Assembly: GCF_021462415.1 (NCBI RefSeq)
Contig: NZ_JAKEDS010000004.1
Span: forward strand, 186,001 to 250,000
From: Rhodohalobacter sp. 614A
GTDB lineage: Bacteria; Bacteroidota; Rhodothermia; Balneolales; Balneolaceae
DNA length: 64,000 nt
Direction: 5' to 3'
A model generated the notes under the pieces. The model was not told where the DNA came from and searched no databases. It was given only the letters and a program-made list of their open reading frames with translations. The position numbers and the translations under genes were made by a program. Within the stretch, counting starts at the first letter, position 1. Every line of letters begins with the position of its first letter. This document shows positions 1 through 64,000 of the stretch, one piece after another.

Positions 1-1358
1 TTGAATCGAACGATGCTAACCTGGGAGGTACCTGGGTTAATAAAGGAACGGTGCCCAGTAAAGCGCTGCGTGCAGCGGCAAAACTAATTCAGTCTTACCA
101 TTATCAATTCGGTGATGAAAAGGGCCGGAAACCCTACGAACGCTTCCGAATGGAAGATATTATGGATTACAAGCGCCCCATCCTTGAAAGCAAGAACAAA
201 AAAATCAAGGATGATATTATCAAAAATGAGGTAGATACCGCCCGTGGCTGGGGTAAAATTGTTGATAAAAATACGGTAGAGGTTTTTACCAATATCGACA
301 ATAAGGAAACCTATACAGCCGAATACATTCTGATATCTACCGGAAGCCGGCCTTCGTCTCCCAAAAATGTAAATATTGATCAGACCAAAGTGCTGGACTA
401 CTCATCCATACTGGATCTTACGCACATTCCACGCCGACTTGTGATTGTGGGCAGCGGTATCATCTCGTTTGAGTACGCTACCATCTTTGCAGCATTGGGA
501 ACCCGCGTTACCATTTTAAGCGATCTGGATGAAATCCTTCCATTTCTCGATTCCGAAATCAAAACCTCCGTTTTTAAATCCATTCGGAAGAAAAACATTC
601 AAATTTTCAATAACACCACGATTGAAAATATTTCCAGCAATGATCTGAGAACTTGCGACGAAGTTCTTTTCCGAACCAAAACGGACGATCGGCTTCAGGT
701 TGTTGAAACCGATCATGTGCTTTACATCGGTGGAAAAATTCCAAACACAGATAATCTCGGCCTGGACGAATTGGGCGTAAAAAGAGATGCTGAAGGCTAT
801 ATTGAAGTGAATGATCAATATCAGACCAATATTCCCAACATTTTTGCTGCGGGTGATGTGATTGGTTATCCCGCACTTGCATCCGCATCTTTTCTGCAGG
901 GACGGCTTTCTTCATGCGAAATGTTTGGAAATAAAGTGGTCGCAGAAATGAGCGATACCAGCATGCCATACGGCATTTATTCAATACCTGAAATTTCCGG
1001 GATTGGATTAACCGAACAACAGGCACAAGATTTGGATATTGATGTAACCGTTGGCCGCGCCTATTTCGAAAACCTGACCCGCGCCGACCTCAATCATGAA
1101 ATAGAAGGAATCCTGAAACTCGTTTTCCGAACGGATAACCTGAAATTACTGGGTGTTCATATTTTTGGTGAGCATGCTTCCGATATGATTCATCTGGGCC
1201 AAAGTATCATGGCGCATAATGGAAGTATCAAGTATTTCATTGAACGGGTTCTCAATTACCCGACGTACACAGAAGCCTACAAAATTGCGGCATTCAATGG
1301 TTTGAACCGAGTGCACAAGGCAGGCGTTAAGTACAAGAAGATTTTGGATAAGAGTTAA
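1..1358 (+). CDS. sthA: Soluble pyridine nucleotide transhydrogenase (5' end outside window)
   Basis: The protein is an FAD/NAD(P)-binding flavoprotein of the pyridine nucleotide-disulfide oxidoreductase family. SthA moves hydride between NADPH and NAD+ in the cytoplasm. The frame is open to the window edge, so the true start and the first FAD-binding Gly-rich motif are missing; 451 residues remain. Visible parts are GGTW...GTVPSKALR near the edge, an NAD-binding GSGIISFEYA stretch, the second FAD motif FAAGDVIGYPALASASF, and a C-terminal dimerisation domain ending in NYPTYTEAYKIAAFNGLNR. That NYPT..EA motif replaces the catalytic His-Glu site of disulfide reductases and fits SthA. The redox Cys pair is absent: the second site is Thr, as in E. 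coli SthA, and the first is Trp where E. coli has Cys. The gene is convergent with the next one. Confidence 0.85.
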   Translation, partial: ESNDANLGGTWVNKGTVPSKALRAAAKLIQSYHYQFGDEKGRKPYERFRMEDIMDYKRPILESKNKKIKDDIIKNEVDTARGWGKIVDKNTVEVFTNIDNKETYTAEYILISTGSRPSSPKNVNIDQTKVLDYSSILDLTHIPRRLVIVGSGIISFEYATIFAALGTRVTILSDLDEILPFLDSEIKTSVFKSIRKKNIQIFNNTTIENISSNDLRTCDEVLFRTKTDDRLQVVETDHVLYIGGKIPNTDNLGLDELGVKRDAEGYIEVNDQYQTNIPNIFAAGDVIGYPALASASFLQGRLSSCEMFGNKVVAEMSDTSMPYGIYSIPEISGIGLTEQQAQDLDIDVTVGRAYFENLTRADLNHEIEGILKLVFRTDNLKLLGVHIFGEHASDMIHLGQSIMAHNGSIKYFIERVLNYPTYTEAYKIAAFNGLNRVHKAGVKYKKILDKS

Positions 1359-1379
1359 AGCTGTTTATCCGCAAGAGCC

Positions 1380-1438
1380 ATCGGATGAATGTTTGAGAGC
1401 TTAAAAAATACTTTAAGCACATTCACTCATCCGGTGAT
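1380..1438. terminator. Long hairpin between convergent genes
   Basis: The arms ATCGGATGAATGT and ACATTCACTCATCCGGTGAT pair with one small bulge. They enclose a second perfect stem, GCTTAAA/TTTAAGC (1399-1405 and 1412-1418). It lies between the convergent transhydrogenase and DUF429 genes and could end transcription from either side. There is no strong T-run directly after it, so the terminator role is an inference. Confidence 0.4.
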
Positions 1439-1448
1439 TCACTTTAGA

Positions 1449-2156
1449 TTAAACGTAATGAATTGCTTTAATCAACCCGCTTGAGTCTTTTTCCGGGTTT
1501 TCAGGAAGTGTTTTTATCCCCTTTTCTACAGATTGCTTTGCACCGAGTGCAAGAGCCATGGAATCCACGATATCATCTTCCTCTACCTCATTTCGCCGGA
1601 AATCCTCTTTGATATCCCGGAAAAAATCCTTGGCGATATCTTCCCGTTCGCTCACCAGTGAGAGCCGATGGCGTAATCCTTTCTTCGTGTTCTTCTTCTG
1701 AAAAATCATTCCGCCATTCAAATTCATAAAAAGCAGCTCCGGGTGGCTCTCAAAAACCACATTCTGAAGTTCGGGCTCTTCAGTCAGAAATCGATCAACC
1801 ACTTTTATTTTTGGCGTGATATTCCATGCCTGAACAGTCATTTTCTTTTCGGTGAATTCAAAACTTTGCATGTTGGCTTCCACGTAAGATGGTGCATGCA
1901 AAGCCGGACGAATGGGCGGATTAAATACACTTGCCGCGTATTCCGGACCCAGTTTTTTTCGTAGAAGCGCATCGCATTCGCGTGTATATTGGTCATCCTC
2001 CAGGCCGATTGGCATATCAATAAAAATACGATCAAACCGATGAAAGGCATCCTTCAAATCATCATCGGTACGCAGTACTTCATATTTGGGATTGTCTTCG
2101 TCAAATGTGATCAAAATCCAGCCGGCTTTACAGCCGTCAATTCCGGCAGTTTTCAA
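1449..2156 (-). CDS. DUF429 family predicted nuclease
   Basis: This 235-residue protein belongs to the DUF429 family, thought to have an RNase H-like fold. Characteristic blocks are GIDGCKAGWI at the N-terminus, FIDMPIGL near residue 50, an ESHPELLF block in the middle, and DDIVDSMALALGA near the C-terminus. The acidic residues in these blocks fall where an RNase H-type metal site would be. The biological substrate is not known for the family. The gene stands alone: it is convergent with the transhydrogenase and separated from aspS by a palindromic repeat. Confidence 0.8.
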   Translation of the reverse strand: MKTAGIDGCKAGWILITFDEDNPKYEVLRTDDDLKDAFHRFDRIFIDMPIGLEDDQYTRECDALLRKKLGPEYAASVFNPPIRPALHAPSYVEANMQSFEFTEKKMTVQAWNITPKIKVVDRFLTEEPELQNVVFESHPELLFMNLNGGMIFQKKNTKKGLRHRLSLVSEREDIAKDFFRDIKEDFRRNEVEEDDIVDSMALALGAKQSVEKGIKTLPENPEKDSSGLIKAIHYV

Positions 2157-2192
2157 ATTATTTTCGCTTTAATTGATGGTTGGTTATTAATC

Positions 2193-2291
2193 GTCATTGG
2201 CATTGGATTCATCGCGAGGAGAAGACGCTCCGACGAAGCAATCTATCCGTGGTGATAAATCCTGAGATTGCTTCGCCTGGCTCGCAATGAC
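2193..2291. repeat. Palindromic interspersed repeat (MITE/REP-like)
   Basis: The outer ends read GTCATTG...CGCGAGGAG and, on the other strand, GTCATTGCGAG. Each inner arm holds a (G/A)CGAAGCAATCT block, so the element is an imperfect inverted repeat of about 99 bases. Sequences of the form GTCATTGCGAG...CGAAGCAATCT are a recurrent intergenic repeat type in many bacterial genomes. Only one copy is present here. It fills most of the gap between the DUF429 gene and aspS. Confidence 0.6.
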
Positions 2292-2298
2292 ATACACA

Positions 2299-4077
2299 CT
2301 AATTACTTTTTGCAGTATTTCTCAATGAAATATGAAGCTCTCGGAGTTGTTTTTCATCCACTGTGCCCGGTGAATTATCCATCAGGCTCTGTGCTTTTTG
2401 ATTCTTCGGAAATGCGATGACATCCCGCAGGCTTTGCGCGCCGGACATCAGCATAATCAGCCGATCCAGACCGAAAGCAATTCCGCCATGAGGAGGCGCT
2501 CCGTATTTAAAAGCGTTCATTAAAAATCCGAACTTCTCTTCCGCTTCTTCATCATCAATACCGAGTACATTAAACACTTTCTGTTGCAACTCGGAATCGT
2601 GAATACGAATGGAGCCGCCGCCAAGCTCATTTCCGTTCAGAACAAGGTCATAAGCCCGTGACTTCACTTTCTCGGGTTCATCATCCAGCAATGCCACATC
2701 TTCTGGTTTCGGCGCCGTAAACGGATGATGAAGCGAATGATATCGTAAATCTTCTTTGGACCACTCGAGTAACGGAAAATCCGTAACCCACAAGAATTTC
2801 GTTTCATCTTTTCTGATGAGATCAAAATCTTTGGCCACCATTAAACGCAGCGTTCCCATTTGCTTAAACACATCGGGTGACGGACCAGCAAGAATTAACA
2901 CCAAGTCTCCATCTTTGGCGCCAGATGTATTTGCCATGTTAGCCATGGTTTCATCATCCAGGAACTTACCGACACTACACGTAATTTCGCCTTCCTGAAG
3001 CTTCATGAAAATCATTCCGGCTGCACCGGTCTGCGATTGAACGCGTTCGGTCAATCGGTCGAGTGCGCCTCTTCCCATACTTCCCTCACCGGGAACCGTG
3101 ATGGAAACCACAGCACCGCCTTTGGCAACGGTTGACTGAAAAATTTTGAACTCGGAATCCTTCACATCTTGTGAGATATCATTGATTTCCAGGCCAAACC
3201 TGAGATCGGGTTTGTCGGACCCATATTTGTGAATGGCTTCTTCGTATGGCATTCTCTGGAAAGGTGTTTCTATATCCACATCTAAATGTTCTTTCCAAAG
3301 TTTTACCATCAACTCTTCATGAGTTGCATAAATATTTTCTTCATCAACAAACGACATTTCAACGTCAATCTGTGTGAATTCCGGCTGTCGGTCAGCTCTT
3401 AAATCCTCATCCCGAAAACATTTCACAATCTGGAAATAGCGGTCCATTCCGGAAACCATTAATAATTGCTTGTATGTCTGTGGGCTCTGGGGCAATGCAA
3501 AAAACCGCCCAGCATTTACACGGCTTGGCACCAAATAATCACGCGCACCTTCCGGAGTAGAACGCATCAGTACCGGGGTTTCCACTTCAGCAAATTCGTT
3601 CTCATGGTAAAAATTGCGAACCGAGTGATATACATCCGATCGTAGCATCAGCTTCTTCTGGATTTCGGGCCGGCGAATATCCAGATACCGATACCGAAGG
3701 CGCGTCTCCTCATTTGTCGGAATTCCATCTTTTATCTCGAACGGAGGCGTATCCGCTTTGGAGTAAACGGTCAGTTCGGTAACCTCTACTTCAATCTGGC
3801 CGGTAGACATCTCAGGATTTACGGTTTCCTCGTCCCTTTCAATCACTTTTCCCTTCACCCCTATTACAAACTCCGTGCGAAGATCTTCAGCCAATTCATG
3901 CAGTTCCTTATTGGTTTCATCGAATACAATCTGTGTAATTCCATACCGGTCCCGGAGGTCGATAAAAATAAGGCCGCCTAAATCGCGCCGGGTATTAATC
4001 CAGCCATTCAGCACTACCTCCTCTCCCTCATTACTACTCGTTAATTCGCCACATGTATGGGTTCGGTTCCAACTCAT
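2299..4077 (-). CDS. aspS: Aspartyl-tRNA synthetase
   Basis: This class II aminoacyl-tRNA synthetase attaches Asp to tRNA-Asp in the cytoplasm. The 592 residues match the usual bacterial length. An N-terminal OB-fold anticodon domain (NGWINTRRDLGGLIFIDLRD, about residues 25-45) is followed by the catalytic domain. Motif 2 is visible in FRDEDLRADRQPEFTQID and motif 3 in AFGLDRLIMLMSG. The bacterial GAD insertion lies between them. The C-terminus keeps the QSLRDVIAFPK block typical of the family. The start ATG follows an AT-rich region shared with the divergent membrane-protein gene. Confidence 0.97.
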   Translation of the reverse strand: MSWNRTHTCGELTSSNEGEEVVLNGWINTRRDLGGLIFIDLRDRYGITQIVFDETNKELHELAEDLRTEFVIGVKGKVIERDEETVNPEMSTGQIEVEVTELTVYSKADTPPFEIKDGIPTNEETRLRYRYLDIRRPEIQKKLMLRSDVYHSVRNFYHENEFAEVETPVLMRSTPEGARDYLVPSRVNAGRFFALPQSPQTYKQLLMVSGMDRYFQIVKCFRDEDLRADRQPEFTQIDVEMSFVDEENIYATHEELMVKLWKEHLDVDIETPFQRMPYEEAIHKYGSDKPDLRFGLEINDISQDVKDSEFKIFQSTVAKGGAVVSITVPGEGSMGRGALDRLTERVQSQTGAAGMIFMKLQEGEITCSVGKFLDDETMANMANTSGAKDGDLVLILAGPSPDVFKQMGTLRLMVAKDFDLIRKDETKFLWVTDFPLLEWSKEDLRYHSLHHPFTAPKPEDVALLDDEPEKVKSRAYDLVLNGNELGGGSIRIHDSELQQKVFNVLGIDDEEAEEKFGFLMNAFKYGAPPHGGIAFGLDRLIMLMSGAQSLRDVIAFPKNQKAQSLMDNSPGTVDEKQLRELHISLRNTAKSN

Positions 4078-4175
4078 AAAAATCTTATTGATTAAATCTG
4101 TATTAAATCGTTTTCTTTGTAAGCGGCAAAAATAATCATTCTGATAACCATTCGCTCATTTGATCTTAAACTTTT

Positions 4176-4607
4176 ATGCAGAACCTTATCCTTATTGCCA
4201 ATATTTTCAGCAGTTTTGCACTTTCCGGGTTGATTTGGTGCGTGCAAATGGTTCACTATCCATTTTTCCTGCGTTCCGATCAGGTACATTTTGTGGAGCA
4301 CATCGCGTTTCACAAAAACCGGATATCATTGATAGTAGCCCCATTGATGATTTTGGAACTGGTAACATCAGGCATTCTTTCCTTCCAATCTGAAACGCAT
4401 ACCGGTTTGAATATTTTCGGCTTTGTGGTTGTCATCCTCATATGGCTTGTAACGTTTTCAGTACAAGTACCCCTTCACGGAAAATTATCGAACGGATACG
4501 ATGAACAAACCATTCAAAAACTGATCCAAACAAATTGGATTCGAACTTTTTTATGGACGGTTAAATCTTTTTCAAGCTTATATCTATTGAATGCTATCAT
4601 GCCATAA
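4176..4607 (+). CDS. Small four-helix membrane protein of unknown function
   Basis: This 143-residue protein has about four hydrophobic segments (roughly residues 3-25, 52-72, 82-103 and 122-140) and is expected in the inner membrane. His residues cluster in the first loop (VEHIAFHKNR). A QVPLHGKLSNG stretch follows helix 3. The overall look resembles small DUF1772-type membrane proteins, but I cannot assign a family firmly. It is divergent from aspS with about 100 bases between, and transcribed toward the LuxR-type regulator, though the 201-base gap makes an operon unlikely. Confidence 0.65.
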   Translation: MQNLILIANIFSSFALSGLIWCVQMVHYPFFLRSDQVHFVEHIAFHKNRISLIVAPLMILELVTSGILSFQSETHTGLNIFGFVVVILIWLVTFSVQVPLHGKLSNGYDEQTIQKLIQTNWIRTFLWTVKSFSSLYLLNAIMP

Positions 4608-4808
4608 TCAAAGCTATCATAAAAAAACTTTACATTTTAGGATAAAGGATTATATTCAAAGTTGTAAAAGAAGGTTGTACAGAGTTTTATAAGTTATGGC
4701 GGACATATAAAGCAATCTCCTCTCTTTATTCATGGAATGGAAATTGTCCCACTTTGTTCGCAATTAGATCTATACTTCCTTTAAAAGACGGACCTCTCAG
4801 CGATCATT

Positions 4809-5453
4809 ATGGGCAAAGTTCATGTATTAGTTGCGGAAAGTTCTGACATCTACAGGCGCGGGTTAGAAACTGTTTTAAAAGAATCCTCAAAGATCCAGCT
4901 GGGGAAAGTCTGTACCTCGGGGAAAGAACTTGTCAGGCACTATAAAAAGTCGTCTAATTCTGTCTGCCTGGTTTCTTCGGGAATATCCGACATGAATATT
5001 CATGACCTGATGCAGGAACTTGAAAAGGTCAACAAAAATGCGGCCGTTGTTGTTTTAACTCACTCCACAGAAATCTCGCATCTTAACCAATCTTTGAAAG
5101 CCGGTGTTAAAGGTTATCTGACGAAGAATGCTTCCATTGATGAATTGATTCATGTCATCCTCCATGTACATGACGGTAAACAGGCTTTTGGCAAAACGGC
5201 TTCACAAATGATGATTGGCAGGTATGCAGACATCACCAAAAAAACGCCTACCGCAAACAAAAAGCTGATTACAAAACGTGAGAGAGAAATCATGAAATTA
5301 ATCGTGAAGGGTTACACAAGTGCAGAAATAGCAAACCAACTCTTTATCAGCACACGTACTGTAGAAACACATCGGGCTAATCTTATGAACAAGCTCGAGC
5401 TAAAAAATACAGCTGCTCTTGTTCGGTATGCCATGGAAGAAAATCTCGGATAA
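4809..5453 (+). CDS. LuxR/NarL-type transcription regulator with degenerate receiver
   Basis: The 214-residue protein has a CheY-like N-terminal domain (about 1-125) and a C-terminal LuxR-type HTH (about 148-208; KREREIMKLIVKGYTSAEIA and ISTRTVETHRANLMNKL). The DNA-binding half looks intact. In the receiver, the phosphoacceptor region reads CLVSSGISDMN, so the Asp that normally accepts phosphate is Ser (about residue 56). The N-terminal acidic pair is reduced to AESSD, while the later Thr and Lys positions (VVLTHST, GYLTK) are kept. It probably works without phosphorylation or with another signal. No kinase gene is adjacent. Confidence 0.85.
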   Translation: MGKVHVLVAESSDIYRRGLETVLKESSKIQLGKVCTSGKELVRHYKKSSNSVCLVSSGISDMNIHDLMQELEKVNKNAAVVVLTHSTEISHLNQSLKAGVKGYLTKNASIDELIHVILHVHDGKQAFGKTASQMMIGRYADITKKTPTANKKLITKREREIMKLIVKGYTSAEIANQLFISTRTVETHRANLMNKLELKNTAALVRYAMEENLG

Positions 5454-5573
5454 CTCAATCATGCTACGTATTTATACGTAATTAAATTACGTTCAAATAC
5501 TTATTGCAGAAAGCTATTGATAAAAGTATGTTAATTTTGCAAATGGGGTAATAGCCGTCTGTAGATGATATTT

Positions 5574-5609
5574 AGCAGCATTCTTTGATCGGAATGCTGC
5601 TAATTTTTT
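5574..5609 (+). terminator. Rho-independent terminator
   Basis: A perfect 10-bp stem, AGCAGCATTC/GAATGCTGCT, with an 8-base loop is followed by AATTTTTT. It lies about 120 bases beyond the LuxR-type gene and is oriented to end its transcript. The gap before it is AT-rich and also holds the palindrome TACGTA-TTTA-TACGTA at about 5465; no gene is seen there. Confidence 0.75.
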
Positions 5610-5702
5610 GCTCTTTAGTTTCAGTTTCCTCACCTCAACACGCCTAAAATAAACAGAAAATCTCGACTGGATATTGTGTTCTGATTTTTCAGAAGAGACG
5701 AA

Positions 5703-6659
5703 CTACCTGTTGGTAAATTCTTCGATGAGGTTCTTGAAAAAAGGAATCAAAACTTTTGAGGTTTTTACCTTTTGTTGATGAGACATTTTCCGCGGCGGCC
5801 CACCGGGATGGCTGTTTATATCTACAACATAAATCTTTCCATCGCTGTCTCGCAGTACATCACATTCTCCATAATCAATCCCCATTTTTTTATTCATTTC
5901 AAGAATGTTGGAAATCTCATCTTCAGCAAAAACCTCATCCGGTTGTTTGACTTCAACCCTATCGTAGTGGCCTGTAAACTGAAATTCATACGGCCGATAT
6001 TTCAGATAGACAATCGGAATCTTGCCGGCATAAACAGGAACTCTGTATACAACCGTCAGGCCATCAAACCCGGAGATGTTTTTAATTTCTTTTTGATAAA
6101 CATAATCATCATGAATTTCCTCAGCAGTAATCGGCCCTCCGATAACGGTAGCGAAATTTGTTCCGTTATAAATTGATTTTTTTACAATAGAACCGTGGTA
6201 AGTTGTAGGATCAACATCCAGGGAGTAACCAAATATTTCTTCAAAATAGCGGCCGACTAATTCTTTACTCAGATTTGTGCAGTGGCTATTTATAATTTTT
6301 TCTCCCCTCTCTGCAAAACGCTGTATATCAGATGGATCGGGAAATGTTGAACTATGCGACCAAAAAATGACATCGCCCTTTTTCTGTGGATTTATTGAAA
6401 TCTTGTATCCACACAACGCACATAATTTATAGATTACATGATACTTTGAAGGACGGCCGGGATAACAAAGAAGAGTTTTTTCCGGGCTGAAAAACATCCG
6501 TAAAGCTCCGGACAAGTTTTTAAAAAATGAAAAGTTTGTATATTCGCGCCTGATTAAAAAAAAACCTCTTACATCCTTCGCGGAAGCATAGATGTCTCGT
6601 AAAACATGGTAAGCCGAAATAGGTAATATTTGTTTTGAAAATTTTCTGACTGCCATCAA
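5703..6659 (-). CDS. ATP-grasp family ligase-like protein
   Basis: This 318-residue protein appears to be an ATP-grasp enzyme. The C-terminal half holds GECDVLRDSDGKIYVVDINSH followed by PGGPP, which matches the Mg/ATP-binding end of the fold (acidic strand, then D-x-N). The N-terminal third is basic with YPGRPSKYHVIYKLCALCGY. ATP-grasp enzymes usually join a carboxylate to an amine or thiol through an acyl phosphate; the substrate here is unknown. The gene is divergent from the glycosyltransferase at 6776, about 117 bases away, so both may share a control region. Its sequence differs from the five ATP-grasp paralogues downstream. ATG ATG at the start leaves the exact start open by one codon. 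Confidence 0.7.
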   Translation of the reverse strand: MMAVRKFSKQILPISAYHVLRDIYASAKDVRGFFLIRREYTNFSFFKNLSGALRMFFSPEKTLLCYPGRPSKYHVIYKLCALCGYKISINPQKKGDVIFWSHSSTFPDPSDIQRFAERGEKIINSHCTNLSKELVGRYFEEIFGYSLDVDPTTYHGSIVKKSIYNGTNFATVIGGPITAEEIHDDYVYQKEIKNISGFDGLTVVYRVPVYAGKIPIVYLKYRPYEFQFTGHYDRVEVKQPDEVFAEDEISNILEMNKKMGIDYGECDVLRDSDGKIYVVDINSHPGGPPRKMSHQQKVKTSKVLIPFFKNLIEEFTNR

Positions 6660-6775
6660 AAATTTACAGGTAGAATTGTTGCCGGGGAAAAATCATTCAA
6701 GTTTAAGCATTATTGGTCTACAAACGAATTGAAAAATAAATTATCTCTTGAAGATCCAAACGTTTTAATTGATCG

Positions 6776-7624
6776 ATGAACATTCATCTGTTTTCATTTA
6801 TTCGGAACGAAACATACCTGTTGCGTAAATGGATTCCCTACCATGCATCTATTATTGATCTAGATAAAATTCACATTATTGATCATAAATCTGACGAGCC
6901 CGGGTGCCTCTCTTTATTGAAGAAATATGAAAACAAAGGTCTGGATGTGACCAAAACATCGAAGGATTTCAGCTTGAAGCACAAGCTTCTCACACAGTTA
7001 ATGCATCAATATAAATCCGAAGCCGACATTTTGATTCCTCTGGATGCCGACGAATTTTTGTGCTTATCAGAGGATGATCAATCCATGAATGCCGAGCCTG
7101 CAGCCATCAAAAAATATCTTGATTCAATCCCCATTAATGGAAAAAAATATTCCTTTAACGTATTTGAAGCCGTTCTGGACCAGATCGATTATGATGACCC
7201 TCTCGTGGAAATGAATATTTTTGAACACTTTCCAGCATCAGAAACGGCAAGCGGACCCAATCAGCAAACCAAGACCTTTTACCCGGCAAAAAACTTTGGA
7301 TATACCGACCAGGGAAATCATAAAGGCGGAGTGCTTCTGGCGCCTAATGATCTTTACAACACCACAAAAATGGCCATCGCTCATTTTCATATGCAGGGGT
7401 TCACACATTTTTTGAGCAAACTGGAAAAGGCAGTAGATGCTTACCATTTGGAAGATCTTCCTGAGAACTATGTAGGAACGGGAATGCGTTGGAACCGGTG
7501 GTATCATCAAACAAAAGAGCTCAATTATGACCAAAAGATGGCGTGGTTTGAGAAAAATTTCGTAATAAAAGATGCAGGGGTAAAACAAACTACGTTATCA
7601 GAAACATTTAAGAATTTGGAATAG
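6776..7624 (+). CDS. Glycosyltransferase family 2-like protein
   Basis: The 282-residue protein begins IHLFSFIRNETYLLRKWIPYH, the pattern of the Glyco_tranf_2_4/GT92-like group, in which the N-terminus precedes a short nucleotide-binding fold. PLDADEFLCL (about residues 88-97) supplies the DxD metal motif for a nucleotide sugar. There is no membrane helix, so it probably acts in the cytoplasm. It heads a three-gene plus-strand run: 9 bases separate it from the first PP-loop gene, and the second follows 20 bases after that. Tight packing suggests that the sugar transfer and the PP-loop chemistry serve one pathway. Confidence 0.75.
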   Translation: MNIHLFSFIRNETYLLRKWIPYHASIIDLDKIHIIDHKSDEPGCLSLLKKYENKGLDVTKTSKDFSLKHKLLTQLMHQYKSEADILIPLDADEFLCLSEDDQSMNAEPAAIKKYLDSIPINGKKYSFNVFEAVLDQIDYDDPLVEMNIFEHFPASETASGPNQQTKTFYPAKNFGYTDQGNHKGGVLLAPNDLYNTTKMAIAHFHMQGFTHFLSKLEKAVDAYHLEDLPENYVGTGMRWNRWYHQTKELNYDQKMAWFEKNFVIKDAGVKQTTLSETFKNLE

Positions 7625-7633
7625 ACTCGTTTA

Positions 7634-8392
7634 ATGAATTTTGAAGAACCCATTAAACTTCTGTGGACCGGCGGCTGGGACTCTACGTTCCGTCTGCTTC
7701 AAATCCTGCTAGAAGAGAAGAAAGAAGTACAACCATTCTACTTTATTGATCCGGCTCGTAAATCTCTTGGCGTTGAAATTCAGTGCATGCATAGACTCAG
7801 GAAAAGTATCTTTGAACAATATCCTGAAACTGAGAACCTGATATTACCTACCAACTATATCAACATCGCAACCATTAAGCACGATGAAGAAATTGAACAG
7901 GCTCTCCGAACTTTAAATAACTATATCCCTTTGGGACGTCAGTATAGCTGGCTTGCCGGGTTTTGTAAACAAACCAATATCAGTGGGTTGGAGATGTCGA
8001 TTGAGAATGGTGTGAATGACGATATGGGTTGGAAAAATCTGCCGTTTCTAAAAAACAATTTTTCTGCTGATCCTAAAACCCTTTCTGAGAGAGAGCGGGT
8101 TATCTATTCAACATCTAAAACACTATTCAGCTACTTCAAGCTTCCGATCATCAACATCAATAAAAAAGAGATGTTTGAAATTGTAAAACAAAACGGCTGG
8201 ATGCCTGTAATGAAAAAAACCTGGTTTTGTTATCAACCTTTTTATCTCCCCCTTAAAGGATTGGTACCCTGTGGAAATTGCATTACCTGCAGATTTCAGG
8301 AAAAAAGTGACTTCGACTGGACAATACCTACTTATGTAAAATGGTTTCAACGGGCACGTAAATTCAAGAGCAAACTAACCCGTTCAATTTAG
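7634..8392 (+). CDS. QueC-like PP-loop ATPase, copy 1
   Basis: The 252 residues carry the PP-loop signature TGGWDST (12-18), which binds ATP in enzymes that adenylate a substrate. A Cys cluster follows at 199, 213, 216 and 219 (C-x13-C-x2-C-x2-C, within TWFCYQP...CGNCITC), like the zinc site of QueC. QueC turns 7-carboxy-7-deazaguanine into preQ0, but this protein differs greatly in the middle and sits away from any queuosine gene, so it is not called queC. QueC relatives of other function occur in accessory loci. The next gene is a close paralogue (roughly half the residues identical by eye). Confidence 0.75.
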   Translation: MNFEEPIKLLWTGGWDSTFRLLQILLEEKKEVQPFYFIDPARKSLGVEIQCMHRLRKSIFEQYPETENLILPTNYINIATIKHDEEIEQALRTLNNYIPLGRQYSWLAGFCKQTNISGLEMSIENGVNDDMGWKNLPFLKNNFSADPKTLSERERVIYSTSKTLFSYFKLPIININKKEMFEIVKQNGWMPVMKKTWFCYQPFYLPLKGLVPCGNCITCRFQEKSDFDWTIPTYVKWFQRARKFKSKLTRSI

Positions 8393-8412
8393 CAAACAAT
8401 TTTCCAGGGGTA

Positions 8413-9225
8413 ATGCTTTCCAAAGAAATAGACTGGCCGCAAACGCAACAAACCTTTTCTTCAGTTCAAACAAATGGAGATACATCTGAGGTTATTGATT
8501 TGCTTTGGACGGGCGGATGGGATTCCACTTTCCGGCTTCTTCAAATTCTTCTCCATGAAAAGAAAATCGTTCAGCCTTACTATGTAGTTGATTCCACCAG
8601 AAATTCACTCGGAGTCGAAATCTATTTCAGGAATGTTTTAAAAGAAGCGATTTTTGCGCGTTATCCTCAAACCAAAAACTTTCTTCTGCCCACAATTTAT
8701 ATAAATATTGACTCCATTGAACCTGATGACGAGATCCAGCAAGCATATCAGGATTTAAAGAAATATGTACCGCTTGGGAATCAGCATGAGTGGCTGCCAC
8801 GGTTTTGTAAACAACATCAAATTTATGGGATGGAAATGTCTACCGAAAACGGCTCTACTCCTGAAGAACTTTGGGTAAATTCGAGATTCTTAAAAAATCA
8901 CTTTTCAGACGATCCTCAAACGCTTTGTGAACGCGACTTTTTTCTTTACCAAACTTCAAAAAAACTCTATAAATACTTTCGTTTTCCGGTTATCCATTTT
9001 TCCAAACAGGATATGCTTGACGAAGCCCAAAAAAATGACTGGCTGCCAATCTTAACAAAAACCTGGTTTTGTTATCAGCCGTTATATATTCCCGTAAAAG
9101 GGTATGTGGCCTGCGGGAATTGTGTGACATGCAAGTATTTAAAACGAATTGACTTCGACTGGCGAATTCCATTCTACAGCAAATGGATACAGGACCTAAG
9201 AAAGTTTATAAAGAAGGTTTCCTGA
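8413..9225 (+). CDS. QueC-like PP-loop ATPase, copy 2
   Basis: The 270-residue paralogue of the preceding gene has a 20-residue N-terminal extension. The PP-loop TGGWDST is at 33-39. The Cys cluster is at 220, 234, 237 and 240, with the same C-x13-C-x2-C-x2-C spacing. The blocks LLWTGGWDSTFRLLQILL, TKTWFCYQP and DFDWRIP are nearly the same in both, while the central part has diverged. Tandem duplication followed by divergence suggests two related substrates or a hetero-oligomer. It is the last gene of the plus-strand run and is convergent with the ATP-grasp array, only 20 bases from its last stop codon. Confidence 0.75.
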   Translation: MLSKEIDWPQTQQTFSSVQTNGDTSEVIDLLWTGGWDSTFRLLQILLHEKKIVQPYYVVDSTRNSLGVEIYFRNVLKEAIFARYPQTKNFLLPTIYINIDSIEPDDEIQQAYQDLKKYVPLGNQHEWLPRFCKQHQIYGMEMSTENGSTPEELWVNSRFLKNHFSDDPQTLCERDFFLYQTSKKLYKYFRFPVIHFSKQDMLDEAQKNDWLPILTKTWFCYQPLYIPVKGYVACGNCVTCKYLKRIDFDWRIPFYSKWIQDLRKFIKKVS

Positions 9226-9227
9226 TC

Positions 9228-9257
9228 TATCCGAAATAAAAAATTTTATTCGGGATA
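9228..9257. terminator. Hairpin between the two convergent operons
   Basis: TATCCGAAATAAAA and TTTTATTCGGGATA form a stem with single-base bulges (core CCGAA/TTCGG and TAAAA/TTTTA). It lies between the second PP-loop gene and the last ATP-grasp gene and overlaps the stop codon of the latter. A/T runs inside the stem could allow termination from both directions. Confidence 0.5.
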
Positions 9258-10472
9258 CTTTCTCATCCACTCTTCAAATAACTCAGGATAATCGGTATCG
9301 ATAAGAGCTTTATTTAAAGTACTTTCTACAATGTCGGCTCCCCAACCGATATTTCCTTCAACCACACAGGGACCTTTCTCTGTCAAAGCAATATCCCACC
9401 CGAGAAACGCAGTTTTAAAATTGGCGTGAATGTAGAGAGCGTAATCAATTACTTCATCAAAATGAGGCAATCTGCTCCCGACAATGGGCTGATTTGTATC
9501 CGGATGATGATCAAAAAGAAAACTTCCATTGATTGGTTTTGCCGCCAAAGCCCTGTTCAGGATTCCGGTTTCCAGATCAATGGGAGCAGCGATTCCACCG
9601 AGAGCAAAATTATCAGCATCCAGGTTGCCAATCGGCATTCTCAGAACACAAAATAACGGTTTGATACTATTATCTGATGGCATTCTTGCAGTTACAATTC
9701 TGCAGGTGGCTAAGCTACCCGATGTAAACGGAAGCCAAGAAACATGATTTTTTTCGACTTTTTGTACTAGCGTTCCCCGAACTTTTTTCGAGTAGTCAGA
9801 AAGAAACGTGTAAATCTGTTTTTTTGAATAAACCTTGCCTTTGTTGTCGGAATACTGACCCTTTTTAAAATAAAACTTCTTTACTCCCTGACCTGATTTT
9901 CCGGTAATATCTTTTACAAAAATATCTGATTCAGGAATGTGCAGACTCTCGTTTTCCGGATAAATTAAGGTTCCGTTTTCAAACGCACCAATAACTTGCG
10001 GTGAGTGAATGGATTGATTTTGCCAATATTTAAAAAAATTCAGCTTACTTCGTAAGATCTGGTTTTCTTCCAGGTATGATTTACGAACCAATTCGTACTG
10101 TACTTCATACTGATCGAAAGCAAACCTGTCAACTTGTTCCCATCGTTCATCTAAAAACAACAGGTAACTTCTGAAGTATTTTGGGTTCACTCCTTTGATA
10201 AATGTCAGGTACATCATCCGGCAGAACTGCTGGAAGATCGAACAGCCATATTCCTTTTGGATTACAGGGCCGTAAGTTCTCATCTGCAACAAAATATTTA
10301 TTCCCCATTTGGCGGAATAAATCAAATTATCTTTCATCCATCTAAAAGTTTGGATGAATGAAAAATCTGACCACCTTTTCAGATCACGCAGGTAATTAAA
10401 AAAGAACTTCTTCCGAATATTTAAAATCCGGTTAAACCAACGTTTTGTATCGTCTGACTCCATTTTATTCAT
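9246..10472 (-). CDS. Sugar-transfer-associated ATP-grasp protein, paralogue 5
   Basis: This is the last of five tandem paralogues of the ATPgrasp_ST type, a family predicted to take part in cell-surface polysaccharide synthesis. In its 408 residues the N-terminal 110 are basic and aromatic-rich. The ATP-grasp part has FVK (Lys187), a Gly loop GKSGQG (191-196), CRIVT (257-261), RMPIGN and GWDIAL, and ends with the Mg-binding VVEGN (372-374). HHPDTNQ (322-328) is a block shared by all copies. The start overlaps the stop of the previous gene in ATGAATAA; an ATG three codons in is the alternative. No membrane segment or signal peptide is clear. Confidence 0.8.
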   Translation of the reverse strand: MNKMESDDTKRWFNRILNIRKKFFFNYLRDLKRWSDFSFIQTFRWMKDNLIYSAKWGINILLQMRTYGPVIQKEYGCSIFQQFCRMMYLTFIKGVNPKYFRSYLLFLDERWEQVDRFAFDQYEVQYELVRKSYLEENQILRSKLNFFKYWQNQSIHSPQVIGAFENGTLIYPENESLHIPESDIFVKDITGKSGQGVKKFYFKKGQYSDNKGKVYSKKQIYTFLSDYSKKVRGTLVQKVEKNHVSWLPFTSGSLATCRIVTARMPSDNSIKPLFCVLRMPIGNLDADNFALGGIAAPIDLETGILNRALAAKPINGSFLFDHHPDTNQPIVGSRLPHFDEVIDYALYIHANFKTAFLGWDIALTEKGPCVVEGNIGWGADIVESTLNKALIDTDYPELFEEWMRKYPE

Positions 10473-11697
10473 CGGACTCTAAAAATTTCTCCATCCATTT
10501 TTCGTAAAGTATTGGATAGTTTGTGTCGCGAAGCGGCTTTATATTCGGGCATTCATAGCTGCGGCTGGCCCATCCAATATTTCCCTCCACAACGGCGGGT
10601 CCGGCTTTCGTCATGCTGATATCCCAGCCTACAAAAATAGTACTGAATTTGGAGTGTGTTTGCCGTGTGAACTCCAGGATTTCCTTCCAAAAAGGTAATT
10701 TTTCGCCATCAACTTTTTGTCCGGTATCGGGATGATGGGTAAAATCGAAACTCCCATTCGCTGCTTTTAACCCTGATGCAATGCTCAATTGCCCAGTCTC
10801 CAAATCAATTCCAGAATAAAATCCACCTTTGGAAAAATTATCAATATAGGCATCACCAACTGGCATTCGAAGTGCTGCAAATAACGGTATTACGGATCCG
10901 TCATCCGGTGACTTTGCCGTTACAATCCGCGCGGTTGCAAGCGCACCGGAAGTAAAGCCGCTCCATGAAGAATGGTTTTCAATCACATCCTGCAGAATAA
11001 TGCCGCTTTTTATCGATTCTTTGCTAAGAACTTCAGAAAGCTCTTCTGGCGTGAACGTATTTCCTTTGTTATCCAAAAATTTACCGTCCGACCATTTTAT
11101 CCTTCTGATGCCCTGTCCGGCTTTTCCATGAAGATATTTGATGAACAGATTCTGATGAGGTAAACCGAATGAAGAATCTGCAGAAAAACTCATAGATCCA
11201 TTCTCGTAAATGGCCAGAATTTGTGGCGTGGCAATCTTTTTGGAGAGACAAAATTTTAAAAATTCAAACTTGTTCTCCAGGATTTTAATCTCTTCAGGAA
11301 ATGATACTTCTGCCAGGTTATACTGAGATTCATCATGTTTGTAAGTATAATCATCTACATTTTTCCAGCTTTCGGAAAGATAAAGCCGGCGACCACGAAT
11401 ACTTTTCGGATCCACTTGATGATAAAACGCCAAATATGCCATCCTCCAAAATTGCTGCCGTTTGGAAAGCCCGTACTTCTTCTGAATGATTGGGCCGTAC
11501 GTTCGAAGTTGTAGCAGAATATTTAGCCCCCATTTTTTCACATAGAAAAAATCATCGCTAATCCAACGAATAATTTGTTTTAAACGGCTCGCACCTGGAT
11601 TCTTTCTATATCCAAGCTTTTGAAAAAAGTATCGTCGCCTTTCATTCTGAACCCGCGCCCACCAGATCTTCCTGTAATCAGCAGCTAATTTATTCAT
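10465..11697 (-). CDS. Sugar-transfer-associated ATP-grasp protein, paralogue 4
   Basis: I place the start at the ATG at 11697 (410 residues). A longer frame opens at 11817, but it would overlap the upstream gene by 128 bases, and the extra 40 residues have no match in the sister proteins. From 11697 the N-terminus aligns (MNKLAADYRKIWWARVQ, then RRRYFFQK), and the start overlaps the upstream stop in ATGAATAA, as at the next junction. Key residues are kept: LFIK, GKAGQG, ARIVT (Ala where the sisters have Cys), RMPVG, GWDIS and VVEGN (371-373). Expected role as for the sister genes: ATP-dependent carboxylate activation on an unknown, probably glycan-linked substrate. Confidence 0.8.
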   Translation of the reverse strand: MNKLAADYRKIWWARVQNERRRYFFQKLGYRKNPGASRLKQIIRWISDDFFYVKKWGLNILLQLRTYGPIIQKKYGLSKRQQFWRMAYLAFYHQVDPKSIRGRRLYLSESWKNVDDYTYKHDESQYNLAEVSFPEEIKILENKFEFLKFCLSKKIATPQILAIYENGSMSFSADSSFGLPHQNLFIKYLHGKAGQGIRRIKWSDGKFLDNKGNTFTPEELSEVLSKESIKSGIILQDVIENHSSWSGFTSGALATARIVTAKSPDDGSVIPLFAALRMPVGDAYIDNFSKGGFYSGIDLETGQLSIASGLKAANGSFDFTHHPDTGQKVDGEKLPFWKEILEFTRQTHSKFSTIFVGWDISMTKAGPAVVEGNIGWASRSYECPNIKPLRDTNYPILYEKWMEKFLESDE

Positions 11698-12913
11698 GGT
11701 TGCCGCAAGTCTCCATCCATTTTTCAAATATCTCCGGGTATTGCGTGTTTTTGATTGGCTTCTCGTAAGGAGATTCATATGTAGATACACCCCATTCAAG
11801 ACTTCCTTCCAGAACACAGCATCCGTGGTCAGTCAGACAAATATCCCAGCCCACAAAAGCCGACCTGACTTTTCTGTGCATCTTCAATGCAAAAGCCAAT
11901 AAATCAATCCATTCCGGAAGCACGGTCCCCTCAACTCTTTGTTTTGTATCCGGATGATGTGTGAACTCATAGAAACCGTTTATTGGTTTACTTCCAACGA
12001 GGGTTCCGAGCATTCCCGTTTTAACATCTACCGGTGCAGCAATTCCGCCTGCCGAAAAGTTATCTACATGCATGGTTCCAACCGGCATTCTGAAGGTCGC
12101 AAAAAGTGGTTTAATTTCAGAACTGTCTGGTGTTCGATACGTCACAATTCTGCAGGTAGCCAACGCACCAGAGGTAAACTTACTCCAAGATGGATGATTT
12201 TTGATCACATGTTGAAGCAAAACCGGATAGTTTTTTATGGAAGTTTCTTCCAATAAATTAAACAAGCTTTCCTCATTATAGCGATTTCCTCTATTGTCAG
12301 TGTAAACTCCATCCTGATAAAGCAATTTTTTTGCCCCCATTCCCATCATTCCATTCATTTTTTTGATGAAAAGATCTTCTTTGGGGAGCTGTTTATTCTC
12401 GAATTCAGAAAAGATACATCGGCCATTTTCATACGCTGCCAGAACACTTGGCGAACGAAAGTCATATTCCCTGCAAAATTGAAAGAAGAGAAATTTATTC
12501 AGAAAAAGATCTATTTCATCCGGAAACAAAGCATTGGAAAACGTTCGTTGCACATTAACATGGGCGAAGGCATAGTCATCTACATTACTCCAATTTTTCT
12601 GCTTAAATAGGCGGTATTTTCTAAAATTTCTGGGGTTCACCCTTATGACGAATGCAAGGTAGGCCATTCTGGAAAACTGTCGAAGAAAGGAAATATGGTA
12701 GTTTCTTTTGATGTCGGCGCCATACATTCTGATCTGAATAAGGATATTGAATGTCCACCGGAAAACATAGATTGCATCATTTTTAAAGCAGACAAACTTT
12801 TTGAATACTGAGACATTTTCTTCTTCTGAGGATTTTTCAAAAAAATAAGATCTCTTTGACTTCTGAAGGCGATTCCACCATCGCTGTCTGTAAATATCCT
12901 CCTGCTTTGTCAT
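11690..12913 (-). CDS. Sugar-transfer-associated ATP-grasp protein, paralogue 3 (altered metal motif)
   Basis: The start is set at the ATG at 12913 (407 residues), because it overlaps the previous stop as ATGA and aligns with the sister proteins; an upstream ATG at 12940 would add 9 residues. The protein keeps FIKK, the Gly loop GMMGMG, CRIVT, FRMPVG, HHPDTKQ and GWDIC. The terminal metal motif, which is EGN in the four sisters, here reads EGS (369-371) followed by LEWG. The Asn normally helps to hold Mg-ATP, so this copy may be slower, use a different metal arrangement, or act as a non-catalytic partner. Confidence 0.8.
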   Translation of the reverse strand: MTKQEDIYRQRWWNRLQKSKRSYFFEKSSEEENVSVFKKFVCFKNDAIYVFRWTFNILIQIRMYGADIKRNYHISFLRQFSRMAYLAFVIRVNPRNFRKYRLFKQKNWSNVDDYAFAHVNVQRTFSNALFPDEIDLFLNKFLFFQFCREYDFRSPSVLAAYENGRCIFSEFENKQLPKEDLFIKKMNGMMGMGAKKLLYQDGVYTDNRGNRYNEESLFNLLEETSIKNYPVLLQHVIKNHPSWSKFTSGALATCRIVTYRTPDSSEIKPLFATFRMPVGTMHVDNFSAGGIAAPVDVKTGMLGTLVGSKPINGFYEFTHHPDTKQRVEGTVLPEWIDLLAFALKMHRKVRSAFVGWDICLTDHGCCVLEGSLEWGVSTYESPYEKPIKNTQYPEIFEKWMETCGNHE

Positions 12914-14139
12914 GCCGTTTGGGTGTATTTTTCCATCCATTTTTCATACAGTTCCGGGTAAATTGTCCGGCTAAGGGGAATCTGGTTTGTATTTTCGAAG
13001 AGGCCTGCAGACCAGGTAATATTTCCTTCAATCATATAGCACCCATCGGTGGTCATACTTACATCCCATCCTACAACCAGGGTTTTAAAATAGCCATGTA
13101 CATCTAAAGCAAATGCCAGAATATCATTCCAGAAAGCAAGCTTAGTACCTTCAATTTGCTGTTTTGTATCGGGATGAACCGTCCATTCAAATTGACCATT
13201 TACAGGTTCTACGGTTACAGCTCTTCCTAAAATTCCATTTTCTAAGTTCACTGAAGATGCAAGTCCCCCGGTTGAATAGTTATCGTTATCTGCATTTCCT
13301 ACAGGCATTCTGAAAGTAGCGAAAATAGGAATAATGGAATTTTCTTCCGGATGCCTGGCCGTGACAATCCTGCATGTGGCCAAACTTCCGGGTGTAAATA
13401 CCTGCCATGCAGAATGGTTTTTCAACACTTCCTGAACAATCAAATCACTGTTGGATTGTGATGATTGAAGCAAATACTCATGCACATCTTCTGCAGAGAG
13501 CTTTGTTTGATTCTTATCCGAATAAATTCCTTCTGAATAAGTTAGCTTCCGAACTCCCGCTCCTTTTCCCCCTTTCTGTTCTTTTATAAAAACATCTTTC
13601 CGCGGCAATTTAAATTCCTCCCGGGGAGGATAAACAGCCTTTCCATTATTGAAAACTGAAAACACCGTCGGTGTCTTAATCTTCATTTGGGAGCAAAAGG
13701 AGTAGAATTCAAACTTGTCTTCAATAATGTCTATTTCTTCAGGATACGATGCTTTGGCTAAATCAAGTTGAGTGATGACTTGTCCGTATTCATACTGATC
13801 CGCAAACTGCCAGTTTTTTGGTTTAAATAGTTGTCGTTTCCTGTATTGGATGGGATGTTCGCGAATCACAAATCGAAGGTACATCAGTTGCCAAAACTGC
13901 CTCGGATAAGACGTCTTATAATTCTCGCGAATAACTTTTCCGTACTTTCGAATTTGTAATATTATGTTTTTGATCCATTTGAAAATAAAGACAAAATCAT
14001 TTTTCATCCATCTCCATAACTGACTCAAAGATGGCCTCTTTTCTTGTGAAGCTTTCCATCGTTCAAAAACATAACGCCTTCTTGTTCGAAGTATCCGTTG
14101 GCGCCAGCGATGTTTATAAACAGCATCCGGTTGAATCAT
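12910..14139 (-). CDS. Sugar-transfer-associated ATP-grasp protein, paralogue 2
   Basis: The 409-residue paralogue starts at an ATG whose last bases overlap the preceding stop (ATGA at 14136-14139), which suggests translational coupling. The N-terminus is strongly basic (HRWRQRILRTRRRY). The ATP-grasp landmarks are VFIK, GGKGAG, CRIVT, FRMPVGN, VHPDTKQQ, GWDVS and MIEGN (371-373), so the catalytic set is complete. The residues around the active-site end (EGNITWSAG) differ from the EGNIGW of copies 1, 4 and 5, which hints at a different acceptor or donor. Confidence 0.8.
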   Translation of the reverse strand: MIQPDAVYKHRWRQRILRTRRRYVFERWKASQEKRPSLSQLWRWMKNDFVFIFKWIKNIILQIRKYGKVIRENYKTSYPRQFWQLMYLRFVIREHPIQYRKRQLFKPKNWQFADQYEYGQVITQLDLAKASYPEEIDIIEDKFEFYSFCSQMKIKTPTVFSVFNNGKAVYPPREEFKLPRKDVFIKEQKGGKGAGVRKLTYSEGIYSDKNQTKLSAEDVHEYLLQSSQSNSDLIVQEVLKNHSAWQVFTPGSLATCRIVTARHPEENSIIPIFATFRMPVGNADNDNYSTGGLASSVNLENGILGRAVTVEPVNGQFEWTVHPDTKQQIEGTKLAFWNDILAFALDVHGYFKTLVVGWDVSMTTDGCYMIEGNITWSAGLFENTNQIPLSRTIYPELYEKWMEKYTQTA

Positions 14140-15362
14140 ACAGCCCCGATTTTATCCATCCATTTCTCAAATAATTCAGGATAGATAGTATTTTTCAAAG
14201 AATCCTGAAATGGAATTTCATAACTGCATGAGGCCCAGCCGATATTCCCCTCAACAACACAGCATCCTTCGGTAGTAAAAGAAATATCCCAGCCAATAAA
14301 AATAGTTTGAAAATTAGAGTGGAGATCAAGTGTAAATTCTAATATTTCCTTCCAATGCGGCAGTGATTCTCCCTCAATCTGTTGCATTGTATTTGGATGC
14401 TTTGACAGTTCAAATTTGTCATCGTATGGTTTCAGAGTAACGCCTGAACCCATTATCCCTGTTTGTTGGTCTATGGGAATGATAAGCCCTCCCTTGGAAT
14501 AGTTGTCTGTATCAGAATTTCCTAAAGGCATTCGCACTGCTGAAAACATGGGAATAATAGAATGTTCATCCCCGGGATTTATCGCGGTTACAATTCGGCA
14601 GGTTATAAGTCCACCGCTGGTAAATTTTTTCCATGAAGAATGATTTTCAAGTGCTTTTTGAACAAGAACTCCACTGTTTTTTTCCGACCCTGTCTTTATA
14701 AGCTGAATAACCTGATCTGAAGAATACTGTTTTCCCGAAGAGTCTGAATAGAATCCATCTTTATATGTGAATTTTTTGGCTCCGTCGCCGGCAACTCCAT
14801 AAAGATCTTTTGCAAATAAATCTGTTGCGGGAACCGGATATTCATCAAAGTTTTGATAAATCTGTTCGCCCTGTTTGTACACAGCTACCACATCAGCACA
14901 TGGAATATTCAATTCATCACAGTATTGGCAGAATTTAAATTTATTTCTCAATATTTCTATCTCATCAGCACTTGTTCGATTCACAAAATCATACTGTACT
15001 CTCCCGTGAAAGAGAACAAAATCGTCCGCCATCTCCCAATTTCTCTGTTTGAATAGCAGCCGGGTTCGGTAATGTTTGGGGATACTTGGGACTACAAAGG
15101 TAAGGTACATCAGGCGTAACCATTGCTGTGCATAAGAAGTGCCATATTCACGTTGGATCAAATTGCCGTATGCCCTTATTTGGAGAAGAATGTTGAGTCC
15201 CCATTTGGTAACGTAAGCAAGATCCGCTTTTATCCATCCAAGTACCTTGGATAAAGACTGAATACTTAATCCATCCAAGAGATGCATTTTCTGAAAGAAA
15301 TAATGCCTTCGTGTTTTTTTAACGCGCTCGAGATATTTTTCCCAATATTTGTCGTTACTCAT
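14136..15362 (-). CDS. Sugar-transfer-associated ATP-grasp protein, paralogue 1 (first in operon)
   Basis: This is the promoter-proximal member of the five-gene array, with 408 residues. It has the common N-terminal region (RRHYFFQK, WGLNILLQIRAYG, Y-x2-S-x3-Q-x2-RL) and a complete ATP-grasp domain: LFAK, GVAGDG, CRIVT, VRMPLGN, KHPNTMQQ, GWDIS and VVEGN (371-373). The family is known mainly from polysaccharide gene clusters, and no member with a proven reaction is known to me. About 167 bases lie between its start and the terminator of the tRNA-Met gene, so its promoter must be there. Confidence 0.8.
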   Translation of the reverse strand: MSNDKYWEKYLERVKKTRRHYFFQKMHLLDGLSIQSLSKVLGWIKADLAYVTKWGLNILLQIRAYGNLIQREYGTSYAQQWLRLMYLTFVVPSIPKHYRTRLLFKQRNWEMADDFVLFHGRVQYDFVNRTSADEIEILRNKFKFCQYCDELNIPCADVVAVYKQGEQIYQNFDEYPVPATDLFAKDLYGVAGDGAKKFTYKDGFYSDSSGKQYSSDQVIQLIKTGSEKNSGVLVQKALENHSSWKKFTSGGLITCRIVTAINPGDEHSIIPMFSAVRMPLGNSDTDNYSKGGLIIPIDQQTGIMGSGVTLKPYDDKFELSKHPNTMQQIEGESLPHWKEILEFTLDLHSNFQTIFIGWDISFTTEGCCVVEGNIGWASCSYEIPFQDSLKNTIYPELFEKWMDKIGAV

Positions 15363-15529
15363 TTATGCCCTGCAACAATCAGTTGACTTTTTCCTATCAA
15401 AAAATTGGTTAAATGAAAAGCTATTGCAATAGCTATGAATAATTTTCTTTCGAAAATATATCATTCTGTAGCAGAATTTTCTTTACGCACTCTCTCTCGA
15501 AGAGCTGGGAATCAGACATTTTGTTCAAT
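15363..15529. other. Upstream region of the ATP-grasp array, no gene
   Basis: AT-rich non-coding stretch between the first ATP-grasp gene and the tRNA-Met terminator. It should contain the promoter of the array, but I see no convincing promoter motif or operator. With the tRNA (15573-15649), its terminator and the 167 empty bases before proS, it makes up the 454-base gap from 15363 to 15816. Confidence 0.5.
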
Positions 15530-15569
15530 AAAAAAAGGCTACATCACACAATTTGTAATGCAGCCTTAA
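15530..15569 (-). terminator. Rho-independent terminator of tRNA-Met
   Basis: On the minus strand, AAGGCTGCATTACA pairs with TGTGATGTAGCCTT over 14 bp with two G-U pairs, followed by TTTTTT. It starts a few bases after the tRNA 3' end and separates the tRNA transcript from the ATP-grasp operon. Confidence 0.85.
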
Positions 15570-15572
15570 CTT

Positions 15573-15649
15573 TGGTACCGTGGGAGGGACTTGAACCCTC
15601 GACCTCCGGGTTATGAATCCGACGCTCTTACCACCTGAGCTACCACGGT
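15573..15649 (-). tRNA. tRNA-Met (CAT anticodon)
   Basis: The minus strand folds into a complete cloverleaf. The acceptor stem is ACCGTGG/CCACGGT and the D stem GCTC/GAGC. The anticodon loop is TTCATAA with anticodon CAT, and the T arm is GAGGG-TTCAAGT-CCCTC. A discriminator A and an encoded CCA follow. The anticodon stem has one A-C mismatch next to the loop and a terminal U-G pair. The D arm and stem pattern resemble elongator tRNA-Met rather than the initiator; tRNA-Ile2, which also has CAT, is the alternative. Confidence 0.9.
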
Positions 15650-15816
15650 ATGACCCTTTAAAAAATCAGAGCCTAAAAGATACCATTTTTATAAGAATGG
15701 TGAAACGTTTCTTTCCATATTTCTTTTCCTCGTCATACTTTTATAATTGATCTTTATCTTAAGCGGATCAAAAGGTATTTTTCTGAACACAATTTTAATG
15801 AAGTAAAAATAAACAG

Positions 15817-17283
15817 ATGGCGAAACGTATCACGAACAGAAATGAGGATTATTCACAATGGTATTTAGATGTAGTTAAGGAAGCCAAACTTGCCGAACAC
15901 TCTCCCGTTCGGGGCTGCATGGTGATACGACCCAATGGGTTCTCTTTGTGGGAAAACATGAAGGCCGCACTTGACAAAATGTTTAAAGATACCGGCCACG
16001 AAAATGCCTATTTCCCTCTTTTTATCCCCAAATCATTTTTATCAAAGGAAGCCCAGCATGTAGAGGGTTTTGCGAAAGAATGCGCGGTCATTACTCACAG
16101 CCGCCTGAAAAGTGTGGAAGGCGGGGTTGAAGTAGATCCTGAATCAAAGCTGGATGAAGAACTGATTGTCCGGCCAACGTCCGAAACCATCATTTGGGAT
16201 TCATATCGAAACTGGATTCAGTCTTATCGCGATTTACCCATTCTTATCAACCAGTGGGCAAACGTGGTTCGCTGGGAAATGCGCACGCGTCTCTTTCTTC
16301 GCACGATGGAATTTCTGTGGCAGGAAGGTCACACCGCCCATGCTACCGAGGACGAGGCCGTAGAAGAAACCCTGAGAATGCTGGATGTGTACAAAACATT
16401 TGCTGAAGAATATATGGCAATGCCTGTAAAAACCGGCGTCAAAACTGCATCAGAGCGTTTTGCGGGAGCTGTAAATACCTACTGCATTGAGGCATTGATG
16501 CAGGATGGCAAAGCCCTTCAGGCGGGAACATCCCACTTTTTGGGACAGAATTTTGCGCGGGCATTCGATGTAAAATTCCAGGATACAGACGGAGAACACA
16601 AATATGTCTGGGCCACCAGCTGGGGTGTATCCACACGCTTGATTGGCGGTTTGATCATGACGCACTCGGACGATAACGGCCTGGTTCTTCCCCCAAAACT
16701 CGCTCCAATCCAGGTTGTTGTAGTTCCTATTTACAGGAATGATGAGCAACGAACGGAAGTCTTGGAATATGCGAAACCGATTATAGACGAACTGGAGGAC
16801 AAAGGCGTATCCGTAAAACTGGATGATCGGGAAAATCAACAACCCGGATATAAATTTGCAGAACATGAAGCAGCCGGAATTCCGTTGCGGATAGCTGTTG
16901 GTCCCCGTGACGTAAAAAACGGTAAACTGGAACTTGCCCGTCGCGATACTCTCGACAAAAATATCATCGACAAAGATGGAGCTGTCGACCATATTGTTGA
17001 CCTGCTGGATACCATTCAGTCCGATCTCTTCAATGCGGCAAAAGAGCGAACAGCGAATCAAACCACAGAAGTAGAAACATATGATGAATTCCTGGAAAAA
17101 ATTGAGGAAGGCGGATTCATTTACGCTCACTGGGACGGTACAGAAGAAACCGAAGCCAGGATCAAGGAAGAAACAAAAGCCACGATTCGATTAATCCCGA
17201 TTGAAGGAAAATCAGAGCCTGGAAAATGTATGATTACCGGCAAGGATTCCACACAAAAAGTGCTGTTTGCACGTTCTTACTAA
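15817..17283 (+). CDS. proS: Prolyl-tRNA synthetase, short (archaeal/eukaryotic-type) form
   Basis: This class II synthetase attaches Pro to tRNA-Pro. With 488 residues it lacks the large editing insertion of the E. coli-type enzyme. The sequence opens with [19 protein letters not shown]. It contains the motif 2 region [20 protein letters not shown], the block [15 protein letters not shown] and the anticodon-binding domain ([11 protein letters not shown] onward). It ends with a Cys-containing tail and a C-terminal Tyr (VLFARSY), the hallmark of the short form used by many Bacteroidota-related bacteria. The nnr gene follows after 3 bases and is probably co-transcribed. Confidence 0.96.
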
Positions 17284-17286
17284 ATA

Positions 17287-18810
17287 ATGACAAATTCATT
17301 TTCCATACCGGTTGAATGTCAACTGTCCACGGCCGAGCAGTCTCGCGAGATGGATTCAAAAACAATCAATGAGTTTGGAATTGACGGTTTTACCCTGATG
17401 GAAATAGCTGCATCTTCGGCAGCTTCACATATTAAAAATCTCCAGGGAAATGAGAAATCGGGATTGTTCGTGTGCGGCAAAGGAAATAACGCCGGTGATG
17501 CCCTCGCCGTGGCCCGATATCTCATCAATGACTCACAACATAAGGTGGCGATCTGGTTTGTTTTGGGTGATGACGATCTCTCTCGTGATGCAGAAAAAAA
17601 CCTCACCCTGCTGAAGAAACTTAAAAAAAAGGGAGCCCGGGTTGAGTATATCACCGAATTGGAATCTCTTGATGAAGGAATGTTTGATTACATAGTCGAT
17701 GGTATATTCGGCACAGGTTTAAATAGTGACTTGAGGGGAAATCTTCCTCAAATCATAAAAAAAATAAATGCTTTTTCGCTGCCGGTTTACTCGATGGATG
17801 TGCCCTCCGGTCTCCATGCCGATTCAGGTGAAATTCTGAAAGAATGTGTAAAAGCAGATTATACATTTACATTTGGCTCGAATAAAATCGGACTTCACTG
17901 GAAGAAATCAAGAGAGTATACCGGTAAAGTTGTTTTCTGCAATCTTCCATTTCCATCCACTTATCGAAATTGGGATGCTGTTCTTATCAATCAAACTTTG
18001 ATGGAATCAATTCCTGAAGTAAAAAGAAAGGCGAGACATAAATACGATGGAGGCGTGGTGCATATCATGGCCGGATCGGCCGGGCTGACCGGCGCCGCTA
18101 TCATGTCGGCCAAAAGTGCCTGGAAACAGGGAGCAGGCGCGGTGTTTTTGTATGCTCCCAAAGCATTGCTTTCAACATACGAATCTGCATTACCGAATAT
18201 CATCAAAGTGGGAGTGGGTAAAGAATCCGATACCCATTTCAAAGAAGAACATGCAGAAGCAATCGTCCAATCTGTCAAAAATAAAAAAGGTGTTTTACTC
18301 GCGGGACCTGGAATCGGCACAACTTCTGAAACCGGGAAATGCCTTCTCTCAGTTTTAGAACAACATCAGGGTTTTACAATCCTCGATGCCGATGCTCTCT
18401 CCTTCTGGGACATACTAAACGAGTCAAAAATTTCTAAGCAGCAAAAACAAAATTGGCTTTTAACGCCACACATTGGTGAAGCGTCCAATTACCTGGATGG
18501 TGAATTTAGCAATGATTACGAGCGCTTCGAGTGGGCAAAAAGATTTGTTAGCCAGTCCCAAAGTTCATTATTAATGAAAGGTAATCCCACAATTCTTTCA
18601 TTTATAAATGGCAATAATTTTGTAACCGGGTACGATACCTCCATGTTTTCGCGAGCTGGATTTGGGGATGTATTATCAGGCGCCCTCGCCTCATTTACTG
18701 CCATCACAGAAAATTCGGAACTTGCTTCGGTTTCTGCACTTTACAATGGGTATAAAAAATTCCATAAACACCAGGATACAGAACCGTTCGGTCCGGAACA
18801 TTTGCTATGA
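17287..18810 (+). CDS. nnr: Bifunctional NAD(P)H-hydrate epimerase/dehydratase
   Basis: The protein repairs damaged NAD(P)H hydrates. The N-terminal YjeF_N epimerase domain (about 1-215) shows GKGNNAGDALAVARYL, VDGIFGTGL and MDVPSGLHADSG. The C-terminal ADP-dependent dehydratase domain (about 230-507) shows GSAGLTGAAIMSAKSAWKQG, AGPGIG, TPHIGEA, MKGNPT and RAGFGDVLSGALASF. The 507 residues fit the fused form. In the epimerase loop the usual GNNGGDG reads GNNAGDA, which may be only lineage variation. The stop overlaps the next start (ATGA). Confidence 0.93.
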   Translation: MTNSFSIPVECQLSTAEQSREMDSKTINEFGIDGFTLMEIAASSAASHIKNLQGNEKSGLFVCGKGNNAGDALAVARYLINDSQHKVAIWFVLGDDDLSRDAEKNLTLLKKLKKKGARVEYITELESLDEGMFDYIVDGIFGTGLNSDLRGNLPQIIKKINAFSLPVYSMDVPSGLHADSGEILKECVKADYTFTFGSNKIGLHWKKSREYTGKVVFCNLPFPSTYRNWDAVLINQTLMESIPEVKRKARHKYDGGVVHIMAGSAGLTGAAIMSAKSAWKQGAGAVFLYAPKALLSTYESALPNIIKVGVGKESDTHFKEEHAEAIVQSVKNKKGVLLAGPGIGTTSETGKCLLSVLEQHQGFTILDADALSFWDILNESKISKQQKQNWLLTPHIGEASNYLDGEFSNDYERFEWAKRFVSQSQSSLLMKGNPTILSFINGNNFVTGYDTSMFSRAGFGDVLSGALASFTAITENSELASVSALYNGYKKFHKHQDTEPFGPEHLL

Positions 18811-19232
18811 TTGACAGAGTGATTCTATTCTGCCTTAGAAACAGGCAGCTTCTCAAGATCCTTCTTGTATTAACAACCTTTATAATTCTCTTTTTGACGA
18901 TGCTTCCACCCGACAAACTTGGGGAAAGCAGTGTTTATGAATATGACAAACTTGGACACTTTCTGATTTTTTTTGGATGGACGCTGTTATACGGGCTTTT
19001 TATGTTCGAGAAAAAAAGGACAGAAACGAAGTTTATTCTCATTTTTATAATCGGGTGTATCTTCGGAATTGTTATTGAAATCCTTCAGGGAGTGTTGCCA
19101 ATTGGCAGAACCATGGATATAATGGATGCCCTTACAGACATAATTGCCAGCTTTATAGCCATGATTCTGCTTTTTTTGATAAAAAGAAGGTATTTAAGCA
19201 GAGAAATGGAGGAACATCTCAAAAAAATTTAA
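18807..19232 (+). CDS. VanZ-like family membrane protein
   Basis: The 141-residue protein has four hydrophobic helices (about 13-31, 50-67, 75-93 and 108-126). It carries the VanZ-type pattern DKLGHFLIFFGW in the first half and E-x2-Q-x4-PIGRTMDIMDALTD in the second. VanZ of enterococci gives low-level teicoplanin resistance; most family members have no known role. Its start overlaps the nnr stop by 4 bases, so it is translated from the proS-nnr transcript. Confidence 0.8.
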   Translation: MIDRVILFCLRNRQLLKILLVLTTFIILFLTMLPPDKLGESSVYEYDKLGHFLIFFGWTLLYGLFMFEKKRTETKFILIFIIGCIFGIVIEILQGVLPIGRTMDIMDALTDIIASFIAMILLFLIKRRYLSREMEEHLKKI

Positions 19233-19332
19233 ATAATAATATTCTAATGGATTTCATCGTTGGAAAATTAGATGAAAAACATTTATACTCTAACTCATTT
19301 CAGAGTAACACCAAACATCAATACAATTCCAC

Positions 19333-19989
19333 ATGACTGAACGAAAGAAACCAGAAGCTGATTTGCGAAAATATCATACTCTGTTTCTTGAGCTTGGACT
19401 TCTTATCACATTGGTAATATTTATCATAGCAGTAAAGATTAATATTACCAGTACTGAACCAGAAGAAGTTGCGCTCGAAGAACAAGAGGTGGTAGAAATG
19501 GAAGAGGTTATCCAAACCAAACAAGTTGAAACACCTCCACCCCCACCCAGACCACCGGTACCTGTTGAAGTACCAAACGATGAAATTATTGAAGATGTAG
19601 AAATCAATATTGGTGGTGATCTCGATCTAGGCGGTCAGCTTGATATGCCACCTCCCCCTCCACCAGAAGAGGAAGAAGAGGAAGAAGATTTCTTCGTAGT
19701 TGTTGAGGAAATGCCGGAATTGATCGGTGGACTCGGTGAGCTTCAGAAGCAAATTAAATATCCTGAAATGGCACGCCGTGCCGGAATCGAAGGACGTGTT
19801 TACGTTCAGTTTATCGTGAATGAGCAGGGTAGTGTGGAAAATGCCCAGGTTATTCGCGGAATTGGCGGCGGCGCTGATGAAGAAGCTCTACGTGTTGTAA
19901 AACAAGCTAAATTTAAGCCTGGTATGCAGCGCGGACGCCCCGTTCGGGTACAATACAGTTTGCCTATTTTCTTCAGGCTGCAAAACTAA
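19333..19989 (+). CDS. tonB: TonB family energy-transducing protein
   Basis: TonB couples the proton motive force to outer-membrane transporters. The 218 residues show a short cytoplasmic N-terminus, one membrane helix (about 20-38), a periplasmic linker rich in Pro and Glu (PPPPPRPPVP and a later run of Pro then Glu, about 70-125), and a C-terminal TonB domain. The domain shows YPEMARRAGIEGRVYVQFIV and ALRVVKQAKFKPGMQRGRPV and ends in FFRL. No ExbB or ExbD is next to it, so it must rely on a motor encoded elsewhere or be one of several TonB paralogues. Confidence 0.9.
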   Translation: MTERKKPEADLRKYHTLFLELGLLITLVIFIIAVKINITSTEPEEVALEEQEVVEMEEVIQTKQVETPPPPPRPPVPVEVPNDEIIEDVEINIGGDLDLGGQLDMPPPPPPEEEEEEEDFFVVVEEMPELIGGLGELQKQIKYPEMARRAGIEGRVYVQFIVNEQGSVENAQVIRGIGGGADEEALRVVKQAKFKPGMQRGRPVRVQYSLPIFFRLQN

Positions 19990-20010
19990 GTATTGACTGA
20001 GTATAAATTT

Positions 20011-20047
20011 AAAAGGCGTGATTGAATTTCAATCACGCCTTTTTTTA
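20011..20047. terminator. Bidirectional rho-independent terminator
   Basis: AAAAGGCGTGATTGA and TCAATCACGCCTTTTTT form a perfect stem of about 15 bp with a T-run on the plus side and an A-run on the minus side. It lies between the convergent tonB and NUDIX genes and can serve both. Confidence 0.9.
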
Positions 20048-20071
20048 TGGAAAGGATATCTGCAATTAGAA

Positions 20072-20506
20072 TTAGACAATCTGTTTCTCAAACTCGGTCA
20101 GCACATCCACAAGGTTTTTGAATTCGACTATAATTTTGGCTTTTTGCAATTCTACCCACTTTAGTTCAGTGATTCCCTCTTCTCCCTGAGGCTCGAGAGC
20201 CGCACCGGTTTGGTTAAATTTCATGGAATACCAGGTGGTGGTCTTTCCGAACTTTTTACCTTTCGCCTCAAATTCGTGGTAGGTATCACAAAGAAATTGT
20301 TCGATAGACAGGTTTCTGGCCCCTACTTCTTCCTCGACCTCGCGCACCGCACACTCTTCAATAGATTCACCCTTTTCAATTTTTCCTTTTGGAAGGTCCC
20401 AAAAACCGTTTCGTTTCATCAAAAGAACTTTTCTGGGAAACGAATTTTCCTTGTAAACTACACCGCCGCCGGCCGTCAACTCGATCTTGTCTTTACTCTT
20501 TGGCAT
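20072..20506 (-). CDS. NUDIX hydrolase
   Basis: The 144-residue protein hydrolyses nucleoside diphosphates linked to another group. The Nudix box is complete: GKIEKGES, then E-C-A-V and REVEEEVG, starting near residue 40. The N-terminal segment [31 protein letters not shown] resembles housekeeping NUDIX proteins of the Ap4A/8-oxo type, but the substrate cannot be told from sequence. Its start overlaps the end of the DUF1844 gene by 14 bases, so the two are probably co-transcribed. Confidence 0.85.
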
Positions 20507-20834
20507 CGGTTGAGCCTGAATCCTTTTGGCTATCTTTCTTCTTCTCGTCAGCGTAGTTGAGTCTTAGGTTGGTCAACGTCTGATCCAAAAATCCTTTCAT
20601 CTCTTTGGGAAGATTTCCCTGCGTAAACTTTTCGAGCATCACCAACGTGTCGATTGCATACTTGGCGGATTTTAAATCACGCTCAATTTTATCCGTAGCA
20701 GGATTTTTTACTTTCCCCAAGCCCATCATAGCAATCTGTTCATGCTGTTGTATCAACATCATAAAAAGAAGTTGCTGTTGCTGGTCGGGACTGAACTTTT
20801 CATGGTTAGAAGGTTTATTTTCGTTCTCACTCAT
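20493..20834 (-). CDS. DUF1844 domain protein
   Basis: I set the start at the ATG at 20834 (113 residues; [20 protein letters not shown]). The longer frame from 20942 would overlap the divergent DUF1015 start, and its extra 36 residues look non-coding. The core, [19 protein letters not shown] then [22 protein letters not shown], matches the DUF1844 pattern of two amphipathic helices. The tail is charged ([16 protein letters not shown]). The function is unknown. It is the first gene of a two-gene unit with the NUDIX hydrolase. Confidence 0.8.
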
Positions 20835-20935
20835 GTCTGTTATTATTTTATTTAAGTTTAGATTTCTATACGATGAAAAGTAAAAGAGTTTGTATACTTC
20901 AGGTTCATCTAAAATAAGAAAAACCAACAGACTTA

Positions 20936-22147
20936 ATGGCAATTATTCACCCATTTAAAGGCTGGCTGCCAAAACCCGAGAGGGCAAACGAAGTGGCCAG
21001 TGTTCCATACGATGTAATCAGCACAGAAGAAGCCGCCGACATGGCCAAAGGCAAGCCAAACAGCTTTTTGCATGTCATCCGGCCGGAAATTGATCTACCC
21101 GAAGGCACTGCTTTTAACGATGAAACTGTTTATGAACGAGGAGCGGAAAATCTGAAAGGTCTTCTTAACTCCGATCTTTACGAGCAGGATTCAAAACCGG
21201 CCATCTATATCTACCAGCTCGAAACACCCAACCATACACAAACCGGTGTTTTTACGTGCGCTTCGGTTGAAGATTATGATGAAGATATAATTCTGAAACA
21301 CGAGCTAACCCGCCCGGATAAGGAAGATGACCGAACCCGGCATATTCTTACTCAGGAAGCTCATGCCGAGCCGGTGATGCTTACTTTTAACGATACTGAA
21401 GACATTGCCTTTCATATTGAGAAAGAAACCATGACCTCCCCTCCTTTCATCGAACATGCGGGAGAGGACGGAGTGATTCACAGGATCTGGAAAACATTCT
21501 CTACAGTCAATTTTGTTGAAGGATTCTCAAAGATTAAGAATCTCTACATTGCCGATGGACACCATCGCTGCAAGAGCGCTTCACGGGTAGCTGAAACTCT
21601 TCGTGAAAGGAAAAACGCCTTCCCGGGTGAATCGGAGTTTGAATACTTCCCGGTTGTTCTCTTCCCAATGAAACAAATGCGAATTCTCCCCTACAATCGG
21701 GTTGTTAAAGAGGTATCAGAAGATACATTTAATAAGCTTGTAAATACTTTTGATGCTAAAAAAACATCAACCAAACAGCCGGAGAAAAAAGGTGTTGTAA
21801 ATCTCTACTACCAGGGAGATTGGTGGGAAATGAATTTGCCCGAAGCAAAAGATGATAATGTTGCATCTTCACTCGATGCGGCCATCCTTCAGGATCAAAT
21901 TCTAAGTCCGTTTTTCAATATTGAAAATCCCCGGACTGACAAGAAAATTAACTTTGTTGGAGGAATCAGGGGCACGGCCGAACTTGAAAAGGTCGTCGAC
22001 TCCGGAAAATACGATTTGGCATTTAGCATGTATCCCACAAGCATTCAGGAATTGGTAGATGTTTCAGACCAGGGCGAACTGATGCCTCCGAAATCAACCT
22101 GGTTTGAACCCAAACTAAAATCAGGACTAATCATACATACATTTTAA
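20936..22147 (+). CDS. DUF1015 family protein
   Basis: The 403-residue protein opens with HPFKGWLPKPERANEVASVPYDV and has the ADGHHRCKSA block (about residue 205), both diagnostic of DUF1015. The reaction is unknown. The family is often next to serine-pathway genes, and here serC follows after 7 bases, so a link to serine or phosphoserine metabolism is plausible but unproven. No signal peptide or membrane helix is seen. Confidence 0.85.
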   Translation: MAIIHPFKGWLPKPERANEVASVPYDVISTEEAADMAKGKPNSFLHVIRPEIDLPEGTAFNDETVYERGAENLKGLLNSDLYEQDSKPAIYIYQLETPNHTQTGVFTCASVEDYDEDIILKHELTRPDKEDDRTRHILTQEAHAEPVMLTFNDTEDIAFHIEKETMTSPPFIEHAGEDGVIHRIWKTFSTVNFVEGFSKIKNLYIADGHHRCKSASRVAETLRERKNAFPGESEFEYFPVVLFPMKQMRILPYNRVVKEVSEDTFNKLVNTFDAKKTSTKQPEKKGVVNLYYQGDWWEMNLPEAKDDNVASSLDAAILQDQILSPFFNIENPRTDKKINFVGGIRGTAELEKVVDSGKYDLAFSMYPTSIQELVDVSDQGELMPPKSTWFEPKLKSGLIIHTF

Positions 22148-22154
22148 ACAAACC

Positions 22155-23234
22155 ATGAAAAGAGTACATAATTTTAGCGCCGGACCGGCTACACTTCCGC
22201 TTTCCGTTCTGGAGAAAGCACAATCTGAACTAGCAAATTACAAAGAGAAAGGGGCTTCCATTGTTGAGATGAGTCACCGGAGTCCTGAGTACAGTGAGAT
22301 TAATGAGCAGGCTATACAACGCCTGAAAACCATTCTCGGTGCCGATGATGACTGGGAAGTTCTCTTCCTGCAAGGCGGGGCCAGTACACAGTTCTTAATG
22401 GCGCCCTATAATTTCTTGTCTGAAGGCCAGACTGCCGATTATATCGACACAGGCGCATGGTCCAGCAAAGCCATCAAAGAAGCAAAACCATTTGGGAATG
22501 TTCACATACCGTTTTCCGGTAAAGAGATCAATTATACGCGAATTCCATCTAATGATGAATTGACCTCTTCTGATGATGCCGTGTATACTCACATCACCAG
22601 CAACAACACCATTTTTGGAACCCAATTCCAGGAAGAACCTGAAACCAACGGATCGCTTTTAATTTGTGATGCTTCCTCCGACTTTCTGTCCCGCCCGATT
22701 GATCTGGACAAATATGCCATGATCTATGCAGGTGCACAGAAAAATCTGGGGCCTGCCGGCGTAACTGTCGTGATGATTCGGAAATCATTCATGAAGAATC
22801 AGAAGTCTGAAGGTATTCCAACTATCCTGAACTACCAGACTCATCTGGACAAAATTTTCAATACACCTCCTGTGTTTGCCGTATACCTGGTAAACTACGT
22901 TTTGGAATGGATTCTTGAAGAAGGCGGAATTTCTCATTTTGAAGAACTGAACACCAAAAAAGCAGGTCTCCTTTATTCAGAACTGGATAAAGATGATTTC
23001 TACAGAGGAACGGTTGAGGAAGATTCCCGTTCAAAAATGAACGTAACATTTAGACTTCAAAACGAAGATCTTGAAAAAACGTTTTTGTCTGAGGCTGCCG
23101 GGAATGATTTGGTTGCACTGAAAGGACACAGAAGTGTGGGCGGAATCCGTGCCAGCATCTACAACGCCTGTGAACTGGAAAGTGTTGAAGCTCTTGTTAG
23201 TTTTATGCAGGAGTTTCGTGAGAAAAATGGTTAA
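22155..23234 (+). CDS. serC: Phosphoserine aminotransferase
   Basis: SerC is a PLP enzyme that converts 3-phosphohydroxypyruvate and glutamate to phosphoserine and 2-oxoglutarate; it also serves pyridoxal phosphate synthesis. The 359 residues match the family. It starts with HNFSAGPATLPLSVLEKA, has EMSHRSPEYSEI and LFLQGGASTQF, and binds PLP through the Lys in MIYAGAQKNLGPAGV. The C-terminus includes GHRSVGGIRASIYNA. The partner serine genes serA and serB are not in the window. Confidence 0.97.
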   Translation: MKRVHNFSAGPATLPLSVLEKAQSELANYKEKGASIVEMSHRSPEYSEINEQAIQRLKTILGADDDWEVLFLQGGASTQFLMAPYNFLSEGQTADYIDTGAWSSKAIKEAKPFGNVHIPFSGKEINYTRIPSNDELTSSDDAVYTHITSNNTIFGTQFQEEPETNGSLLICDASSDFLSRPIDLDKYAMIYAGAQKNLGPAGVTVVMIRKSFMKNQKSEGIPTILNYQTHLDKIFNTPPVFAVYLVNYVLEWILEEGGISHFEELNTKKAGLLYSELDKDDFYRGTVEEDSRSKMNVTFRLQNEDLEKTFLSEAAGNDLVALKGHRSVGGIRASIYNACELESVEALVSFMQEFREKNG

Positions 23235-23250
23235 TCGCTAAAAGAATGAA

Positions 23251-23288
23251 GTGGCGCAAGCGTCCCGTTTGTGCCACCAACATTTTTT
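23251..23288 (+). terminator. Hairpin after serC (terminator or REP unit)
   Basis: GTGGCGCAA and TTGTGCCAC form a 9-bp stem (one G-U pair) with a 9-base loop, followed after five bases by a run of T. It is placed to terminate serC. The stem also looks like a REP-type unit and leads directly into the larger structured element at 23301-23403. Confidence 0.6.
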
Positions 23289-23300
23289 ATCTCCATTTCT

Positions 23301-23403
23301 AAAACATGGTATTTCTTTAAAAGTTGAAGTAGTGCAAACAAATTCAACTTCATGTATGCTGATTTCCATCTTGGAATCAGCAGGAGAAATACCATGTTTT
23401 TTT
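23301..23403. repeat. Structured element with 16-bp closing stem and two inner hairpins
   Basis: AAAACATGGTATTTCT (23301-23316) pairs perfectly with AGAAATACCATGTTTT (23385-23400). Inside are two hairpins: AAGTTGAA/TTCAACTT (23321-23328 and 23343-23350), and TGCTGATT-T-CC/GG-AATCAGCA (23357-23367 and 23373-23382) with one bulge. The whole forms a three-way junction ending in a T-run, just before the convergent rhomboid stop codon. It could be a bidirectional terminator, a REP/MITE-like mobile relic or a small structured RNA. Confidence 0.65.
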
Positions 23404-23405
23404 AT

Positions 23406-24008
23406 TTATAAAAGCCCAAACACCGTCAAAATATGATCGATGCTGTTGGGTACAAAAAAGATCAGGTATAAAATCCCCCAAATAGCTCCGGCAATGTGGG
23501 CTTCGTGATTGATTTTTTGGGAGTCTTTCATACCCTCATAAACGCTGTAGGCCAGAAACAAAAGCCCAAAAAGCCATGCCGGAATGGGTATCGGCAAAAT
23601 CAACAGAATGAGTTTCTCAGTGGGGAAAACAAAGATATAACTAAATAACACCGCTTCAACGGCTCCGGATGCTCCAATTGTGGCATAGTTTGGGTTATTT
23701 CTGTGGAGAACAAAAGAGGGGATCGACGAAAATGCAAGTGCGCTAATATAAAGTGCCGTAAAATGATAGGTTCCCAAAACACCTTCCATCACGCTTCCAA
23801 AAAAGTACAGAACAAACATGTTTACCAACAAATGGGTAAAACTTCCATGCAAAAAACCGGAACTGATAACCTCATACCAGGTATTACTTCTGACAGTTCG
23901 ATACGGCCGAAGCATCCCTATTTCATAAATAGATTCATTCACATAAAGGGCCAGCAGTGAAATAATGCTGGTAATGATGATCAGAATAAGAGTAACCGAA
24001 AGTGTCAT
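23406..24008 (-). CDS. Rhomboid family intramembrane serine protease
   Basis: The 200-residue membrane protease cuts transmembrane substrates. It has six hydrophobic helices. The catalytic Ser114 is in GASGA, the catalytic His171 is in NHEAHIAGAIWG, and the accessory H-x3-N motif is at His59/Asn63 (FTHLLVNMFV). The catalytic dyad is complete, so it should be active rather than a pseudoprotease. It is convergent with serC and divergent from rlpA; its substrate is not indicated. Confidence 0.92.
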   Translation of the reverse strand: MTLSVTLILIIITSIISLLALYVNESIYEIGMLRPYRTVRSNTWYEVISSGFLHGSFTHLLVNMFVLYFFGSVMEGVLGTYHFTALYISALAFSSIPSFVLHRNNPNYATIGASGAVEAVLFSYIFVFPTEKLILLILPIPIPAWLFGLLFLAYSVYEGMKDSQKINHEAHIAGAIWGILYLIFFVPNSIDHILTVFGLL

Positions 24009-24126
24009 CCGTAAAAAAGTTTCAGGGCAATTTTGTTAATTATCAGTGAGTTTATAAATCAATAAACACTATATTTTCAACTATCTATCCAAGATTTAAG
24101 TCTCCCGGAGTTTAGTCAGCCAAAAT

Positions 24127-24810
24127 ATGATCTACAGACGTAACATGTCAGTAAAACATTTTAGAATTTATTTCTTTCTATTGATTCCCATTCTGTTACT
24201 GACGTTATCATCCTGTGGAGCTGTAAAGAGAACCGCGTCGGAACAAAAATCCGGACAAATTATCGGGAGTGGAATTGCCAGCTGGTATGGGCCAAATTTC
24301 CACGGCAAGCTGACTGCCAACGGCGAAACCTATAATATGAATGCTTACACGGCCGCTCATAAAACCTTGCCATTTAACACGGTTTTACGGGTTGATAATG
24401 TTGAAAACGGCAAATCCGTAACCGTTCGCATTAACGACCGCGGGCCATATATTGCCAATAGAATTATCGACCTTTCCCGCAGAGCTGCCGAGCAAATCGA
24501 TATGATTGGCACCGGTACTGCGAGTGTAAGGCTTATGCTTCTTCGTGAAGGAGATCGTCCCGTCGACATTCAAAACGTGAGCAGCGAAGAATCGTTTACC
24601 GTTCAGCTTGCCGCGTTCGAAAGTGAATCCGAAGCGGCAGCAAGATCCAATCAAATCGAAGGATCTCGTGTTGAGCAAGTGACGATTAATGACCGCACAA
24701 TTTTTCGCGTTTACTACGGCAGCTATTCCAATCCCGAAGAAGCTCAATCAGCCTTAAACAAACTCAAGCAAGAGGGAATTGAAGGGTTTGTGAAGCAAGT
24801 GGAGAATTAA
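24127..24810 (+). CDS. rlpA: RlpA-like lipoprotein with SPOR domain
   Basis: RlpA proteins are septal lytic transglycosylases or related wall-binding lipoproteins. The 227 residues start with a lipoprotein signal (lipobox LSSC, near residue 29). A double-psi beta-barrel domain follows: ASWYGPNFHGKLTANGE, VRINDRGPY and IDLSRRAAEQI. A C-terminal SPOR domain (about 158-226; FTVQLAAFESESEAAA and FRVYYGSYSNPEEA) binds denuded septal peptidoglycan. An ATG six codons further in (24145) is an alternative start with the same signal peptide. Confidence 0.93.
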   Translation: MIYRRNMSVKHFRIYFFLLIPILLLTLSSCGAVKRTASEQKSGQIIGSGIASWYGPNFHGKLTANGETYNMNAYTAAHKTLPFNTVLRVDNVENGKSVTVRINDRGPYIANRIIDLSRRAAEQIDMIGTGTASVRLMLLREGDRPVDIQNVSSEESFTVQLAAFESESEAAARSNQIEGSRVEQVTINDRTIFRVYYGSYSNPEEAQSALNKLKQEGIEGFVKQVEN

Positions 24811-24824
24811 AAGTCTCCTAAAAA

Positions 24825-24877
24825 AATTCGCCTCTCAGGATTGATTCACTTGTTTTTTTGGTTAGTACAGGCGAATT
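24825..24877. promoter_or_regulatory. 9-bp inverted repeat upstream of crtI-like gene
   Basis: AATTCGCCT (24825-24833) and AGGCGAATT (24869-24877) are perfect inverted copies 35 bases apart. The second copy ends 14 bases before the desaturase ATG. A T-run lies between them. It could be a long hairpin terminating rlpA or a protein-binding site for the desaturase gene; the sequence does not decide. Confidence 0.35.
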
Positions 24878-24891
24878 AGAAATTGCTCGCT

Positions 24892-26370
24892 ATGAAGAAA
24901 AACATCATTGTTATTGGCACGGGGTTTGGCGGATTGGGGACTGCATCCCGCTTACTCTCTCAGGGACATCATGTTACAATGTTCGAAAAACGGGATAAAC
25001 CCGGAGGCCGGGCATATGTCTATGAAATGGACGGGTTCAAATTTGACGGCGGGCCAACGGTTATCACCGCGCCGTTTATGTTTGATGATATTTTTGAAGC
25101 GGCCGGAAAAAAGAGAGAAGACTATGTTGAGTTCGTCCCCTGTAATCCATTCTACAGAATTTTCGATCACAACGGCCGGCAATTTGATTACAATGACGAT
25201 CACAAATTCACGCTCGAAGAGATCAGAAAAAGAAATCCCAAAGATGCCGAAGGCTATGAAAAGTTCATAAAAACCACGAAAGCTATTTTTGATAAGGGAT
25301 TTGTTGAACTTGCCGATCAACCTTTTTTGAAGTTTTCGGATATGCTGAAAGTAGCCCCTGACTTGATCAAACTTCAATCCTATAAAACAGTTTACAGTTA
25401 CGTATCGCAATTTATTGAGGATGATTTTCTTCGCAGGTGTTTCTCCTTCCATCCGTTATTGGTGGGGGGAAATCCGTTTGATACGACCTCCATTTATGCG
25501 ATGATCCATTACCTGGAAAGAGAATGGGGCGTTCATTATGCCATGGGCGGAACCGGTGCTATTGTCGATGCGCTGTGCCAGCTAATTAAAGAGCAAGGCG
25601 GTGAAATTCATCTCAATTCGGAAATTGAAGAAATTCTGATTGACAACGGGAAAGCGTCAGGTGTGCGCCTGAAAAACGGAGACATTCACATGGCAGATGC
25701 CGTAGTGTCGAATGCGGATGTGGCGTTCACCTACAAAAATCTCATCAATCCAAAGCATCGGAAAAAATATACAGATCGAAAAATCGAGCGAACCAAATAC
25801 AGTATGTCGCTTTTTGTGATCTATTTCGGGACGAAAAAAAGGTATCTCGATTCCGGCCTCGCCCATCACAATATTATTCTGGGAGAGCGATATGAAGGCC
25901 TGTTGAAAGATATCTTCCACAAGAAAGAGCTGGCTGATGATTTTTCTCTCTATCTTCATATGCCCACAATTACCGATCCGTCGATGGCGCCGGAAGGCCA
26001 TGAGGCGTTCTACGTACTTTCCCCGGTTCCACATCTGGACAGCGGAACCGACTGGAATGAAATGACGCCAAAATACCGCGATGCCATCATGAATTTCCTG
26101 GAAGAAAACTACCTCCCCGATCTGCAGGAAAACATTGTAGCCGAACACACCATCGATCCCCTTCACTTCCAGAATACACTGAATAGTTATAAAGGATCAG
26201 CCTTTTCCGTTGAACCGATTCTGACACAATCGGCCTGGTTTCGTCCTCATAACAAATCTGAAGATGTGGACGGACTTTATTTTGTGGGAGCCGGGACTCA
26301 TCCCGGGGCCGGGCTGCCGGGCGTTCTGTCTTCAGCAAAAATTGCCGAGAATTTAATTGGGAAAAATTAG
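24892..26370 (+). CDS. crtI: Phytoene desaturase family (CrtI-like) oxidoreductase
   Basis: I take the ATG at 24892 (492 residues); a TTG three codons earlier is possible. The N-terminus has the FAD-binding motif [20 protein letters not shown] followed by [10 protein letters not shown]. The C-terminus has [19 protein letters not shown], the pattern of the carotenoid desaturase family. CrtI introduces double bonds into phytoene to give lycopene; relatives oxidise or isomerise other carotenoids. No phytoene synthase or cyclase gene is nearby, so the exact step is uncertain. The gene is monocistronic as far as can be seen. Confidence 0.88.
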
Positions 26371-26418
26371 CAAATTCTTACAAATTTAAGCCGCTTTCAG
26401 GGTACAATATTTAGCTCG

Positions 26419-26450
26419 ATTACCTTCCAATTACCTTCCAATTACCTCCA
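26419..26450 (+). repeat. Three tandem 11-base repeats before the PAS kinase gene
   Basis: ATTACCTTCCA occurs twice head to tail, followed by a shortened ATTACCTCCA. The array ends 7 bases before the ATG of the PAS histidine kinase. It covers the place of the ribosome binding site and reads CCT-rich rather than GGA-rich, so no Shine-Dalgarno is present. It may be slipped-strand variable or bind a regulator. Confidence 0.6.
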
Positions 26451-26456
26451 TAAATA

Positions 26457-27551
26457 ATGAGTACTGAGATTAAAAAAAGTTCTAAATCTGCTTCGAACTA
26501 TTCGCTCAAGCCTTTTTTTGAGCTCTCATCAGACCTGCTTTGTATTGCCGGATTCGACGGATATTTTAAAAAAGTGAATCCGGCTCTTTGCAAACTTTTT
26601 GGATATTCAGAAAAGAAATTACTTTCAGAACCCATCAATTCATTTATTCACCCCGAAGATATCGCACTGACCTCCAAATGGAGGGATAAAATCAGGGCGG
26701 GCGATCCCTTATTGAATTTCGAAAACCGCTATATCACAAAAGAAGGGAAAACAGTATGGCTTTCATGGACCTCAATTCCTGTGGATGACAAGGAGTTGGT
26801 TTATGCCATCGCGAAAAATATTACTCACAGAAAAAAGCATGAAGAAGAGAGAAATCAATTGCTTTCCGAACTCACTCAAACCAATCAACGGTTAAAACAA
26901 CTGTCATATGCAACCTCGCACGATTTGCGGTCTCCTGTTGCAAACCTGATATCTCTCTTTAACCTGATTGATCTATCCACTATTGAAGACGAAGAAACAC
27001 TAAACTTTCTTGAGCTTCTTAAAACGGTTTCAGAAAACCTGAAAGAAACGCTGGACATTTACCTTGACGACCTCAATCACCAGGAAACCTTAGAGATAAA
27101 GACCAGCAATTTGAATATTCAGGATATTTTGAATTCTGTGATTCAATCCATTCAAACATACATCAATGATTCCAAGACAACCGTGGAGGTTCATTTAGAC
27201 GATTTTAAAACCGTTCTTTTTAATGAGGCTTACCTGAAGAGTATCTTCTTAAACCTAATCACAAACTCCATCAGGTATGCTCATCCCGATCGCAATCCAC
27301 TTATATCCATAGCTACAAGAATCAACGGGGGAAATAAACAACTCATTTTCACGGATAATGGACGCGGCTTTGACATGGAAAAATTACAAGGACAGATTTT
27401 TGGACTTCATGAAAAATTCCATAATCACGCCGACAGCAAAGGTATTGGGCTTTACCTCGTTTACAATCATATCACAAATTTAGGCGGTACAATTTCAGTT
27501 GAAAGCAAAGTTGATGAAGGGACTACATTTACACTCACATTTAAAGAATGA
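26457..27551 (+). CDS. PAS-domain sensor histidine kinase (soluble)
   Basis: The 364 residues have no membrane helix. A PAS fold (about 18-125; FELSSDLLCIAGFDGYFKKVN and GKTVWLSWTSIPV) is followed by a short coiled coil. Next comes the dimerisation helix with phosphoacceptor His155 in YATSHDLRSPVANLISLF, and then a HATPase domain with NLITNSIRYAH, FTDNGRGFD and GIGLYLVYNHI. The kinase thus senses a cytosolic signal. No response regulator is adjacent; the LuxR-type protein at 4809 lacks the phosphoacceptor Asp, so its partner is elsewhere. Confidence 0.92.
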   Translation: MSTEIKKSSKSASNYSLKPFFELSSDLLCIAGFDGYFKKVNPALCKLFGYSEKKLLSEPINSFIHPEDIALTSKWRDKIRAGDPLLNFENRYITKEGKTVWLSWTSIPVDDKELVYAIAKNITHRKKHEEERNQLLSELTQTNQRLKQLSYATSHDLRSPVANLISLFNLIDLSTIEDEETLNFLELLKTVSENLKETLDIYLDDLNHQETLEIKTSNLNIQDILNSVIQSIQTYINDSKTTVEVHLDDFKTVLFNEAYLKSIFLNLITNSIRYAHPDRNPLISIATRINGGNKQLIFTDNGRGFDMEKLQGQIFGLHEKFHNHADSKGIGLYLVYNHITNLGGTISVESKVDEGTTFTLTFKE

Positions 27552-27575
27552 TACTGGATTACAAAATACTGTAAA

Positions 27576-27908
27576 ATGGCTTCAAAAAAATTCAAAATAC
27601 CCCTTGGAGACGCTTTAAATAAGCTCAAAAATTCCGGCAATGAGTTCGTCGAATTATTTACTCACGGGTCCTTGCTGGTTGAAATCTATAAACCCAATGA
27701 AGTTGATAATCAAAAGCCACACAGCCGGGATGAAGTTTACGTGGTTGTCAGTGGATCGGGAGAGTTTATTCTTGAGGATGAAAGAACTGTTTTCTCACCT
27801 GGCGATGTTCTCTTTGTCCCTGCCGGAGCAGAACACCGTTTCGAAAATTTTACGGATAATTTCGTGACATGGGTTTTCTTCTATGGTCCGGAAGGAGGAG
27901 AAAAATAA
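27576..27908 (+). CDS. Cupin-domain protein
   Basis: The 110-residue single-domain cupin shows HSRDEVYVVVSGSGEFIL (motif 1) and GDVLFVPAGAEHRFENF (motif 2), with the His and Glu residues expected to bind a metal. Such proteins may be small dioxygenases, isomerases or sugar/ligand sensors; the sequence does not separate these. It starts 24 bases after the PAS kinase and abuts the AlkC-like gene, so the three are probably one transcript. Confidence 0.8.
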   Translation: MASKKFKIPLGDALNKLKNSGNEFVELFTHGSLLVEIYKPNEVDNQKPHSRDEVYVVVSGSGEFILEDERTVFSPGDVLFVPAGAEHRFENFTDNFVTWVFFYGPEGGEK

Positions 27909-28694
27909 TTGGCTTACAAGAAATTAAAATTTTGGTTTGATAAAGAGCTCGCCATACTCCTTGCTGATAAAATCAATTCCGTTTATCCTCCTTTTGATTT
28001 AAATGGATTTGTAGAGAGTATTGATCTCAAAGTTCAAATACTGGAGCTGAAGGACAGGGTAGAAGTGATTGCCGACGAACTTCATGCCAATCTCACGGGT
28101 TCATACCCTAGAAATGTACAATTGCTCACCCAAATCCTGGGCCCTGAGAACAACGATGAGACAGGCATGTTTACCAACTATTATTGGATTATGCCGATTG
28201 CCAAATACGTGGAAAAATATGGGCGCGATCATTTCGATCTGTCGATGAATACCATAGCCGAAATCACGAAGCGAAATACGGGCGAGTATGCTATTCGGCC
28301 TTACATTGAAATGTATCCTGAAAAAACCCTCAAAGTAATGTTGGGCTGGTCTGGTGATGAAAATTTTCATGTCCGGCGATTATCATCAGAAGGTGTACGT
28401 CCCCGTCTTCCCTGGGCGAAAAAGCTCGATACCTTTATTGAGAACCCTGCACCGATTATACCGATCCTGGACAATTTGAAAGACGACACCTCCAAATACG
28501 TCCAAAAATCTGTGGCCAATTGCGTGAATGACATTTTGAAAGACAACCCGCAAATCGGTAAAGAGATCATTGAAAAGTGGAGAAAACAACCGACATATGA
28601 GAGAGTCTGGATTATTAAACACTCGCTTAGAAACCTACTCAAACAACGTGATAATTGGGCACTGAAGATTGTGAATAATTTGAACCATCATTGA
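27909..28694 (+). CDS. AlkC-like DNA alkylation repair protein (TTG start)
   Basis: The 261-residue protein looks like the HEAT-repeat DNA glycosylase group of AlkC/AlkD: GYSGDENFHVRR-type (here GWSGDENFHVRRLSSEGVRPRLPW) and DDTSKYVQKSVANCVNDILKDNP are the recognisable blocks. AlkC removes 3-methyladenine from alkylated DNA. The start is TTG directly after the cupin stop. It is supported by a strong AAGGAGG at 27892-27898, 10 bases upstream. The closeness to the cupin gene implies translational coupling. Confidence 0.8.
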   Translation: MAYKKLKFWFDKELAILLADKINSVYPPFDLNGFVESIDLKVQILELKDRVEVIADELHANLTGSYPRNVQLLTQILGPENNDETGMFTNYYWIMPIAKYVEKYGRDHFDLSMNTIAEITKRNTGEYAIRPYIEMYPEKTLKVMLGWSGDENFHVRRLSSEGVRPRLPWAKKLDTFIENPAPIIPILDNLKDDTSKYVQKSVANCVNDILKDNPQIGKEIIEKWRKQPTYERVWIIKHSLRNLLKQRDNWALKIVNNLNHH

Positions 28695-28947
28695 AGCTGG
28701 CCGTCATATCTCTGAAAAAAGAAACTTAGACTCAAATTATTTCTATTTAAAAATTTAGGGTTTTCCTCTTTGGAAACGCTTACAGAATGAAATTAATTAA
28801 CTTACCTACACAAAAAACTTAATTATTAAATATTATTACTTTTTAAATCTAATTACTTAACGAAAAAAACACATTTTACTTTGTATTGTTTTGTAATTTA
28901 TTATAGATTTTCGGCAGTCTACCATTAAGTCTATCAAAACAAACAAT

Positions 28948-30282
28948 ATGCTAAAAAAATATCTGGGTAAATTCCCACTCCTTCTGCTACTGTTTCTCTC
29001 AATTTCAACTCCTTCATTTGCCCAAGATGGCGCAGCCATTGATACCGGAACAACTGCCTGGATGCTCGTTTCCACAGCACTTGTTCTGTTGATGGTACCC
29101 GGTCTGGCAATGTTCTATGGCGGATTGGTCCGAACCAAAAACGTTTTGGGAACCATGATGCACAGCTTCGCGGCTATGGGCATTATGACCGTGCTTTGGG
29201 TTGCCGTTGGTTATGCCATGGCTTTCGGTCCCAATGTTCTCGGCGGATGGTTTGGCTGGAACCCCGGCTACATTTTCCTGGCTGGAATTGACGAAACTAT
29301 TATGGACGCCGGTGTACCGGAATACGTTTTCAGCATGTTCCAGGGCAAATTTGCTATCATCACCCCCGCCCTGATTGCCGGCGCTTTTGCCGAGCGAGTA
29401 AAATTTAAATCCTATTGTCTTTTTATTGCTCTCTGGGGACTTTTAGTTTACAATCCGCTTTGCCACTGGGTTTGGGCTGAAGACGGATTCCTTTTTAACC
29501 TCGGCGCAAACGGTGCTATTGACTTTGCCGGAGGAACAGTGGTTCACATTTCTGCCGGTGTCAGTGGTCTTGTTGCTGCCATCTATCTTGGAGCCCGGCG
29601 AGGATTTCCGGTGACCAACATGCCGCCAAGTAACCTGGTGATGACCATGATTGGCGGCGGGCTTCTTTGGGTCGGCTGGTTTGGTTTTAACGCTGGTAGT
29701 TCCGTTGCCAGTGGCTTGAGCACAGCACAGGCGTTAACCGCAACACAAGTTGCTGCCGCTTCAGGAGCTATTACATGGATGATTATTGAAGCGTGGCACC
29801 AGGGCAAAGCAACGGCACTTGGAATTATGTCCGGAATTTTGGCGGGATTGGTTGCCGTTACTCCCGCAGCCGGGGTAGTTCAGCCGTTTGGAGCATTTAT
29901 GCTTGGAATTTTTGCTTCTGTTTTCTGCTACATGGCGATTATTGCCAAAAATAAACTTGGATACGATGACAGCCTCGACGCTTTTGGTATTCACGGCGTT
30001 GGCGGAATTGTAGGAGCTATTTTACTCACATTCTTCATCCGCGATGCCTGGATGGCCGATGCTGCTGCGGCAGCCGGAGGCAGTTGGACCGCTTGGCAAC
30101 AATTGGGAGTTCAAGTAGTTGCCGTGCTTATAGCCGTTGTTTACGCAGCCGTTTTAACGCTGATTCTTCTCTTTGTCATCAACAAGTTGATTGGTTTCCG
30201 ATCTGATCCAAAAGAAGAGATGTCAGGACTCGACAGCGCATACCACAGCGAACACGGCTACGGAATGCTCAACCCCAATTAA
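28948..30282 (+). CDS. amt: Ammonium transporter
   Basis: The Amt channel moves ammonium across the inner membrane as a trimer. The 444 residues start with a cleavable signal sequence (LLLFLSISTPSFAQDG), as in many Amt proteins, followed by 11 helices. Family blocks are MVPGLAMFYGGLVRTKNVLG, DFAGGTVVHISAGVSGLVAA (first pore His), WVGWFGFNAGSS and AFGIHGVGGIVGAI (second pore His). The PII gene follows 21 bases later, the usual amt-glnK pairing. About 250 AT-rich non-coding bases precede it; I saw no sigma-54 site in them. Confidence 0.96.
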   Translation: MLKKYLGKFPLLLLLFLSISTPSFAQDGAAIDTGTTAWMLVSTALVLLMVPGLAMFYGGLVRTKNVLGTMMHSFAAMGIMTVLWVAVGYAMAFGPNVLGGWFGWNPGYIFLAGIDETIMDAGVPEYVFSMFQGKFAIITPALIAGAFAERVKFKSYCLFIALWGLLVYNPLCHWVWAEDGFLFNLGANGAIDFAGGTVVHISAGVSGLVAAIYLGARRGFPVTNMPPSNLVMTMIGGGLLWVGWFGFNAGSSVASGLSTAQALTATQVAAASGAITWMIIEAWHQGKATALGIMSGILAGLVAVTPAAGVVQPFGAFMLGIFASVFCYMAIIAKNKLGYDDSLDAFGIHGVGGIVGAILLTFFIRDAWMADAAAAAGGSWTAWQQLGVQVVAVLIAVVYAAVLTLILLFVINKLIGFRSDPKEEMSGLDSAYHSEHGYGMLNPN

Positions 30283-30303
30283 TCACTTTAAATCTACCAT
30301 CAC

Positions 30304-30663
30304 ATGAAACTTGTCATAGCCATTATTCGGGAAACACAACTGGATGAAGTACGGGAAGCCCTCATTGAAGCCGAAATCCGCCGGATCACCGTCATGCGTG
30401 TATCCGGCCATGGAAAAGCTGAGGACGCAGAAATCTATCGCGGCAAAAAAGTCGTTCCGGGATTGATTCCGAGAGTCCGCCTCGAAATTGCCGTCAATGA
30501 CGAATTCGTTGACATCACCGTTGATACCATCATCAAAACCGTCAAGTCACGCTACAAAGACAAACAACCCGGCAAAACTACGGGCGACGGGAAGATCTTC
30601 ATCACGCCGCTGGAAGAATGTATCCGGATTAGTACGGGCGAGCGGGGAAGCGAGGCGATTTAA
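30304..30663 (+). CDS. glnK: PII nitrogen regulatory protein
   Basis: PII trimers sense ATP/ADP and 2-oxoglutarate and, when next to amt, block the channel. The 119 residues carry the T-loop GHGKAEDAEIYRGKKVVPG, the B-loop ending GDGKIFITPLEE, and the C-terminal IRISTGERGSEAI. Two features differ from E. coli. The position of the uridylylated Tyr51 is Val50 here (only the Tyr of YRG is kept), and the B-loop has about nine extra residues (SRYKDKQPGKTTGDGK). Uridylylation is therefore unlikely. Confidence 0.92.
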   Translation: MKLVIAIIRETQLDEVREALIEAEIRRITVMRVSGHGKAEDAEIYRGKKVVPGLIPRVRLEIAVNDEFVDITVDTIIKTVKSRYKDKQPGKTTGDGKIFITPLEECIRISTGERGSEAI

Positions 30664-30690
30664 ATACACAGTTTAAACTTATCATTATTT

Positions 30691-30726
30691 AAAAGGGAAG
30701 GACTTTATGGTTCTTCCCTTTTTTAT
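30691..30726 (+). terminator. Rho-independent terminator after amt-glnK
   Basis: AAAAGGGAAG and CTTCCCTTTT form a 10-bp stem with a 12-base loop and a T-run. It ends the amt-glnK transcript and insulates it from the toxin-antitoxin pair. Confidence 0.88.
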
Positions 30727-30787
30727 TTGATTGAGTAATGCAACCACTGCACCATAATAATTCCTTGAAAATTATTATTTTACTGTT

Positions 30788-31123
30788 ATGTACTTAAAAC
30801 ACCTCATACAACAAAAGGATCAGGAGTTTTTAAACCTGTGCCGTAATCACAGTATAAAAATGTTGTATGCATTTGGCTCGTCCGTAACGGATCAATTTAA
30901 TGAACAGACAAGTGATGTCGATCTTCTTGTAGAAATTGATGAGGCTGACCCCATCGAACGTGGTGAAAAACTGATGTCATTATGGGATACACTTGAAGAT
31001 TTTTTCGACCGAAAGGTCGATTTATTAACCAATTCATCTTTAAAAAATCCCATTCTTAAAAACAATATAGAGAGAACAAAAGTCCTGCTATATGACGGAA
31101 GAGGGCAAAAAGTACCTGTCTGA
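30788..31123 (+). CDS. mntA: MntA-type nucleotidyltransferase antitoxin
   Basis: The 111-residue minimal nucleotidyltransferase has the catalytic pattern GS at residues 30-31 (YAFGSSVTDQF) and DVD at 43-45 (SDVDLLVEI). In characterised MntA-HepT systems the enzyme adds AMP to the HEPN toxin and inactivates it. The motif is intact, so this role is expected. Its 3' end overlaps the start of the HEPN gene by 32 bases. Confidence 0.88.
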   Translation: MYLKHLIQQKDQEFLNLCRNHSIKMLYAFGSSVTDQFNEQTSDVDLLVEIDEADPIERGEKLMSLWDTLEDFFDRKVDLLTNSSLKNPILKNNIERTKVLLYDGRGQKVPV

Positions 31124-31421
31124 TATTTCAAGAGCCATCGATCTGATTGAAAGCTTCACAAAAGAGATCGATGATTTCGAAGAATATCATGAAGATCTAA
31201 AAACCCAGAGTGCAACAGAAAGACAATTGGCTATTATTGGGGAGGCACTTAACAAGCTGTCAAAAGTTGAGACTGATCTGTCCATCAATAATGACAAACA
31301 GATTATTGCTTTTAGAAATAGGTTGGTTCACGCTTACGACAGTATCGATAATTCCATTGTCTGGACGATACTCAAAAAGTATCTTCCCAAACTGAAAAAG
31401 GAAATTGAACCATTTTTATGA
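31092..31421 (+). CDS. hepT: HepT-type HEPN ribonuclease toxin
   Basis: The 109-residue HEPN (DUF86) protein has the RNase motif R-x4-H-x-Y at Arg75, His80 and Tyr82 (FRNRLVHAYDS). HepT toxins cut RNA, and in the known systems the Tyr of this motif is the site of AMPylation by MntA. All three residues are present, so toxin and control site look functional. The start lies inside the mntA frame. The stop overlaps the start of the following fucosidase gene (ATGA). Confidence 0.88.
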   Translation: MTEEGKKYLSDISRAIDLIESFTKEIDDFEEYHEDLKTQSATERQLAIIGEALNKLSKVETDLSINNDKQIIAFRNRLVHAYDSIDNSIVWTILKKYLPKLKKEIEPFL

Positions 31422-33154
31422 TCCATAAGTCATTTCTTACTATATCTCTCAGCATTTTACTTATTCCTTTTTCCTTTTCCTGCCAATCAGAAACCAATTC
31501 TAATGCTCAACAAACCACCGAACCTCAATCTCAAGACCAAGCCATCTCCGAATGGGAGTCCCAAAAATACTCCATGTTTATTCATTTTGGGGTGTATTCA
31601 GAACTGGGCGGAGTTTGGAATGATGAGCGCGTAGAAATTGGATACAGCGAACAGATTCGCGCACATGGAAAAATCCCGAAAGAAGATTTCAGAGAAGTGG
31701 CCAGCACATTCAACCCCGTAAACTGGAACCCGGATTCTGTTGCGGTCTTGGCAAGAAATGCAGGAATGAAATCCATTGTCATCACAGCCAAACACCACGA
31801 CGGATTTGCGCTTTATGATACGGAGTACTCCAATTTTGATATCATAGATGCCACCCCGTACGGCCGCGACATCATCAAAGAACTGGCAGAAGCCACACGA
31901 AAACAGGGGCTCGATTTTGGCGTTTACTTCTCCCTCATTGACTGGAATTATGAACACGCCGTGCCGATTTCATCTCATAACAGTGATTCCATCCCTCCGC
32001 AGCATCACCAGTTCAATTTAAACCAAGTGGAAGAATTGATGACCGAATACGGACCGATCTCAGAAATTTGGTTTGATATGGGTAAGCCAACACTTGAGCA
32101 AAGCAGAGAGCTGAAAGAGATGGTGAAGAGGCATCAGCCCAACACATTGGTCAGCGGACGAATCTGGAATGACCAGGGCGATTTTGTGGTGATGGGCGAT
32201 AACGTCTCTCCCGATTTCCGGATGGGAACATTGTGGCAAACCCCGGCGTCCATGTTCGACGAAACCTGGGGATATCGATCCTGGCAGGAACGTGGCAATC
32301 CACAGGAAAAAGCTCTCGAAAAATTGAAAGGCCTGATTAAAGTGGTCAGTAATGGCGGGAATTATCTGCTGAATATCGGTCCGAGAGGAGATGGAAGTAT
32401 TGTAGAATTTGAGAAAGAAGTATTGCTGCTCATAGGCGGCTGGCTCAACAAAAATGGCGAGGCCATTTACGGTACAACCACTTCTCCCCTGTTTGAACAG
32501 AGCTGGGGAACGGTCACCGCCAAACCGGGCAAACAATTCCTTTTTCTGACAAATCCGCCTGAAAACGGACGAATCGAAATCGAAGGTCTCCGAACTCAAC
32601 CGGCTGAAGCAACTTTACTTGCTGATCCGTCTCAATCAATCAGAGTAAACCAGGACGGTGACAAATACAGTATCGACATCACTGAATTGCCTGAAACGGA
32701 TCTCGTGAATGTAATCGTGATTGAATACGAAGGAGAGTTAAAGTTTATCCCCTCAAATACTATAGAGGCATCTGATGGTGGTTCATACCCGTTGACTTCC
32801 GAAAATGCTACTGATTACCACAGCCTGAGCGGAAAAGATTACTATTCTACAAAGCCAACTGTTGTAAAAAAACAGTGGTTTATTTTGAATCCAGGAAAAG
32901 AATCCTATCAACTGATCGTTCAATATCCGCAGAATCAAACGGGTAAAGAGTTGGAACTGTTGATTAACGGAGAACCGGTCAACCTTTCTTTTGACGATCA
33001 AGCCGAGATGATTTCCGATAGAAAATATGAGAAGAAAATTATCGAAATCAATCTTTTACCGGACGAACTTAACAAAATCGAATTGAGACTTTCCGATCCG
33101 TCCAATCCTCATAAAGCTTTGGCAGTTGAAGACGTAGAACTCGTGCTGCAATAA
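31418..33154 (+). CDS. GH29 alpha-L-fucosidase lipoprotein
   Basis: The enzyme removes alpha-linked L-fucose from glycans. The 578 residues begin with a lipoprotein signal (lipobox FSFSC, about residue 22). The GH29 barrel shows MFIHFGVYSELGGVW, TAKHHDGFALYDTEYSNFD, FGVYFSLIDW and EIWFDMG, which should hold the catalytic nucleophile Asp. GNYLLNIGPRGDGSI also fits GH29. The C-terminal 200 residues form beta-rich accessory domains. The start overlaps the hepT stop, which is an unusual operon partner. The protein is expected on the cell surface or in the periplasm. Confidence 0.92.
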   Translation: MIHKSFLTISLSILLIPFSFSCQSETNSNAQQTTEPQSQDQAISEWESQKYSMFIHFGVYSELGGVWNDERVEIGYSEQIRAHGKIPKEDFREVASTFNPVNWNPDSVAVLARNAGMKSIVITAKHHDGFALYDTEYSNFDIIDATPYGRDIIKELAEATRKQGLDFGVYFSLIDWNYEHAVPISSHNSDSIPPQHHQFNLNQVEELMTEYGPISEIWFDMGKPTLEQSRELKEMVKRHQPNTLVSGRIWNDQGDFVVMGDNVSPDFRMGTLWQTPASMFDETWGYRSWQERGNPQEKALEKLKGLIKVVSNGGNYLLNIGPRGDGSIVEFEKEVLLLIGGWLNKNGEAIYGTTTSPLFEQSWGTVTAKPGKQFLFLTNPPENGRIEIEGLRTQPAEATLLADPSQSIRVNQDGDKYSIDITELPETDLVNVIVIEYEGELKFIPSNTIEASDGGSYPLTSENATDYHSLSGKDYYSTKPTVVKKQWFILNPGKESYQLIVQYPQNQTGKELELLINGEPVNLSFDDQAEMISDRKYEKKIIEINLLPDELNKIELRLSDPSNPHKALAVEDVELVLQ

Positions 33155-33168
33155 AAAACTCCACGCCT

Positions 33169-33211
33169 CTTAGCGTCCTCAGCAGTTTTATAAACCGCCA
33201 AAGACGCTAAG
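33169..33211. repeat. Interspersed-type inverted repeat
   Basis: CTTAGCGTC (33169-33177) and GACGCTAAG (33203-33211) are perfect inverted copies. The right arm lies in ACCGCCAAAGACGCTAAGGA then TCGCAAAG, which resembles the CGCAAAGACGC-type repeat scattered in many bacterial genomes. It fills the gap between the fucosidase and the M81 peptidase genes and might also act as a weak terminator. Confidence 0.5.
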
Positions 33212-33348
33212 GATCGCAAAGATGTCAACACTTAGAAATTCGCTATTCCTTGTTCAATATTCTACATTCATTCCATTTGCCAATCGTTCTGCCGACGCTT
33301 ATTATATATTTTCAGACCTAAAAGCATCCAATCCAGAAAGTATTCGAT

Positions 33349-34914
33349 ATGAAAAAACCACTTCTGTTTCTCGTCGTTTCTCTTCTTTTTATCGCCATTA
33401 TTTCTTGCAGTTCAACAGAGCCGAGCGAGGATTTACCCCGAATCGCCATTGCCGGAGTTGCCATTGAATCCAGCACCTTTTCCCCGGCTGTTACTCACGA
33501 AGAAGCATTCAAAGCCAGAAGAGGTGATGAGGTTTTTTCTTACTATCCTTTTGTGGATGAAGGATCTGAGAAACGGCAACGCGCCCAATGGTTCCCCACG
33601 CTTCGCGGTCATTCCATTCCGGGAGGAATTGTAACTCGTGAGGCATACGAATCGCTTGTGACGGAAACGCTGGAACGACTTGAAGAAAACCTGCCGTACG
33701 ACGGACTCTTTTTTGATATCCACGGCGCAATGAGTGTTCAGGGGCTGGATGATCCTGAAGGAGATTTTATCAAACGGGTCCGAGAAGTGGTTGGGACGGA
33801 AACGTTGATCTCAACATCGATGGATCTGCATGGAAATGTATCTCAGAGACTTGCTGAACATACCGATTTGATTACGTGTTACCGGATGGCACCGCACGAA
33901 GATGCGCTGGAATCAAAAGAACGTGCGGTGGAAAATCTGCTTACGCGTCTCGAAAATGGAGAAGGAAAACCCGAATACAAAGCGTGGATTCCGGTTCCGA
34001 TTCTCCTACCTGGAGAGAAAACCAGTACGCGCGTTGATCCTGCAAAGACTCTTTATGAAAAGGTTGAACCGGCAGCAAATGAAGAGGGTGTCATTGATGC
34101 AGCCATTTGGGTTGGATACGCCTGGGCGGATGAGCCGAGAAATCATGCTGTTGTGATGGTTACCGGCGATGATCAACAGAAAGTAACCGAGACCGCCGAA
34201 ATGCTGGCCCAAAGTTTTTGGGATGTTCGAAATGAGTTTGAGTTTATTGCCCCGACAGCCACGCTCGAAGAAAGTTTAGAGATGGCTATCAACAGTGATG
34301 TGCAACCGTTTATCATCAGTGATATGGGTGATAATCCGACCGCAGGCGGCGCCGGAGATGTCACCTGGACGATTCGCCAAATTTTGGATCGACAGGAATT
34401 TCAATCCGAAGATGGTCCGTCACTTATCTATGCGTCCATTCCGGGACCAGAATTTATAGAAGTAGCGGTTGAAGCGGGAGTTGGCGGAACAGTCAGCGAA
34501 TACGCAGGTGCCGAAGTGGATGACCGATACTCCCCTCCCATCCTTCTTGAAGGGGAAATCACGGCCATTGAACATGGCGATGAAGACGCTGAAACCGAAG
34601 TAGTTGTGAAAATCGGGAGTGCGAATGTGATCGTCACAAAGAAACGAAAACCCTATCACCACGAAAGTGATTTTACAAATCTGGGGCTGAATCCGCGAGA
34701 AACGGATATCGTGGTTGTGAAAATCGGTTATCTCGTACCCGAATTGTATGATATGCGAGCCGACTGGATTATGGCTCTCACTCCCGGCGGAGTGGATCAG
34801 GATTTGCATCGGCTGGAGTATGAGCGAATCAACCGGCCAATGTTCCCGTTAGATGAATTTGAAGAAGAACCGGATTTATCCGCCCGATTGATTCCGGCAT
34901 CCGACGAACTTTAA
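33349..34914 (+). CDS. M81 (MlrC/microcystinase-like) metallopeptidase lipoprotein
   Basis: The 521 residues start with a lipoprotein signal (IISCSS, Cys near residue 20). The mature part matches the M81/DUF1485 family: AIAGVAIESSTFSPAVTHEEAF, DGLFFDIHGAMSVQG, STSMDLHGNVSQRL, TCYRMAPHED and SDMGDNPTAGGAGD. The Asp and His residues in these blocks are the likely zinc ligands. MlrC of sphingomonads breaks down linearised microcystin, but most family members probably act on other small peptides or amides. It follows the fucosidase by 194 bases, likely as a separate unit. Confidence 0.88.
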   Translation: MKKPLLFLVVSLLFIAIISCSSTEPSEDLPRIAIAGVAIESSTFSPAVTHEEAFKARRGDEVFSYYPFVDEGSEKRQRAQWFPTLRGHSIPGGIVTREAYESLVTETLERLEENLPYDGLFFDIHGAMSVQGLDDPEGDFIKRVREVVGTETLISTSMDLHGNVSQRLAEHTDLITCYRMAPHEDALESKERAVENLLTRLENGEGKPEYKAWIPVPILLPGEKTSTRVDPAKTLYEKVEPAANEEGVIDAAIWVGYAWADEPRNHAVVMVTGDDQQKVTETAEMLAQSFWDVRNEFEFIAPTATLEESLEMAINSDVQPFIISDMGDNPTAGGAGDVTWTIRQILDRQEFQSEDGPSLIYASIPGPEFIEVAVEAGVGGTVSEYAGAEVDDRYSPPILLEGEITAIEHGDEDAETEVVVKIGSANVIVTKKRKPYHHESDFTNLGLNPRETDIVVVKIGYLVPELYDMRADWIMALTPGGVDQDLHRLEYERINRPMFPLDEFEEEPDLSARLIPASDEL

Positions 34915-34959
34915 AGAAACTTTTTTACTTACTCATTTATCCACGATTTATTTTTCCAT

Positions 34960-35175
34960 ATGAAAACATTGACGTTCAAAACAGACATTCAGTGCTCAGG
35001 TTGCGTATCAACCGTCACTCCGTATCTCGACAAGCAGGAAGGAATTCATGAGTGGTCGGTTGATCTCGATCATAAAGACCGAATCCTGACTGTTCAAACT
35101 GAAAATATGGCATCCGATCAGATCAAAAAAGCAATAAAGGAAGCCGGCTATTCTGCCGAAGAGATTAATGGATAA
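34960..35175 (+). CDS. Heavy-metal-associated (HMA) domain protein, CopZ-like
   Basis: The 71-residue single HMA domain has the metal-binding C-x2-C in TDIQCSGCVSTVTPYLDK (Cys13 and Cys16) and the ferredoxin-like end EAGYSAEEI. Such proteins carry copper(I) to ATPases or regulators. No metal ATPase is adjacent, so the partner is not known. It is followed at 33 bases by the 2H phosphoesterase gene. Confidence 0.85.
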   Translation: MKTLTFKTDIQCSGCVSTVTPYLDKQEGIHEWSVDLDHKDRILTVQTENMASDQIKKAIKEAGYSAEEING

Positions 35176-35208
35176 TAAAAGCCATTCAGTAACGCTGGCC
35201 TGGCGATC

Positions 35209-35901
35209 ATGAACCTGCAGAAGCATTACGACCGAATGTGGGATGAAGCTTCAGGGAAGTTCAAAACGAAGCAGTTTGAAACGGACCCGATGATTGATTC
35301 TTCTGATGACGATCGATACGGCATCACATTGCTGGCCCGGCCTTCGGAGCAAGTCAAACAGAATATTTCGGAAATGTTGAACGAGATCAAGTCCGTTGCG
35401 CCGCTTCAGTATTATTATCCCCTGAGCGATCTTCATTTTACGGTTTTATCGGTGATCTCTTGTTATTCAGGTTTTTCACTTACAGACATTCAGTCTTCCC
35501 GCTATATCAATTTGATTGAATTGGTTACAACATCATTCTCACCATTTCGGATTCGGTTTCAAGGCATAACGGCTTCTCCATCCTGTATCATCGTGCAGGG
35601 ATTTCCGGAAGATGATTCGCTGAACGAACTTCGAACCAAACTGAGAGAACAATTTCGAACCTCCGATCTTCAAAACTCGATAGATCATCGCTATCTTTTG
35701 AAAACTGCTCATCTTACTTGTGTTCGTTTCAGAGAAGTGCCGGAAAATCCCGAGAAAGTTTTTTCATCTGTTTCCCAATTCCGGAACCGGGATTTTGGTA
35801 TTTCTAAAATTGACCGGCTGGAACTTGTTGGAAACGACTGGTATCAGCGAAAAGAAAAAACTACATTGCTGGATACATTCCACTTAACAAGTTCTGCCTG
35901 A
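35209..35901 (+). CDS. 2H phosphoesterase / 2'-5' RNA ligase-like protein
   Basis: The 230-residue protein has two H-x-[ST]-x motifs, LHFTVLSV (about residue 82) and AHLTCVRF (about residue 165), spaced as in the 2H superfamily. These proteins cleave or join 2'-5' or cyclic phosphodiester bonds in RNA or nucleotides. The substrate cannot be told from sequence. It is 6 bases before the DUF1801 gene, so both are probably in one transcript. Confidence 0.75.
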   Translation: MNLQKHYDRMWDEASGKFKTKQFETDPMIDSSDDDRYGITLLARPSEQVKQNISEMLNEIKSVAPLQYYYPLSDLHFTVLSVISCYSGFSLTDIQSSRYINLIELVTTSFSPFRIRFQGITASPSCIIVQGFPEDDSLNELRTKLREQFRTSDLQNSIDHRYLLKTAHLTCVRFREVPENPEKVFSSVSQFRNRDFGISKIDRLELVGNDWYQRKEKTTLLDTFHLTSSA

Positions 35902-35907
35902 CAAAAC

Positions 35908-36327
35908 ATGACGCCTTTTCAAAACCCAGCAGTTGAAAATAAATTCAGCAGTTATCCCGAAATTATTCGGCCACGACTTTTAAAATTACGGCAGATGATT
36001 TTTGAGACAGCCTCTGAAAATGAAACCGTTAACAAACTTGAGGAAACTCTGAGTTGGGGTGAGCCCAGCTATAAAACAAAAACCGGAAGTACGGTGCGAA
36101 TGGATTGGAAGAAATCACAACCGGATCAATATGCGATGTACTTTACATGCACCACAAGTTTGGTGGATACTTTCCGAAAATTGTACGGAGATAAACTACA
36201 GTTTGATGGAACCCGGGCTATTGTTTTCGACTTGTTGAAAGACATTCCCGAGCTGGAACTAAAACATTGCATATCCCTTGCACTTACCTATCACAATGTA
36301 AAACACCTGCCCATGTTGGGTGTTTAA
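35908..36327 (+). CDS. DUF1801 domain protein
   Basis: The 139-residue protein shows the DUF1801 pattern: an N-terminal helix pair (SYPEIIRPRLLKLRQMIFETA), EETLSWGEPSYKTKTGSTVRMDWK and a C-terminal HCISLALTYHNVK. The family has a small alpha/beta fold and unknown function. The gene lies in a run of small stand-alone proteins (HMA, 2H, DUF1801, VOC) on the plus strand with short gaps. Confidence 0.8.
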   Translation: MTPFQNPAVENKFSSYPEIIRPRLLKLRQMIFETASENETVNKLEETLSWGEPSYKTKTGSTVRMDWKKSQPDQYAMYFTCTTSLVDTFRKLYGDKLQFDGTRAIVFDLLKDIPELELKHCISLALTYHNVKHLPMLGV

Positions 36328-36353
36328 ATACGTATTCTCACAAATTCTAACTT

Positions 36354-36851
36354 ATGTCCGCCAATAACGATTACAAAATCCCGGCTCAAACCAGAATCGG
36401 GCATGTGCACCTCAAAGTATCCAACATTCAGGAATCTCTGGATTTCTATTGCGGTCTTCTTGGCTTCGAGTTGACGACAACTTATGGCTCTGACGCCGCT
36501 TTTATTTCTGCAGGAGGATATCATCATCACATTGGATTAAACACATGGCACAGTAAAAATGGCCCGCCGGCACCGCGTCATTCTACCGGACTTTTTCACA
36601 CCGCCATTCTTTATCCCACAAGAAAAGATCTGGCAATTGCTTTTCAGAGATTGCAGGATGCAAATTATCCGCTGAGTGGAGCGGCCGATCATGGTGTCTC
36701 CGAGGCCATTTATTTGGATGATCCTGATCAAAATGGTGTGGAATTGTATTGGGATCGCCCGAAAGATCAATGGCCTCAAAAACCGGATGGCTCTCTTGAA
36801 ATGTACACTCGCCCGCTGGATATTGCAGATTTGTTGGGTGAATTGGAGTGA
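36354..36851 (+). CDS. VOC family (glyoxalase/dioxygenase-like) protein
   Basis: The 165 residues include TRIGHVHLKVSNIQESLDFY and YHHHIGLNTWHSK in the first half and VSEAIYLDDPDQNGVELYWD in the second. The His and Glu residues mark the metal site of the vicinal oxygen chelate superfamily. It resembles the CatE-like extradiol dioxygenase/glyoxalase subgroup. Only one and a half modules are present, so it may be a dimer. The substrate is unknown. Confidence 0.85.
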   Translation: MSANNDYKIPAQTRIGHVHLKVSNIQESLDFYCGLLGFELTTTYGSDAAFISAGGYHHHIGLNTWHSKNGPPAPRHSTGLFHTAILYPTRKDLAIAFQRLQDANYPLSGAADHGVSEAIYLDDPDQNGVELYWDRPKDQWPQKPDGSLEMYTRPLDIADLLGELE

Positions 36852-36911
36852 ATTTCACTGATTGGCAAAGTTCTTACAACTTTTTTGATCTTTTTGTAAA
36901 TCAACAATTCT

Positions 36912-38543
36912 TTGCCATATTTCTTCAGCTCGAAAATCAACCAAAATACTTTGAAGTATTCTTCACTGACATTTCTCCTTGCATTGTTCTTCGTCTCGTG
37001 TACTTCTGACAGAAACCAATCCACATCTATCGCTTATCTGAAGCTGGATCGTTCCACATTAGTCCTTGAAGAAGTGGCCGGCAACTTGGGAATTCCATGG
37101 GATGTGGATGCATCCGTTCCCGGAGCTTTATGGTTTACGGAGCAGAGCGGTTCAGTCTATCGAATGGATCTGAAATCACTTGAGAAGGAAAAAGTTCTGG
37201 AAATCCCGGATGTGCTTTACAAAAAATCCTACGGACTTCTGGGGATGACGGTTCATCCCGAAGAAAAATCTGTGTTTCTACACTACACATTTCAATCAAA
37301 CAAAGATGACCTTCAACAAGCGGTACAATCGCGCTTAGTGAAGTATTCTTTTGATGGCGATTCGCTCATCAATCCGCAGATTTTATTAGACAGCATTCCC
37401 GGAAATACGTATCACAATGGTTCACGTTTGGCCATCTCTCCGGATGAAAAACTCTTCTTCTCGATGGGTGATGCCGGCCGGCCGAATCAAACACAAAACG
37501 ATTCAATTTTGGTTGGGAAAATCATGCAGTTCAACCTGGATGGATCCATTCCTGAAGATAATCCGATTCCCAAAAGCCCGATCTGGTCACGCGGCCATCG
37601 CAATCCCCAGGGGCTCGTTTTTTCTGATGACGGAACTTTTTACAGTACGGAACATGGTCCCAATAACGACGATGAAATCAACCTGGTTATAAAAGACGGA
37701 AATTATGGCTGGCCGGATGTTCAGGGATTTTGTGATCAGGATTTTGAACAGAACTTTTGTGCTGAATTTGAAATCAAAGAACCTCTGATGGCATGGACTC
37801 CAACGATAGCCATTGCCGGACTGGCAATTTTTGAGAATGAAACCATTCCTGAATGGAATCACAGCCTGATCACTGCGAATATGAAAGGCCGGGCATTACG
37901 GGTTTTAAATTTAAGTGATAGCGGTCAGGAGATCACTGAAGAACACATCTACCTGCAAAAAGAGTTTGGACGAATTCGGGATGTCTCTGTGGCATCAGAC
38001 GGGTCTGTCTATTTCACTACCAGCAATACCGACTGGCATCCACGCTTTCAACCCTGGATGTATGATGAGTTACCGGAAATGAATGACCGTATCATTCGTA
38101 TCCGGTCACTTACAGAAAATGAAACCCTAGATGATTCATTACCTTTTTTTACCGAAAACACTGAATCTCTTGATCTTCTGAGCGAAGACTGGAACCACCA
38201 GGTGGGTGAAGAAGAGTTTGCCGCAGGCCGGCAGTTGTATGTACAGCACTGCCAGATTTGTCACGGACCCGAAGGCCAGGGCTCGGCGGATATGTATCCC
38301 CCACTTTCTGAAACAGAATGGGTTACCGGTGACAAAGCCCGCTTGATTCGAACACTGCTTCTGGGCCTCTCTGAACCCATTGAAGTAAACGGCGAAATGT
38401 ATAACCAAGAAATGCCTGCCTTCCAACAACTGACGGATCAGGAAATTGCCGATGTTCTCACTTACATTCGCAATAGCTTTGGCAACTCATCCGGTGCTGT
38501 TATTCCCGGTGAAGTATTTGAAGAAAGAAAAAGCCTTCATTAG
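36912..38543 (+). CDS. PQQ-dependent sugar dehydrogenase fused to cytochrome c
   Basis: The 543 residues start with a lipoprotein signal (FFVSC, about residue 30). The body (about 50-400) has the six-bladed propeller pattern of glucose/sorbosone dehydrogenases: GNLGIPWDVD, ISPDEKLFFSMGDAG, WSRGHRNPQGLVFS and EHGPNNDDEINLV, with the His and Arg residues expected at the PQQ site. The C-terminal part (about 440-530) is a class I cytochrome c with haem motif CQICH and axial Met in QEMPAF. Sugar oxidation can thus pass electrons directly to a haem. No PQQ synthesis genes are in the window. Confidence 0.88.
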   Translation: MPYFFSSKINQNTLKYSSLTFLLALFFVSCTSDRNQSTSIAYLKLDRSTLVLEEVAGNLGIPWDVDASVPGALWFTEQSGSVYRMDLKSLEKEKVLEIPDVLYKKSYGLLGMTVHPEEKSVFLHYTFQSNKDDLQQAVQSRLVKYSFDGDSLINPQILLDSIPGNTYHNGSRLAISPDEKLFFSMGDAGRPNQTQNDSILVGKIMQFNLDGSIPEDNPIPKSPIWSRGHRNPQGLVFSDDGTFYSTEHGPNNDDEINLVIKDGNYGWPDVQGFCDQDFEQNFCAEFEIKEPLMAWTPTIAIAGLAIFENETIPEWNHSLITANMKGRALRVLNLSDSGQEITEEHIYLQKEFGRIRDVSVASDGSVYFTTSNTDWHPRFQPWMYDELPEMNDRIIRIRSLTENETLDDSLPFFTENTESLDLLSEDWNHQVGEEEFAAGRQLYVQHCQICHGPEGQGSADMYPPLSETEWVTGDKARLIRTLLLGLSEPIEVNGEMYNQEMPAFQQLTDQEIADVLTYIRNSFGNSSGAVIPGEVFEERKSLH

Positions 38544-38689
38544 ACTGATTTTCTTTACCCGTGTCGCCACCCTCGTTAGAAAATTGTAAAATATGCTTCA
38601 TTTCTTGTTTGGAATCTTTTTTATTACTAAATAAATCGGGTCTTAAAAAAGATTATCAATCATTAACCGGGCACTAAAAATTTAAAGCT

Positions 38690-39280
38690 ATGGGAAAAGA
38701 ATCCAGACTCATATCAGGTGGAGAAATCTATCAGACCGAACTAAAAAAAGTTGCAGAACATAAAGACTACAGGGGATCATTTTCAGAAATTTTCCAGGAA
38801 TACTGGAATACCTGTATCGAACCGGTACAATGGAGTCTTGTAAAGTCAAAAGAGAACGTCTTCAGGGGAATGCATCTGCATAAGCGCCATGATGAATATT
38901 TTTGCCTGCTCACAGGCCATTGTTTTCTCGGTTTAAAAGATATTCGGCCCGGCTCACCAACGGAAGGTGTGCACTCCTTATATGAATTGTTTGAGGAAGA
39001 CCTGGCGGCATTGGCTTTTCCCAAAGGTCTTTTACATGGTTGGTATTTCGATACTCCCTCCATTCATGTTCAGGCAGTTTCTGAAGCCTATGTGGATTAT
39101 GGAAAAGACGACAACTGGGGAGTCATCTGGAATGCACCAGACCTGGGTATTCCCTGGCCAATGGATGATGCAATTCTTTCTCAACGAGCCCAGGATTTCC
39201 CGACAGAAGCTGAACTCAAGGCCTCTTTAGGAGACTGGAAGCCTTTTGAAGAAGCTCGGGAAAAAATTCAAAAATCGTAA
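38690..39280 (+). CDS. dTDP-4-dehydrorhamnose 3,5-epimerase family protein
   Basis: The 196-residue cupin-fold protein has the RmlC-like blocks VFRGMHLHKRHDEYFCLLTG (putative base His), LAALAFPKGLLHGWYF and VQAVSEAYVDYGKDDNWGVIW. RmlC epimerises 4-keto sugars on dTDP. The spacing and DDNWGVIWNAPDLGIPWP near the end fit the family, but neighbouring rml genes are missing, so it may act on another nucleotide sugar. A short hairpin separates it from the convergent glycosyltransferase. Confidence 0.82.
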   Translation: MGKESRLISGGEIYQTELKKVAEHKDYRGSFSEIFQEYWNTCIEPVQWSLVKSKENVFRGMHLHKRHDEYFCLLTGHCFLGLKDIRPGSPTEGVHSLYELFEEDLAALAFPKGLLHGWYFDTPSIHVQAVSEAYVDYGKDDNWGVIWNAPDLGIPWPMDDAILSQRAQDFPTEAELKASLGDWKPFEEAREKIQKS

Positions 39281-39293
39281 TCTCTTTTAAATA

Positions 39294-39316
39294 TGGATGA
39301 ATTTAAGTCTCATCCA
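39294..39316. terminator. Short hairpin between convergent genes
   Basis: TGGATGA and TCATCCA form a 7-bp stem with a 9-base loop between the epimerase-like and glycosyltransferase genes. There is no clear T-run, so termination is only likely. Confidence 0.35.
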
Positions 39317-39320
39317 CCCT

Positions 39321-40211
39321 TTAAGTCTCTCTTCTGCCTGAGTTATTTTTCTTCAATCGTTCCAATAACTGAGAGGAAAGCTCTCTTAAATCGTATCCTT
39401 TTATCGAAATTAATGGAGTAGAAATGACTCGTAATCGCAATCGAAGCCGGTCATGCATCAATCCCTTTAAAGCTTCTTTTTTGATGGCTTCAATACCTTT
39501 TTCAGTTGAGATTTTTTCCGACCATCGTTTAAGTTCTTTTTCTCTTTCAGAAACGGGAACGCCGGGGAAATTCCCTCTTTTAAAATACAGCATGGTAGCT
39601 TCGTCATGTGAATATGCTTGGCACTGAGGATGAGCCAAAAACTGTTTCCACATGTACACATCTGTGTATTGACCTTCCGGAGTTGTCCGCCATCCATAGG
39701 GTAATTGTTGATAAAACGCCAGTGTATGGCCTACACTGGAAAGTGCTGCATTTCCCCGGTGCACAAACTTTTTGGGTGCTTCAGAAGCCGGACCAAAATA
39801 TTTGGAATAATTATCAAACATAACGCTGTGATCTTCCCGTACCCGGATAAATGCTGTAAATGCAAAATTGTACTTCTGAAGTAGAGAATACAGGGTTCCA
39901 ACATGGTTCGGCAGCATCAGGTCTCTGTCGCATATGTAACAAACGATTTCTCCTTTAGCTTCCTGAAGCGCCTGATGACGATAGACTTCTCCACGTCTTT
40001 CATGTTTGGGATGATCGAAAAACTTTATCCGGGAATCTTCGCTCTGAAGTTTTTGAACTACTTTCCTGGTCGCATCTGAAACACCGTCACCAATTACAAA
40101 AATCTCAATATCATCCAATGTTTGATGTTGGATACTGCCTATCGAATAAGGAAGCAATGGGCCTCTGTCTCTAGTTGTTGGAAGTACTACCGTTGCTTTT
40201 AACTTACTCAT
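39321..40211 (-). CDS. Family 2 glycosyltransferase
   Basis: The 296-residue GT-A fold protein starts VVLPTTRDRGPLLPYSIGSI and has IEIFVIGDGVSDAT and CYICDRDLMLPNHV. The DRD at about residue 95 is the nucleotide-sugar metal motif. No membrane helix is seen. Its start is 5 bases from the stop of the oxidoreductase gene upstream, so both are in one operon, probably for modification of a surface sugar. Confidence 0.85.
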   Translation of the reverse strand: MSKLKATVVLPTTRDRGPLLPYSIGSIQHQTLDDIEIFVIGDGVSDATRKVVQKLQSEDSRIKFFDHPKHERRGEVYRHQALQEAKGEIVCYICDRDLMLPNHVGTLYSLLQKYNFAFTAFIRVREDHSVMFDNYSKYFGPASEAPKKFVHRGNAALSSVGHTLAFYQQLPYGWRTTPEGQYTDVYMWKQFLAHPQCQAYSHDEATMLYFKRGNFPGVPVSEREKELKRWSEKISTEKGIEAIKKEALKGLMHDRLRLRLRVISTPLISIKGYDLRELSSQLLERLKKNNSGRRET

Positions 40212-40216
40212 ATCCG

Positions 40217-41128
40217 CTATTTTGCTAATTCAACAATGTCATGAATGGTTTTTATGACTTCGAGTCCGTCTTCAAAACTGCTTCGGGGAGTGGCACCGCC
40301 ATTCAAAAAATCCAGGAATTCCCGGATTTCAAATCTTAATGGAGGAGTTTTATCAAATTTTCTGAATTCGATTTCCATTTTTTTGGGATCACTTGCAGCA
40401 TCTCCGCGAACTATTTTGATGGCATCTACTTTCTCATCTTCAAGAATTGCAACGCCTTTTTCACAGTGAATCCTCACCTCTCTGACTTTCCGTTCATACC
40501 TGTTGGAAACTTCAAAAATACAATACGGATCGTCCCCGAGAAGTGCTACCAATCCTCTGATTATTCCATGATGACACTCTGCAATAGCTGATTTTGGATC
40601 CGGAATGTAACCTAAAACTGCCTTTGCAATGGTGATATCATGCGGCGAGAGATTCCATACGCTGTCGGTATCTGTCCGCGGACTCGTCCAGTTTGCCCGG
40701 GTTGACCTAACCCCCAGCACGTTCCCCAGCTCCTTGGACTGTGCAATATCCTTCAGCATTAAAATGCCGGGATGATACAACCAGATATGCATCAGGTAAA
40801 TATCATCATGAGAAAGCTCCCGAAGTGCCAGCGCATCTTCGAGGTTTGTTGTCAGGGGTTTTTCCAGGAAAACCGGGATATCAAGTCCAGCCAGTTTTTC
40901 GAGTACCGGTCGGTGAGTAGTAGAAGGAGTAGCAACAATTAATCCATCGAAATTATCATTCACCGAAGGTAATCCGTCTGAAAACTGAACGGCTCCAAGT
41001 TTGATGGCTGTATCTCGAAGAGCCGGATTCGTCTCAAACACGTGAACTTCAGAATTGAGGATTATAAGTTCTTTTAAAATATTTTGACCCCAAATTCCAC
41101 AGCCAACAAGAGCAATTTTTTTATTCAT
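40217..41128 (-). CDS. Gfo/Idh/MocA family oxidoreductase
   Basis: The 303-residue NAD(P)-dependent enzyme has the Rossmann motif ALVGCGIWGQNILKELI at the N-terminus, VATPSTTHRPVL and FLEKPLTTN (the conserved EKP), and a C-terminal alpha/beta domain. Such enzymes oxidise or reduce sugars, often nucleotide sugars. Co-transcription with the glycosyltransferase downstream, and the epimerase-like gene nearby, suggest a nucleotide-sugar modification route. Confidence 0.85.
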   Translation of the reverse strand: MNKKIALVGCGIWGQNILKELIILNSEVHVFETNPALRDTAIKLGAVQFSDGLPSVNDNFDGLIVATPSTTHRPVLEKLAGLDIPVFLEKPLTTNLEDALALRELSHDDIYLMHIWLYHPGILMLKDIAQSKELGNVLGVRSTRANWTSPRTDTDSVWNLSPHDITIAKAVLGYIPDPKSAIAECHHGIIRGLVALLGDDPYCIFEVSNRYERKVREVRIHCEKGVAILEDEKVDAIKIVRGDAASDPKKMEIEFRKFDKTPPLRFEIREFLDFLNGGATPRSSFEDGLEVIKTIHDIVELAK

Positions 41129-41187
41129 AGACCCGAACTCTGTTTGAGTATGATCAAAAATTATTTGATTATAATACTACTAAATTA

Positions 41188-41562
41188 ATGGTTATGAAAA
41201 ATATGCTAACAACCCGGAAAATTTTTCTGATCGTATTTTTCTCTTTACAAATTGCAGGGATTTTGGTGGGACGGTTCACAAAAACAAAATTCTTCTGTTG
41301 GGCACCGTATGATGAAATCTCATTTTATGATATAGATGTTACAGTTGATGGAGTGGAATTAGGTAAGGATGAAATTACAGATAGATACCGAAAGCCGGGA
41401 TATGGACGTGAAAACAGAAGCATTCATAATCTCATTTCCATTATAAGGCAATACGAAACCACCTATGGGAAAGAAGATAATGCTATTGTTGAATTATCCT
41501 TTATAACAAACGGACACAGTGAAAAAATATGGATCTGGCCTGAAGACAAGATTATTCCATAA
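41188..41562 (+). CDS. Membrane-anchored protein of unknown function
   Basis: The 124 residues have one N-terminal hydrophobic helix (about 11-28) and then a soluble domain with YDEISFYDIDVTVDGVELG and RSIHNLISIIRQYE. I do not recognise a family. It overlaps the next membrane-protein gene by 44 bases, so the two are likely produced together and may form a complex. Confidence 0.65.
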   Translation: MVMKNMLTTRKIFLIVFFSLQIAGILVGRFTKTKFFCWAPYDEISFYDIDVTVDGVELGKDEITDRYRKPGYGRENRSIHNLISIIRQYETTYGKEDNAIVELSFITNGHSEKIWIWPEDKIIP

Positions 41563-42529
41563 ACCTGAACTTCCCGGAAGAATAATAGTTGCACTAAAAG
41601 CACTCATTCTCTTTGTCATTATTATTCAGCTCCGTTTTTTAGCGGCTCCCTTATTCAACCTTCCGTATCTGCCCTTCCTACATTTTTTAGATGTATTGCC
41701 GCCGCTTTTTTACACCGTTACTTCTGTTATTCTGATTTTTTCTTGTCTGCTAATTCTTTTAAATATTGGCAATTATTTAACTCTGAGCCTGATATCAGGA
41801 TTAATCATTCTGTTTTACATTCTTTCCTCCAAACCAATGTTTGGAAATTCAACAACATTTATCGCGAGTCTCCTGGTATTGATTGGACTCTACAAGGACC
41901 AATCCACCCTTTTTCGCATTCAAATATCTCTTCTTTATCTCGGAGCGGCCATCAATAAAATATTTACGTCAGACTGGTGGAATGGAATGTATTTCGATTT
42001 CTTTCTCAGAGATGTTCTTGATGTTGGAGTGTATCAATCATGGATTTCTGCAGAAAATATGACGGTGGCGAAGGGTTTGGGTATCATGACCATTTTCACA
42101 GAGTTTCTTCTTGGAATCATCGTGTTAATTCCCAAACGAACCCGGCTCACAATATTGCTTGGTTTGATTTTTCATGGCGGGATGCTGGTAATTACATCCG
42201 GTCAACTATCCGTTCGATTTTTATATATCATGAGTGCAGCATTTCTGTTGATTTCAAATGTAGAAATTAAACCCATACATCTGGCACATCGGTCAAAGTT
42301 ACTGTCCAACTTTCTGTATTACATGGATTTATCGGATTCATTGGTCTTAACCGAAAGCAAAGAAAGAGCATTTACGATTACCATCAATGAGGTTAAATAC
42401 ACGAGATGGAATGCGTTAGGAAAGTTAATCTCCAGCAGTCAATTTTTGCTCTCTTTCTATTTTTTATTCATCCTTTCTTATATGGTTGCTCCAATTCTGG
42501 CAAATAAACTCATCCTTCCCCTATTTTAA
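41519..42529 (+). CDS. HTTM-like polytopic membrane protein
   Basis: The 336 residues have about eight to nine hydrophobic segments and no signal peptide. The segment LLYLGAAINKIFTSDWWNGMYFDFF resembles the horizontally transferred transmembrane (HTTM) domain related to vitamin K-dependent gamma-carboxylase. The start is GTG inside the preceding gene. Without the C-terminal lumenal domain the carboxylase function cannot be assumed. Position next to the small anchored protein suggests a two-component membrane unit. Confidence 0.6.
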   Translation: MKKYGSGLKTRLFHKPELPGRIIVALKALILFVIIIQLRFLAAPLFNLPYLPFLHFLDVLPPLFYTVTSVILIFSCLLILLNIGNYLTLSLISGLIILFYILSSKPMFGNSTTFIASLLVLIGLYKDQSTLFRIQISLLYLGAAINKIFTSDWWNGMYFDFFLRDVLDVGVYQSWISAENMTVAKGLGIMTIFTEFLLGIIVLIPKRTRLTILLGLIFHGGMLVITSGQLSVRFLYIMSAAFLLISNVEIKPIHLAHRSKLLSNFLYYMDLSDSLVLTESKERAFTITINEVKYTRWNALGKLISSSQFLLSFYFLFILSYMVAPILANKLILPLF

Positions 42530-42635
42530 TCTACATTAGTTATCTAATTATGTAATCACGAATATCTGCGGAAGAGTTATATTTCTATTTGAAGAACATT
42601 GAGCTCACCAAAAAAACATTTTAGCCAAGAGAAAT

Positions 42636-43388
42636 ATGATATCGAGAGAACAACATATTGCAAACCTGCAGCAAACAGAAGACTGGATTTCTTACCTGGA
42701 AAAACATTCAGGCTTGCCCGGTCCAAGAAGTAATCTCGAACTGTTGGCAGTAGTCATGGATACCGGCGATGAAGCTTTTTTTAAAACATGTCTTGCGTAT
42801 AATGAAACGGTTGCCCCAACAAACACGCCGGGAGAATTTGTGGCCGCCTGCGGCACTGCCGGACTTGGTAAACTCATTTGTGAAGGAAAATCCGATTACT
42901 GGCAGATATTGAGAAATCTTGCAAGCGATTCACGCTGGCGGATTCGAGAAGGTGTTGCTTTTGCTTTACAGAGAATCGGCCAAAATGATTTCATTTCTTT
43001 GATTGAAAATCTTCGAAAATGGTCAACCGGCAATCCTTATGAGAAGAGAGCCGTTGTTGCGGGACTATGTGAACCGGTTCTTCTGAAGGATCTCCACCAA
43101 GCTCAAACTGTACTGGATATCATCCAACAAATCATTGTATCCATCAAGACAATTCCTGATCGAAAAAACGAACCGTTCAGGGTTTTGAAAAAAGGTTTGG
43201 GATATGGACTCAGCGTTGCAATGGCTGCATGTCCCGCCAAAGGAAAAGAACTTTTTGAGAGTTTGTTGAATGAAAATGATCCGGATATTCGATGGATCCT
43301 CAAAGAAAATCTCAAGAAAAACAGGCTTGTAAAAATGGATCCGGAGTGGACGGTTGCTATGAAAAACATTGCGTCTGCCGGTTCATAG
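42636..43388 (+). CDS. HEAT-repeat protein
   Basis: The 250-residue protein is all helical in appearance, with HEAT-like pairs such as WQILRNLASDSRWRIREGVAFALQR and ELFESLLNENDPDIRWILKENLKK. The second half resembles AlkD-type HEAT proteins, but the glycosylase pocket residues cannot be confirmed, so I leave the function open. It stands alone, about 105 bases after the HTTM-like gene. Confidence 0.7.
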   Translation: MISREQHIANLQQTEDWISYLEKHSGLPGPRSNLELLAVVMDTGDEAFFKTCLAYNETVAPTNTPGEFVAACGTAGLGKLICEGKSDYWQILRNLASDSRWRIREGVAFALQRIGQNDFISLIENLRKWSTGNPYEKRAVVAGLCEPVLLKDLHQAQTVLDIIQQIIVSIKTIPDRKNEPFRVLKKGLGYGLSVAMAACPAKGKELFESLLNENDPDIRWILKENLKKNRLVKMDPEWTVAMKNIASAGS

Positions 43389-43558
43389 TTATTTGCAAAG
43401 TTAAATCGATTTGCGGATCATGTTTTTAAGCGTACTGAATATCAATCATAACAACTGCTAAATCTGAAACAGCTGTTTTGGTCATTTGTCTTTCCGCTGA
43501 TTCTCATAAACGGTTCGAGCCAAAGCAGAAACGTCTTCCAAGCAATCAATTTCATAAC

Positions 43559-44452
43559 ATGATTCGATCTACTCTCTACACTATTGTACTTGTTCTGATC
43601 TCAAGCTTTTCGCTTCATGCACAACGTTCTGTTATTGCTGATGGAGCTGAACTCACGCTAATATCCGATCAATTCAGTTTTACGGAAGGACCTGCTGCCG
43701 ATTCCAAAGGAAACATTTATTTCACCGATCAGCCCAATAACGACATTTGGATTTACACTACAGAAGGCGAATTGAACTTGTTTATGGATGAATCCGGTCG
43801 CGCAAACGGACTCTACTTTGATGATAACGGAAATCTGCTGGCATGTGCTGATGAAAAAAGTGAACTTTGGTCGATTACTCCTTACATGGAAGTTGAGGTT
43901 TTAGTGGATGGATACAACGGAAAACGTCTCAACGGACCGAATGATCTCTGGCCTGACCTGAAAGGCGGTATTTATTTTACCGATCCTTATTACCAGCGCG
44001 ATTATTGGGAACGAACCGAAAAAGACATTGAAGAAGAAAGAGTTTATTACCTCACTCCTGATCGTAAAAATCTGGTGATTGTAGCTGATGACTTAGTTCA
44101 ACCCAATGGAATCATCGGAACTCCGGATGGAAAAACTCTTTATGTGGCTGATATCGGCGATGGAAAAACCTATTCCTATTCCATCAATGAAGATGGATCT
44201 CTATCCAATAAAACCCTTTTTACTGAAATGGGATCGGATGGCGTGACGCTTGATGAACAGGAAAATCTCTACCTCACAGGAAAAGGAGTATTCGTATTCA
44301 ACAAAAATGGAGAACAAATTGAACACATTCCCGTTCCCCAAAACTGGACAGCCAATGTTACGTTTGGTGGAGAGGATAATCAGACATTATTCATCACAGC
44401 CAGTACAGCCGTTTATACGTTGAAGATGAAAGTAAAAGGCATCAAAAAGTAA
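43559..44452 (+). CDS. SMP-30/gluconolactonase-like secreted protein
   Basis: I place the start at the ATG at 43559 (297 residues), because it opens a clear signal peptide (MIRSTLYTIVLVLISSFSLH then AQR). The upstream GTG at 43478 would bury it. The propeller blocks are FTEGPAADSKGNIYFTDQP, RLNGPNDLWPDLKGGIYFTD and QPNGIIGTPDGKTLYVAD. Glu, Asn and Asp in these are the calcium/metal ligands of SMP-30 lactonases. It probably opens sugar lactones in the periplasm, which fits the sugar dehydrogenase upstream. Confidence 0.85.
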   Translation: MIRSTLYTIVLVLISSFSLHAQRSVIADGAELTLISDQFSFTEGPAADSKGNIYFTDQPNNDIWIYTTEGELNLFMDESGRANGLYFDDNGNLLACADEKSELWSITPYMEVEVLVDGYNGKRLNGPNDLWPDLKGGIYFTDPYYQRDYWERTEKDIEEERVYYLTPDRKNLVIVADDLVQPNGIIGTPDGKTLYVADIGDGKTYSYSINEDGSLSNKTLFTEMGSDGVTLDEQENLYLTGKGVFVFNKNGEQIEHIPVPQNWTANVTFGGEDNQTLFITASTAVYTLKMKVKGIKK

Positions 44453-44476
44453 TACCCATTGAGAAGAATAAACACG

Positions 44477-46042
44477 ATGAAATTTTTTAATTATATATTT
44501 CTCTTTGTAGTTCTACTTACTCTGCCTTTAGAAATTGCCGTGTCTCAAACTCATCCGGACAAGCTGAATTTTGTCCGACAGGGTGTACAACGGATGATAT
44601 TTGACGAAGATCAATCTATACCATTAGCGGGGCTTTATCCCAAAAAAATCATTGGGTTATCCTCCATGCATCCTGTAAAGCATTACCGTGACAATCATGC
44701 TGATGTTATCATTCGTGATGAAAAACTTGTTGTACAATCGAAGCAAGAATCACAAACCTCGATATGGTTTGGCGGCTTTAATCCTTTTGCAACCTATTCA
44801 ATTGATCTGAATTCTCTTTCCGGAAATGGCCAAGTTGGTTTTCAATTTTCAGATGCCGCTAATGAGGAACAATTCTTTGTCGCGATCGGATTTAATGATT
44901 CTACTCTCACAGAAGTAACCCTCCGTGTGGTTCATAAATCCGGAATCGTTACTGATGAATCCATTGCCGTTAACCCGGACGAGAACAAAAGCTTGGAAGG
45001 CAAAATCATTCTCCAAATGCTGGGCAGTGGTCTCACACTGTATCTTCAAAATCAAGGTCTCCCCAAAGTCATCGGACAGAGTGATTTCAACACATATATC
45101 GATTTACGTAAAAAAGATTACCTGCACTCTTTCCAGTCAAATTTATTTGTAAAGCTTCGGGAAGGACACGTTCAGATCAACAAAATAGAAATGGCACTGA
45201 CCACAGGAGTGGGACTGTCTGATATTCGGGCAATTACTTACGAAAATGGAGAACCGATGCTTGACCAGGGACGGCTTTGGTATACAATGTCTATTCGCGG
45301 CCGCGCCTTACCGCATCATATTCAGGGTGTTTTTAGTATGAATCCGACTGTGTTTGATCCAAAACTTGAGGGAATCATAGTGTTTGATCGCAATGACGGT
45401 TTACTCAGAAATGAAATTGCTTCGCACCTTTTTTACGACAGAAATGATAAAATCTGGCGCGGGATTACTACAGGATTTAGTGCATTTGCCAATCCCGATA
45501 AAGAGGAAAAACAATTGCTTGCAATAGAGAGTCAACAAGATCCACGCTTTGGTTTTTCAACCATGAGTGCATCTCCTTTTGGAATTGTTGGTGATATTGA
45601 AGATCCACACATTTTGTTTGATTCAGCAGTAAATAAATGGCGAATGCTTACCTGTGAAAATCACGATGGATATAAAGCCGTTATTTTGGAATCGGATCAT
45701 TGGAATAAAGACTATACAAGAATTGCCGGACCTGTTGAACACAATTCGACCGGGACATCCATTCAGAAAATAGGCGATAAACGATATGCTTTTTCAGGTA
45801 GTTCAGAACGGGAAATATTCATCTATACCTACCCTGATCTTAAAGAAGTTGGAAATTTAAACATGGATTTGCCTCCCTGGGACGATACATCAGGAACAAG
45901 AGTATGGCCAAATATTGTGCAATTACCGGATGGCTACCCATTCAAATATGTTGCCCTCATGATGGATAGATTTAATTATCCCGGTTTACAAGGTCCTAAT
46001 TGGTCTTACGGGGCTCTTTATCTGTATCATGGCTATGATTAG
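44477..46042 (+). CDS. Secreted protein with possible beta-propeller glycosidase fold
   Basis: The start at the ATG at 44477 (521 residues) gives a signal peptide (MKFFNYIFLFVVLLTLPLEI). A beta-rich N-terminal part, perhaps a carbohydrate-binding or concanavalin-like domain (about 30-240), precedes a segment with QGRLWYTMSIRG, VGDIEDPHILFDSAVNKWRM and DDTSGTRVWPNIVQLPDGYP. These resemble blades of GH43/GH32-type five-bladed propellers, where Asp and Glu are catalytic. I cannot identify the catalytic triad with certainty. It starts 24 bases after the SMP-30 gene and is probably co-transcribed. Confidence 0.6.
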   Translation: MKFFNYIFLFVVLLTLPLEIAVSQTHPDKLNFVRQGVQRMIFDEDQSIPLAGLYPKKIIGLSSMHPVKHYRDNHADVIIRDEKLVVQSKQESQTSIWFGGFNPFATYSIDLNSLSGNGQVGFQFSDAANEEQFFVAIGFNDSTLTEVTLRVVHKSGIVTDESIAVNPDENKSLEGKIILQMLGSGLTLYLQNQGLPKVIGQSDFNTYIDLRKKDYLHSFQSNLFVKLREGHVQINKIEMALTTGVGLSDIRAITYENGEPMLDQGRLWYTMSIRGRALPHHIQGVFSMNPTVFDPKLEGIIVFDRNDGLLRNEIASHLFYDRNDKIWRGITTGFSAFANPDKEEKQLLAIESQQDPRFGFSTMSASPFGIVGDIEDPHILFDSAVNKWRMLTCENHDGYKAVILESDHWNKDYTRIAGPVEHNSTGTSIQKIGDKRYAFSGSSEREIFIYTYPDLKEVGNLNMDLPPWDDTSGTRVWPNIVQLPDGYPFKYVALMMDRFNYPGLQGPNWSYGALYLYHGYD

Positions 46043-46097
46043 AATCAACCTTATTTTTTATACTTATTCAGGCAACCCAGAATAAAAGGAGATAATC

Positions 46098-46217
46098 ATG
46101 GAATTTTTTATAAGTTTTGGAATCTTTATGGCTGGTTTGGGAGTTTTCTTTTTCGGACTTGGAGTTCTCTGGTGGGTATCCGTTTATAGAGAATTCAAAA
46201 TTAAAGAAGCCGAATAA
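46098..46217 (+). CDS. 39-residue membrane protein
   Basis: A short frame starts at the ATG at 46098, six bases after a strong AAAGGAG (46085-46091), better than most sites in this window. It encodes 39 residues with one hydrophobic helix (ISFGIFMAGLGVFFFGLGVL, about 5-24) and a charged end (WWVSVYREFKIKEAE). Gly and Phe alternate along the helix. It lies between the secreted propeller-like gene and the convergent AraC-type regulator. I recognise no family; it may be a membrane modulator. Confidence 0.65.
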   Translation: MEFFISFGIFMAGLGVFFFGLGVLWWVSVYREFKIKEAE

Positions 46218-46242
46218 AAGAAATAATTTTGTAATCCAACGT

Positions 46243-48306
46243 TCAAAGCAGATTTTTTTCCTCAAGGGATTCTTTCAACCTTCGGTGATTTTCCCAGAAC
46301 TTAGTTTCTATAGTATTGTAAAGGTCATTGAATTCCGGCGAGTCTTTCATCGGATCCAATAAGGGATCCAGTTTCAGAAAAAGAATAATCCAGTAGTGAT
46401 AATTCTCTTGCTGCGAGAATTGCCTCATTTCCTCAATGGCCCGCCGGGTATCTCCGGTATAAGAATTGTAAACCGCCAAACTCAAGTGGCGATAAATGGA
46501 TGGATCATTTTCAGCATATTCTTTGTAATCCTCAAATAACTGTTCGGATTCTTCCTCCAATCCCATCTCTGATAAAACAAAAGCAATTTTCGCATTTTCT
46601 CCCCGGTAAATATCAAGATTTTGAGTTGCCCTGATTTCCAGGAATTGAGAATAATATTGGTAGGCGCAATCATAATCCCCCATAAAATAACAAATCTTTG
46701 CGGTCTCTTGCATTACATCCGGGCGGGTGGGATCTTTTTGAAGGGTTTCGATGAGACGTCGTCTCGCCTGCATAAGATTCTTCTCTTTCGCATACAGAAT
46801 GTACGCCTTGACATATTCTGAAAACAGATTCTCAGAGTTATATTCCAGCGAGCGATTGATATAGGTCTCCGCTTCATCCAAAAAACCGGTTTGCGCGAGC
46901 GCGTTCGCCACATGCAGGTAAGTGTAACTTGCATTGACCGAATCCTGCGCTGCAATATCCAACTGGATTCCCTTCAATGCATATTCAAGGTATTTTCCAG
47001 TATTGGGAATATAACTGGTGTAAAAATTTGACAAGATATTGACGACCGTGGCCGAGTTTGGATTGTACTCCAAAGCTTTCTCAAGATGTGGAAGAGCCGA
47101 TGCAAATTGCCCGCTTTGTATATAGAACAGAGCTTTCGCAATCAAACTTTCGGCCAGTTCCGGATCGTACAGCAAAGCCTGATCAGCATAATAGTTAACC
47201 TGATCAGAATACTTTTTTTCTGCCTGATTGTAATCCAAAAAATAATAGGCAATGGCGATGTCGGCATAGGCCTGGGCAAATTCATGATCGTACTCAATCG
47301 CTTGCCGAAATAATGGAATGGCTTTTTCGAGTCCGCTTCGGGTACCCATGTTTAAAAAATCATCGCCTTTTAAAAAATAGTCATATGCGATGAGATTATC
47401 TGTGGGCGATTTATCAATTCTTTGCTCCTCTTCCGGGGTGATAATCACCTGGATCTGATCTGCAATGGTTTTTGCCACTTCTCGCTGCAACTCAAAAATG
47501 TCGCTTGCTTTCCTGTTGTATTGCTCAGACCACAGATGATTGTCAGTGGAAGCCTCAATCAATTGAATATTGAGTTGAATCTCGTCTCCGATTTTCTGGC
47601 CGCTTCCCTCCACAAAATAGTTTACATTCAGTTCTCTTGATATCTCTGAAATTGTTTTGGGATTATTCCTGTACTTCTCAACAGACGTCCGGCTGACTAC
47701 ACGCAAAACTTCTATTTTTTGCAGATTATTAAGAATTGATTCCATCAAACCATTAACAATATACACGTTGGTTGAATCGCTGCTGTCGTTAATGAAAGGC
47801 AAAACCGCAATCGATTTTTCAGGTTCTATTTCGGTTTCTGATGCGGGCACAAACAAGAATAAAAGAACAATAAGTAAGGCAAAACCAACGCCGATCATTT
47901 TGAGGGGTGAAAATGTTTTTTCTTCTCCTGATGATTTTGCCGGAACGGGTGGAATTTCCTCAACCGGATGCTTGCCTACCTCTCCCGGCGGATATCCATA
48001 GTGGTCATGGAAACATTTGATAAAGTACGATGTGCTTCCAAATCCCACTTTGTAAGATACTTCTGAGACATTGTATGATTCTGTCTTCAGCATATCCATA
48101 GCTCTCTCAAGCCGAACTTTCCTGATAAACTGGCTTACAGACTGGCCTGTGGATTTCTTCACTTTCCGAAGCAAGTTGGAACGACTCATGCCCACTTCGC
48201 GTGCAAGCTCTGAAACTCCAAATTTCTCATCCGAGATGTTTTCCTCTATGATCTTTGTGAGTTTGGCTAAAAAATCATTTCCGGTTGAGTACGAATCCGC
48301 CATCAT
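46243..48306 (-). CDS. AraC-type HTH / transmembrane / TolB-N-like / TPR regulator
   Basis: The 687 residues contain an AraC-type DNA-binding domain at the N-terminus (about 10-110; FGVSELAREVGMSRSNLLRK and SEVSYKVGFGSTSYFIKCFH) and one membrane helix (about 136-153, LKMIGVGFALLIVLLFLFV). A periplasmic TolB-N-like domain (about 163-280; SIAVLPFINDSSDSTNVYIV) and many TPR repeats to the C-terminus follow. It seems to bind DNA from the membrane and read a signal outside. A 20-bp direct repeat upstream is a possible operator. It is divergent from the ankyrin lipoprotein gene. Confidence 0.85.
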   Translation of the reverse strand: MMADSYSTGNDFLAKLTKIIEENISDEKFGVSELAREVGMSRSNLLRKVKKSTGQSVSQFIRKVRLERAMDMLKTESYNVSEVSYKVGFGSTSYFIKCFHDHYGYPPGEVGKHPVEEIPPVPAKSSGEEKTFSPLKMIGVGFALLIVLLFLFVPASETEIEPEKSIAVLPFINDSSDSTNVYIVNGLMESILNNLQKIEVLRVVSRTSVEKYRNNPKTISEISRELNVNYFVEGSGQKIGDEIQLNIQLIEASTDNHLWSEQYNRKASDIFELQREVAKTIADQIQVIITPEEEQRIDKSPTDNLIAYDYFLKGDDFLNMGTRSGLEKAIPLFRQAIEYDHEFAQAYADIAIAYYFLDYNQAEKKYSDQVNYYADQALLYDPELAESLIAKALFYIQSGQFASALPHLEKALEYNPNSATVVNILSNFYTSYIPNTGKYLEYALKGIQLDIAAQDSVNASYTYLHVANALAQTGFLDEAETYINRSLEYNSENLFSEYVKAYILYAKEKNLMQARRRLIETLQKDPTRPDVMQETAKICYFMGDYDCAYQYYSQFLEIRATQNLDIYRGENAKIAFVLSEMGLEEESEQLFEDYKEYAENDPSIYRHLSLAVYNSYTGDTRRAIEEMRQFSQQENYHYWIILFLKLDPLLDPMKDSPEFNDLYNTIETKFWENHRRLKESLEEKNLL

Positions 48307-48633
48307 ATCAAAATTTATATTAACATCGGAACTCCCTCAAAAAGACGAGATAGTGAAGGAAAACAACAATCCACTTACACATCATAAGTGGAATCGTCTC
48401 TTCCTAATAAATTACTCTCTGGACGGAAGAACTACCAATTCATTAGTGAATGATTTGGATTTGTTTTTTTGAAATCAGTTTGACTGCCTGCATCATAATT
48501 TTCATTGCTGCGTCATAATTACAATTCACTCCTCAAAGTTGACATGATTTGCCGGTTTATTGATTAGTCGTGCATCACCCTTTCTGCGAATTTACAGGTG
48601 TACGCAAAACGCTAATTCACAAATACAAAAATC
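48307..48633. other. Divergent control region
   Basis: A 327-base gap separates the AraC-type regulator gene from the ankyrin lipoprotein gene. It holds the 20-bp direct repeats at 48489-48528 and AT-rich promoter-like sequence. I see no protein-coding frame with support in it. Confidence 0.5.
48489..48528 (+). promoter_or_regulatory. Tandem 20-bp direct repeats, possible AraC-type operator
   Basis: TGCATCATAATTTTCATTGC (48489-48508) is followed directly by TGCGTCATAATTACAATTCA (48509-48528); 14 of 20 bases agree. The 20-base period puts both on nearly the same face of the helix, as expected for an AraC-type dimer. They lie about 180 bases before the AraC-type regulator start and about 105 before the ankyrin gene. 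Confidence 0.5.
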
Positions 48634-49200
48634 ATGAAAACGCTAAAAATCAACTCAACCCGAATCATAACAATCGGCTTTTTTCTAACCCTGGTGATGG
48701 CCGCTACATCTTGTAACAAAAAACAGGATTCATCTTCAACAGCGGTTCCTCCAGGTATGGACCTCCCAACAGCAGCCTATATGGGAAATACCGAAGCCAT
48801 CCAACAACATATTCATGCAGGAACAAACCTGGATATAAAAGATGAATACGGTTCTACACCGCTGACCATCGCCATCACGTTTGGAAAAACGGATGCCGCC
48901 ATACTGCTGATCGAAGCCGGTGCAGATATAAATATCAAAACCAATGACGGATCTACGGCTCTTCATGTGGCCGCACTTTTCTGTCGAACCGAAGTCATCG
49001 AATCACTTTTGGCACATGGCGCCGATAAAAGTATTCAGAACGATTATGGGGCCACTGCCCTGCAAACTATTTCCATCCCCTTCGAAAATGCACGGCCTAT
49101 TTACGATCAACTCAGCAAAGACCTTGGGCCACTTGGCCTCAAACTGGACTACAACCGAATTGAGAAAACACGCCCCGTCATTGCCGAAATGTTACGGTAG
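48634..49200 (+). CDS. Ankyrin-repeat lipoprotein
   Basis: The 188 residues start with a lipoprotein signal (ATSCNKK, Cys near residue 27). They contain about three ankyrin repeats (DLPTAAYMGNTEAIQQHIHA, then GSTPLTIAITFGKTDAAILL and GSTALHVAALFCRTEVIESL). The C-terminal part is helical and charged. The protein is expected on the periplasmic or outer-membrane side, as a binding protein. It is divergent from the AraC-type regulator and may be its target. Confidence 0.85.
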   Translation: MKTLKINSTRIITIGFFLTLVMAATSCNKKQDSSSTAVPPGMDLPTAAYMGNTEAIQQHIHAGTNLDIKDEYGSTPLTIAITFGKTDAAILLIEAGADINIKTNDGSTALHVAALFCRTEVIESLLAHGADKSIQNDYGATALQTISIPFENARPIYDQLSKDLGPLGLKLDYNRIEKTRPVIAEMLR

Positions 49201-49238
49201 ACCAACTTTAATCCATCTAAAAATTTTGAGGTGGTATT

Positions 49239-49865
49239 ATGAAAAATATCATTATCACAATACTCATCATTTTGCTCGCCAAGCCTGTAATTGCCCAAAT
49301 GAAAACTCTCTATGACGGGAAAATTGAAAGTGGCTGGTACTGTTCACCGGTTTTCAAAGTGGGACAAATCAATGGCCAAACAGGGTGTTTTCTTGGTGGT
49401 GAAGCGGTGGGAATTATTAATCATCAGTTTGTAATCGGAGCGAAGGGATATATGCTGGTCAATCCTTTTGAACCTGTTGGACTACAAAATATCTCCGTTG
49501 GATTTGGCGGAGGCGGATTACTGCTTAAATATATCATCCAACCGAATCGCCTGATTCATTTTGACATCGAAAGCATGATTGGTGCCGGGGGTGTTTATAA
49601 CGATGTAAAAAACTACTCTAAACCACATGACTCGATTGATTATACCGGCGATGCCTGCTTTATCCTGGAACCGGGTTTTAATATGGTTTTGAATGTAACC
49701 GAATCTCTGCAAGTCGGTGCAGGAGCCACCTATCGATTTACAAATGGAATAGATTTTAATCCGGGGAGTTTCCGCCATCCCGATGTGAGTAACTACCCAA
49801 TTCTCACGGATTCTGACGTGAGCGGCATATCGGCACAAATAACAATTTTATATGGAAAATTTTAG
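49239..49865 (+). CDS. Secreted protein of unknown function, beta-rich
   Basis: The 208 residues open with a signal peptide (MKNIIITILIILLAKPVIAQ). The mature part alternates in a beta pattern with Gly-rich turns (VGFGGGGLLLKYIIQ, IGAGGVYNDVKN, GAGATYRFTNG), as in small outer-membrane barrels. No family is recognised. Its last bases overlap the next start. Confidence 0.65.
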   Translation: MKNIIITILIILLAKPVIAQMKTLYDGKIESGWYCSPVFKVGQINGQTGCFLGGEAVGIINHQFVIGAKGYMLVNPFEPVGLQNISVGFGGGGLLLKYIIQPNRLIHFDIESMIGAGGVYNDVKNYSKPHDSIDYTGDACFILEPGFNMVLNVTESLQVGAGATYRFTNGIDFNPGSFRHPDVSNYPILTDSDVSGISAQITILYGKF

Positions 49866-50976
49866 CCTCATGAAATCAACAACAACCAACAGAAGGTACG
49901 ATATAGACTGGCTACGGGTGATTGCCATCGGGTTACTTTTGGTCTATCACATTGCCGTAGCCTTTCAGCCCTGGGGAGTATTAATCGGATTTATTCAAAG
50001 TGACAGCTCACTGGAATCAATTTGGGTGGGAATGTCGATGTTGAATGGGTGGAGAATTCCTCTGCTTTTTTTTGTCTCCGGAATGGGAGTCTGTTTCGCC
50101 ATCCGAAAGCGAGACTGGAAACAACTGCTCATTGAAAGAACAAGACGGATTTTACTGCCATTTCTTTTCGGTATGATATTTATCGTTCCTATCCACTTCT
50201 ACATTTGGCAAGTGTATTACAGACAGGATATTAGCTATGTGATTCATCCGGGTCATTTATGGTTTCTTGCCAATATTTTTATTTATGTGATCCTGCTCGC
50301 TCCCATTTTTTTCTACCTGAAAAGGCATGAGAACGGAATGCTCCGAGCCTGGTTACAAAAGGTTTTCAGCCACCCATTCGGTTTATTAATTATTGTAATA
50401 GCTTTCATGCTGGAGGCCGTAATCGTTCAACCCGAAACTTTTGAACAGTATGCAATGACTCTACATGGATTTTTCATCGGACTGCTGGCTTTCTTCTTCG
50501 GATTTTGTTTTGTCCTGAGTGGAGAAATCTTCTGGCAAACTGTCTTAAAATGGCGATGGCTGTTTCTTATCCTCGCTGTCTCATTTTATATTTATCGGAT
50601 CATCGAATTTAATCTTCAGGCTCCTCTCTACCTAATGGCTATTGAATCGAATATGTGGGTTTGTGCCGTCTTTGGGTTTGGATATAAGCACCTCAACCGA
50701 CCGAGTAAAACCCTGCGTTACTTAAGCCAGGGAGCCTACCCCATTTACATCGTCCATATGATTTTTTTGTATTTGGGATGCTTCCTGATTTTTCCACTTG
50801 AGATTCCTGTACTCCTGAAATTTATCTTTGTAATAATATTTACAGGTATTGGCTGTTTTGCGATGTATGATTTTGTCATCAGGAGAATCAACATACTCAG
50901 ACCTCTCTTCGGACTAAAAAGTATGGGAAAAGAGAAAGCTGGACACAAAGTCAAAATTGTACCTTGTAACAAATAG
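49852..50976 (+). CDS. Acyltransferase-3 family membrane protein
   Basis: The 374 residues have about ten membrane helices and the opening pattern RRYDIDWLRVIAIGLLLVYH with the conserved His, followed by PLLFFVSGMGVCFAIRKR and RTRRILLPFLFGM. Family members move acyl or succinyl groups to cell-surface glycans. The start at 49852 overlaps the preceding stop; an ATG six codons in (49870) is an alternative. The carried group and acceptor are not shown. Confidence 0.88.
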   Translation: MENFSLMKSTTTNRRYDIDWLRVIAIGLLLVYHIAVAFQPWGVLIGFIQSDSSLESIWVGMSMLNGWRIPLLFFVSGMGVCFAIRKRDWKQLLIERTRRILLPFLFGMIFIVPIHFYIWQVYYRQDISYVIHPGHLWFLANIFIYVILLAPIFFYLKRHENGMLRAWLQKVFSHPFGLLIIVIAFMLEAVIVQPETFEQYAMTLHGFFIGLLAFFFGFCFVLSGEIFWQTVLKWRWLFLILAVSFYIYRIIEFNLQAPLYLMAIESNMWVCAVFGFGYKHLNRPSKTLRYLSQGAYPIYIVHMIFLYLGCFLIFPLEIPVLLKFIFVIIFTGIGCFAMYDFVIRRINILRPLFGLKSMGKEKAGHKVKIVPCNK

Positions 50977-51144
50977 AATAAGATTTTAAGAGAAGTAAAA
51001 ACAGGAACAGATATGAAGTCTCCCTGTGAAATTGAATTTCATTTTACAGATCTTTATAAAGTTTCTCTTTCTTTTCATAATATTGCTTTGTAAAGGATTT
51101 AAAGTGTTGTGATCTCCCCTGATTGTCAATTAGTTGATTACGAA

Positions 51145-51870
51145 ATGAAAATTTGCATCGCACAGGTAAAGCCCGTTCCCGGTGATATCCGTCAGAATAT
51201 CCAGATTCACAAAAAATATGCTGACCTGGCTGTATCATTCGGAGCCGATGCTATCTTTTTTCCTGAATTGTCATTAACAGGATATGAACCTACATTGGCC
51301 AGGGAGCTGGCGCTCAATCTCGAGGATAAAAGACTGGCTGTTTTTCAGAAGGTGGGTGATGCAAATCATATCACGATCGGTATTGGAGCTCCTACCCGGC
51401 ACCGGAATGGAATTTGCATCAGTATGATCATCTTTCAACCGAACCAAAAGAGGAGGCTTTACTCCAAGCAATATTTGCATCAGGATGAAGAGCTATACTT
51501 CATCAGTGGAAATAAATCTCCTTTACTGGTTATTGGAGACCAAAAAATTGCCCTTGGCATCTGTTATGAGATATCCATTCCGGCTCATTGCAAAGCTGCT
51601 TATGAAAATGGAGCAAATATCTATCTCGCCAGTGTGGCAAAATCTCAAGCAGGAATTGATACAGCCGTTCAGAGATTGAGTCAGATCGCTGATCAATATT
51701 CAATGTCTGTTTTGATGGCCAATTGTATTGGCATGGCTGACGGCCAGGAATGTGCCGGCAAATCTTCTGCCTGGAATGACAGAGGCATATTACTCGCACA
51801 ACTAGATGAATCAAGAGAGGGTATTCTCATGCTGAATACCCAGACTCAGATGATTTCAGAAATAATCTAA
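51145..51870 (+). CDS. Carbon-nitrogen hydrolase (nitrilase superfamily)
   Basis: I set the start at the ATG at 51145 (241 residues). It follows a GTG reading that adds 12 unsupported residues, and MKICIAQVKPVPG is the usual beginning of the family. The catalytic triad is visible as Glu (FFPELSLTGYEP), Lys (YSKQYLHQDEE) and Cys (ALGICYEISIPAH). It hydrolyses an amide or nitrile; the substrate is unknown. The gap before it has no other clear gene. Confidence 0.85.
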   Translation: MKICIAQVKPVPGDIRQNIQIHKKYADLAVSFGADAIFFPELSLTGYEPTLARELALNLEDKRLAVFQKVGDANHITIGIGAPTRHRNGICISMIIFQPNQKRRLYSKQYLHQDEELYFISGNKSPLLVIGDQKIALGICYEISIPAHCKAAYENGANIYLASVAKSQAGIDTAVQRLSQIADQYSMSVLMANCIGMADGQECAGKSSAWNDRGILLAQLDESREGILMLNTQTQMISEII

Positions 51871-51892
51871 CTCTCTATTACTCTCTTCAAGC

Positions 51893-52549
51893 TTATTTCA
51901 AACTTTCCTGAAGCTTATCCCAATCGGCAAGGAATCGCTCAAGGCCGTTATCCGTTAGCGGATGTTTCAGAAGTTGCTCGATCACTTTCAATGGCATAGT
52001 AGCTACATCGGCGCCGATACGGGCAGCTTCAAGAACGTGTAACGGATGACGAATGCTCGCGGCAAGAACTTCCGTGGCAAACCCATAGTTGGCATAGATT
52101 TGAACAATGTCTTCGATAAGAGTCATTCCATCACTTGAAATATCGTCTACACGCCCGATGAATGGTGAGATATATGTTGCACCCGCTTTAGCGGCAATCA
52201 TGGCCTGTGTGGCCGAAAAGCAAAGCGTACAGTTTGTTTTGATCCCTTCTTCTGTAAATGTTTTAATCGCTTTTATACCGTCTTTGATAAGCGGAACTTT
52301 TACAACCACATTGTCCGCAATAGAAGCAATATTTCGGCCTTCTGCTACAATATCAGCATATTTTGTAGAAATCACTTCAGCAGAAACATCCCCCTCTACA
52401 ATTTGGCAAATTTTGGCAATGTGGCCTTCGAAATCACTGACTCCTACTTTGTGGCAAAGACTCGGGTTTGTGGTTACTCCATCAAGAACGCCCAGGTCAT
52501 TGGCTTCCTGAATTTCATCGAGATCGGCTGTATCAATAAAAAATTTCAT
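51893..52549 (-). CDS. Transaldolase-like / fructose-6-phosphate aldolase family
   Basis: The 218-residue enzyme is the short transaldolase form. It has [21 protein letters not shown], the block [10 protein letters not shown], and the Schiff-base Lys in [32 protein letters not shown] and [12 protein letters not shown] also fit. It acts in the pentose phosphate route or as fructose-6-phosphate aldolase; the residue that decides cannot be judged by eye. The gene is convergent with the hydrolase. Confidence 0.92.
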
Positions 52550-52688
52550 AACAGATAATATTTTTAAGTTTTTCCTTGTTTGGAATATAGTGAATGTATA
52601 GAATCAAGAAAGCTTAAATTCTATTTATTCATCACTCAGGTTTTTATATTTTATACTATTAATTGACTTTAAAACTCTATCATATATT

Positions 52689-52997
52689 ATGAGTAATTCA
52701 GGAAAAGATTTTACACTTGGTTTAGTGGCCGGAGCATTACTAGGAACAGCCGCCGCACTTCTCTATGCCCCCGATAAAGGATCGAATACCCGTGGAAGAT
52801 TATCCTACCAGTTGAGTAAATACATTGATGATATCAACCGGTTGATTAAAAAACTCCAGGATGAGAAGAACAAATTTTCTTCCGATGCAAAACAGAAAGG
52901 CGATGATGTTGTAACCGATGCCAAAAAACGCGCTGATGATTTGATCAAAGAAGCAGAAACGCTTCTTGAAAACATCGAAAAATCCAAGAGAAACTAA
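52689..52997 (+). CDS. YtxH domain protein
   Basis: The 102 residues start with a Gly/Ala-rich hydrophobic segment (FTLGLVAGALLGTAAALLYA, about 7-26) followed by PDKGSNTRGRL, the YtxH pattern. A long charged coiled coil follows, with AKKRADDLIKEAETLLENIEK near the end. Such proteins sit at the membrane and are often stress-induced; the function is unknown. Confidence 0.8.
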   Translation: MSNSGKDFTLGLVAGALLGTAAALLYAPDKGSNTRGRLSYQLSKYIDDINRLIKKLQDEKNKFSSDAKQKGDDVVTDAKKRADDLIKEAETLLENIEKSKRN

Positions 52998-53156
52998 CGC
53001 TTAATTTTTTTTAAAGGCCGCCTTGTTACTCGTTTCAGAGATCAATTCTGGAACGTTCTATGGACACTCTGCTTCTGCTAATTTCCAATCTCTATTGTTG
53101 GTATAGTTTAGAAGGGTAGCTACTCATTTCTATCTTGAAATAAACCTTCAGAAATA

Positions 53157-53189
53157 AAAAAACCGCGAAGTTTTAAACTTCGCGGTTTT
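53157..53189. terminator. Bidirectional terminator
   Basis: AACCGCGAAGTTT and AAACTTCGCGGTT form a perfect stem with A and T runs on the two sides. It lies between the YtxH gene and the rpoC terminator, in an otherwise empty gap. Confidence 0.85.
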
Positions 53190-53211
53190 CTACACTTATC
53201 TCTTTAAAACA

Positions 53212-53245
53212 AAAAAGCCCTGATTTTCACCAGGGCTTTTCTTTT
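53212..53245 (-). terminator. rpoC rho-independent terminator
   Basis: On the minus strand, AAAAGCCCTG and CAGGGCTTTT pair around GTGAAAAT, followed by TTGTTTT. It ends the rpoB-rpoC transcript just after the rpoC stop codon. Confidence 0.88.
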
Positions 53246-56200
53246 TATTCGTTTTCTTCTTCGGGATGATCCGCTCCAAGCGTTTCGAACACTTTTTGGA
53301 TATCCTCGTCCTGCTCATCCAGATCTACTTTGGAACCCACAATGAGTTCTTCATATTTATGCAGCCCTGTTCCTGCAGGTACTTTGTGGCCAACAATCAC
53401 ATTCTCTTTCAGGCCGCGCAGGAAGTCTCTCTTCGCTTCGATGGAAGCCTGAGTAAGAACCTTCGTGGTTTCCTGGAAGGATGCGGCTGACAACCAGCTT
53501 TCTGTTGAAAGCGATGCACGCGTAATACCCAACAGAATCGGTTTCGAAATCGCCGGTTCCGCTTCGCGTGTTTGCAGTTCATCTTTGCCTTCTTTGATCA
53601 GATCGTTGTTATGATCCCGAACTTGACGTCTGTCGAGAATAGCTCCTCGTTTCAGCTCGCTTCCGCCCGGATCCGTTACTACAAACTTACCGATCAATTC
53701 GTCATTTTTGTTGTTCAGCTCAAATCGGTCAACTTTGTCACCTTCGAGGAACATCGTATCTCCCGGATCAGTAACCTCAACCTTCTGCATCATGGTGCGC
53801 ACAATAACTTCAATGTGCTTATCATTAATTTTCACACCCTGCAATCGGTAAACCTCCTGAATCTCATTCACCAGGTACGACTGTACGGCAAATGGTCCAA
53901 GAATATTGAGAATTTCCTGAGCCGGAATGGTTCCATCGGAAAGTGCCTGACCTGCTTTCACAAAGTCATTTTCCTGAACGAGAATATGCTTGGACAGGGA
54001 GATCAAATATTTCTTCTCTTCTGTACCGTCTTTACTCTCAACAATCACTTCCTGAGAGCCTCGTTTTCTTCCGCCCATTCTCACGATACCGTCAATCTCG
54101 GATACGGTAGCCGGATCGCTTGGAGACCGTGCCTCAAACAGCTCGGTTACACGCGGCAGACCAGCGGTAATATCTTTTGATTTAGAAGCAGCCCGTGGAA
54201 TTTTCGCCAGAACCTGACCTGCCTGAACTTTCTCGCCATCATCTACAACGATGTGAGTTTCAACAGGAAGTGTGTTCTCGCGGATTCGATCGTCATTGCC
54301 TTTAACAACCACAGTAGGTACAAGGGATCGATCACGAGAATCGATAATCACTTTCTCCCTGTGTCCGGTTTGAGCGTCTGTATCAGCGGTATAAGTAATT
54401 TCTTCGATGATATCTTTGTACTCAACGGTACCATCCAATTCACTAAAAATCAGTGCGTTGTACGGATCCCACTTACAGAGCGGCATTCCTTTCGGAACTT
54501 TATCACCCTCTTCAACAAGCATTTCTGCACCGTAAGGCACATTATAAGTGTTGAGGATCTTGCCATCTTCACCGACAATCTTCATTTCCCCTGCACGGCT
54601 CAATACAACGTTGTGAATTTCTTCACCATCGTCGTATTCAACAACACGTACGTTTTCGAATTCAATTTTTCCATCGAATTTCGCTTTGTGTTGTGAATCA
54701 GATTCGAGACGAGAAGCTGTACCTCCAACGTGGAAGGTTCGAAGGGTTAACTGTGTACCCGGCTCACCAATAGACTGAGCGGCAATTACACCTACAGCTT
54801 CACCCGTTTGAACGAGTGAATTACGCGCCATATCCCGTCCGTAACATTTCGCACACACACCACGCTCGGTTTCACATGTAAGCACGGAACGAATTTCAAC
54901 TTCTTCGATGCTGGTTTCAGCAACTTTCTTAGCAATTTTCTCTGTGATCAGTTCATTCGCATCACAGATATGCTCATCTGAAATTGGGTCGCGAATCTCG
55001 TGCATAGATACACGCCCGATGATTCTGTTTTCAAGACTTTCAATGATATCCTCATTGTCTTTCAACGCCTGCATTTTAATACCACGCAGCGTTCCACAGT
55101 CTTGCTCATTAATAATAATGTCCTGAGAAACATCCACGAGTCGTCGTGTAAGGTACCCGGCATCAGCCGTTTTCAAAGCTGTATCCGCCAAACCTTTACG
55201 GGCACCGTGTGTTGAAATAAAGTATTCCAGAACGGTCAACCCTTCACGGAAACTTGAAAGAATCGGATTTTCGATAACCTCATTGCCCTGTTGCATAGAG
55301 CTTTTCTGAGGCTTCGCCATCAAACCACGCATACCACCAAGCTGACGAATCTGCTCTTTCGAACCACGAGCACCGGAATCGGCCATCATAAATACGGCAT
55401 TGAAACCATCTTTATCATCCGCAAGGCTTTGGAAAAGTGTTTCAGAAACACGGTTTGTGGTACTTGTCCATTTGTCAATTACCTGGTTATATCGCTCATT
55501 ATCCGTAATGAAACCCATTTCATAACGATCCTGAATTTCAGCTACTTCAGATTGAGCTTTCTCAATGAGTTTTTGCTTCGCTTCCGGAATAATAATGTCT
55601 TCAAGGCTGAAGGACAGACCACCAGTGGTAGCCCGTTCAAAACCCATTTTCTTCATATTATCCAAAAACTCTGCGGTTTTTGTTGTTCCGGTTTCGCTGT
55701 GAATATCACCAATCAATACTCTCAATTCTTTCTTTCCGAGAGTCTTGTTCACGAAGCCCATTTCTTCCGGTACAATTCTGTTGAAAAGTACACGCCCGGT
55801 AGTGGTTTTGATAATCTCATACTCTGTCTCACCGTCTTCATTCACTTTTGGAATTCGAACGTTAATCTTCGCATGTACATCAATCTTATTCTGATCGTAA
55901 GCAATCAAAACCTCGTCGGCATTGGCAAATGTTTTACCTTCTCCTCGTTTACCACCACCCATTTTGGTCAGGTAATAAATACCCAAAATCATATCCTGTG
56001 AGGGAACAGCAATCGGTCCACCACTTGCAGGGCTCAAAATGTTGTGCGAACCAAGCATGAGAATGGATGCTTCAAGTACGGCATCATGACTCAAGGGAAG
56101 GTGAACAGCCATTTGGTCACCATCAAAGTCAGCGTTAAAAGCTGTACATGAGAGCGGATGCAATCGAATCGCTTTCTCCTCAATCAGTACCGGCTGATAG

Positions 56201-57546
56201 GCCTGAATACCCAATCGGTGAAGGGTCGGTGCACGGTTCAGCATAACGGGGTGTCCGTCAATCACATTTTCAAGAACTTCCCAAACTACCTGGTCGCGGC
56301 GATCTACCACTTTCTTGGCGCTTTTCACCGTTTTTACGTATCCACGTTCAATGAGTCGGCGGATTACAAACGGTTTATAAAGCTCAATGGCCATCTCTTT
56401 CGGAAGACCGCACTCGTGCATTTTCAACTCAGGACCTACAACAATTACAGATCGTCCGGAATAGTCAACACGCTTACCAAGAAGGTTTTGTCGGAATCGA
56501 CCGCTCTTTCCTTTCAGCATATCGCTGAGGGATTTCAGAGGACGGTTATTATTCCGTACAGCGTTTGATTTTCTTGAGTTGTCATAAAGAGAATCAACCG
56601 CTTCCTGGAGCATTCGTTTCTCATTTCTGAGAATCACATCAGGAGCTTTAATGTCGATCAGTCTCTTTAAACGATTATTTCTGATGATTACCCGTCGGTA
56701 TAGATCATTCAGGTCAGACGTTGCAAAACGACCACCTTCGAGTGGTACAAGCGGACGTAGTTCCGGAGGAATAACCGGAATCACGCTTTGAATCATCCAT
56801 CTTGGATCATTCTCCGTGTGTTGATTTGCTGAGCGGAATGATTCAATTACCTGAAGTCTCTTCAGCTTTTTCTTCTTGCGCATCTGAGAGGTTTCGTTTT
56901 TCACCTCATCTCTCAGCGTGTACGCAAGGCTGTCGAGATCCATGTCTGTAAGAAGTGCTTCAATAGCTTCAGCACCATCTTTTACGACAAATTTATCTTC
57001 ATCGTCATCATCCATTTCGTAGTGATCTTCTGGAAGCTGGTCGAGAATATCGAATTTCTCTTCTTCCGAAATCATATCACCACGCTTATAACCGAGGTCT
57101 CTGGCGAGGCCAGGATTAATCACCACAAACGTTTCGTAATAGACAATACGCTCGAGGTTTTTAGATGAATAGCCCAGCAAATATGCAATCTTGCTCGGCA
57201 GGGATTTGAAGTACCAGATATGCACGATGGGAACGGTAAGGGTAATATGCCCCATTCGTTCTCTTCGAACAGCTTTTCTGGTAACTTCTACACCGCATCT
57301 GTCACAGATAATTCCCTTGTAACGGATACGCTTGTATTTACCACAGTGGCATTCATAATCTTTAACCGGTCCGAAGATCTTTTCACAGAAAAGACCATCC
57401 ATTTCCGGTTTGAATGTTCTGTAATTGATCGTTTCTGGTGTAAGAACTTCTCCATGAGACCGGGATAAAATCGTTTCGGCCGAGGCCAAAGAAATCCCAA
57501 TTTTGTCGAAGTCTTTTGATACGGTTAATGTTTGTGTAGACGGCAA
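53245..57546 (-). CDS. rpoC: RNA polymerase beta' subunit (TTG start)
   Basis: The 1433-residue subunit holds the active site: the Mg-binding [15 protein letters not shown] (around residue 470), the N-terminal zinc ribbon ([20 protein letters not shown], about 70-90) and the second zinc site ([13 protein letters not shown]). The length and C-terminal extension fit the Bacteroidota form. The start is TTG (57546) just after a strong AAGGAGG (57554-57560). That ribosome site lies in a hairpin, AAAGGA-N5-TCCTTT, whose 3' arm runs into the start codon. 39 bases separate it from rpoB. Confidence 0.98.
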
Positions 57547-57561
57547 AGGAAAACCTCCTTT
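57545..57561 (-). promoter_or_regulatory. Hairpin covering the rpoC ribosome binding site
   Basis: On the minus strand, AAAGGA pairs with TCCTTT around a 5-base loop (GGTTT). The Shine-Dalgarno lies in the 5' arm and loop. The 3' arm contains the first two bases of the TTG start. The same architecture occurs at rpoB. Confidence 0.6.
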
Positions 57562-57585
57562 TAGATTTAATTAACAGAACAAAAC

Positions 57586-60500
57586 TTAGTCAATATGGAT
57601 TTCGAGACCGAGACCCATTAATTCACGTAATAAAACTTTAAACGATTCAGGCACATCGCCTTCCGGAAGGTTTTCACCTTTCACGATGGCTTCGTAAACC
57701 TTAGATCGTCCTTTCACATCATCACTCTTAACAGTGAGCATCTCTTTCAATATGTTGGCCGCACCATAAGCGTACAGTGCCCAAACCTCCATCTCACCCA
57801 GTCGCTGGCCACCAAACTGTGCTTTACCACCCAATGGCTGCTGTGTAATCAGCGAGTACGGACCGATTGACCGTGCGTGCATCTTATCTTCAACCAAGTG
57901 ATTGAGTTTAAGCATATACATGTAGCCAACGGTAGTTTTCTGATCTAACTTCTCACCGGTTTGGCCATCATAGAGGTGCACACGTCCGTCCTTCGGAAGA
58001 CCTGCTTTTTCCAGCTCTTCCTGAACCTGATCGTAAGATGCTCCGTCAAAAATTGGGGAAGCATATTTAACCCCAAGTTTGGCGCCTGCCCAGCCCAGAA
58101 TAGTTTCATAAATCTGGCCGAGGTTCATACGAGATGGTACACCCAAGGGATTAAGAACAATATCTACAGGAGTTCCATCTTCCATATACGGCATATCTTC
58201 AACAGGAACAACTTTGGCAATTACACCTTTGTTACCGTGTCGTCCGGCCATCTTATCACCAACCTGCATTTTTCGCTTCTTGGCAACATAGACTTTGGCT
58301 TTTTGAATAATTCCCGGGGGCAGCTCGTCGCCTACCTGAATCTGGTATTTACGCCGTTTGGCCTCTGTATCAATTTCTCTTCGAAGCTCTCTGTAGTTTT
58401 TGAAGAGCAGCTTGACATGCTTCACAAGTTCATCGTCAGTAGCCCAGTCGATATTTTCGTTGATATTAACGGGATCGAGCTCTTCGAAAACAGATTTCTT
58501 ATACTTCTCGCCTTTTGGAATCAGTTCAACATCGCTGTAATTGTAAACACCTGGCGATGTTTTATCCCGCAACAAGCTGTACATTTTATCAGCCCACTTC
58601 TGGTTGAGTTCAGCCAGTTTCTGAGCATGACGGTCGTTTTCCTGTTCAACCATTTTCTTCTCTTCCTTGCGGGAGATTTGCTCATCACGCTTACGGCTAA
58701 AGAGTTTCGTGTTGATCACAACTCCTGATACACCCGGAGGTGTTTTCAGGGATGCATCTTTCACGTCGCCGGCTTTATCACCAAAAATAGCGCGCAGAAG
58801 TTTCTCTTCCGGTGTTGGATCGGTTTCTCCCTTCGGAGTAATTTTACCAACGAGAATGTCACCGTGATTTACTTTTGCACCTACGCGGATGATTCCCTGC
58901 TCGTCGAGGTTTTTGGTAGCTTCCTCACTTACGTTTGGAATCTCGCGGGTTAACTCTTCTTCACCACGTTTGGTGTCGCGAACTTGCTGCTCGAATTCAG
59001 TAATGTGAATAGATGTATAAACGTCATCCTGAACAATTCGCTCACTGATAACAATCGCATCCTCAAAGTTATAACCACGCCATGGCATGAAAGCAACAAG
59101 AAGGTTTCTGCCAAGTGCGAGCTCACCTTTTTCAGTAGCGCATCCATCGGCAATCGCATCACCTTCTTTTACTTTATCGCCAACACTTACAATCGGGCGC
59201 TGATTAACGGTAGTATCCTGGTTACTTCGCTCAAATTTCTGAAGTCTGTAACTCTTGATACCTTCATCAAAGTAGCAATCCTGCTCCATTTCAGTCCGAT
59301 CATATTTGATGCGGATCTCATCACCACTTACGTAAACAACCTCACCGTCTCCTTCGGCCGTAATGATTGCCCGGGAGTCTTTTGCAGCACGTTGCTCCAA
59401 ACCGGTACCTACGATTGGCGATTCAGGACGCAATAACGGCACTGCCTGACGCTGCATGTTCGAGCCCATCAAGGCACGGTTAGCATCATCATGTTCAATA
59501 AACGGAATCAGCGCAGCTGCCAGAGATGTGATCTGGTTTGCAGATACATCCATGTACTCAACCTGCTCTGGTTTGGCAAGTCCTACGTTACTATCTCTGA
59601 ACCGTGAGAAAATTGATTCATTTTCGAAAGCTCCGTCGTCCGTAATCGGAGCGTTTGCCTGGGCAATGACCGTTTCATCTTCCTGTTCTGCAGCAAGATA
59701 TTCAACATCGCTAGTCACTTTGCCTTCTTTCACTCTTCTATAGGGAGTTTCAATAAACCCGAAATCATTCACTTTTGCGTGAATACAGAGTGACGTAATC
59801 AAACCGATGTTCGGACCTTCAGGCGTTTCAATCGGGCAAAGACGTCCGTAGTGTGTATAGTGAACGTCACGAACTTCAAAACCGGCTCGTTCACGTGTCA
59901 AACCGCCAGGGCCTAATGCAGACATACGTCGCTTGTGAGTCAACTCCGCAACTGGATTGGTTTGATCCATAAACTGTGACAGCTGATTCGTACCAAAGAA
60001 ACTGTTAATCACACTTGAAATAGTACGTGCATTTACCAGATCCTGTGGAGTAAGTTGCTCAGCATCGCGGGAGTTCATTCTTTCTCTGATGGTTCGTGCC
60101 ATACGGGCCAAACCAATAGAGAATTGTTGTCCTAACTGTTCGCCAACGGTTCGCACACGTCGGTTACTCAGGTGATCAATATCATCCACCTGGGATTTCA
60201 TTTCTTTGAGGCGAATCACCTCTTTAATAATTGCGACAACATCTTCTTTCGTGAGATACTGAATATCTGGCTCTACATCCAGTTTCAGTCGTTTATTCAA
60301 CCGGTATCGGCCTACTTCACCGAGATCATATTTCTTATCGCTGAAGAATAATCGTTCGAGAACCTGTCGTGCAGTTTCAGGATCGGGCATTTCGCCAGTT
60401 CTGATCTGCTGATAAATCTCACCGAGTGCCGTTACATCGTCATGAGAAGGATCTTTTCTCAGCGTATTCATGATTACTGAACGCTCGGACTCTTCAGCAC

Positions 60501-61413
60501 CAATTTTTTGTACCAGAATTTTCTTGACATCGGCTTCCTTCAAAATACCGTAATCGTCTTCAGTCAATTCATGATCCCGTTCCAGCAACACTTTGCGACT
60601 GGTAGCCTCGGTTACTTCCCCGGTTTCATCATCAACTACTTCCTCGGTTACCTCTACGGTGATGTCTGTAGCAAGCCTTTCGCCCACAAGATCATCGTTG
60701 TATTTCTTCTTGGAACCGAAAGAAACTTCTTCGGAAAGCCCAAACAAGTTAAGAATTTCGAGGTCTTCAGAGTATCCAAGTGCCCGAAGCAGTGTAGTTG
60801 CAGGAATCTTTTTCTTCCTGTCGATGTATGCCCAAAGCACATCACGGATATCGTTGGTAAACTCAATCCATGAGCCTTTAAATGGAATGACTCGAGCTGA
60901 ATAAAGCTGTGTACCATTCGGGTGAATATTCTGCCCGAAAAATACACCGGGTGAACGGTGTAACTGGCTTACAATAACTCGCTCAGCCCCGTTGATAATG
61001 AACGTTCCCCGCTCTGTCATCCAAGGCAGGTCGCCAAGAAAAACTTCCTGCTCAATGGTCTCGGAGGCTTCGTCGGAACTGTCAACGGAAGAGAGTCTCA
61101 ATTTTGCCTTTAGCGGAATTGCATATGTGAGTCCGCGTTCCTGGCATTCTCGAATATTATATTTTGGTGTGTCGACAGAATAATAGATAAATTCAAGAAT
61201 GTGAGTCTCCCTTGAATCCTGGATCGGGAAATTCTCATTGAATATTCTCTGCAAACCCTGGTTATTTCGATCATTCGGAGCAACATCCAATTGTGCAAAT
61301 GTATTGAATGATTCTAATTGTATATCCAGGAAGTCAGGGTAATCTATTACATTTTTAATTCTGCCGAATGAAAGGCGATCGGTAAACGGGATTTTCTCCA
61401 TAGTTGTACTCAA
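57586..61413 (-). CDS. rpoB: RNA polymerase beta subunit (TTG start)
   Basis: The 1275 residues include the regions that form the rifampicin pocket ([40 protein letters not shown] and [20 protein letters not shown]), the [15 protein letters not shown] loop and the C-terminal clamp region (GLGLEIHID end). In the pocket the standard residues appear present. The start is TTG at 61413, with AAGGAG about 9 bases upstream; an ATG four codons inside (61401) is too far from it. The Shine-Dalgarno sequence lies in a small hairpin like that of rpoC. Confidence 0.98.
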
Positions 61414-61429
61414 AAGGAAGTTCTCCTTT
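61413..61429 (-). promoter_or_regulatory. Hairpin covering the rpoB ribosome binding site
   Basis: On the minus strand, AAAGGA pairs with TCCTTT around the loop GAACT. The 5' arm holds the Shine-Dalgarno and the last base of the 3' arm is the first T of the TTG start. Stem and loop lengths match those at rpoC exactly. Confidence 0.6.
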
Positions 61430-61510
61430 AGGTTAAAAAGAAATGTGAGCGAGCTCTATCTGGTAAACGAACTCCTGATTGAAAATCTCACATATGATTT
61501 AGACGCCAAA

Positions 61511-61537
61511 AGCCAACACCTATTTTAGATGTCGGCT
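61511..61537 (-). terminator. rplL-rpoB intergenic hairpin, possible attenuator
   Basis: On the minus strand, AGCCGACATCT pairs with AGGTGTTGGCT over 11 bp (two G-U pairs) with loop AAAAT, followed by TTTTGG. It lies in the 149-base gap between rplL and rpoB, where E. coli has an attenuator and an RNase III site. The short U-run suggests partial termination or an RNA processing site. Confidence 0.5.
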
Positions 61538-61562
61538 ATGGCAATATACTGGGTTCAGCCGG

Positions 61563-61943
61563 TTACTTGAGCTCTACTTCAGCTCCGGCTTCCTCTAATT
61601 TTGCTTTCAGATCTTCAGCTTCTGCTTTGGCAACACCTTCTTTAACAGTGTTGGGTGCATTGTCAACCAGTTCTTTGGCTTCTTTAAGTCCAAGACCGGT
61701 AATACCGCGTACTTCTTTAATAACGGCAATTTTCTTAGCGCCAGCAGATTTCAGAACTACGTCAAACTCTGTTTGCTCTTCTCCGCCGCCGCCTTCAGCG
61801 CCACCGCCAGCTGGGCCGGCAACAGCTACAGCCGCAGCCGCAGGTTTGATATCGTATTCTTCTTCAAGAACTTTCGCAAGTTCATTCGCTTCTTTAATCG
61901 TTAAATTAACGAGTTGTTCTGCGATTTCTTTAACGTCAGCCAT
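61563..61943 (-). CDS. rplL: Ribosomal protein bL12 (L7/L12)
   Basis: The start is set at the ATG at 61943 (126 residues), preceded by GGAG; the longer frame upstream is not coding. The N-terminal dimerisation domain ([20 protein letters not shown]) is joined by an Ala/Gly-rich hinge to the C-terminal domain ([37 protein letters not shown]). It forms the stalk that recruits translation factors. It lies 52 bases after rplJ. Confidence 0.97.
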
Positions 61944-61995
61944 TGTTTTTATTCTCCGTTCGTCGGTTTTAATTAAAAAGTTTGTATTGTGTTGG

Positions 61996-62520
61996 TTATT
62001 CCTCGCCTTTTTCAGCGATGGTTTTAATTGCTCCTGCAAGATTGCCGCCTTGTGCCTGCAATCCACTCACTACGTTGGAAATTGGTGCCAATAACAGACC
62101 AACAATATCGCCGATAACTTCGCTCTTAGACTTCATAGCGGCCAGCGTTTCAAGTTGATCTTCTGAATAAAAGTCACCATCAATTAAGGCAGCCTTGAAT
62201 TGAGGCTTATTATGTTCCTTAATGTAGTCTTTCAATACTTTAGCAGGTGCAGCAAGCTCTTCCTCCACAAAAGCAAAACCATTTTGGTCTGCCAGGTGTG
62301 GATAGAGGTCATCATATCCGCCAATTGTATCCATTGCCCTTTTTATCAGTGTATTTTTATACACTTTAAAGTGCACGTTACCATCGCGAAACTTCCCGCG
62401 CAATTCACCCATGTCAGACACAGACATGCCTGAGTAATTGGTGATATATACTGCATTTGCGCTGTTAAGCTGCTCGGTAATTTCTTCTACAATTGCCTTT
62501 TTTTCTGTTAATGTCGGCAT
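61996..62520 (-). CDS. rplJ: Ribosomal protein uL10
   Basis: The 174 residues start with [20 protein letters not shown] and contain [20 protein letters not shown] and [14 protein letters not shown]. The C-terminal helix, to which bL12 dimers attach, ends in [16 protein letters not shown]. Only 19 bases separate it from rplA, leaving no room for a separate L10 leader. Confidence 0.96.
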
Positions 62521-62539
62521 TGTTGTAATTGATTAATTT

Positions 62540-63238
62540 CTAAATTGAAATAATTGATGATCGGCTAATTTGAATGCTCGGGCCCATTGTAGTGCTTAAA
62601 TATGCACTTTTTACATATTGACCTTTTGCAGATGCCGGCCGCAACTTCATGATGGTCTGAAGGAACGAAATAAGATTTTCACGCAAATCGCTTGCGTCAA
62701 AACTTGCTTTCCCTACTGATGTATGAAGAATACCTGTTTTATCAACACGGAAATCAATTTTTCCGGCTTTAAACTGCTTAACGGTTTCTCCAACCTCAGT
62801 GGTAACTGTTCCACTTTTTGGATTCGGCATCAGACCTCTTGGCCCTAAATGTCGACCAAGCTTCCCAATTTTACCCATGACATCCGGTGTGGCGATAATA
62901 ACATCGATATCAGCCCAACCATCTTCAATTTTCGCAATGTATTCATCAAGGCCCACATAGTCGGCTCCGGCCTCTTCCGCCTCTTGCTGCTTAGCTTCAT
63001 TTACGAAAGCAAGCACACGAACCTCTTTTCCAGTTCCGTGAGGAAGCGAAACAGTACCACGAACCATTTGATCGGCATGTCGTGGGTCAACACCTAACCG
63101 CAGATCAAGATCTACGGAAGCATCAAAAGAAGTTGTGCTTGTCTGCTTCACAAGATCACATGCCTCTTCGAGCGTGTATTCCATTTCAGGATCGATCAAT
63201 TCAGCGACCTGTTGATATTTCTTACTTCTTTTTGCCAT
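62540..63238 (-). CDS. rplA: Ribosomal protein uL1
   Basis: The 232 residues carry the uL1 blocks [58 protein letters not shown] and [18 protein letters not shown]. It binds 23S rRNA at the L1 stalk and usually represses its own operon. The last residues (SRSSIISI) are a little longer than in many homologues. An AAGGATG lies upstream of its ATG. Confidence 0.96.
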
Positions 63239-63252
63239 TTCTTACATCCTTG

Positions 63253-63684
63253 TTAATTATCTCGGATTACTCTCAAACCCATGCTTCGGGCAGTACCTGC
63301 AATCATTTCTGCAGCATTATCAACATCATAAGCATTCAGATCTTCCATCTTCTGCTCTGCAATTTCCCGGCATTGTTCGAAGGTTACTTTCCCAACTTTT
63401 GCACGGTTGGGTTCACCTGATCCGGATTTGATGTTGGCGGCTTTTTTGAGAAGAACTGCGGCCGGCGGGGTCTTCGTTTTGAAGCTAAACGATTTATCCG
63501 CGTACACAGTAATCTCAACAGGAATAATAGTGCCTGCCTTATCTTGGGTTTGTGCGTTAAATGCTTTACAAAACTCCATAATATTGATACCTGCCTGTCC
63601 CAAAGCTGGCCCCACGGGGGGAGCGGGATTGGCCTGGCCACCAACAATCTGAAGTTTAAGCACTTTATCTACTTTTTTTGCCAT
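63253..63684 (-). CDS. rplK: Ribosomal protein uL11
   Basis: The 143 residues match the family: [39 protein letters not shown] and [20 protein letters not shown]. The protein sits at the GTPase-associated centre with the stalk. It starts 61 bases after nusG and 14 bases before rplA, as in the common order nusG-rplK-rplA-rplJ-rplL. Confidence 0.97.
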
Positions 63685-63745
63685 ATAGAATCAATTAGCG
63701 ATTCATGCTTCTGTTTGCTGCGTAATAGCTCACGTTTTAAAGTTC

Positions 63746-64000
63746 TTAGGTGGTTGACTCGACCTGATTCAGGTCAACTTCAACCGGGGTTTTTCTACCA
63801 AAAATGCTTACCAAAACTCTCAACTTTAACTTATCTGTAAGCACTTCCTGTACTGTACCATCAAATTCTTTGAAAGGTCCGTCAATTACTTTTACAAGAT
63901 CTCCTTCTCTGTAAGGGATGTCTACAACACCACCTTTTTCGGCCATCTCTTCACTATCCATTACACGGCCGAGAATTCTGTCTACTTCCCTCTGTTTTAA
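63746..64000 (-). CDS. nusG: Transcription antitermination protein NusG (N-terminus outside window)
   Basis: Only the C-terminal part is in the window. The reading frame continues upstream of the first internal Met to the window edge (LKQREVDRILGRV), so the gene is cut, not short. The KOW domain is clear: REGDLVKVIDGPFKEFDGTV and LKLRVLVSIFGRKTPVEVDL. NusG binds RNA polymerase and links it to Rho and the ribosome. Confidence 0.93.
   Translation of the reverse strand, partial: LKQREVDRILGRVMDSEEMAEKGGVVDIPYREGDLVKVIDGPFKEFDGTVQEVLTDKLKLRVLVSIFGRKTPVEVDLNQVESTT

Follow-up and report, generated by a model that had tools for sequence, protein, structure and literature searches.

What could be made by nine consecutive genes in which six ATP-grasp ligases and two PP-loop proteins surround a single glycosyltransferase? 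The genes lie in the window analysed here, a stretch of 64,000 nucleotides from Rhodohalobacter sp. 614A. The original prediction had read them as six ATP-grasp genes, two PP-loop genes and one DADE-type glycosyltransferase gene, and the open reading frames, the Pfam matches and the predicted fold of the lone ATP-grasp protein agree with this. All nine open reading frames between 5703 and 15362 are intact, in the order divergent ATP-grasp (grasp0), GT2 glycosyltransferase with two QueC-like PP-loop genes (PP1, PP2), and five tandem ATPgrasp_ST genes (ST1 to ST5). Eight of them stand at the positions given earlier, while the alignment and an ATG at 11697 indicate that the gene placed at 10465-11817 more probably starts at 11697; with this start, successive ST genes overlap by 4, 31, 8 and 8 bp. 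The gene directions are as described, and the spacing alone suggests the divergent and convergent short operons proposed for them. The features are:

5572-5603, plus strand: terminator-like hairpin 3' of a LuxR-type regulator, just beyond the insert's left edge (pattern scan)
5703-6659, minus strand: grasp0, divergent ATP-grasp ligase; no Pfam family over cut-off, predicted ATP-grasp fold
6776-7624, plus strand: GT2-type glycosyltransferase, Glyco_tranf_2_4, DADE motif (PF13704, 48.1 bits, cut-off 27.5)
7634-8392, plus strand: PP1, QueC-like PP-loop protein of the WTGGWDS clade (PF06508, 28.5 bits, cut-off 22)
8413-9225, plus strand: PP2, paralogue of PP1 with 55% identity (PF06508, 19.7 bits, below the cut-off of 22)
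9246-10472, minus strand: ST1, ATPgrasp_ST ligase, last of five (PF14397, 131.3 bits)
10465-11697, minus strand: ST2, ATPgrasp_ST ligase, probable start corrected from 11817 (PF14397, 141.7 bits)
11690-12940, minus strand: ST3, ATPgrasp_ST ligase, EGS replacing EGN at the presumed metal site in the alignment (PF14397, 126.8 bits)
12910-14139, minus strand: ST4, ATPgrasp_ST ligase (PF14397, 143.7 bits)
14136-15362, minus strand: ST5, ATPgrasp_ST ligase, first of the run (PF14397, 122.5 bits)
15535-15567, minus strand: terminator-like hairpin behind tRNA-Met, just beyond the insert's right edge (pattern scan)
15573-15649, minus strand: tRNA-Met (CAT), adjoining the variable spot on its right (ARAGORN)

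The nine genes are the content of an insert. In a close relative only 78 bp stand in place of 9.9 kb beside tRNA-Met; homology to this empty site ends at 5609 and starts again at 15527, which places the insert at 5610-15526, slightly wider than its genes. In G005 the spot is empty, and further relatives carry different or diverged cargo: G011 and G017 have one PP gene and no ST gene there, G020 has a PP gene after the same left neighbours with proS on another contig, and in G015 two ST genes occupy the spot and the genome has no PP gene at all. Between G015 and the window the ST proteins share 36-52% identity, compared with 89% for ProS, and simple vertical descent of the cargo was rejected on this basis. 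Integration via tRNA-derived repeats was likewise rejected, since no 13-mer from 15521-15720 recurs in 1-15500 on either strand and no integrase was found among the part of the window's genes that was scanned with Pfam; a tblastn search with PP1 gave no match in the phage or plasmid collection, and carriage by a phage or plasmid was therefore rejected as well. No polymerase, flippase or exporter gene lies within the insert, as the original prediction had noted for polymerases, transporters and integrases.

The two PP-loop proteins are relatives of QueC and not QueC itself. The predicted model of PP1 (pLDDT 89.8) matches Cap9 best among solved structures (Z 11.7, 160 residues, rmsd 3.3), followed by QueC (Z 9.8) and QatC (Z 9.5). 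Searched alone against the sequences of solved structures, PP1 gave only chance matches, and the PP profile found QueC at E 0.03-0.04, amid chance matches. A TGG[WY]DS loop is present in 24/24 aligned PP proteins and the SGGxDS loop of canonical QueC in 0/24, but this conservation was partly selected for, because 14 of the 24 rows came from a scan baited with LLWTGGW or KTWFCYQ, the remaining ten having been found by whole-sequence search. A zinc-type motif CxnCxxCxxC occurs with n = 7-13 in all 24 and with n = 8 in 15 of them, and PP2 retains both a WTGGWDS-type loop and the cysteines. Each of the canonical QueC substrate motifs YxQxHxxE, VPxRN and YPDC is found in none of the 24. Against the QueC model TIGR00364, PP1 scores 25.3 bits (cut-off 150.3) and PP2 has no match, and no protein of the host genome exceeds this cut-off; a first-look scan of the host found no strong QueC either, with a filter that also missed PP1 and PP2. 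A role in queuosine synthesis was thus rejected and, judged by their sequences, the PP-loop proteins are not QueC.

All five ST proteins pass the gathering score of PF14397 (122-144 bits against a cut-off of 31.4), and they are the only proteins in the host genome to do so. Residues K187, D360 and E372 (ST1 numbering), which we take from the ATP-grasp fold to be the ATP-grasp lysine and the metal-binding catalytic residues, are invariant in all five, and the motif EGN in four, ST3 having EGS. In a tree of 60 rows, a subfamily of about 410 aa comprises only the window's five proteins and two from G015 (clade support 100/100); the four ST proteins of G180 form a group of their own (96/95), and the runs in the window and G015 and in G180 have expanded separately. 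For grasp0, the predicted structure (mean pLDDT 80) has an ATP-grasp fold nearest to LysX/ArgX (Z 15.0, 235-238 residues) and RimK (Z 14.7), and K161, K220, E265, D267 and D280 are invariant across five aligned sequences. The DADE motif of the glycosyltransferase can be read directly in the translation of 6776-7624.

The proposal that ATPgrasp_ST and QueC-like genes belong together was to fail if relatives showed them not to be neighbours. They do adjoin each other in G180, G074, two loci of G009 and the Thioalkalivibrio group, where they are 11-22 bp apart, and PP genes adjoin other ATP-grasp families in further lineages: a RimK-like ATP-grasp at L210 (where a CapA gene adjoins PP as well), an ATP-grasp_3 protein at L036, and TupA (PF14305) at L028 and L171, with TupA one gene off at L172 (by Pfam) and L173 (by profile). 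By profile, ATPgrasp_ST, TupA or grasp0 lies within 5 kb of PP at 17 of 40 PP loci in three phyla; because four of these come from close relatives (the Thioalkalivibrio group) and three from one genus, they amount to about ten separate arrangements. When the window is left out of the class set, ST is found within 5 kb of PP in 5/13 loci, against a rough expectation of about 0.5% per locus. G180, which belongs to another family of the class and has a GC content of about 0.7, carries the run grasp0-PP-ST-ST-ST-ST, all in the same direction and with no GT2 gene recognised inside it. A common origin of this cassette and that of the window was considered and is unsupported, as their PP proteins do not group and the deep forks are weak. 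At the remaining 23 of the 40 loci the profiles detect no ST, TupA or grasp0 within 5 kb; for eight of these the sequence runs out in less than 5 kb on one or both sides, and another point to note is the RimK-like ATP-grasp at L210. The ST arrays of G023, G017, G019, G020 and G011 have no PP in the stretches examined, and grasp0 is linked to PP or ST in just 2/9 loci. The linkage between PP-loop and ATP-grasp genes is conserved in part.

In relatives these genes are found in the company of glycan genes. The G180 run lies in a capsule-type locus: it is flanked immediately upstream by a gene for an ABC transporter and immediately downstream by one for an epimerase, and genes for Wzz and Caps_synth are no more than 8 kb away. 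Further neighbour genes in relatives are PGA_cap (CapA), a Polysacc_synt flippase, GNAT, FemAB, polysaccharide deacetylase and GT2/GT4. From the observed gene content, the folds (predicted for PP1 and grasp0), the retained active-site residues, the insertion, the partial linkage and this glycan context, we suggest, with a probability of roughly 60% for the whole reading, that this is an accessory cassette, subject to exchange at a variable chromosomal spot, whose enzymes form one amide bond after another at the expense of ATP and thereby modify a surface polysaccharide or the precursor unit of one. A sugar would be placed by the GT2 protein; the two QueC-like enzymes would convert a carboxylate via an acyl-adenylate to an amide, with either ammonia or an amine as the partner; carboxylates would be activated as acyl-phosphates by grasp0 and the five ST ligases, which would then attach amino acids or other amines, each paralogue with its own specificity; and export would be left to machinery encoded outside the cassette. 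The substrates, the order of steps, the polymer and the export from elsewhere are what we infer. The original prediction of a glycan-linked or peptide-like product built by successive ligations gains from the linkage and from the relatives' glycan context, but it is supported only partly because 23/40 PP loci are unlinked, ST arrays occur without PP, grasp0 is linked in 2/9 loci, and product and reaction are inferred.

It is unlikely that the cassette instead yields a small soluble metabolite, peptide-like or glycosylated (for example a graspetide-like compound or a non-ribosomal oligopeptide), and decorates no polymer: a GT2 gene sits in the PP run, the same gene types lie within glycan loci of relatives, and no RiPP precursor gene is evident in the intergenic gaps, where all ORFs are of 38 aa or less. 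Such a product would nevertheless suit an insert that lacks polymer genes, the RiPP ligases MdnC and PsnB among the fold matches of grasp0, and the Lysobacteraceae, whose PP genes adjoin an iron-containing redox enzyme and a class III aminotransferase (L018 by Pfam; L020 and L027 by eye); moreover, linked ligases serve peptide metabolites too according to a passage of PMC4431377, and passages of PMC2922099 predict operons of ATP-grasp and asparagine synthetase-type PP-loop genes to be peptide makers.

Every gene type is also found without the others and the cargo at the spot differs widely among relatives, as would be expected if PP, ST and GT were separate tailoring genes, with no joint pathway, that accumulate in hypervariable glycan loci as well as at this spot; adjacency within 300 bp of ATPgrasp_ST, TupA or grasp0 in 11/40 PP loci, including the Thioalkalivibrio group and the G180 run, and the overlaps between ST genes in the window make us regard such recurrent co-location as distinctly improbable. 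Least credible to us is a defence system, in which the QueC-like proteins would modify a protein as Cap9 or QatC do. The solved structures closest to PP1 and a variable insert adjoining a tRNA gene fit this, but the PADLOC matches are weak (QueC for PP1, E 1.7e-4; PDC-S57 for GT2, E 0.014), Pfam and PADLOC find no CD-NTase, QatA or QatD family among the nine proteins, and, as described above, the QueC substrate motifs are missing and the host has no QueC over the cut-off.

Within the preferred reading of a cassette that modifies a surface polysaccharide, we put forward a bolder version that is possible though doubtful: the WTGGWDS proteins might be a separate class of zinc PP-loop amide ligases teamed with ATP-grasp arrays, together building a ribosome-free, protein-templated peptide-like chain on a surface sugar, in which the ST paralogues, by how many there are and in what order, would determine chain length and sequence, so that swapping the cassette between species would change the surface. 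Recent reports describe QueC-fold enzymes that serve phage defence as ligases conjugating proteins; here another clade of this fold is repeatedly paired with ATP-grasp ligases in several phyla, in many cases within glycan loci, with runs of four or five paralogues. If the preferred reading is right, it would open both amino-acid-decorated surface polymers and the chemistry of an uncharacterised clade of PP-loop proteins to testing, and the empty-site comparison provides a clean deletion target. Literature searches by gene combination and family name found no described pathway with this gene set, as the original prediction had held, and no description of this pairing of QueC-like PP-loop proteins with ATP-grasp ligases.

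The QueC superfamily (PF06508) has been mapped into QueC, QatC, Cap9, WbpG-type, LarE and GMPS clusters in a study that left small clusters unanalysed (PMC13329287). In its main text the word beginnings 'ATP-grasp', 'polysaccharide' and 'glycosyl' are absent, and lipopolysaccharide is named for WbpG. The proteins described here share with this superfamily the PP-loop fold, an ATP-pyrophosphatase loop and a C-terminal four-cysteine zinc-type motif, PP1 also passing the Pfam cut-off, but PP1 and PP2 differ in having WTGGWDS for SGGxDS, no QueC substrate motifs, and ATP-grasp neighbours. Cap9 of type IV CBASS is, according to sections of PMC13329287 and PMC13279940, a QueC-fold ligase that depends on ATP and acts on the N-terminus of a protein; while it is the best structural match to the PP1 model, the PP locus has no CD-NTase neighbour and no YPDC-type recognition motif, and the context in relatives is glycan, not defence. 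The Qat system differs in its partners QatA and QatD, which are absent among the nine proteins. All five tandem ligases are members of ATPgrasp_ST (PF14397), yet stand apart as a subfamily of about 410 aa and as five overlapping paralogues adjoining PP genes. TupA-like (PF14305), RimK-like ATP-grasp and CapA-type capsule synthesis genes similarly bring ATP-grasp and capsule-type genes together in glycan loci, but are absent from the window's insert. N-acetyl sugar amidotransferases of the WbpG/PseA type are, like the PP proteins of relatives, PP-loop proteins within glycan loci; the WbpG type is reported in PMC13329287 to have CxxC(x)6CxC and SGGxDSxY, whereas the PP proteins described here have Cx7-13CxxCxxC and TGGWDS.

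The prediction of nine consecutive genes is borne out by nine intact open reading frames that fill 5703-15362 of the window, arranged as follows.

5703-6659, minus strand: grasp0, a lone ATP-grasp gene, divergent from the GT2-PP1-PP2 run
6776-9225, plus strand: GT2-PP1-PP2, a glycosyltransferase and two QueC-like PP-loop genes, with gaps of 9 and 20 bp
15362-9246, minus strand: ST5-ST4-ST3-ST2-ST1, five tandem ligase genes, converging with the GT2-PP1-PP2 run

Given a start of ST2 at the ATG at 11697, the ST genes overlap by 4, 31, 8 and 8 bp. Pfam assigns GT2 to Glyco_tranf_2_4, PP1 to QueC (28.5 bits; cut-off 22), PP2 to QueC under the cut-off, and all of ST1-ST5 to ATPgrasp_ST (122-144 bits); no NCBIfam model scored above cut-off for any of the nine proteins. 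In an alignment the five ST proteins retain the presumed ATP-grasp residues, with EGS for EGN in ST3. No family reached its cut-off for grasp0; an AlphaFold2 model of it, built from five sequences (mean pLDDT 80), shows an ATP-grasp fold, and this predicted fold is near LysX/ArgX, RimK and the inositol-phosphate kinases. Six ATP-grasp proteins had been expected, and the count holds, five by Pfam and one by predicted fold.

The PP proteins form a distinct clade of predicted QueC fold, judged from sequence and from a structural model. In an alignment of 24 relatives W-T-G-G-W-D-S, S44, E48, Q103, P171, C199, P202, C213, C216 and C219 are invariant, the WTGGWDS loop being partly selected for, since 14 of the 24 rows came from a scan with LLWTGGW or KTWFCYQ as bait; PP proteins found later read WTGGYDS (one in G074) and WTGGFDS (one in G573). 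The zinc-type cysteine pattern is present in all 24, and none carries the three substrate motifs that characterise canonical QueC according to PMC13329287. The host genome (99.3% complete) has no match above cut-off to TIGR00364, the canonical QueC model, and G180, a relative with three PP genes, has one. The PP1 model (mean pLDDT 89.8) best matches Cap9 (Foldseek E 4.8e-5; Z 11.7 over 160 residues, rmsd 3.3), followed by QueC (Z 9.8) and QatC (Z 9.5); Cap9 is reported to join a deazaguanine acid onto a protein N-terminus.

PP genes are rare: 9 of the 244 class genomes carry PP, as do 9 of 394 sampled from the phylum (the class set already includes four of these) and 12 of 47 from the order of Thioalkalivibrio; a species-level collection gave 13 PP loci. 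The original prediction would have been refuted had the two gene types not been neighbours elsewhere, and in part of the loci they are: in 17 of 40 (of 42 found) at least one gene matching the profiles for ATPgrasp_ST, TupA (a TupA-like ATP-grasp) or grasp0 lies within 5 kb of PP, and within 300 bp in 11, while 23 have none by profile within 5 kb, though in eight of these the available sequence ends less than 5 kb from PP on one or both sides. The TupA profile was made from four of the PP loci, three of whose proteins Pfam independently calls PF14305. Four of the linked loci are close Thioalkalivibrio-group relatives and another three (L172-L174) share a genus, which leaves about ten separate arrangements. 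The clearest is in G180: there grasp0, PP and four ST genes all share one orientation, and the run is immediately preceded by an ABC transporter gene and immediately followed by one for an epimerase. Five of 13 class loci (window excluded) have ST within 5 kb, for which the chance probability is near 5e-9, a figure that uses the genus ST density (45 over 98.7 Mb, counts entered by hand) and leaves aside that PP and ST both gather in glycan loci.

This linkage has counterweights: the 23 loci without a neighbour (among them L210, where a RimK-like ATP-grasp adjoins PP), ST runs of two to four genes in five relatives (L085-L089) with no PP in the stretches read, and grasp0, linked in two of nine loci, some on short contigs. 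In the PP tree ST and TupA contexts are scattered and the deep forks are weak. The ST run of G023 is accompanied by PGA_cap (CapA) and RimK-like ATP-grasp genes. G003 has a PP match in two reading frames that looks broken (L036:9531-10297) and adjoins an ATP-grasp_3 protein; G009 has seven at four places (L032-L035), some of which may be another organism's, since this genome is listed with 9% contamination.

In several relatives the neighbours of PP make up a surface-glycan setting.

L032: GNAT, GT2/GT4
L016: FemAB
L210: PGA_cap, Polysacc_synt flippase
L177 (G180): Wzz, ABC transporter, Caps_synth
L166: polysaccharide deacetylase
L172, L173: Glyco_tranf_2_4, 2-3 kb from PP

In L172 and L173 a protein of ~330 aa with no Pfam family also lies directly beside PP (L172:8832-9809, L173:10230-11231; one genus). 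In Lysobacteraceae, PP adjoins genes for a redox enzyme containing iron (Haem_oxygenas_2) and for a class III aminotransferase, as judged by Pfam in L018:6892-10753 and by eye in L020 and L027; the arrangement has the look of another pathway that draws on this PP clade. A Clostridia MAG has two tandem PP genes (L025:127-2587) beside one that by eye resembles a purine phosphoribosyltransferase, and transporter-like genes further along; several high-GC PP loci have no recognised link.

Earlier proposals place ATP-grasp ligases in glycan loci. By analogy with fold chemistry, from which steps, substrates and order are all drawn, we suggest that the PP enzymes would adenylate a carboxylate and hand it over to ammonia or an amine, that the ATP-grasp enzymes would phosphorylate carboxylates and hand them over to amines, and that GT2 would set the sugar; the product would probably be a surface-polymer sugar unit, finished by genes elsewhere in the chromosome. 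We give this mechanism as a whole a probability of about 0.6. Each enzyme class is already known, and the cassette is a variation on these; ATP-grasp ligases in glycan loci were proposed in PMC4431377. In the literature searched (main texts of open papers) we found no description of a WTGGWDS QueC-fold clade paired with ATP-grasp arrays, nor any described pathway with this gene set.

The cassette occupies a chromosomal spot that swaps diverged cargo. It is flanked by core genes, a LuxR-type regulator and aspS on the left and tRNA-Met and proS on the right. In G005, whose ProS is 88.5% identical to the window's, the partners of 5609 and 15527 are only 78 bp apart and 9,917 bp is absent. Both insert edges adjoin terminator-like hairpins, the two longest among 17 found (8.7 expected); no integrase was seen among the window genes scanned, nor any tRNA-derived repeat. 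Among 18 proS regions drawn from the genus, nine have no ORF of at least 100 aa from regulator to proS (L038, L039, L042, L044, L048-L052), five carry other genes (L043, L045, L046, L053, L054), L040 has other genes on a contig that stops short of the regulator, and L041 is too short to judge; G015 has two ST genes and nothing else, and G017 one PP gene, then unrelated genes. PP lies between the same neighbours in G011, and behind the same left neighbours in G020, with proS on a different contig. Between the ST proteins of G015 and the five of the window identity is 36-52%, much lower than for ProS (89%), and this, with the variable content among relatives, argues for exchange. In an ST tree of 60 rows the five proteins of the window group with the two of G015 in a single clade (100/100), and the four of G180 make up a second clade on one long branch (96/95); the tandem expansions are therefore either separate or long diverged. 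In G020 the gene after the lone PP (L029:11064-14648) encodes a large protein that combines glucuronyl esterase, hydrolase and amidohydrolase domains, and ORFs about as large also come after PP in G011 and G017.
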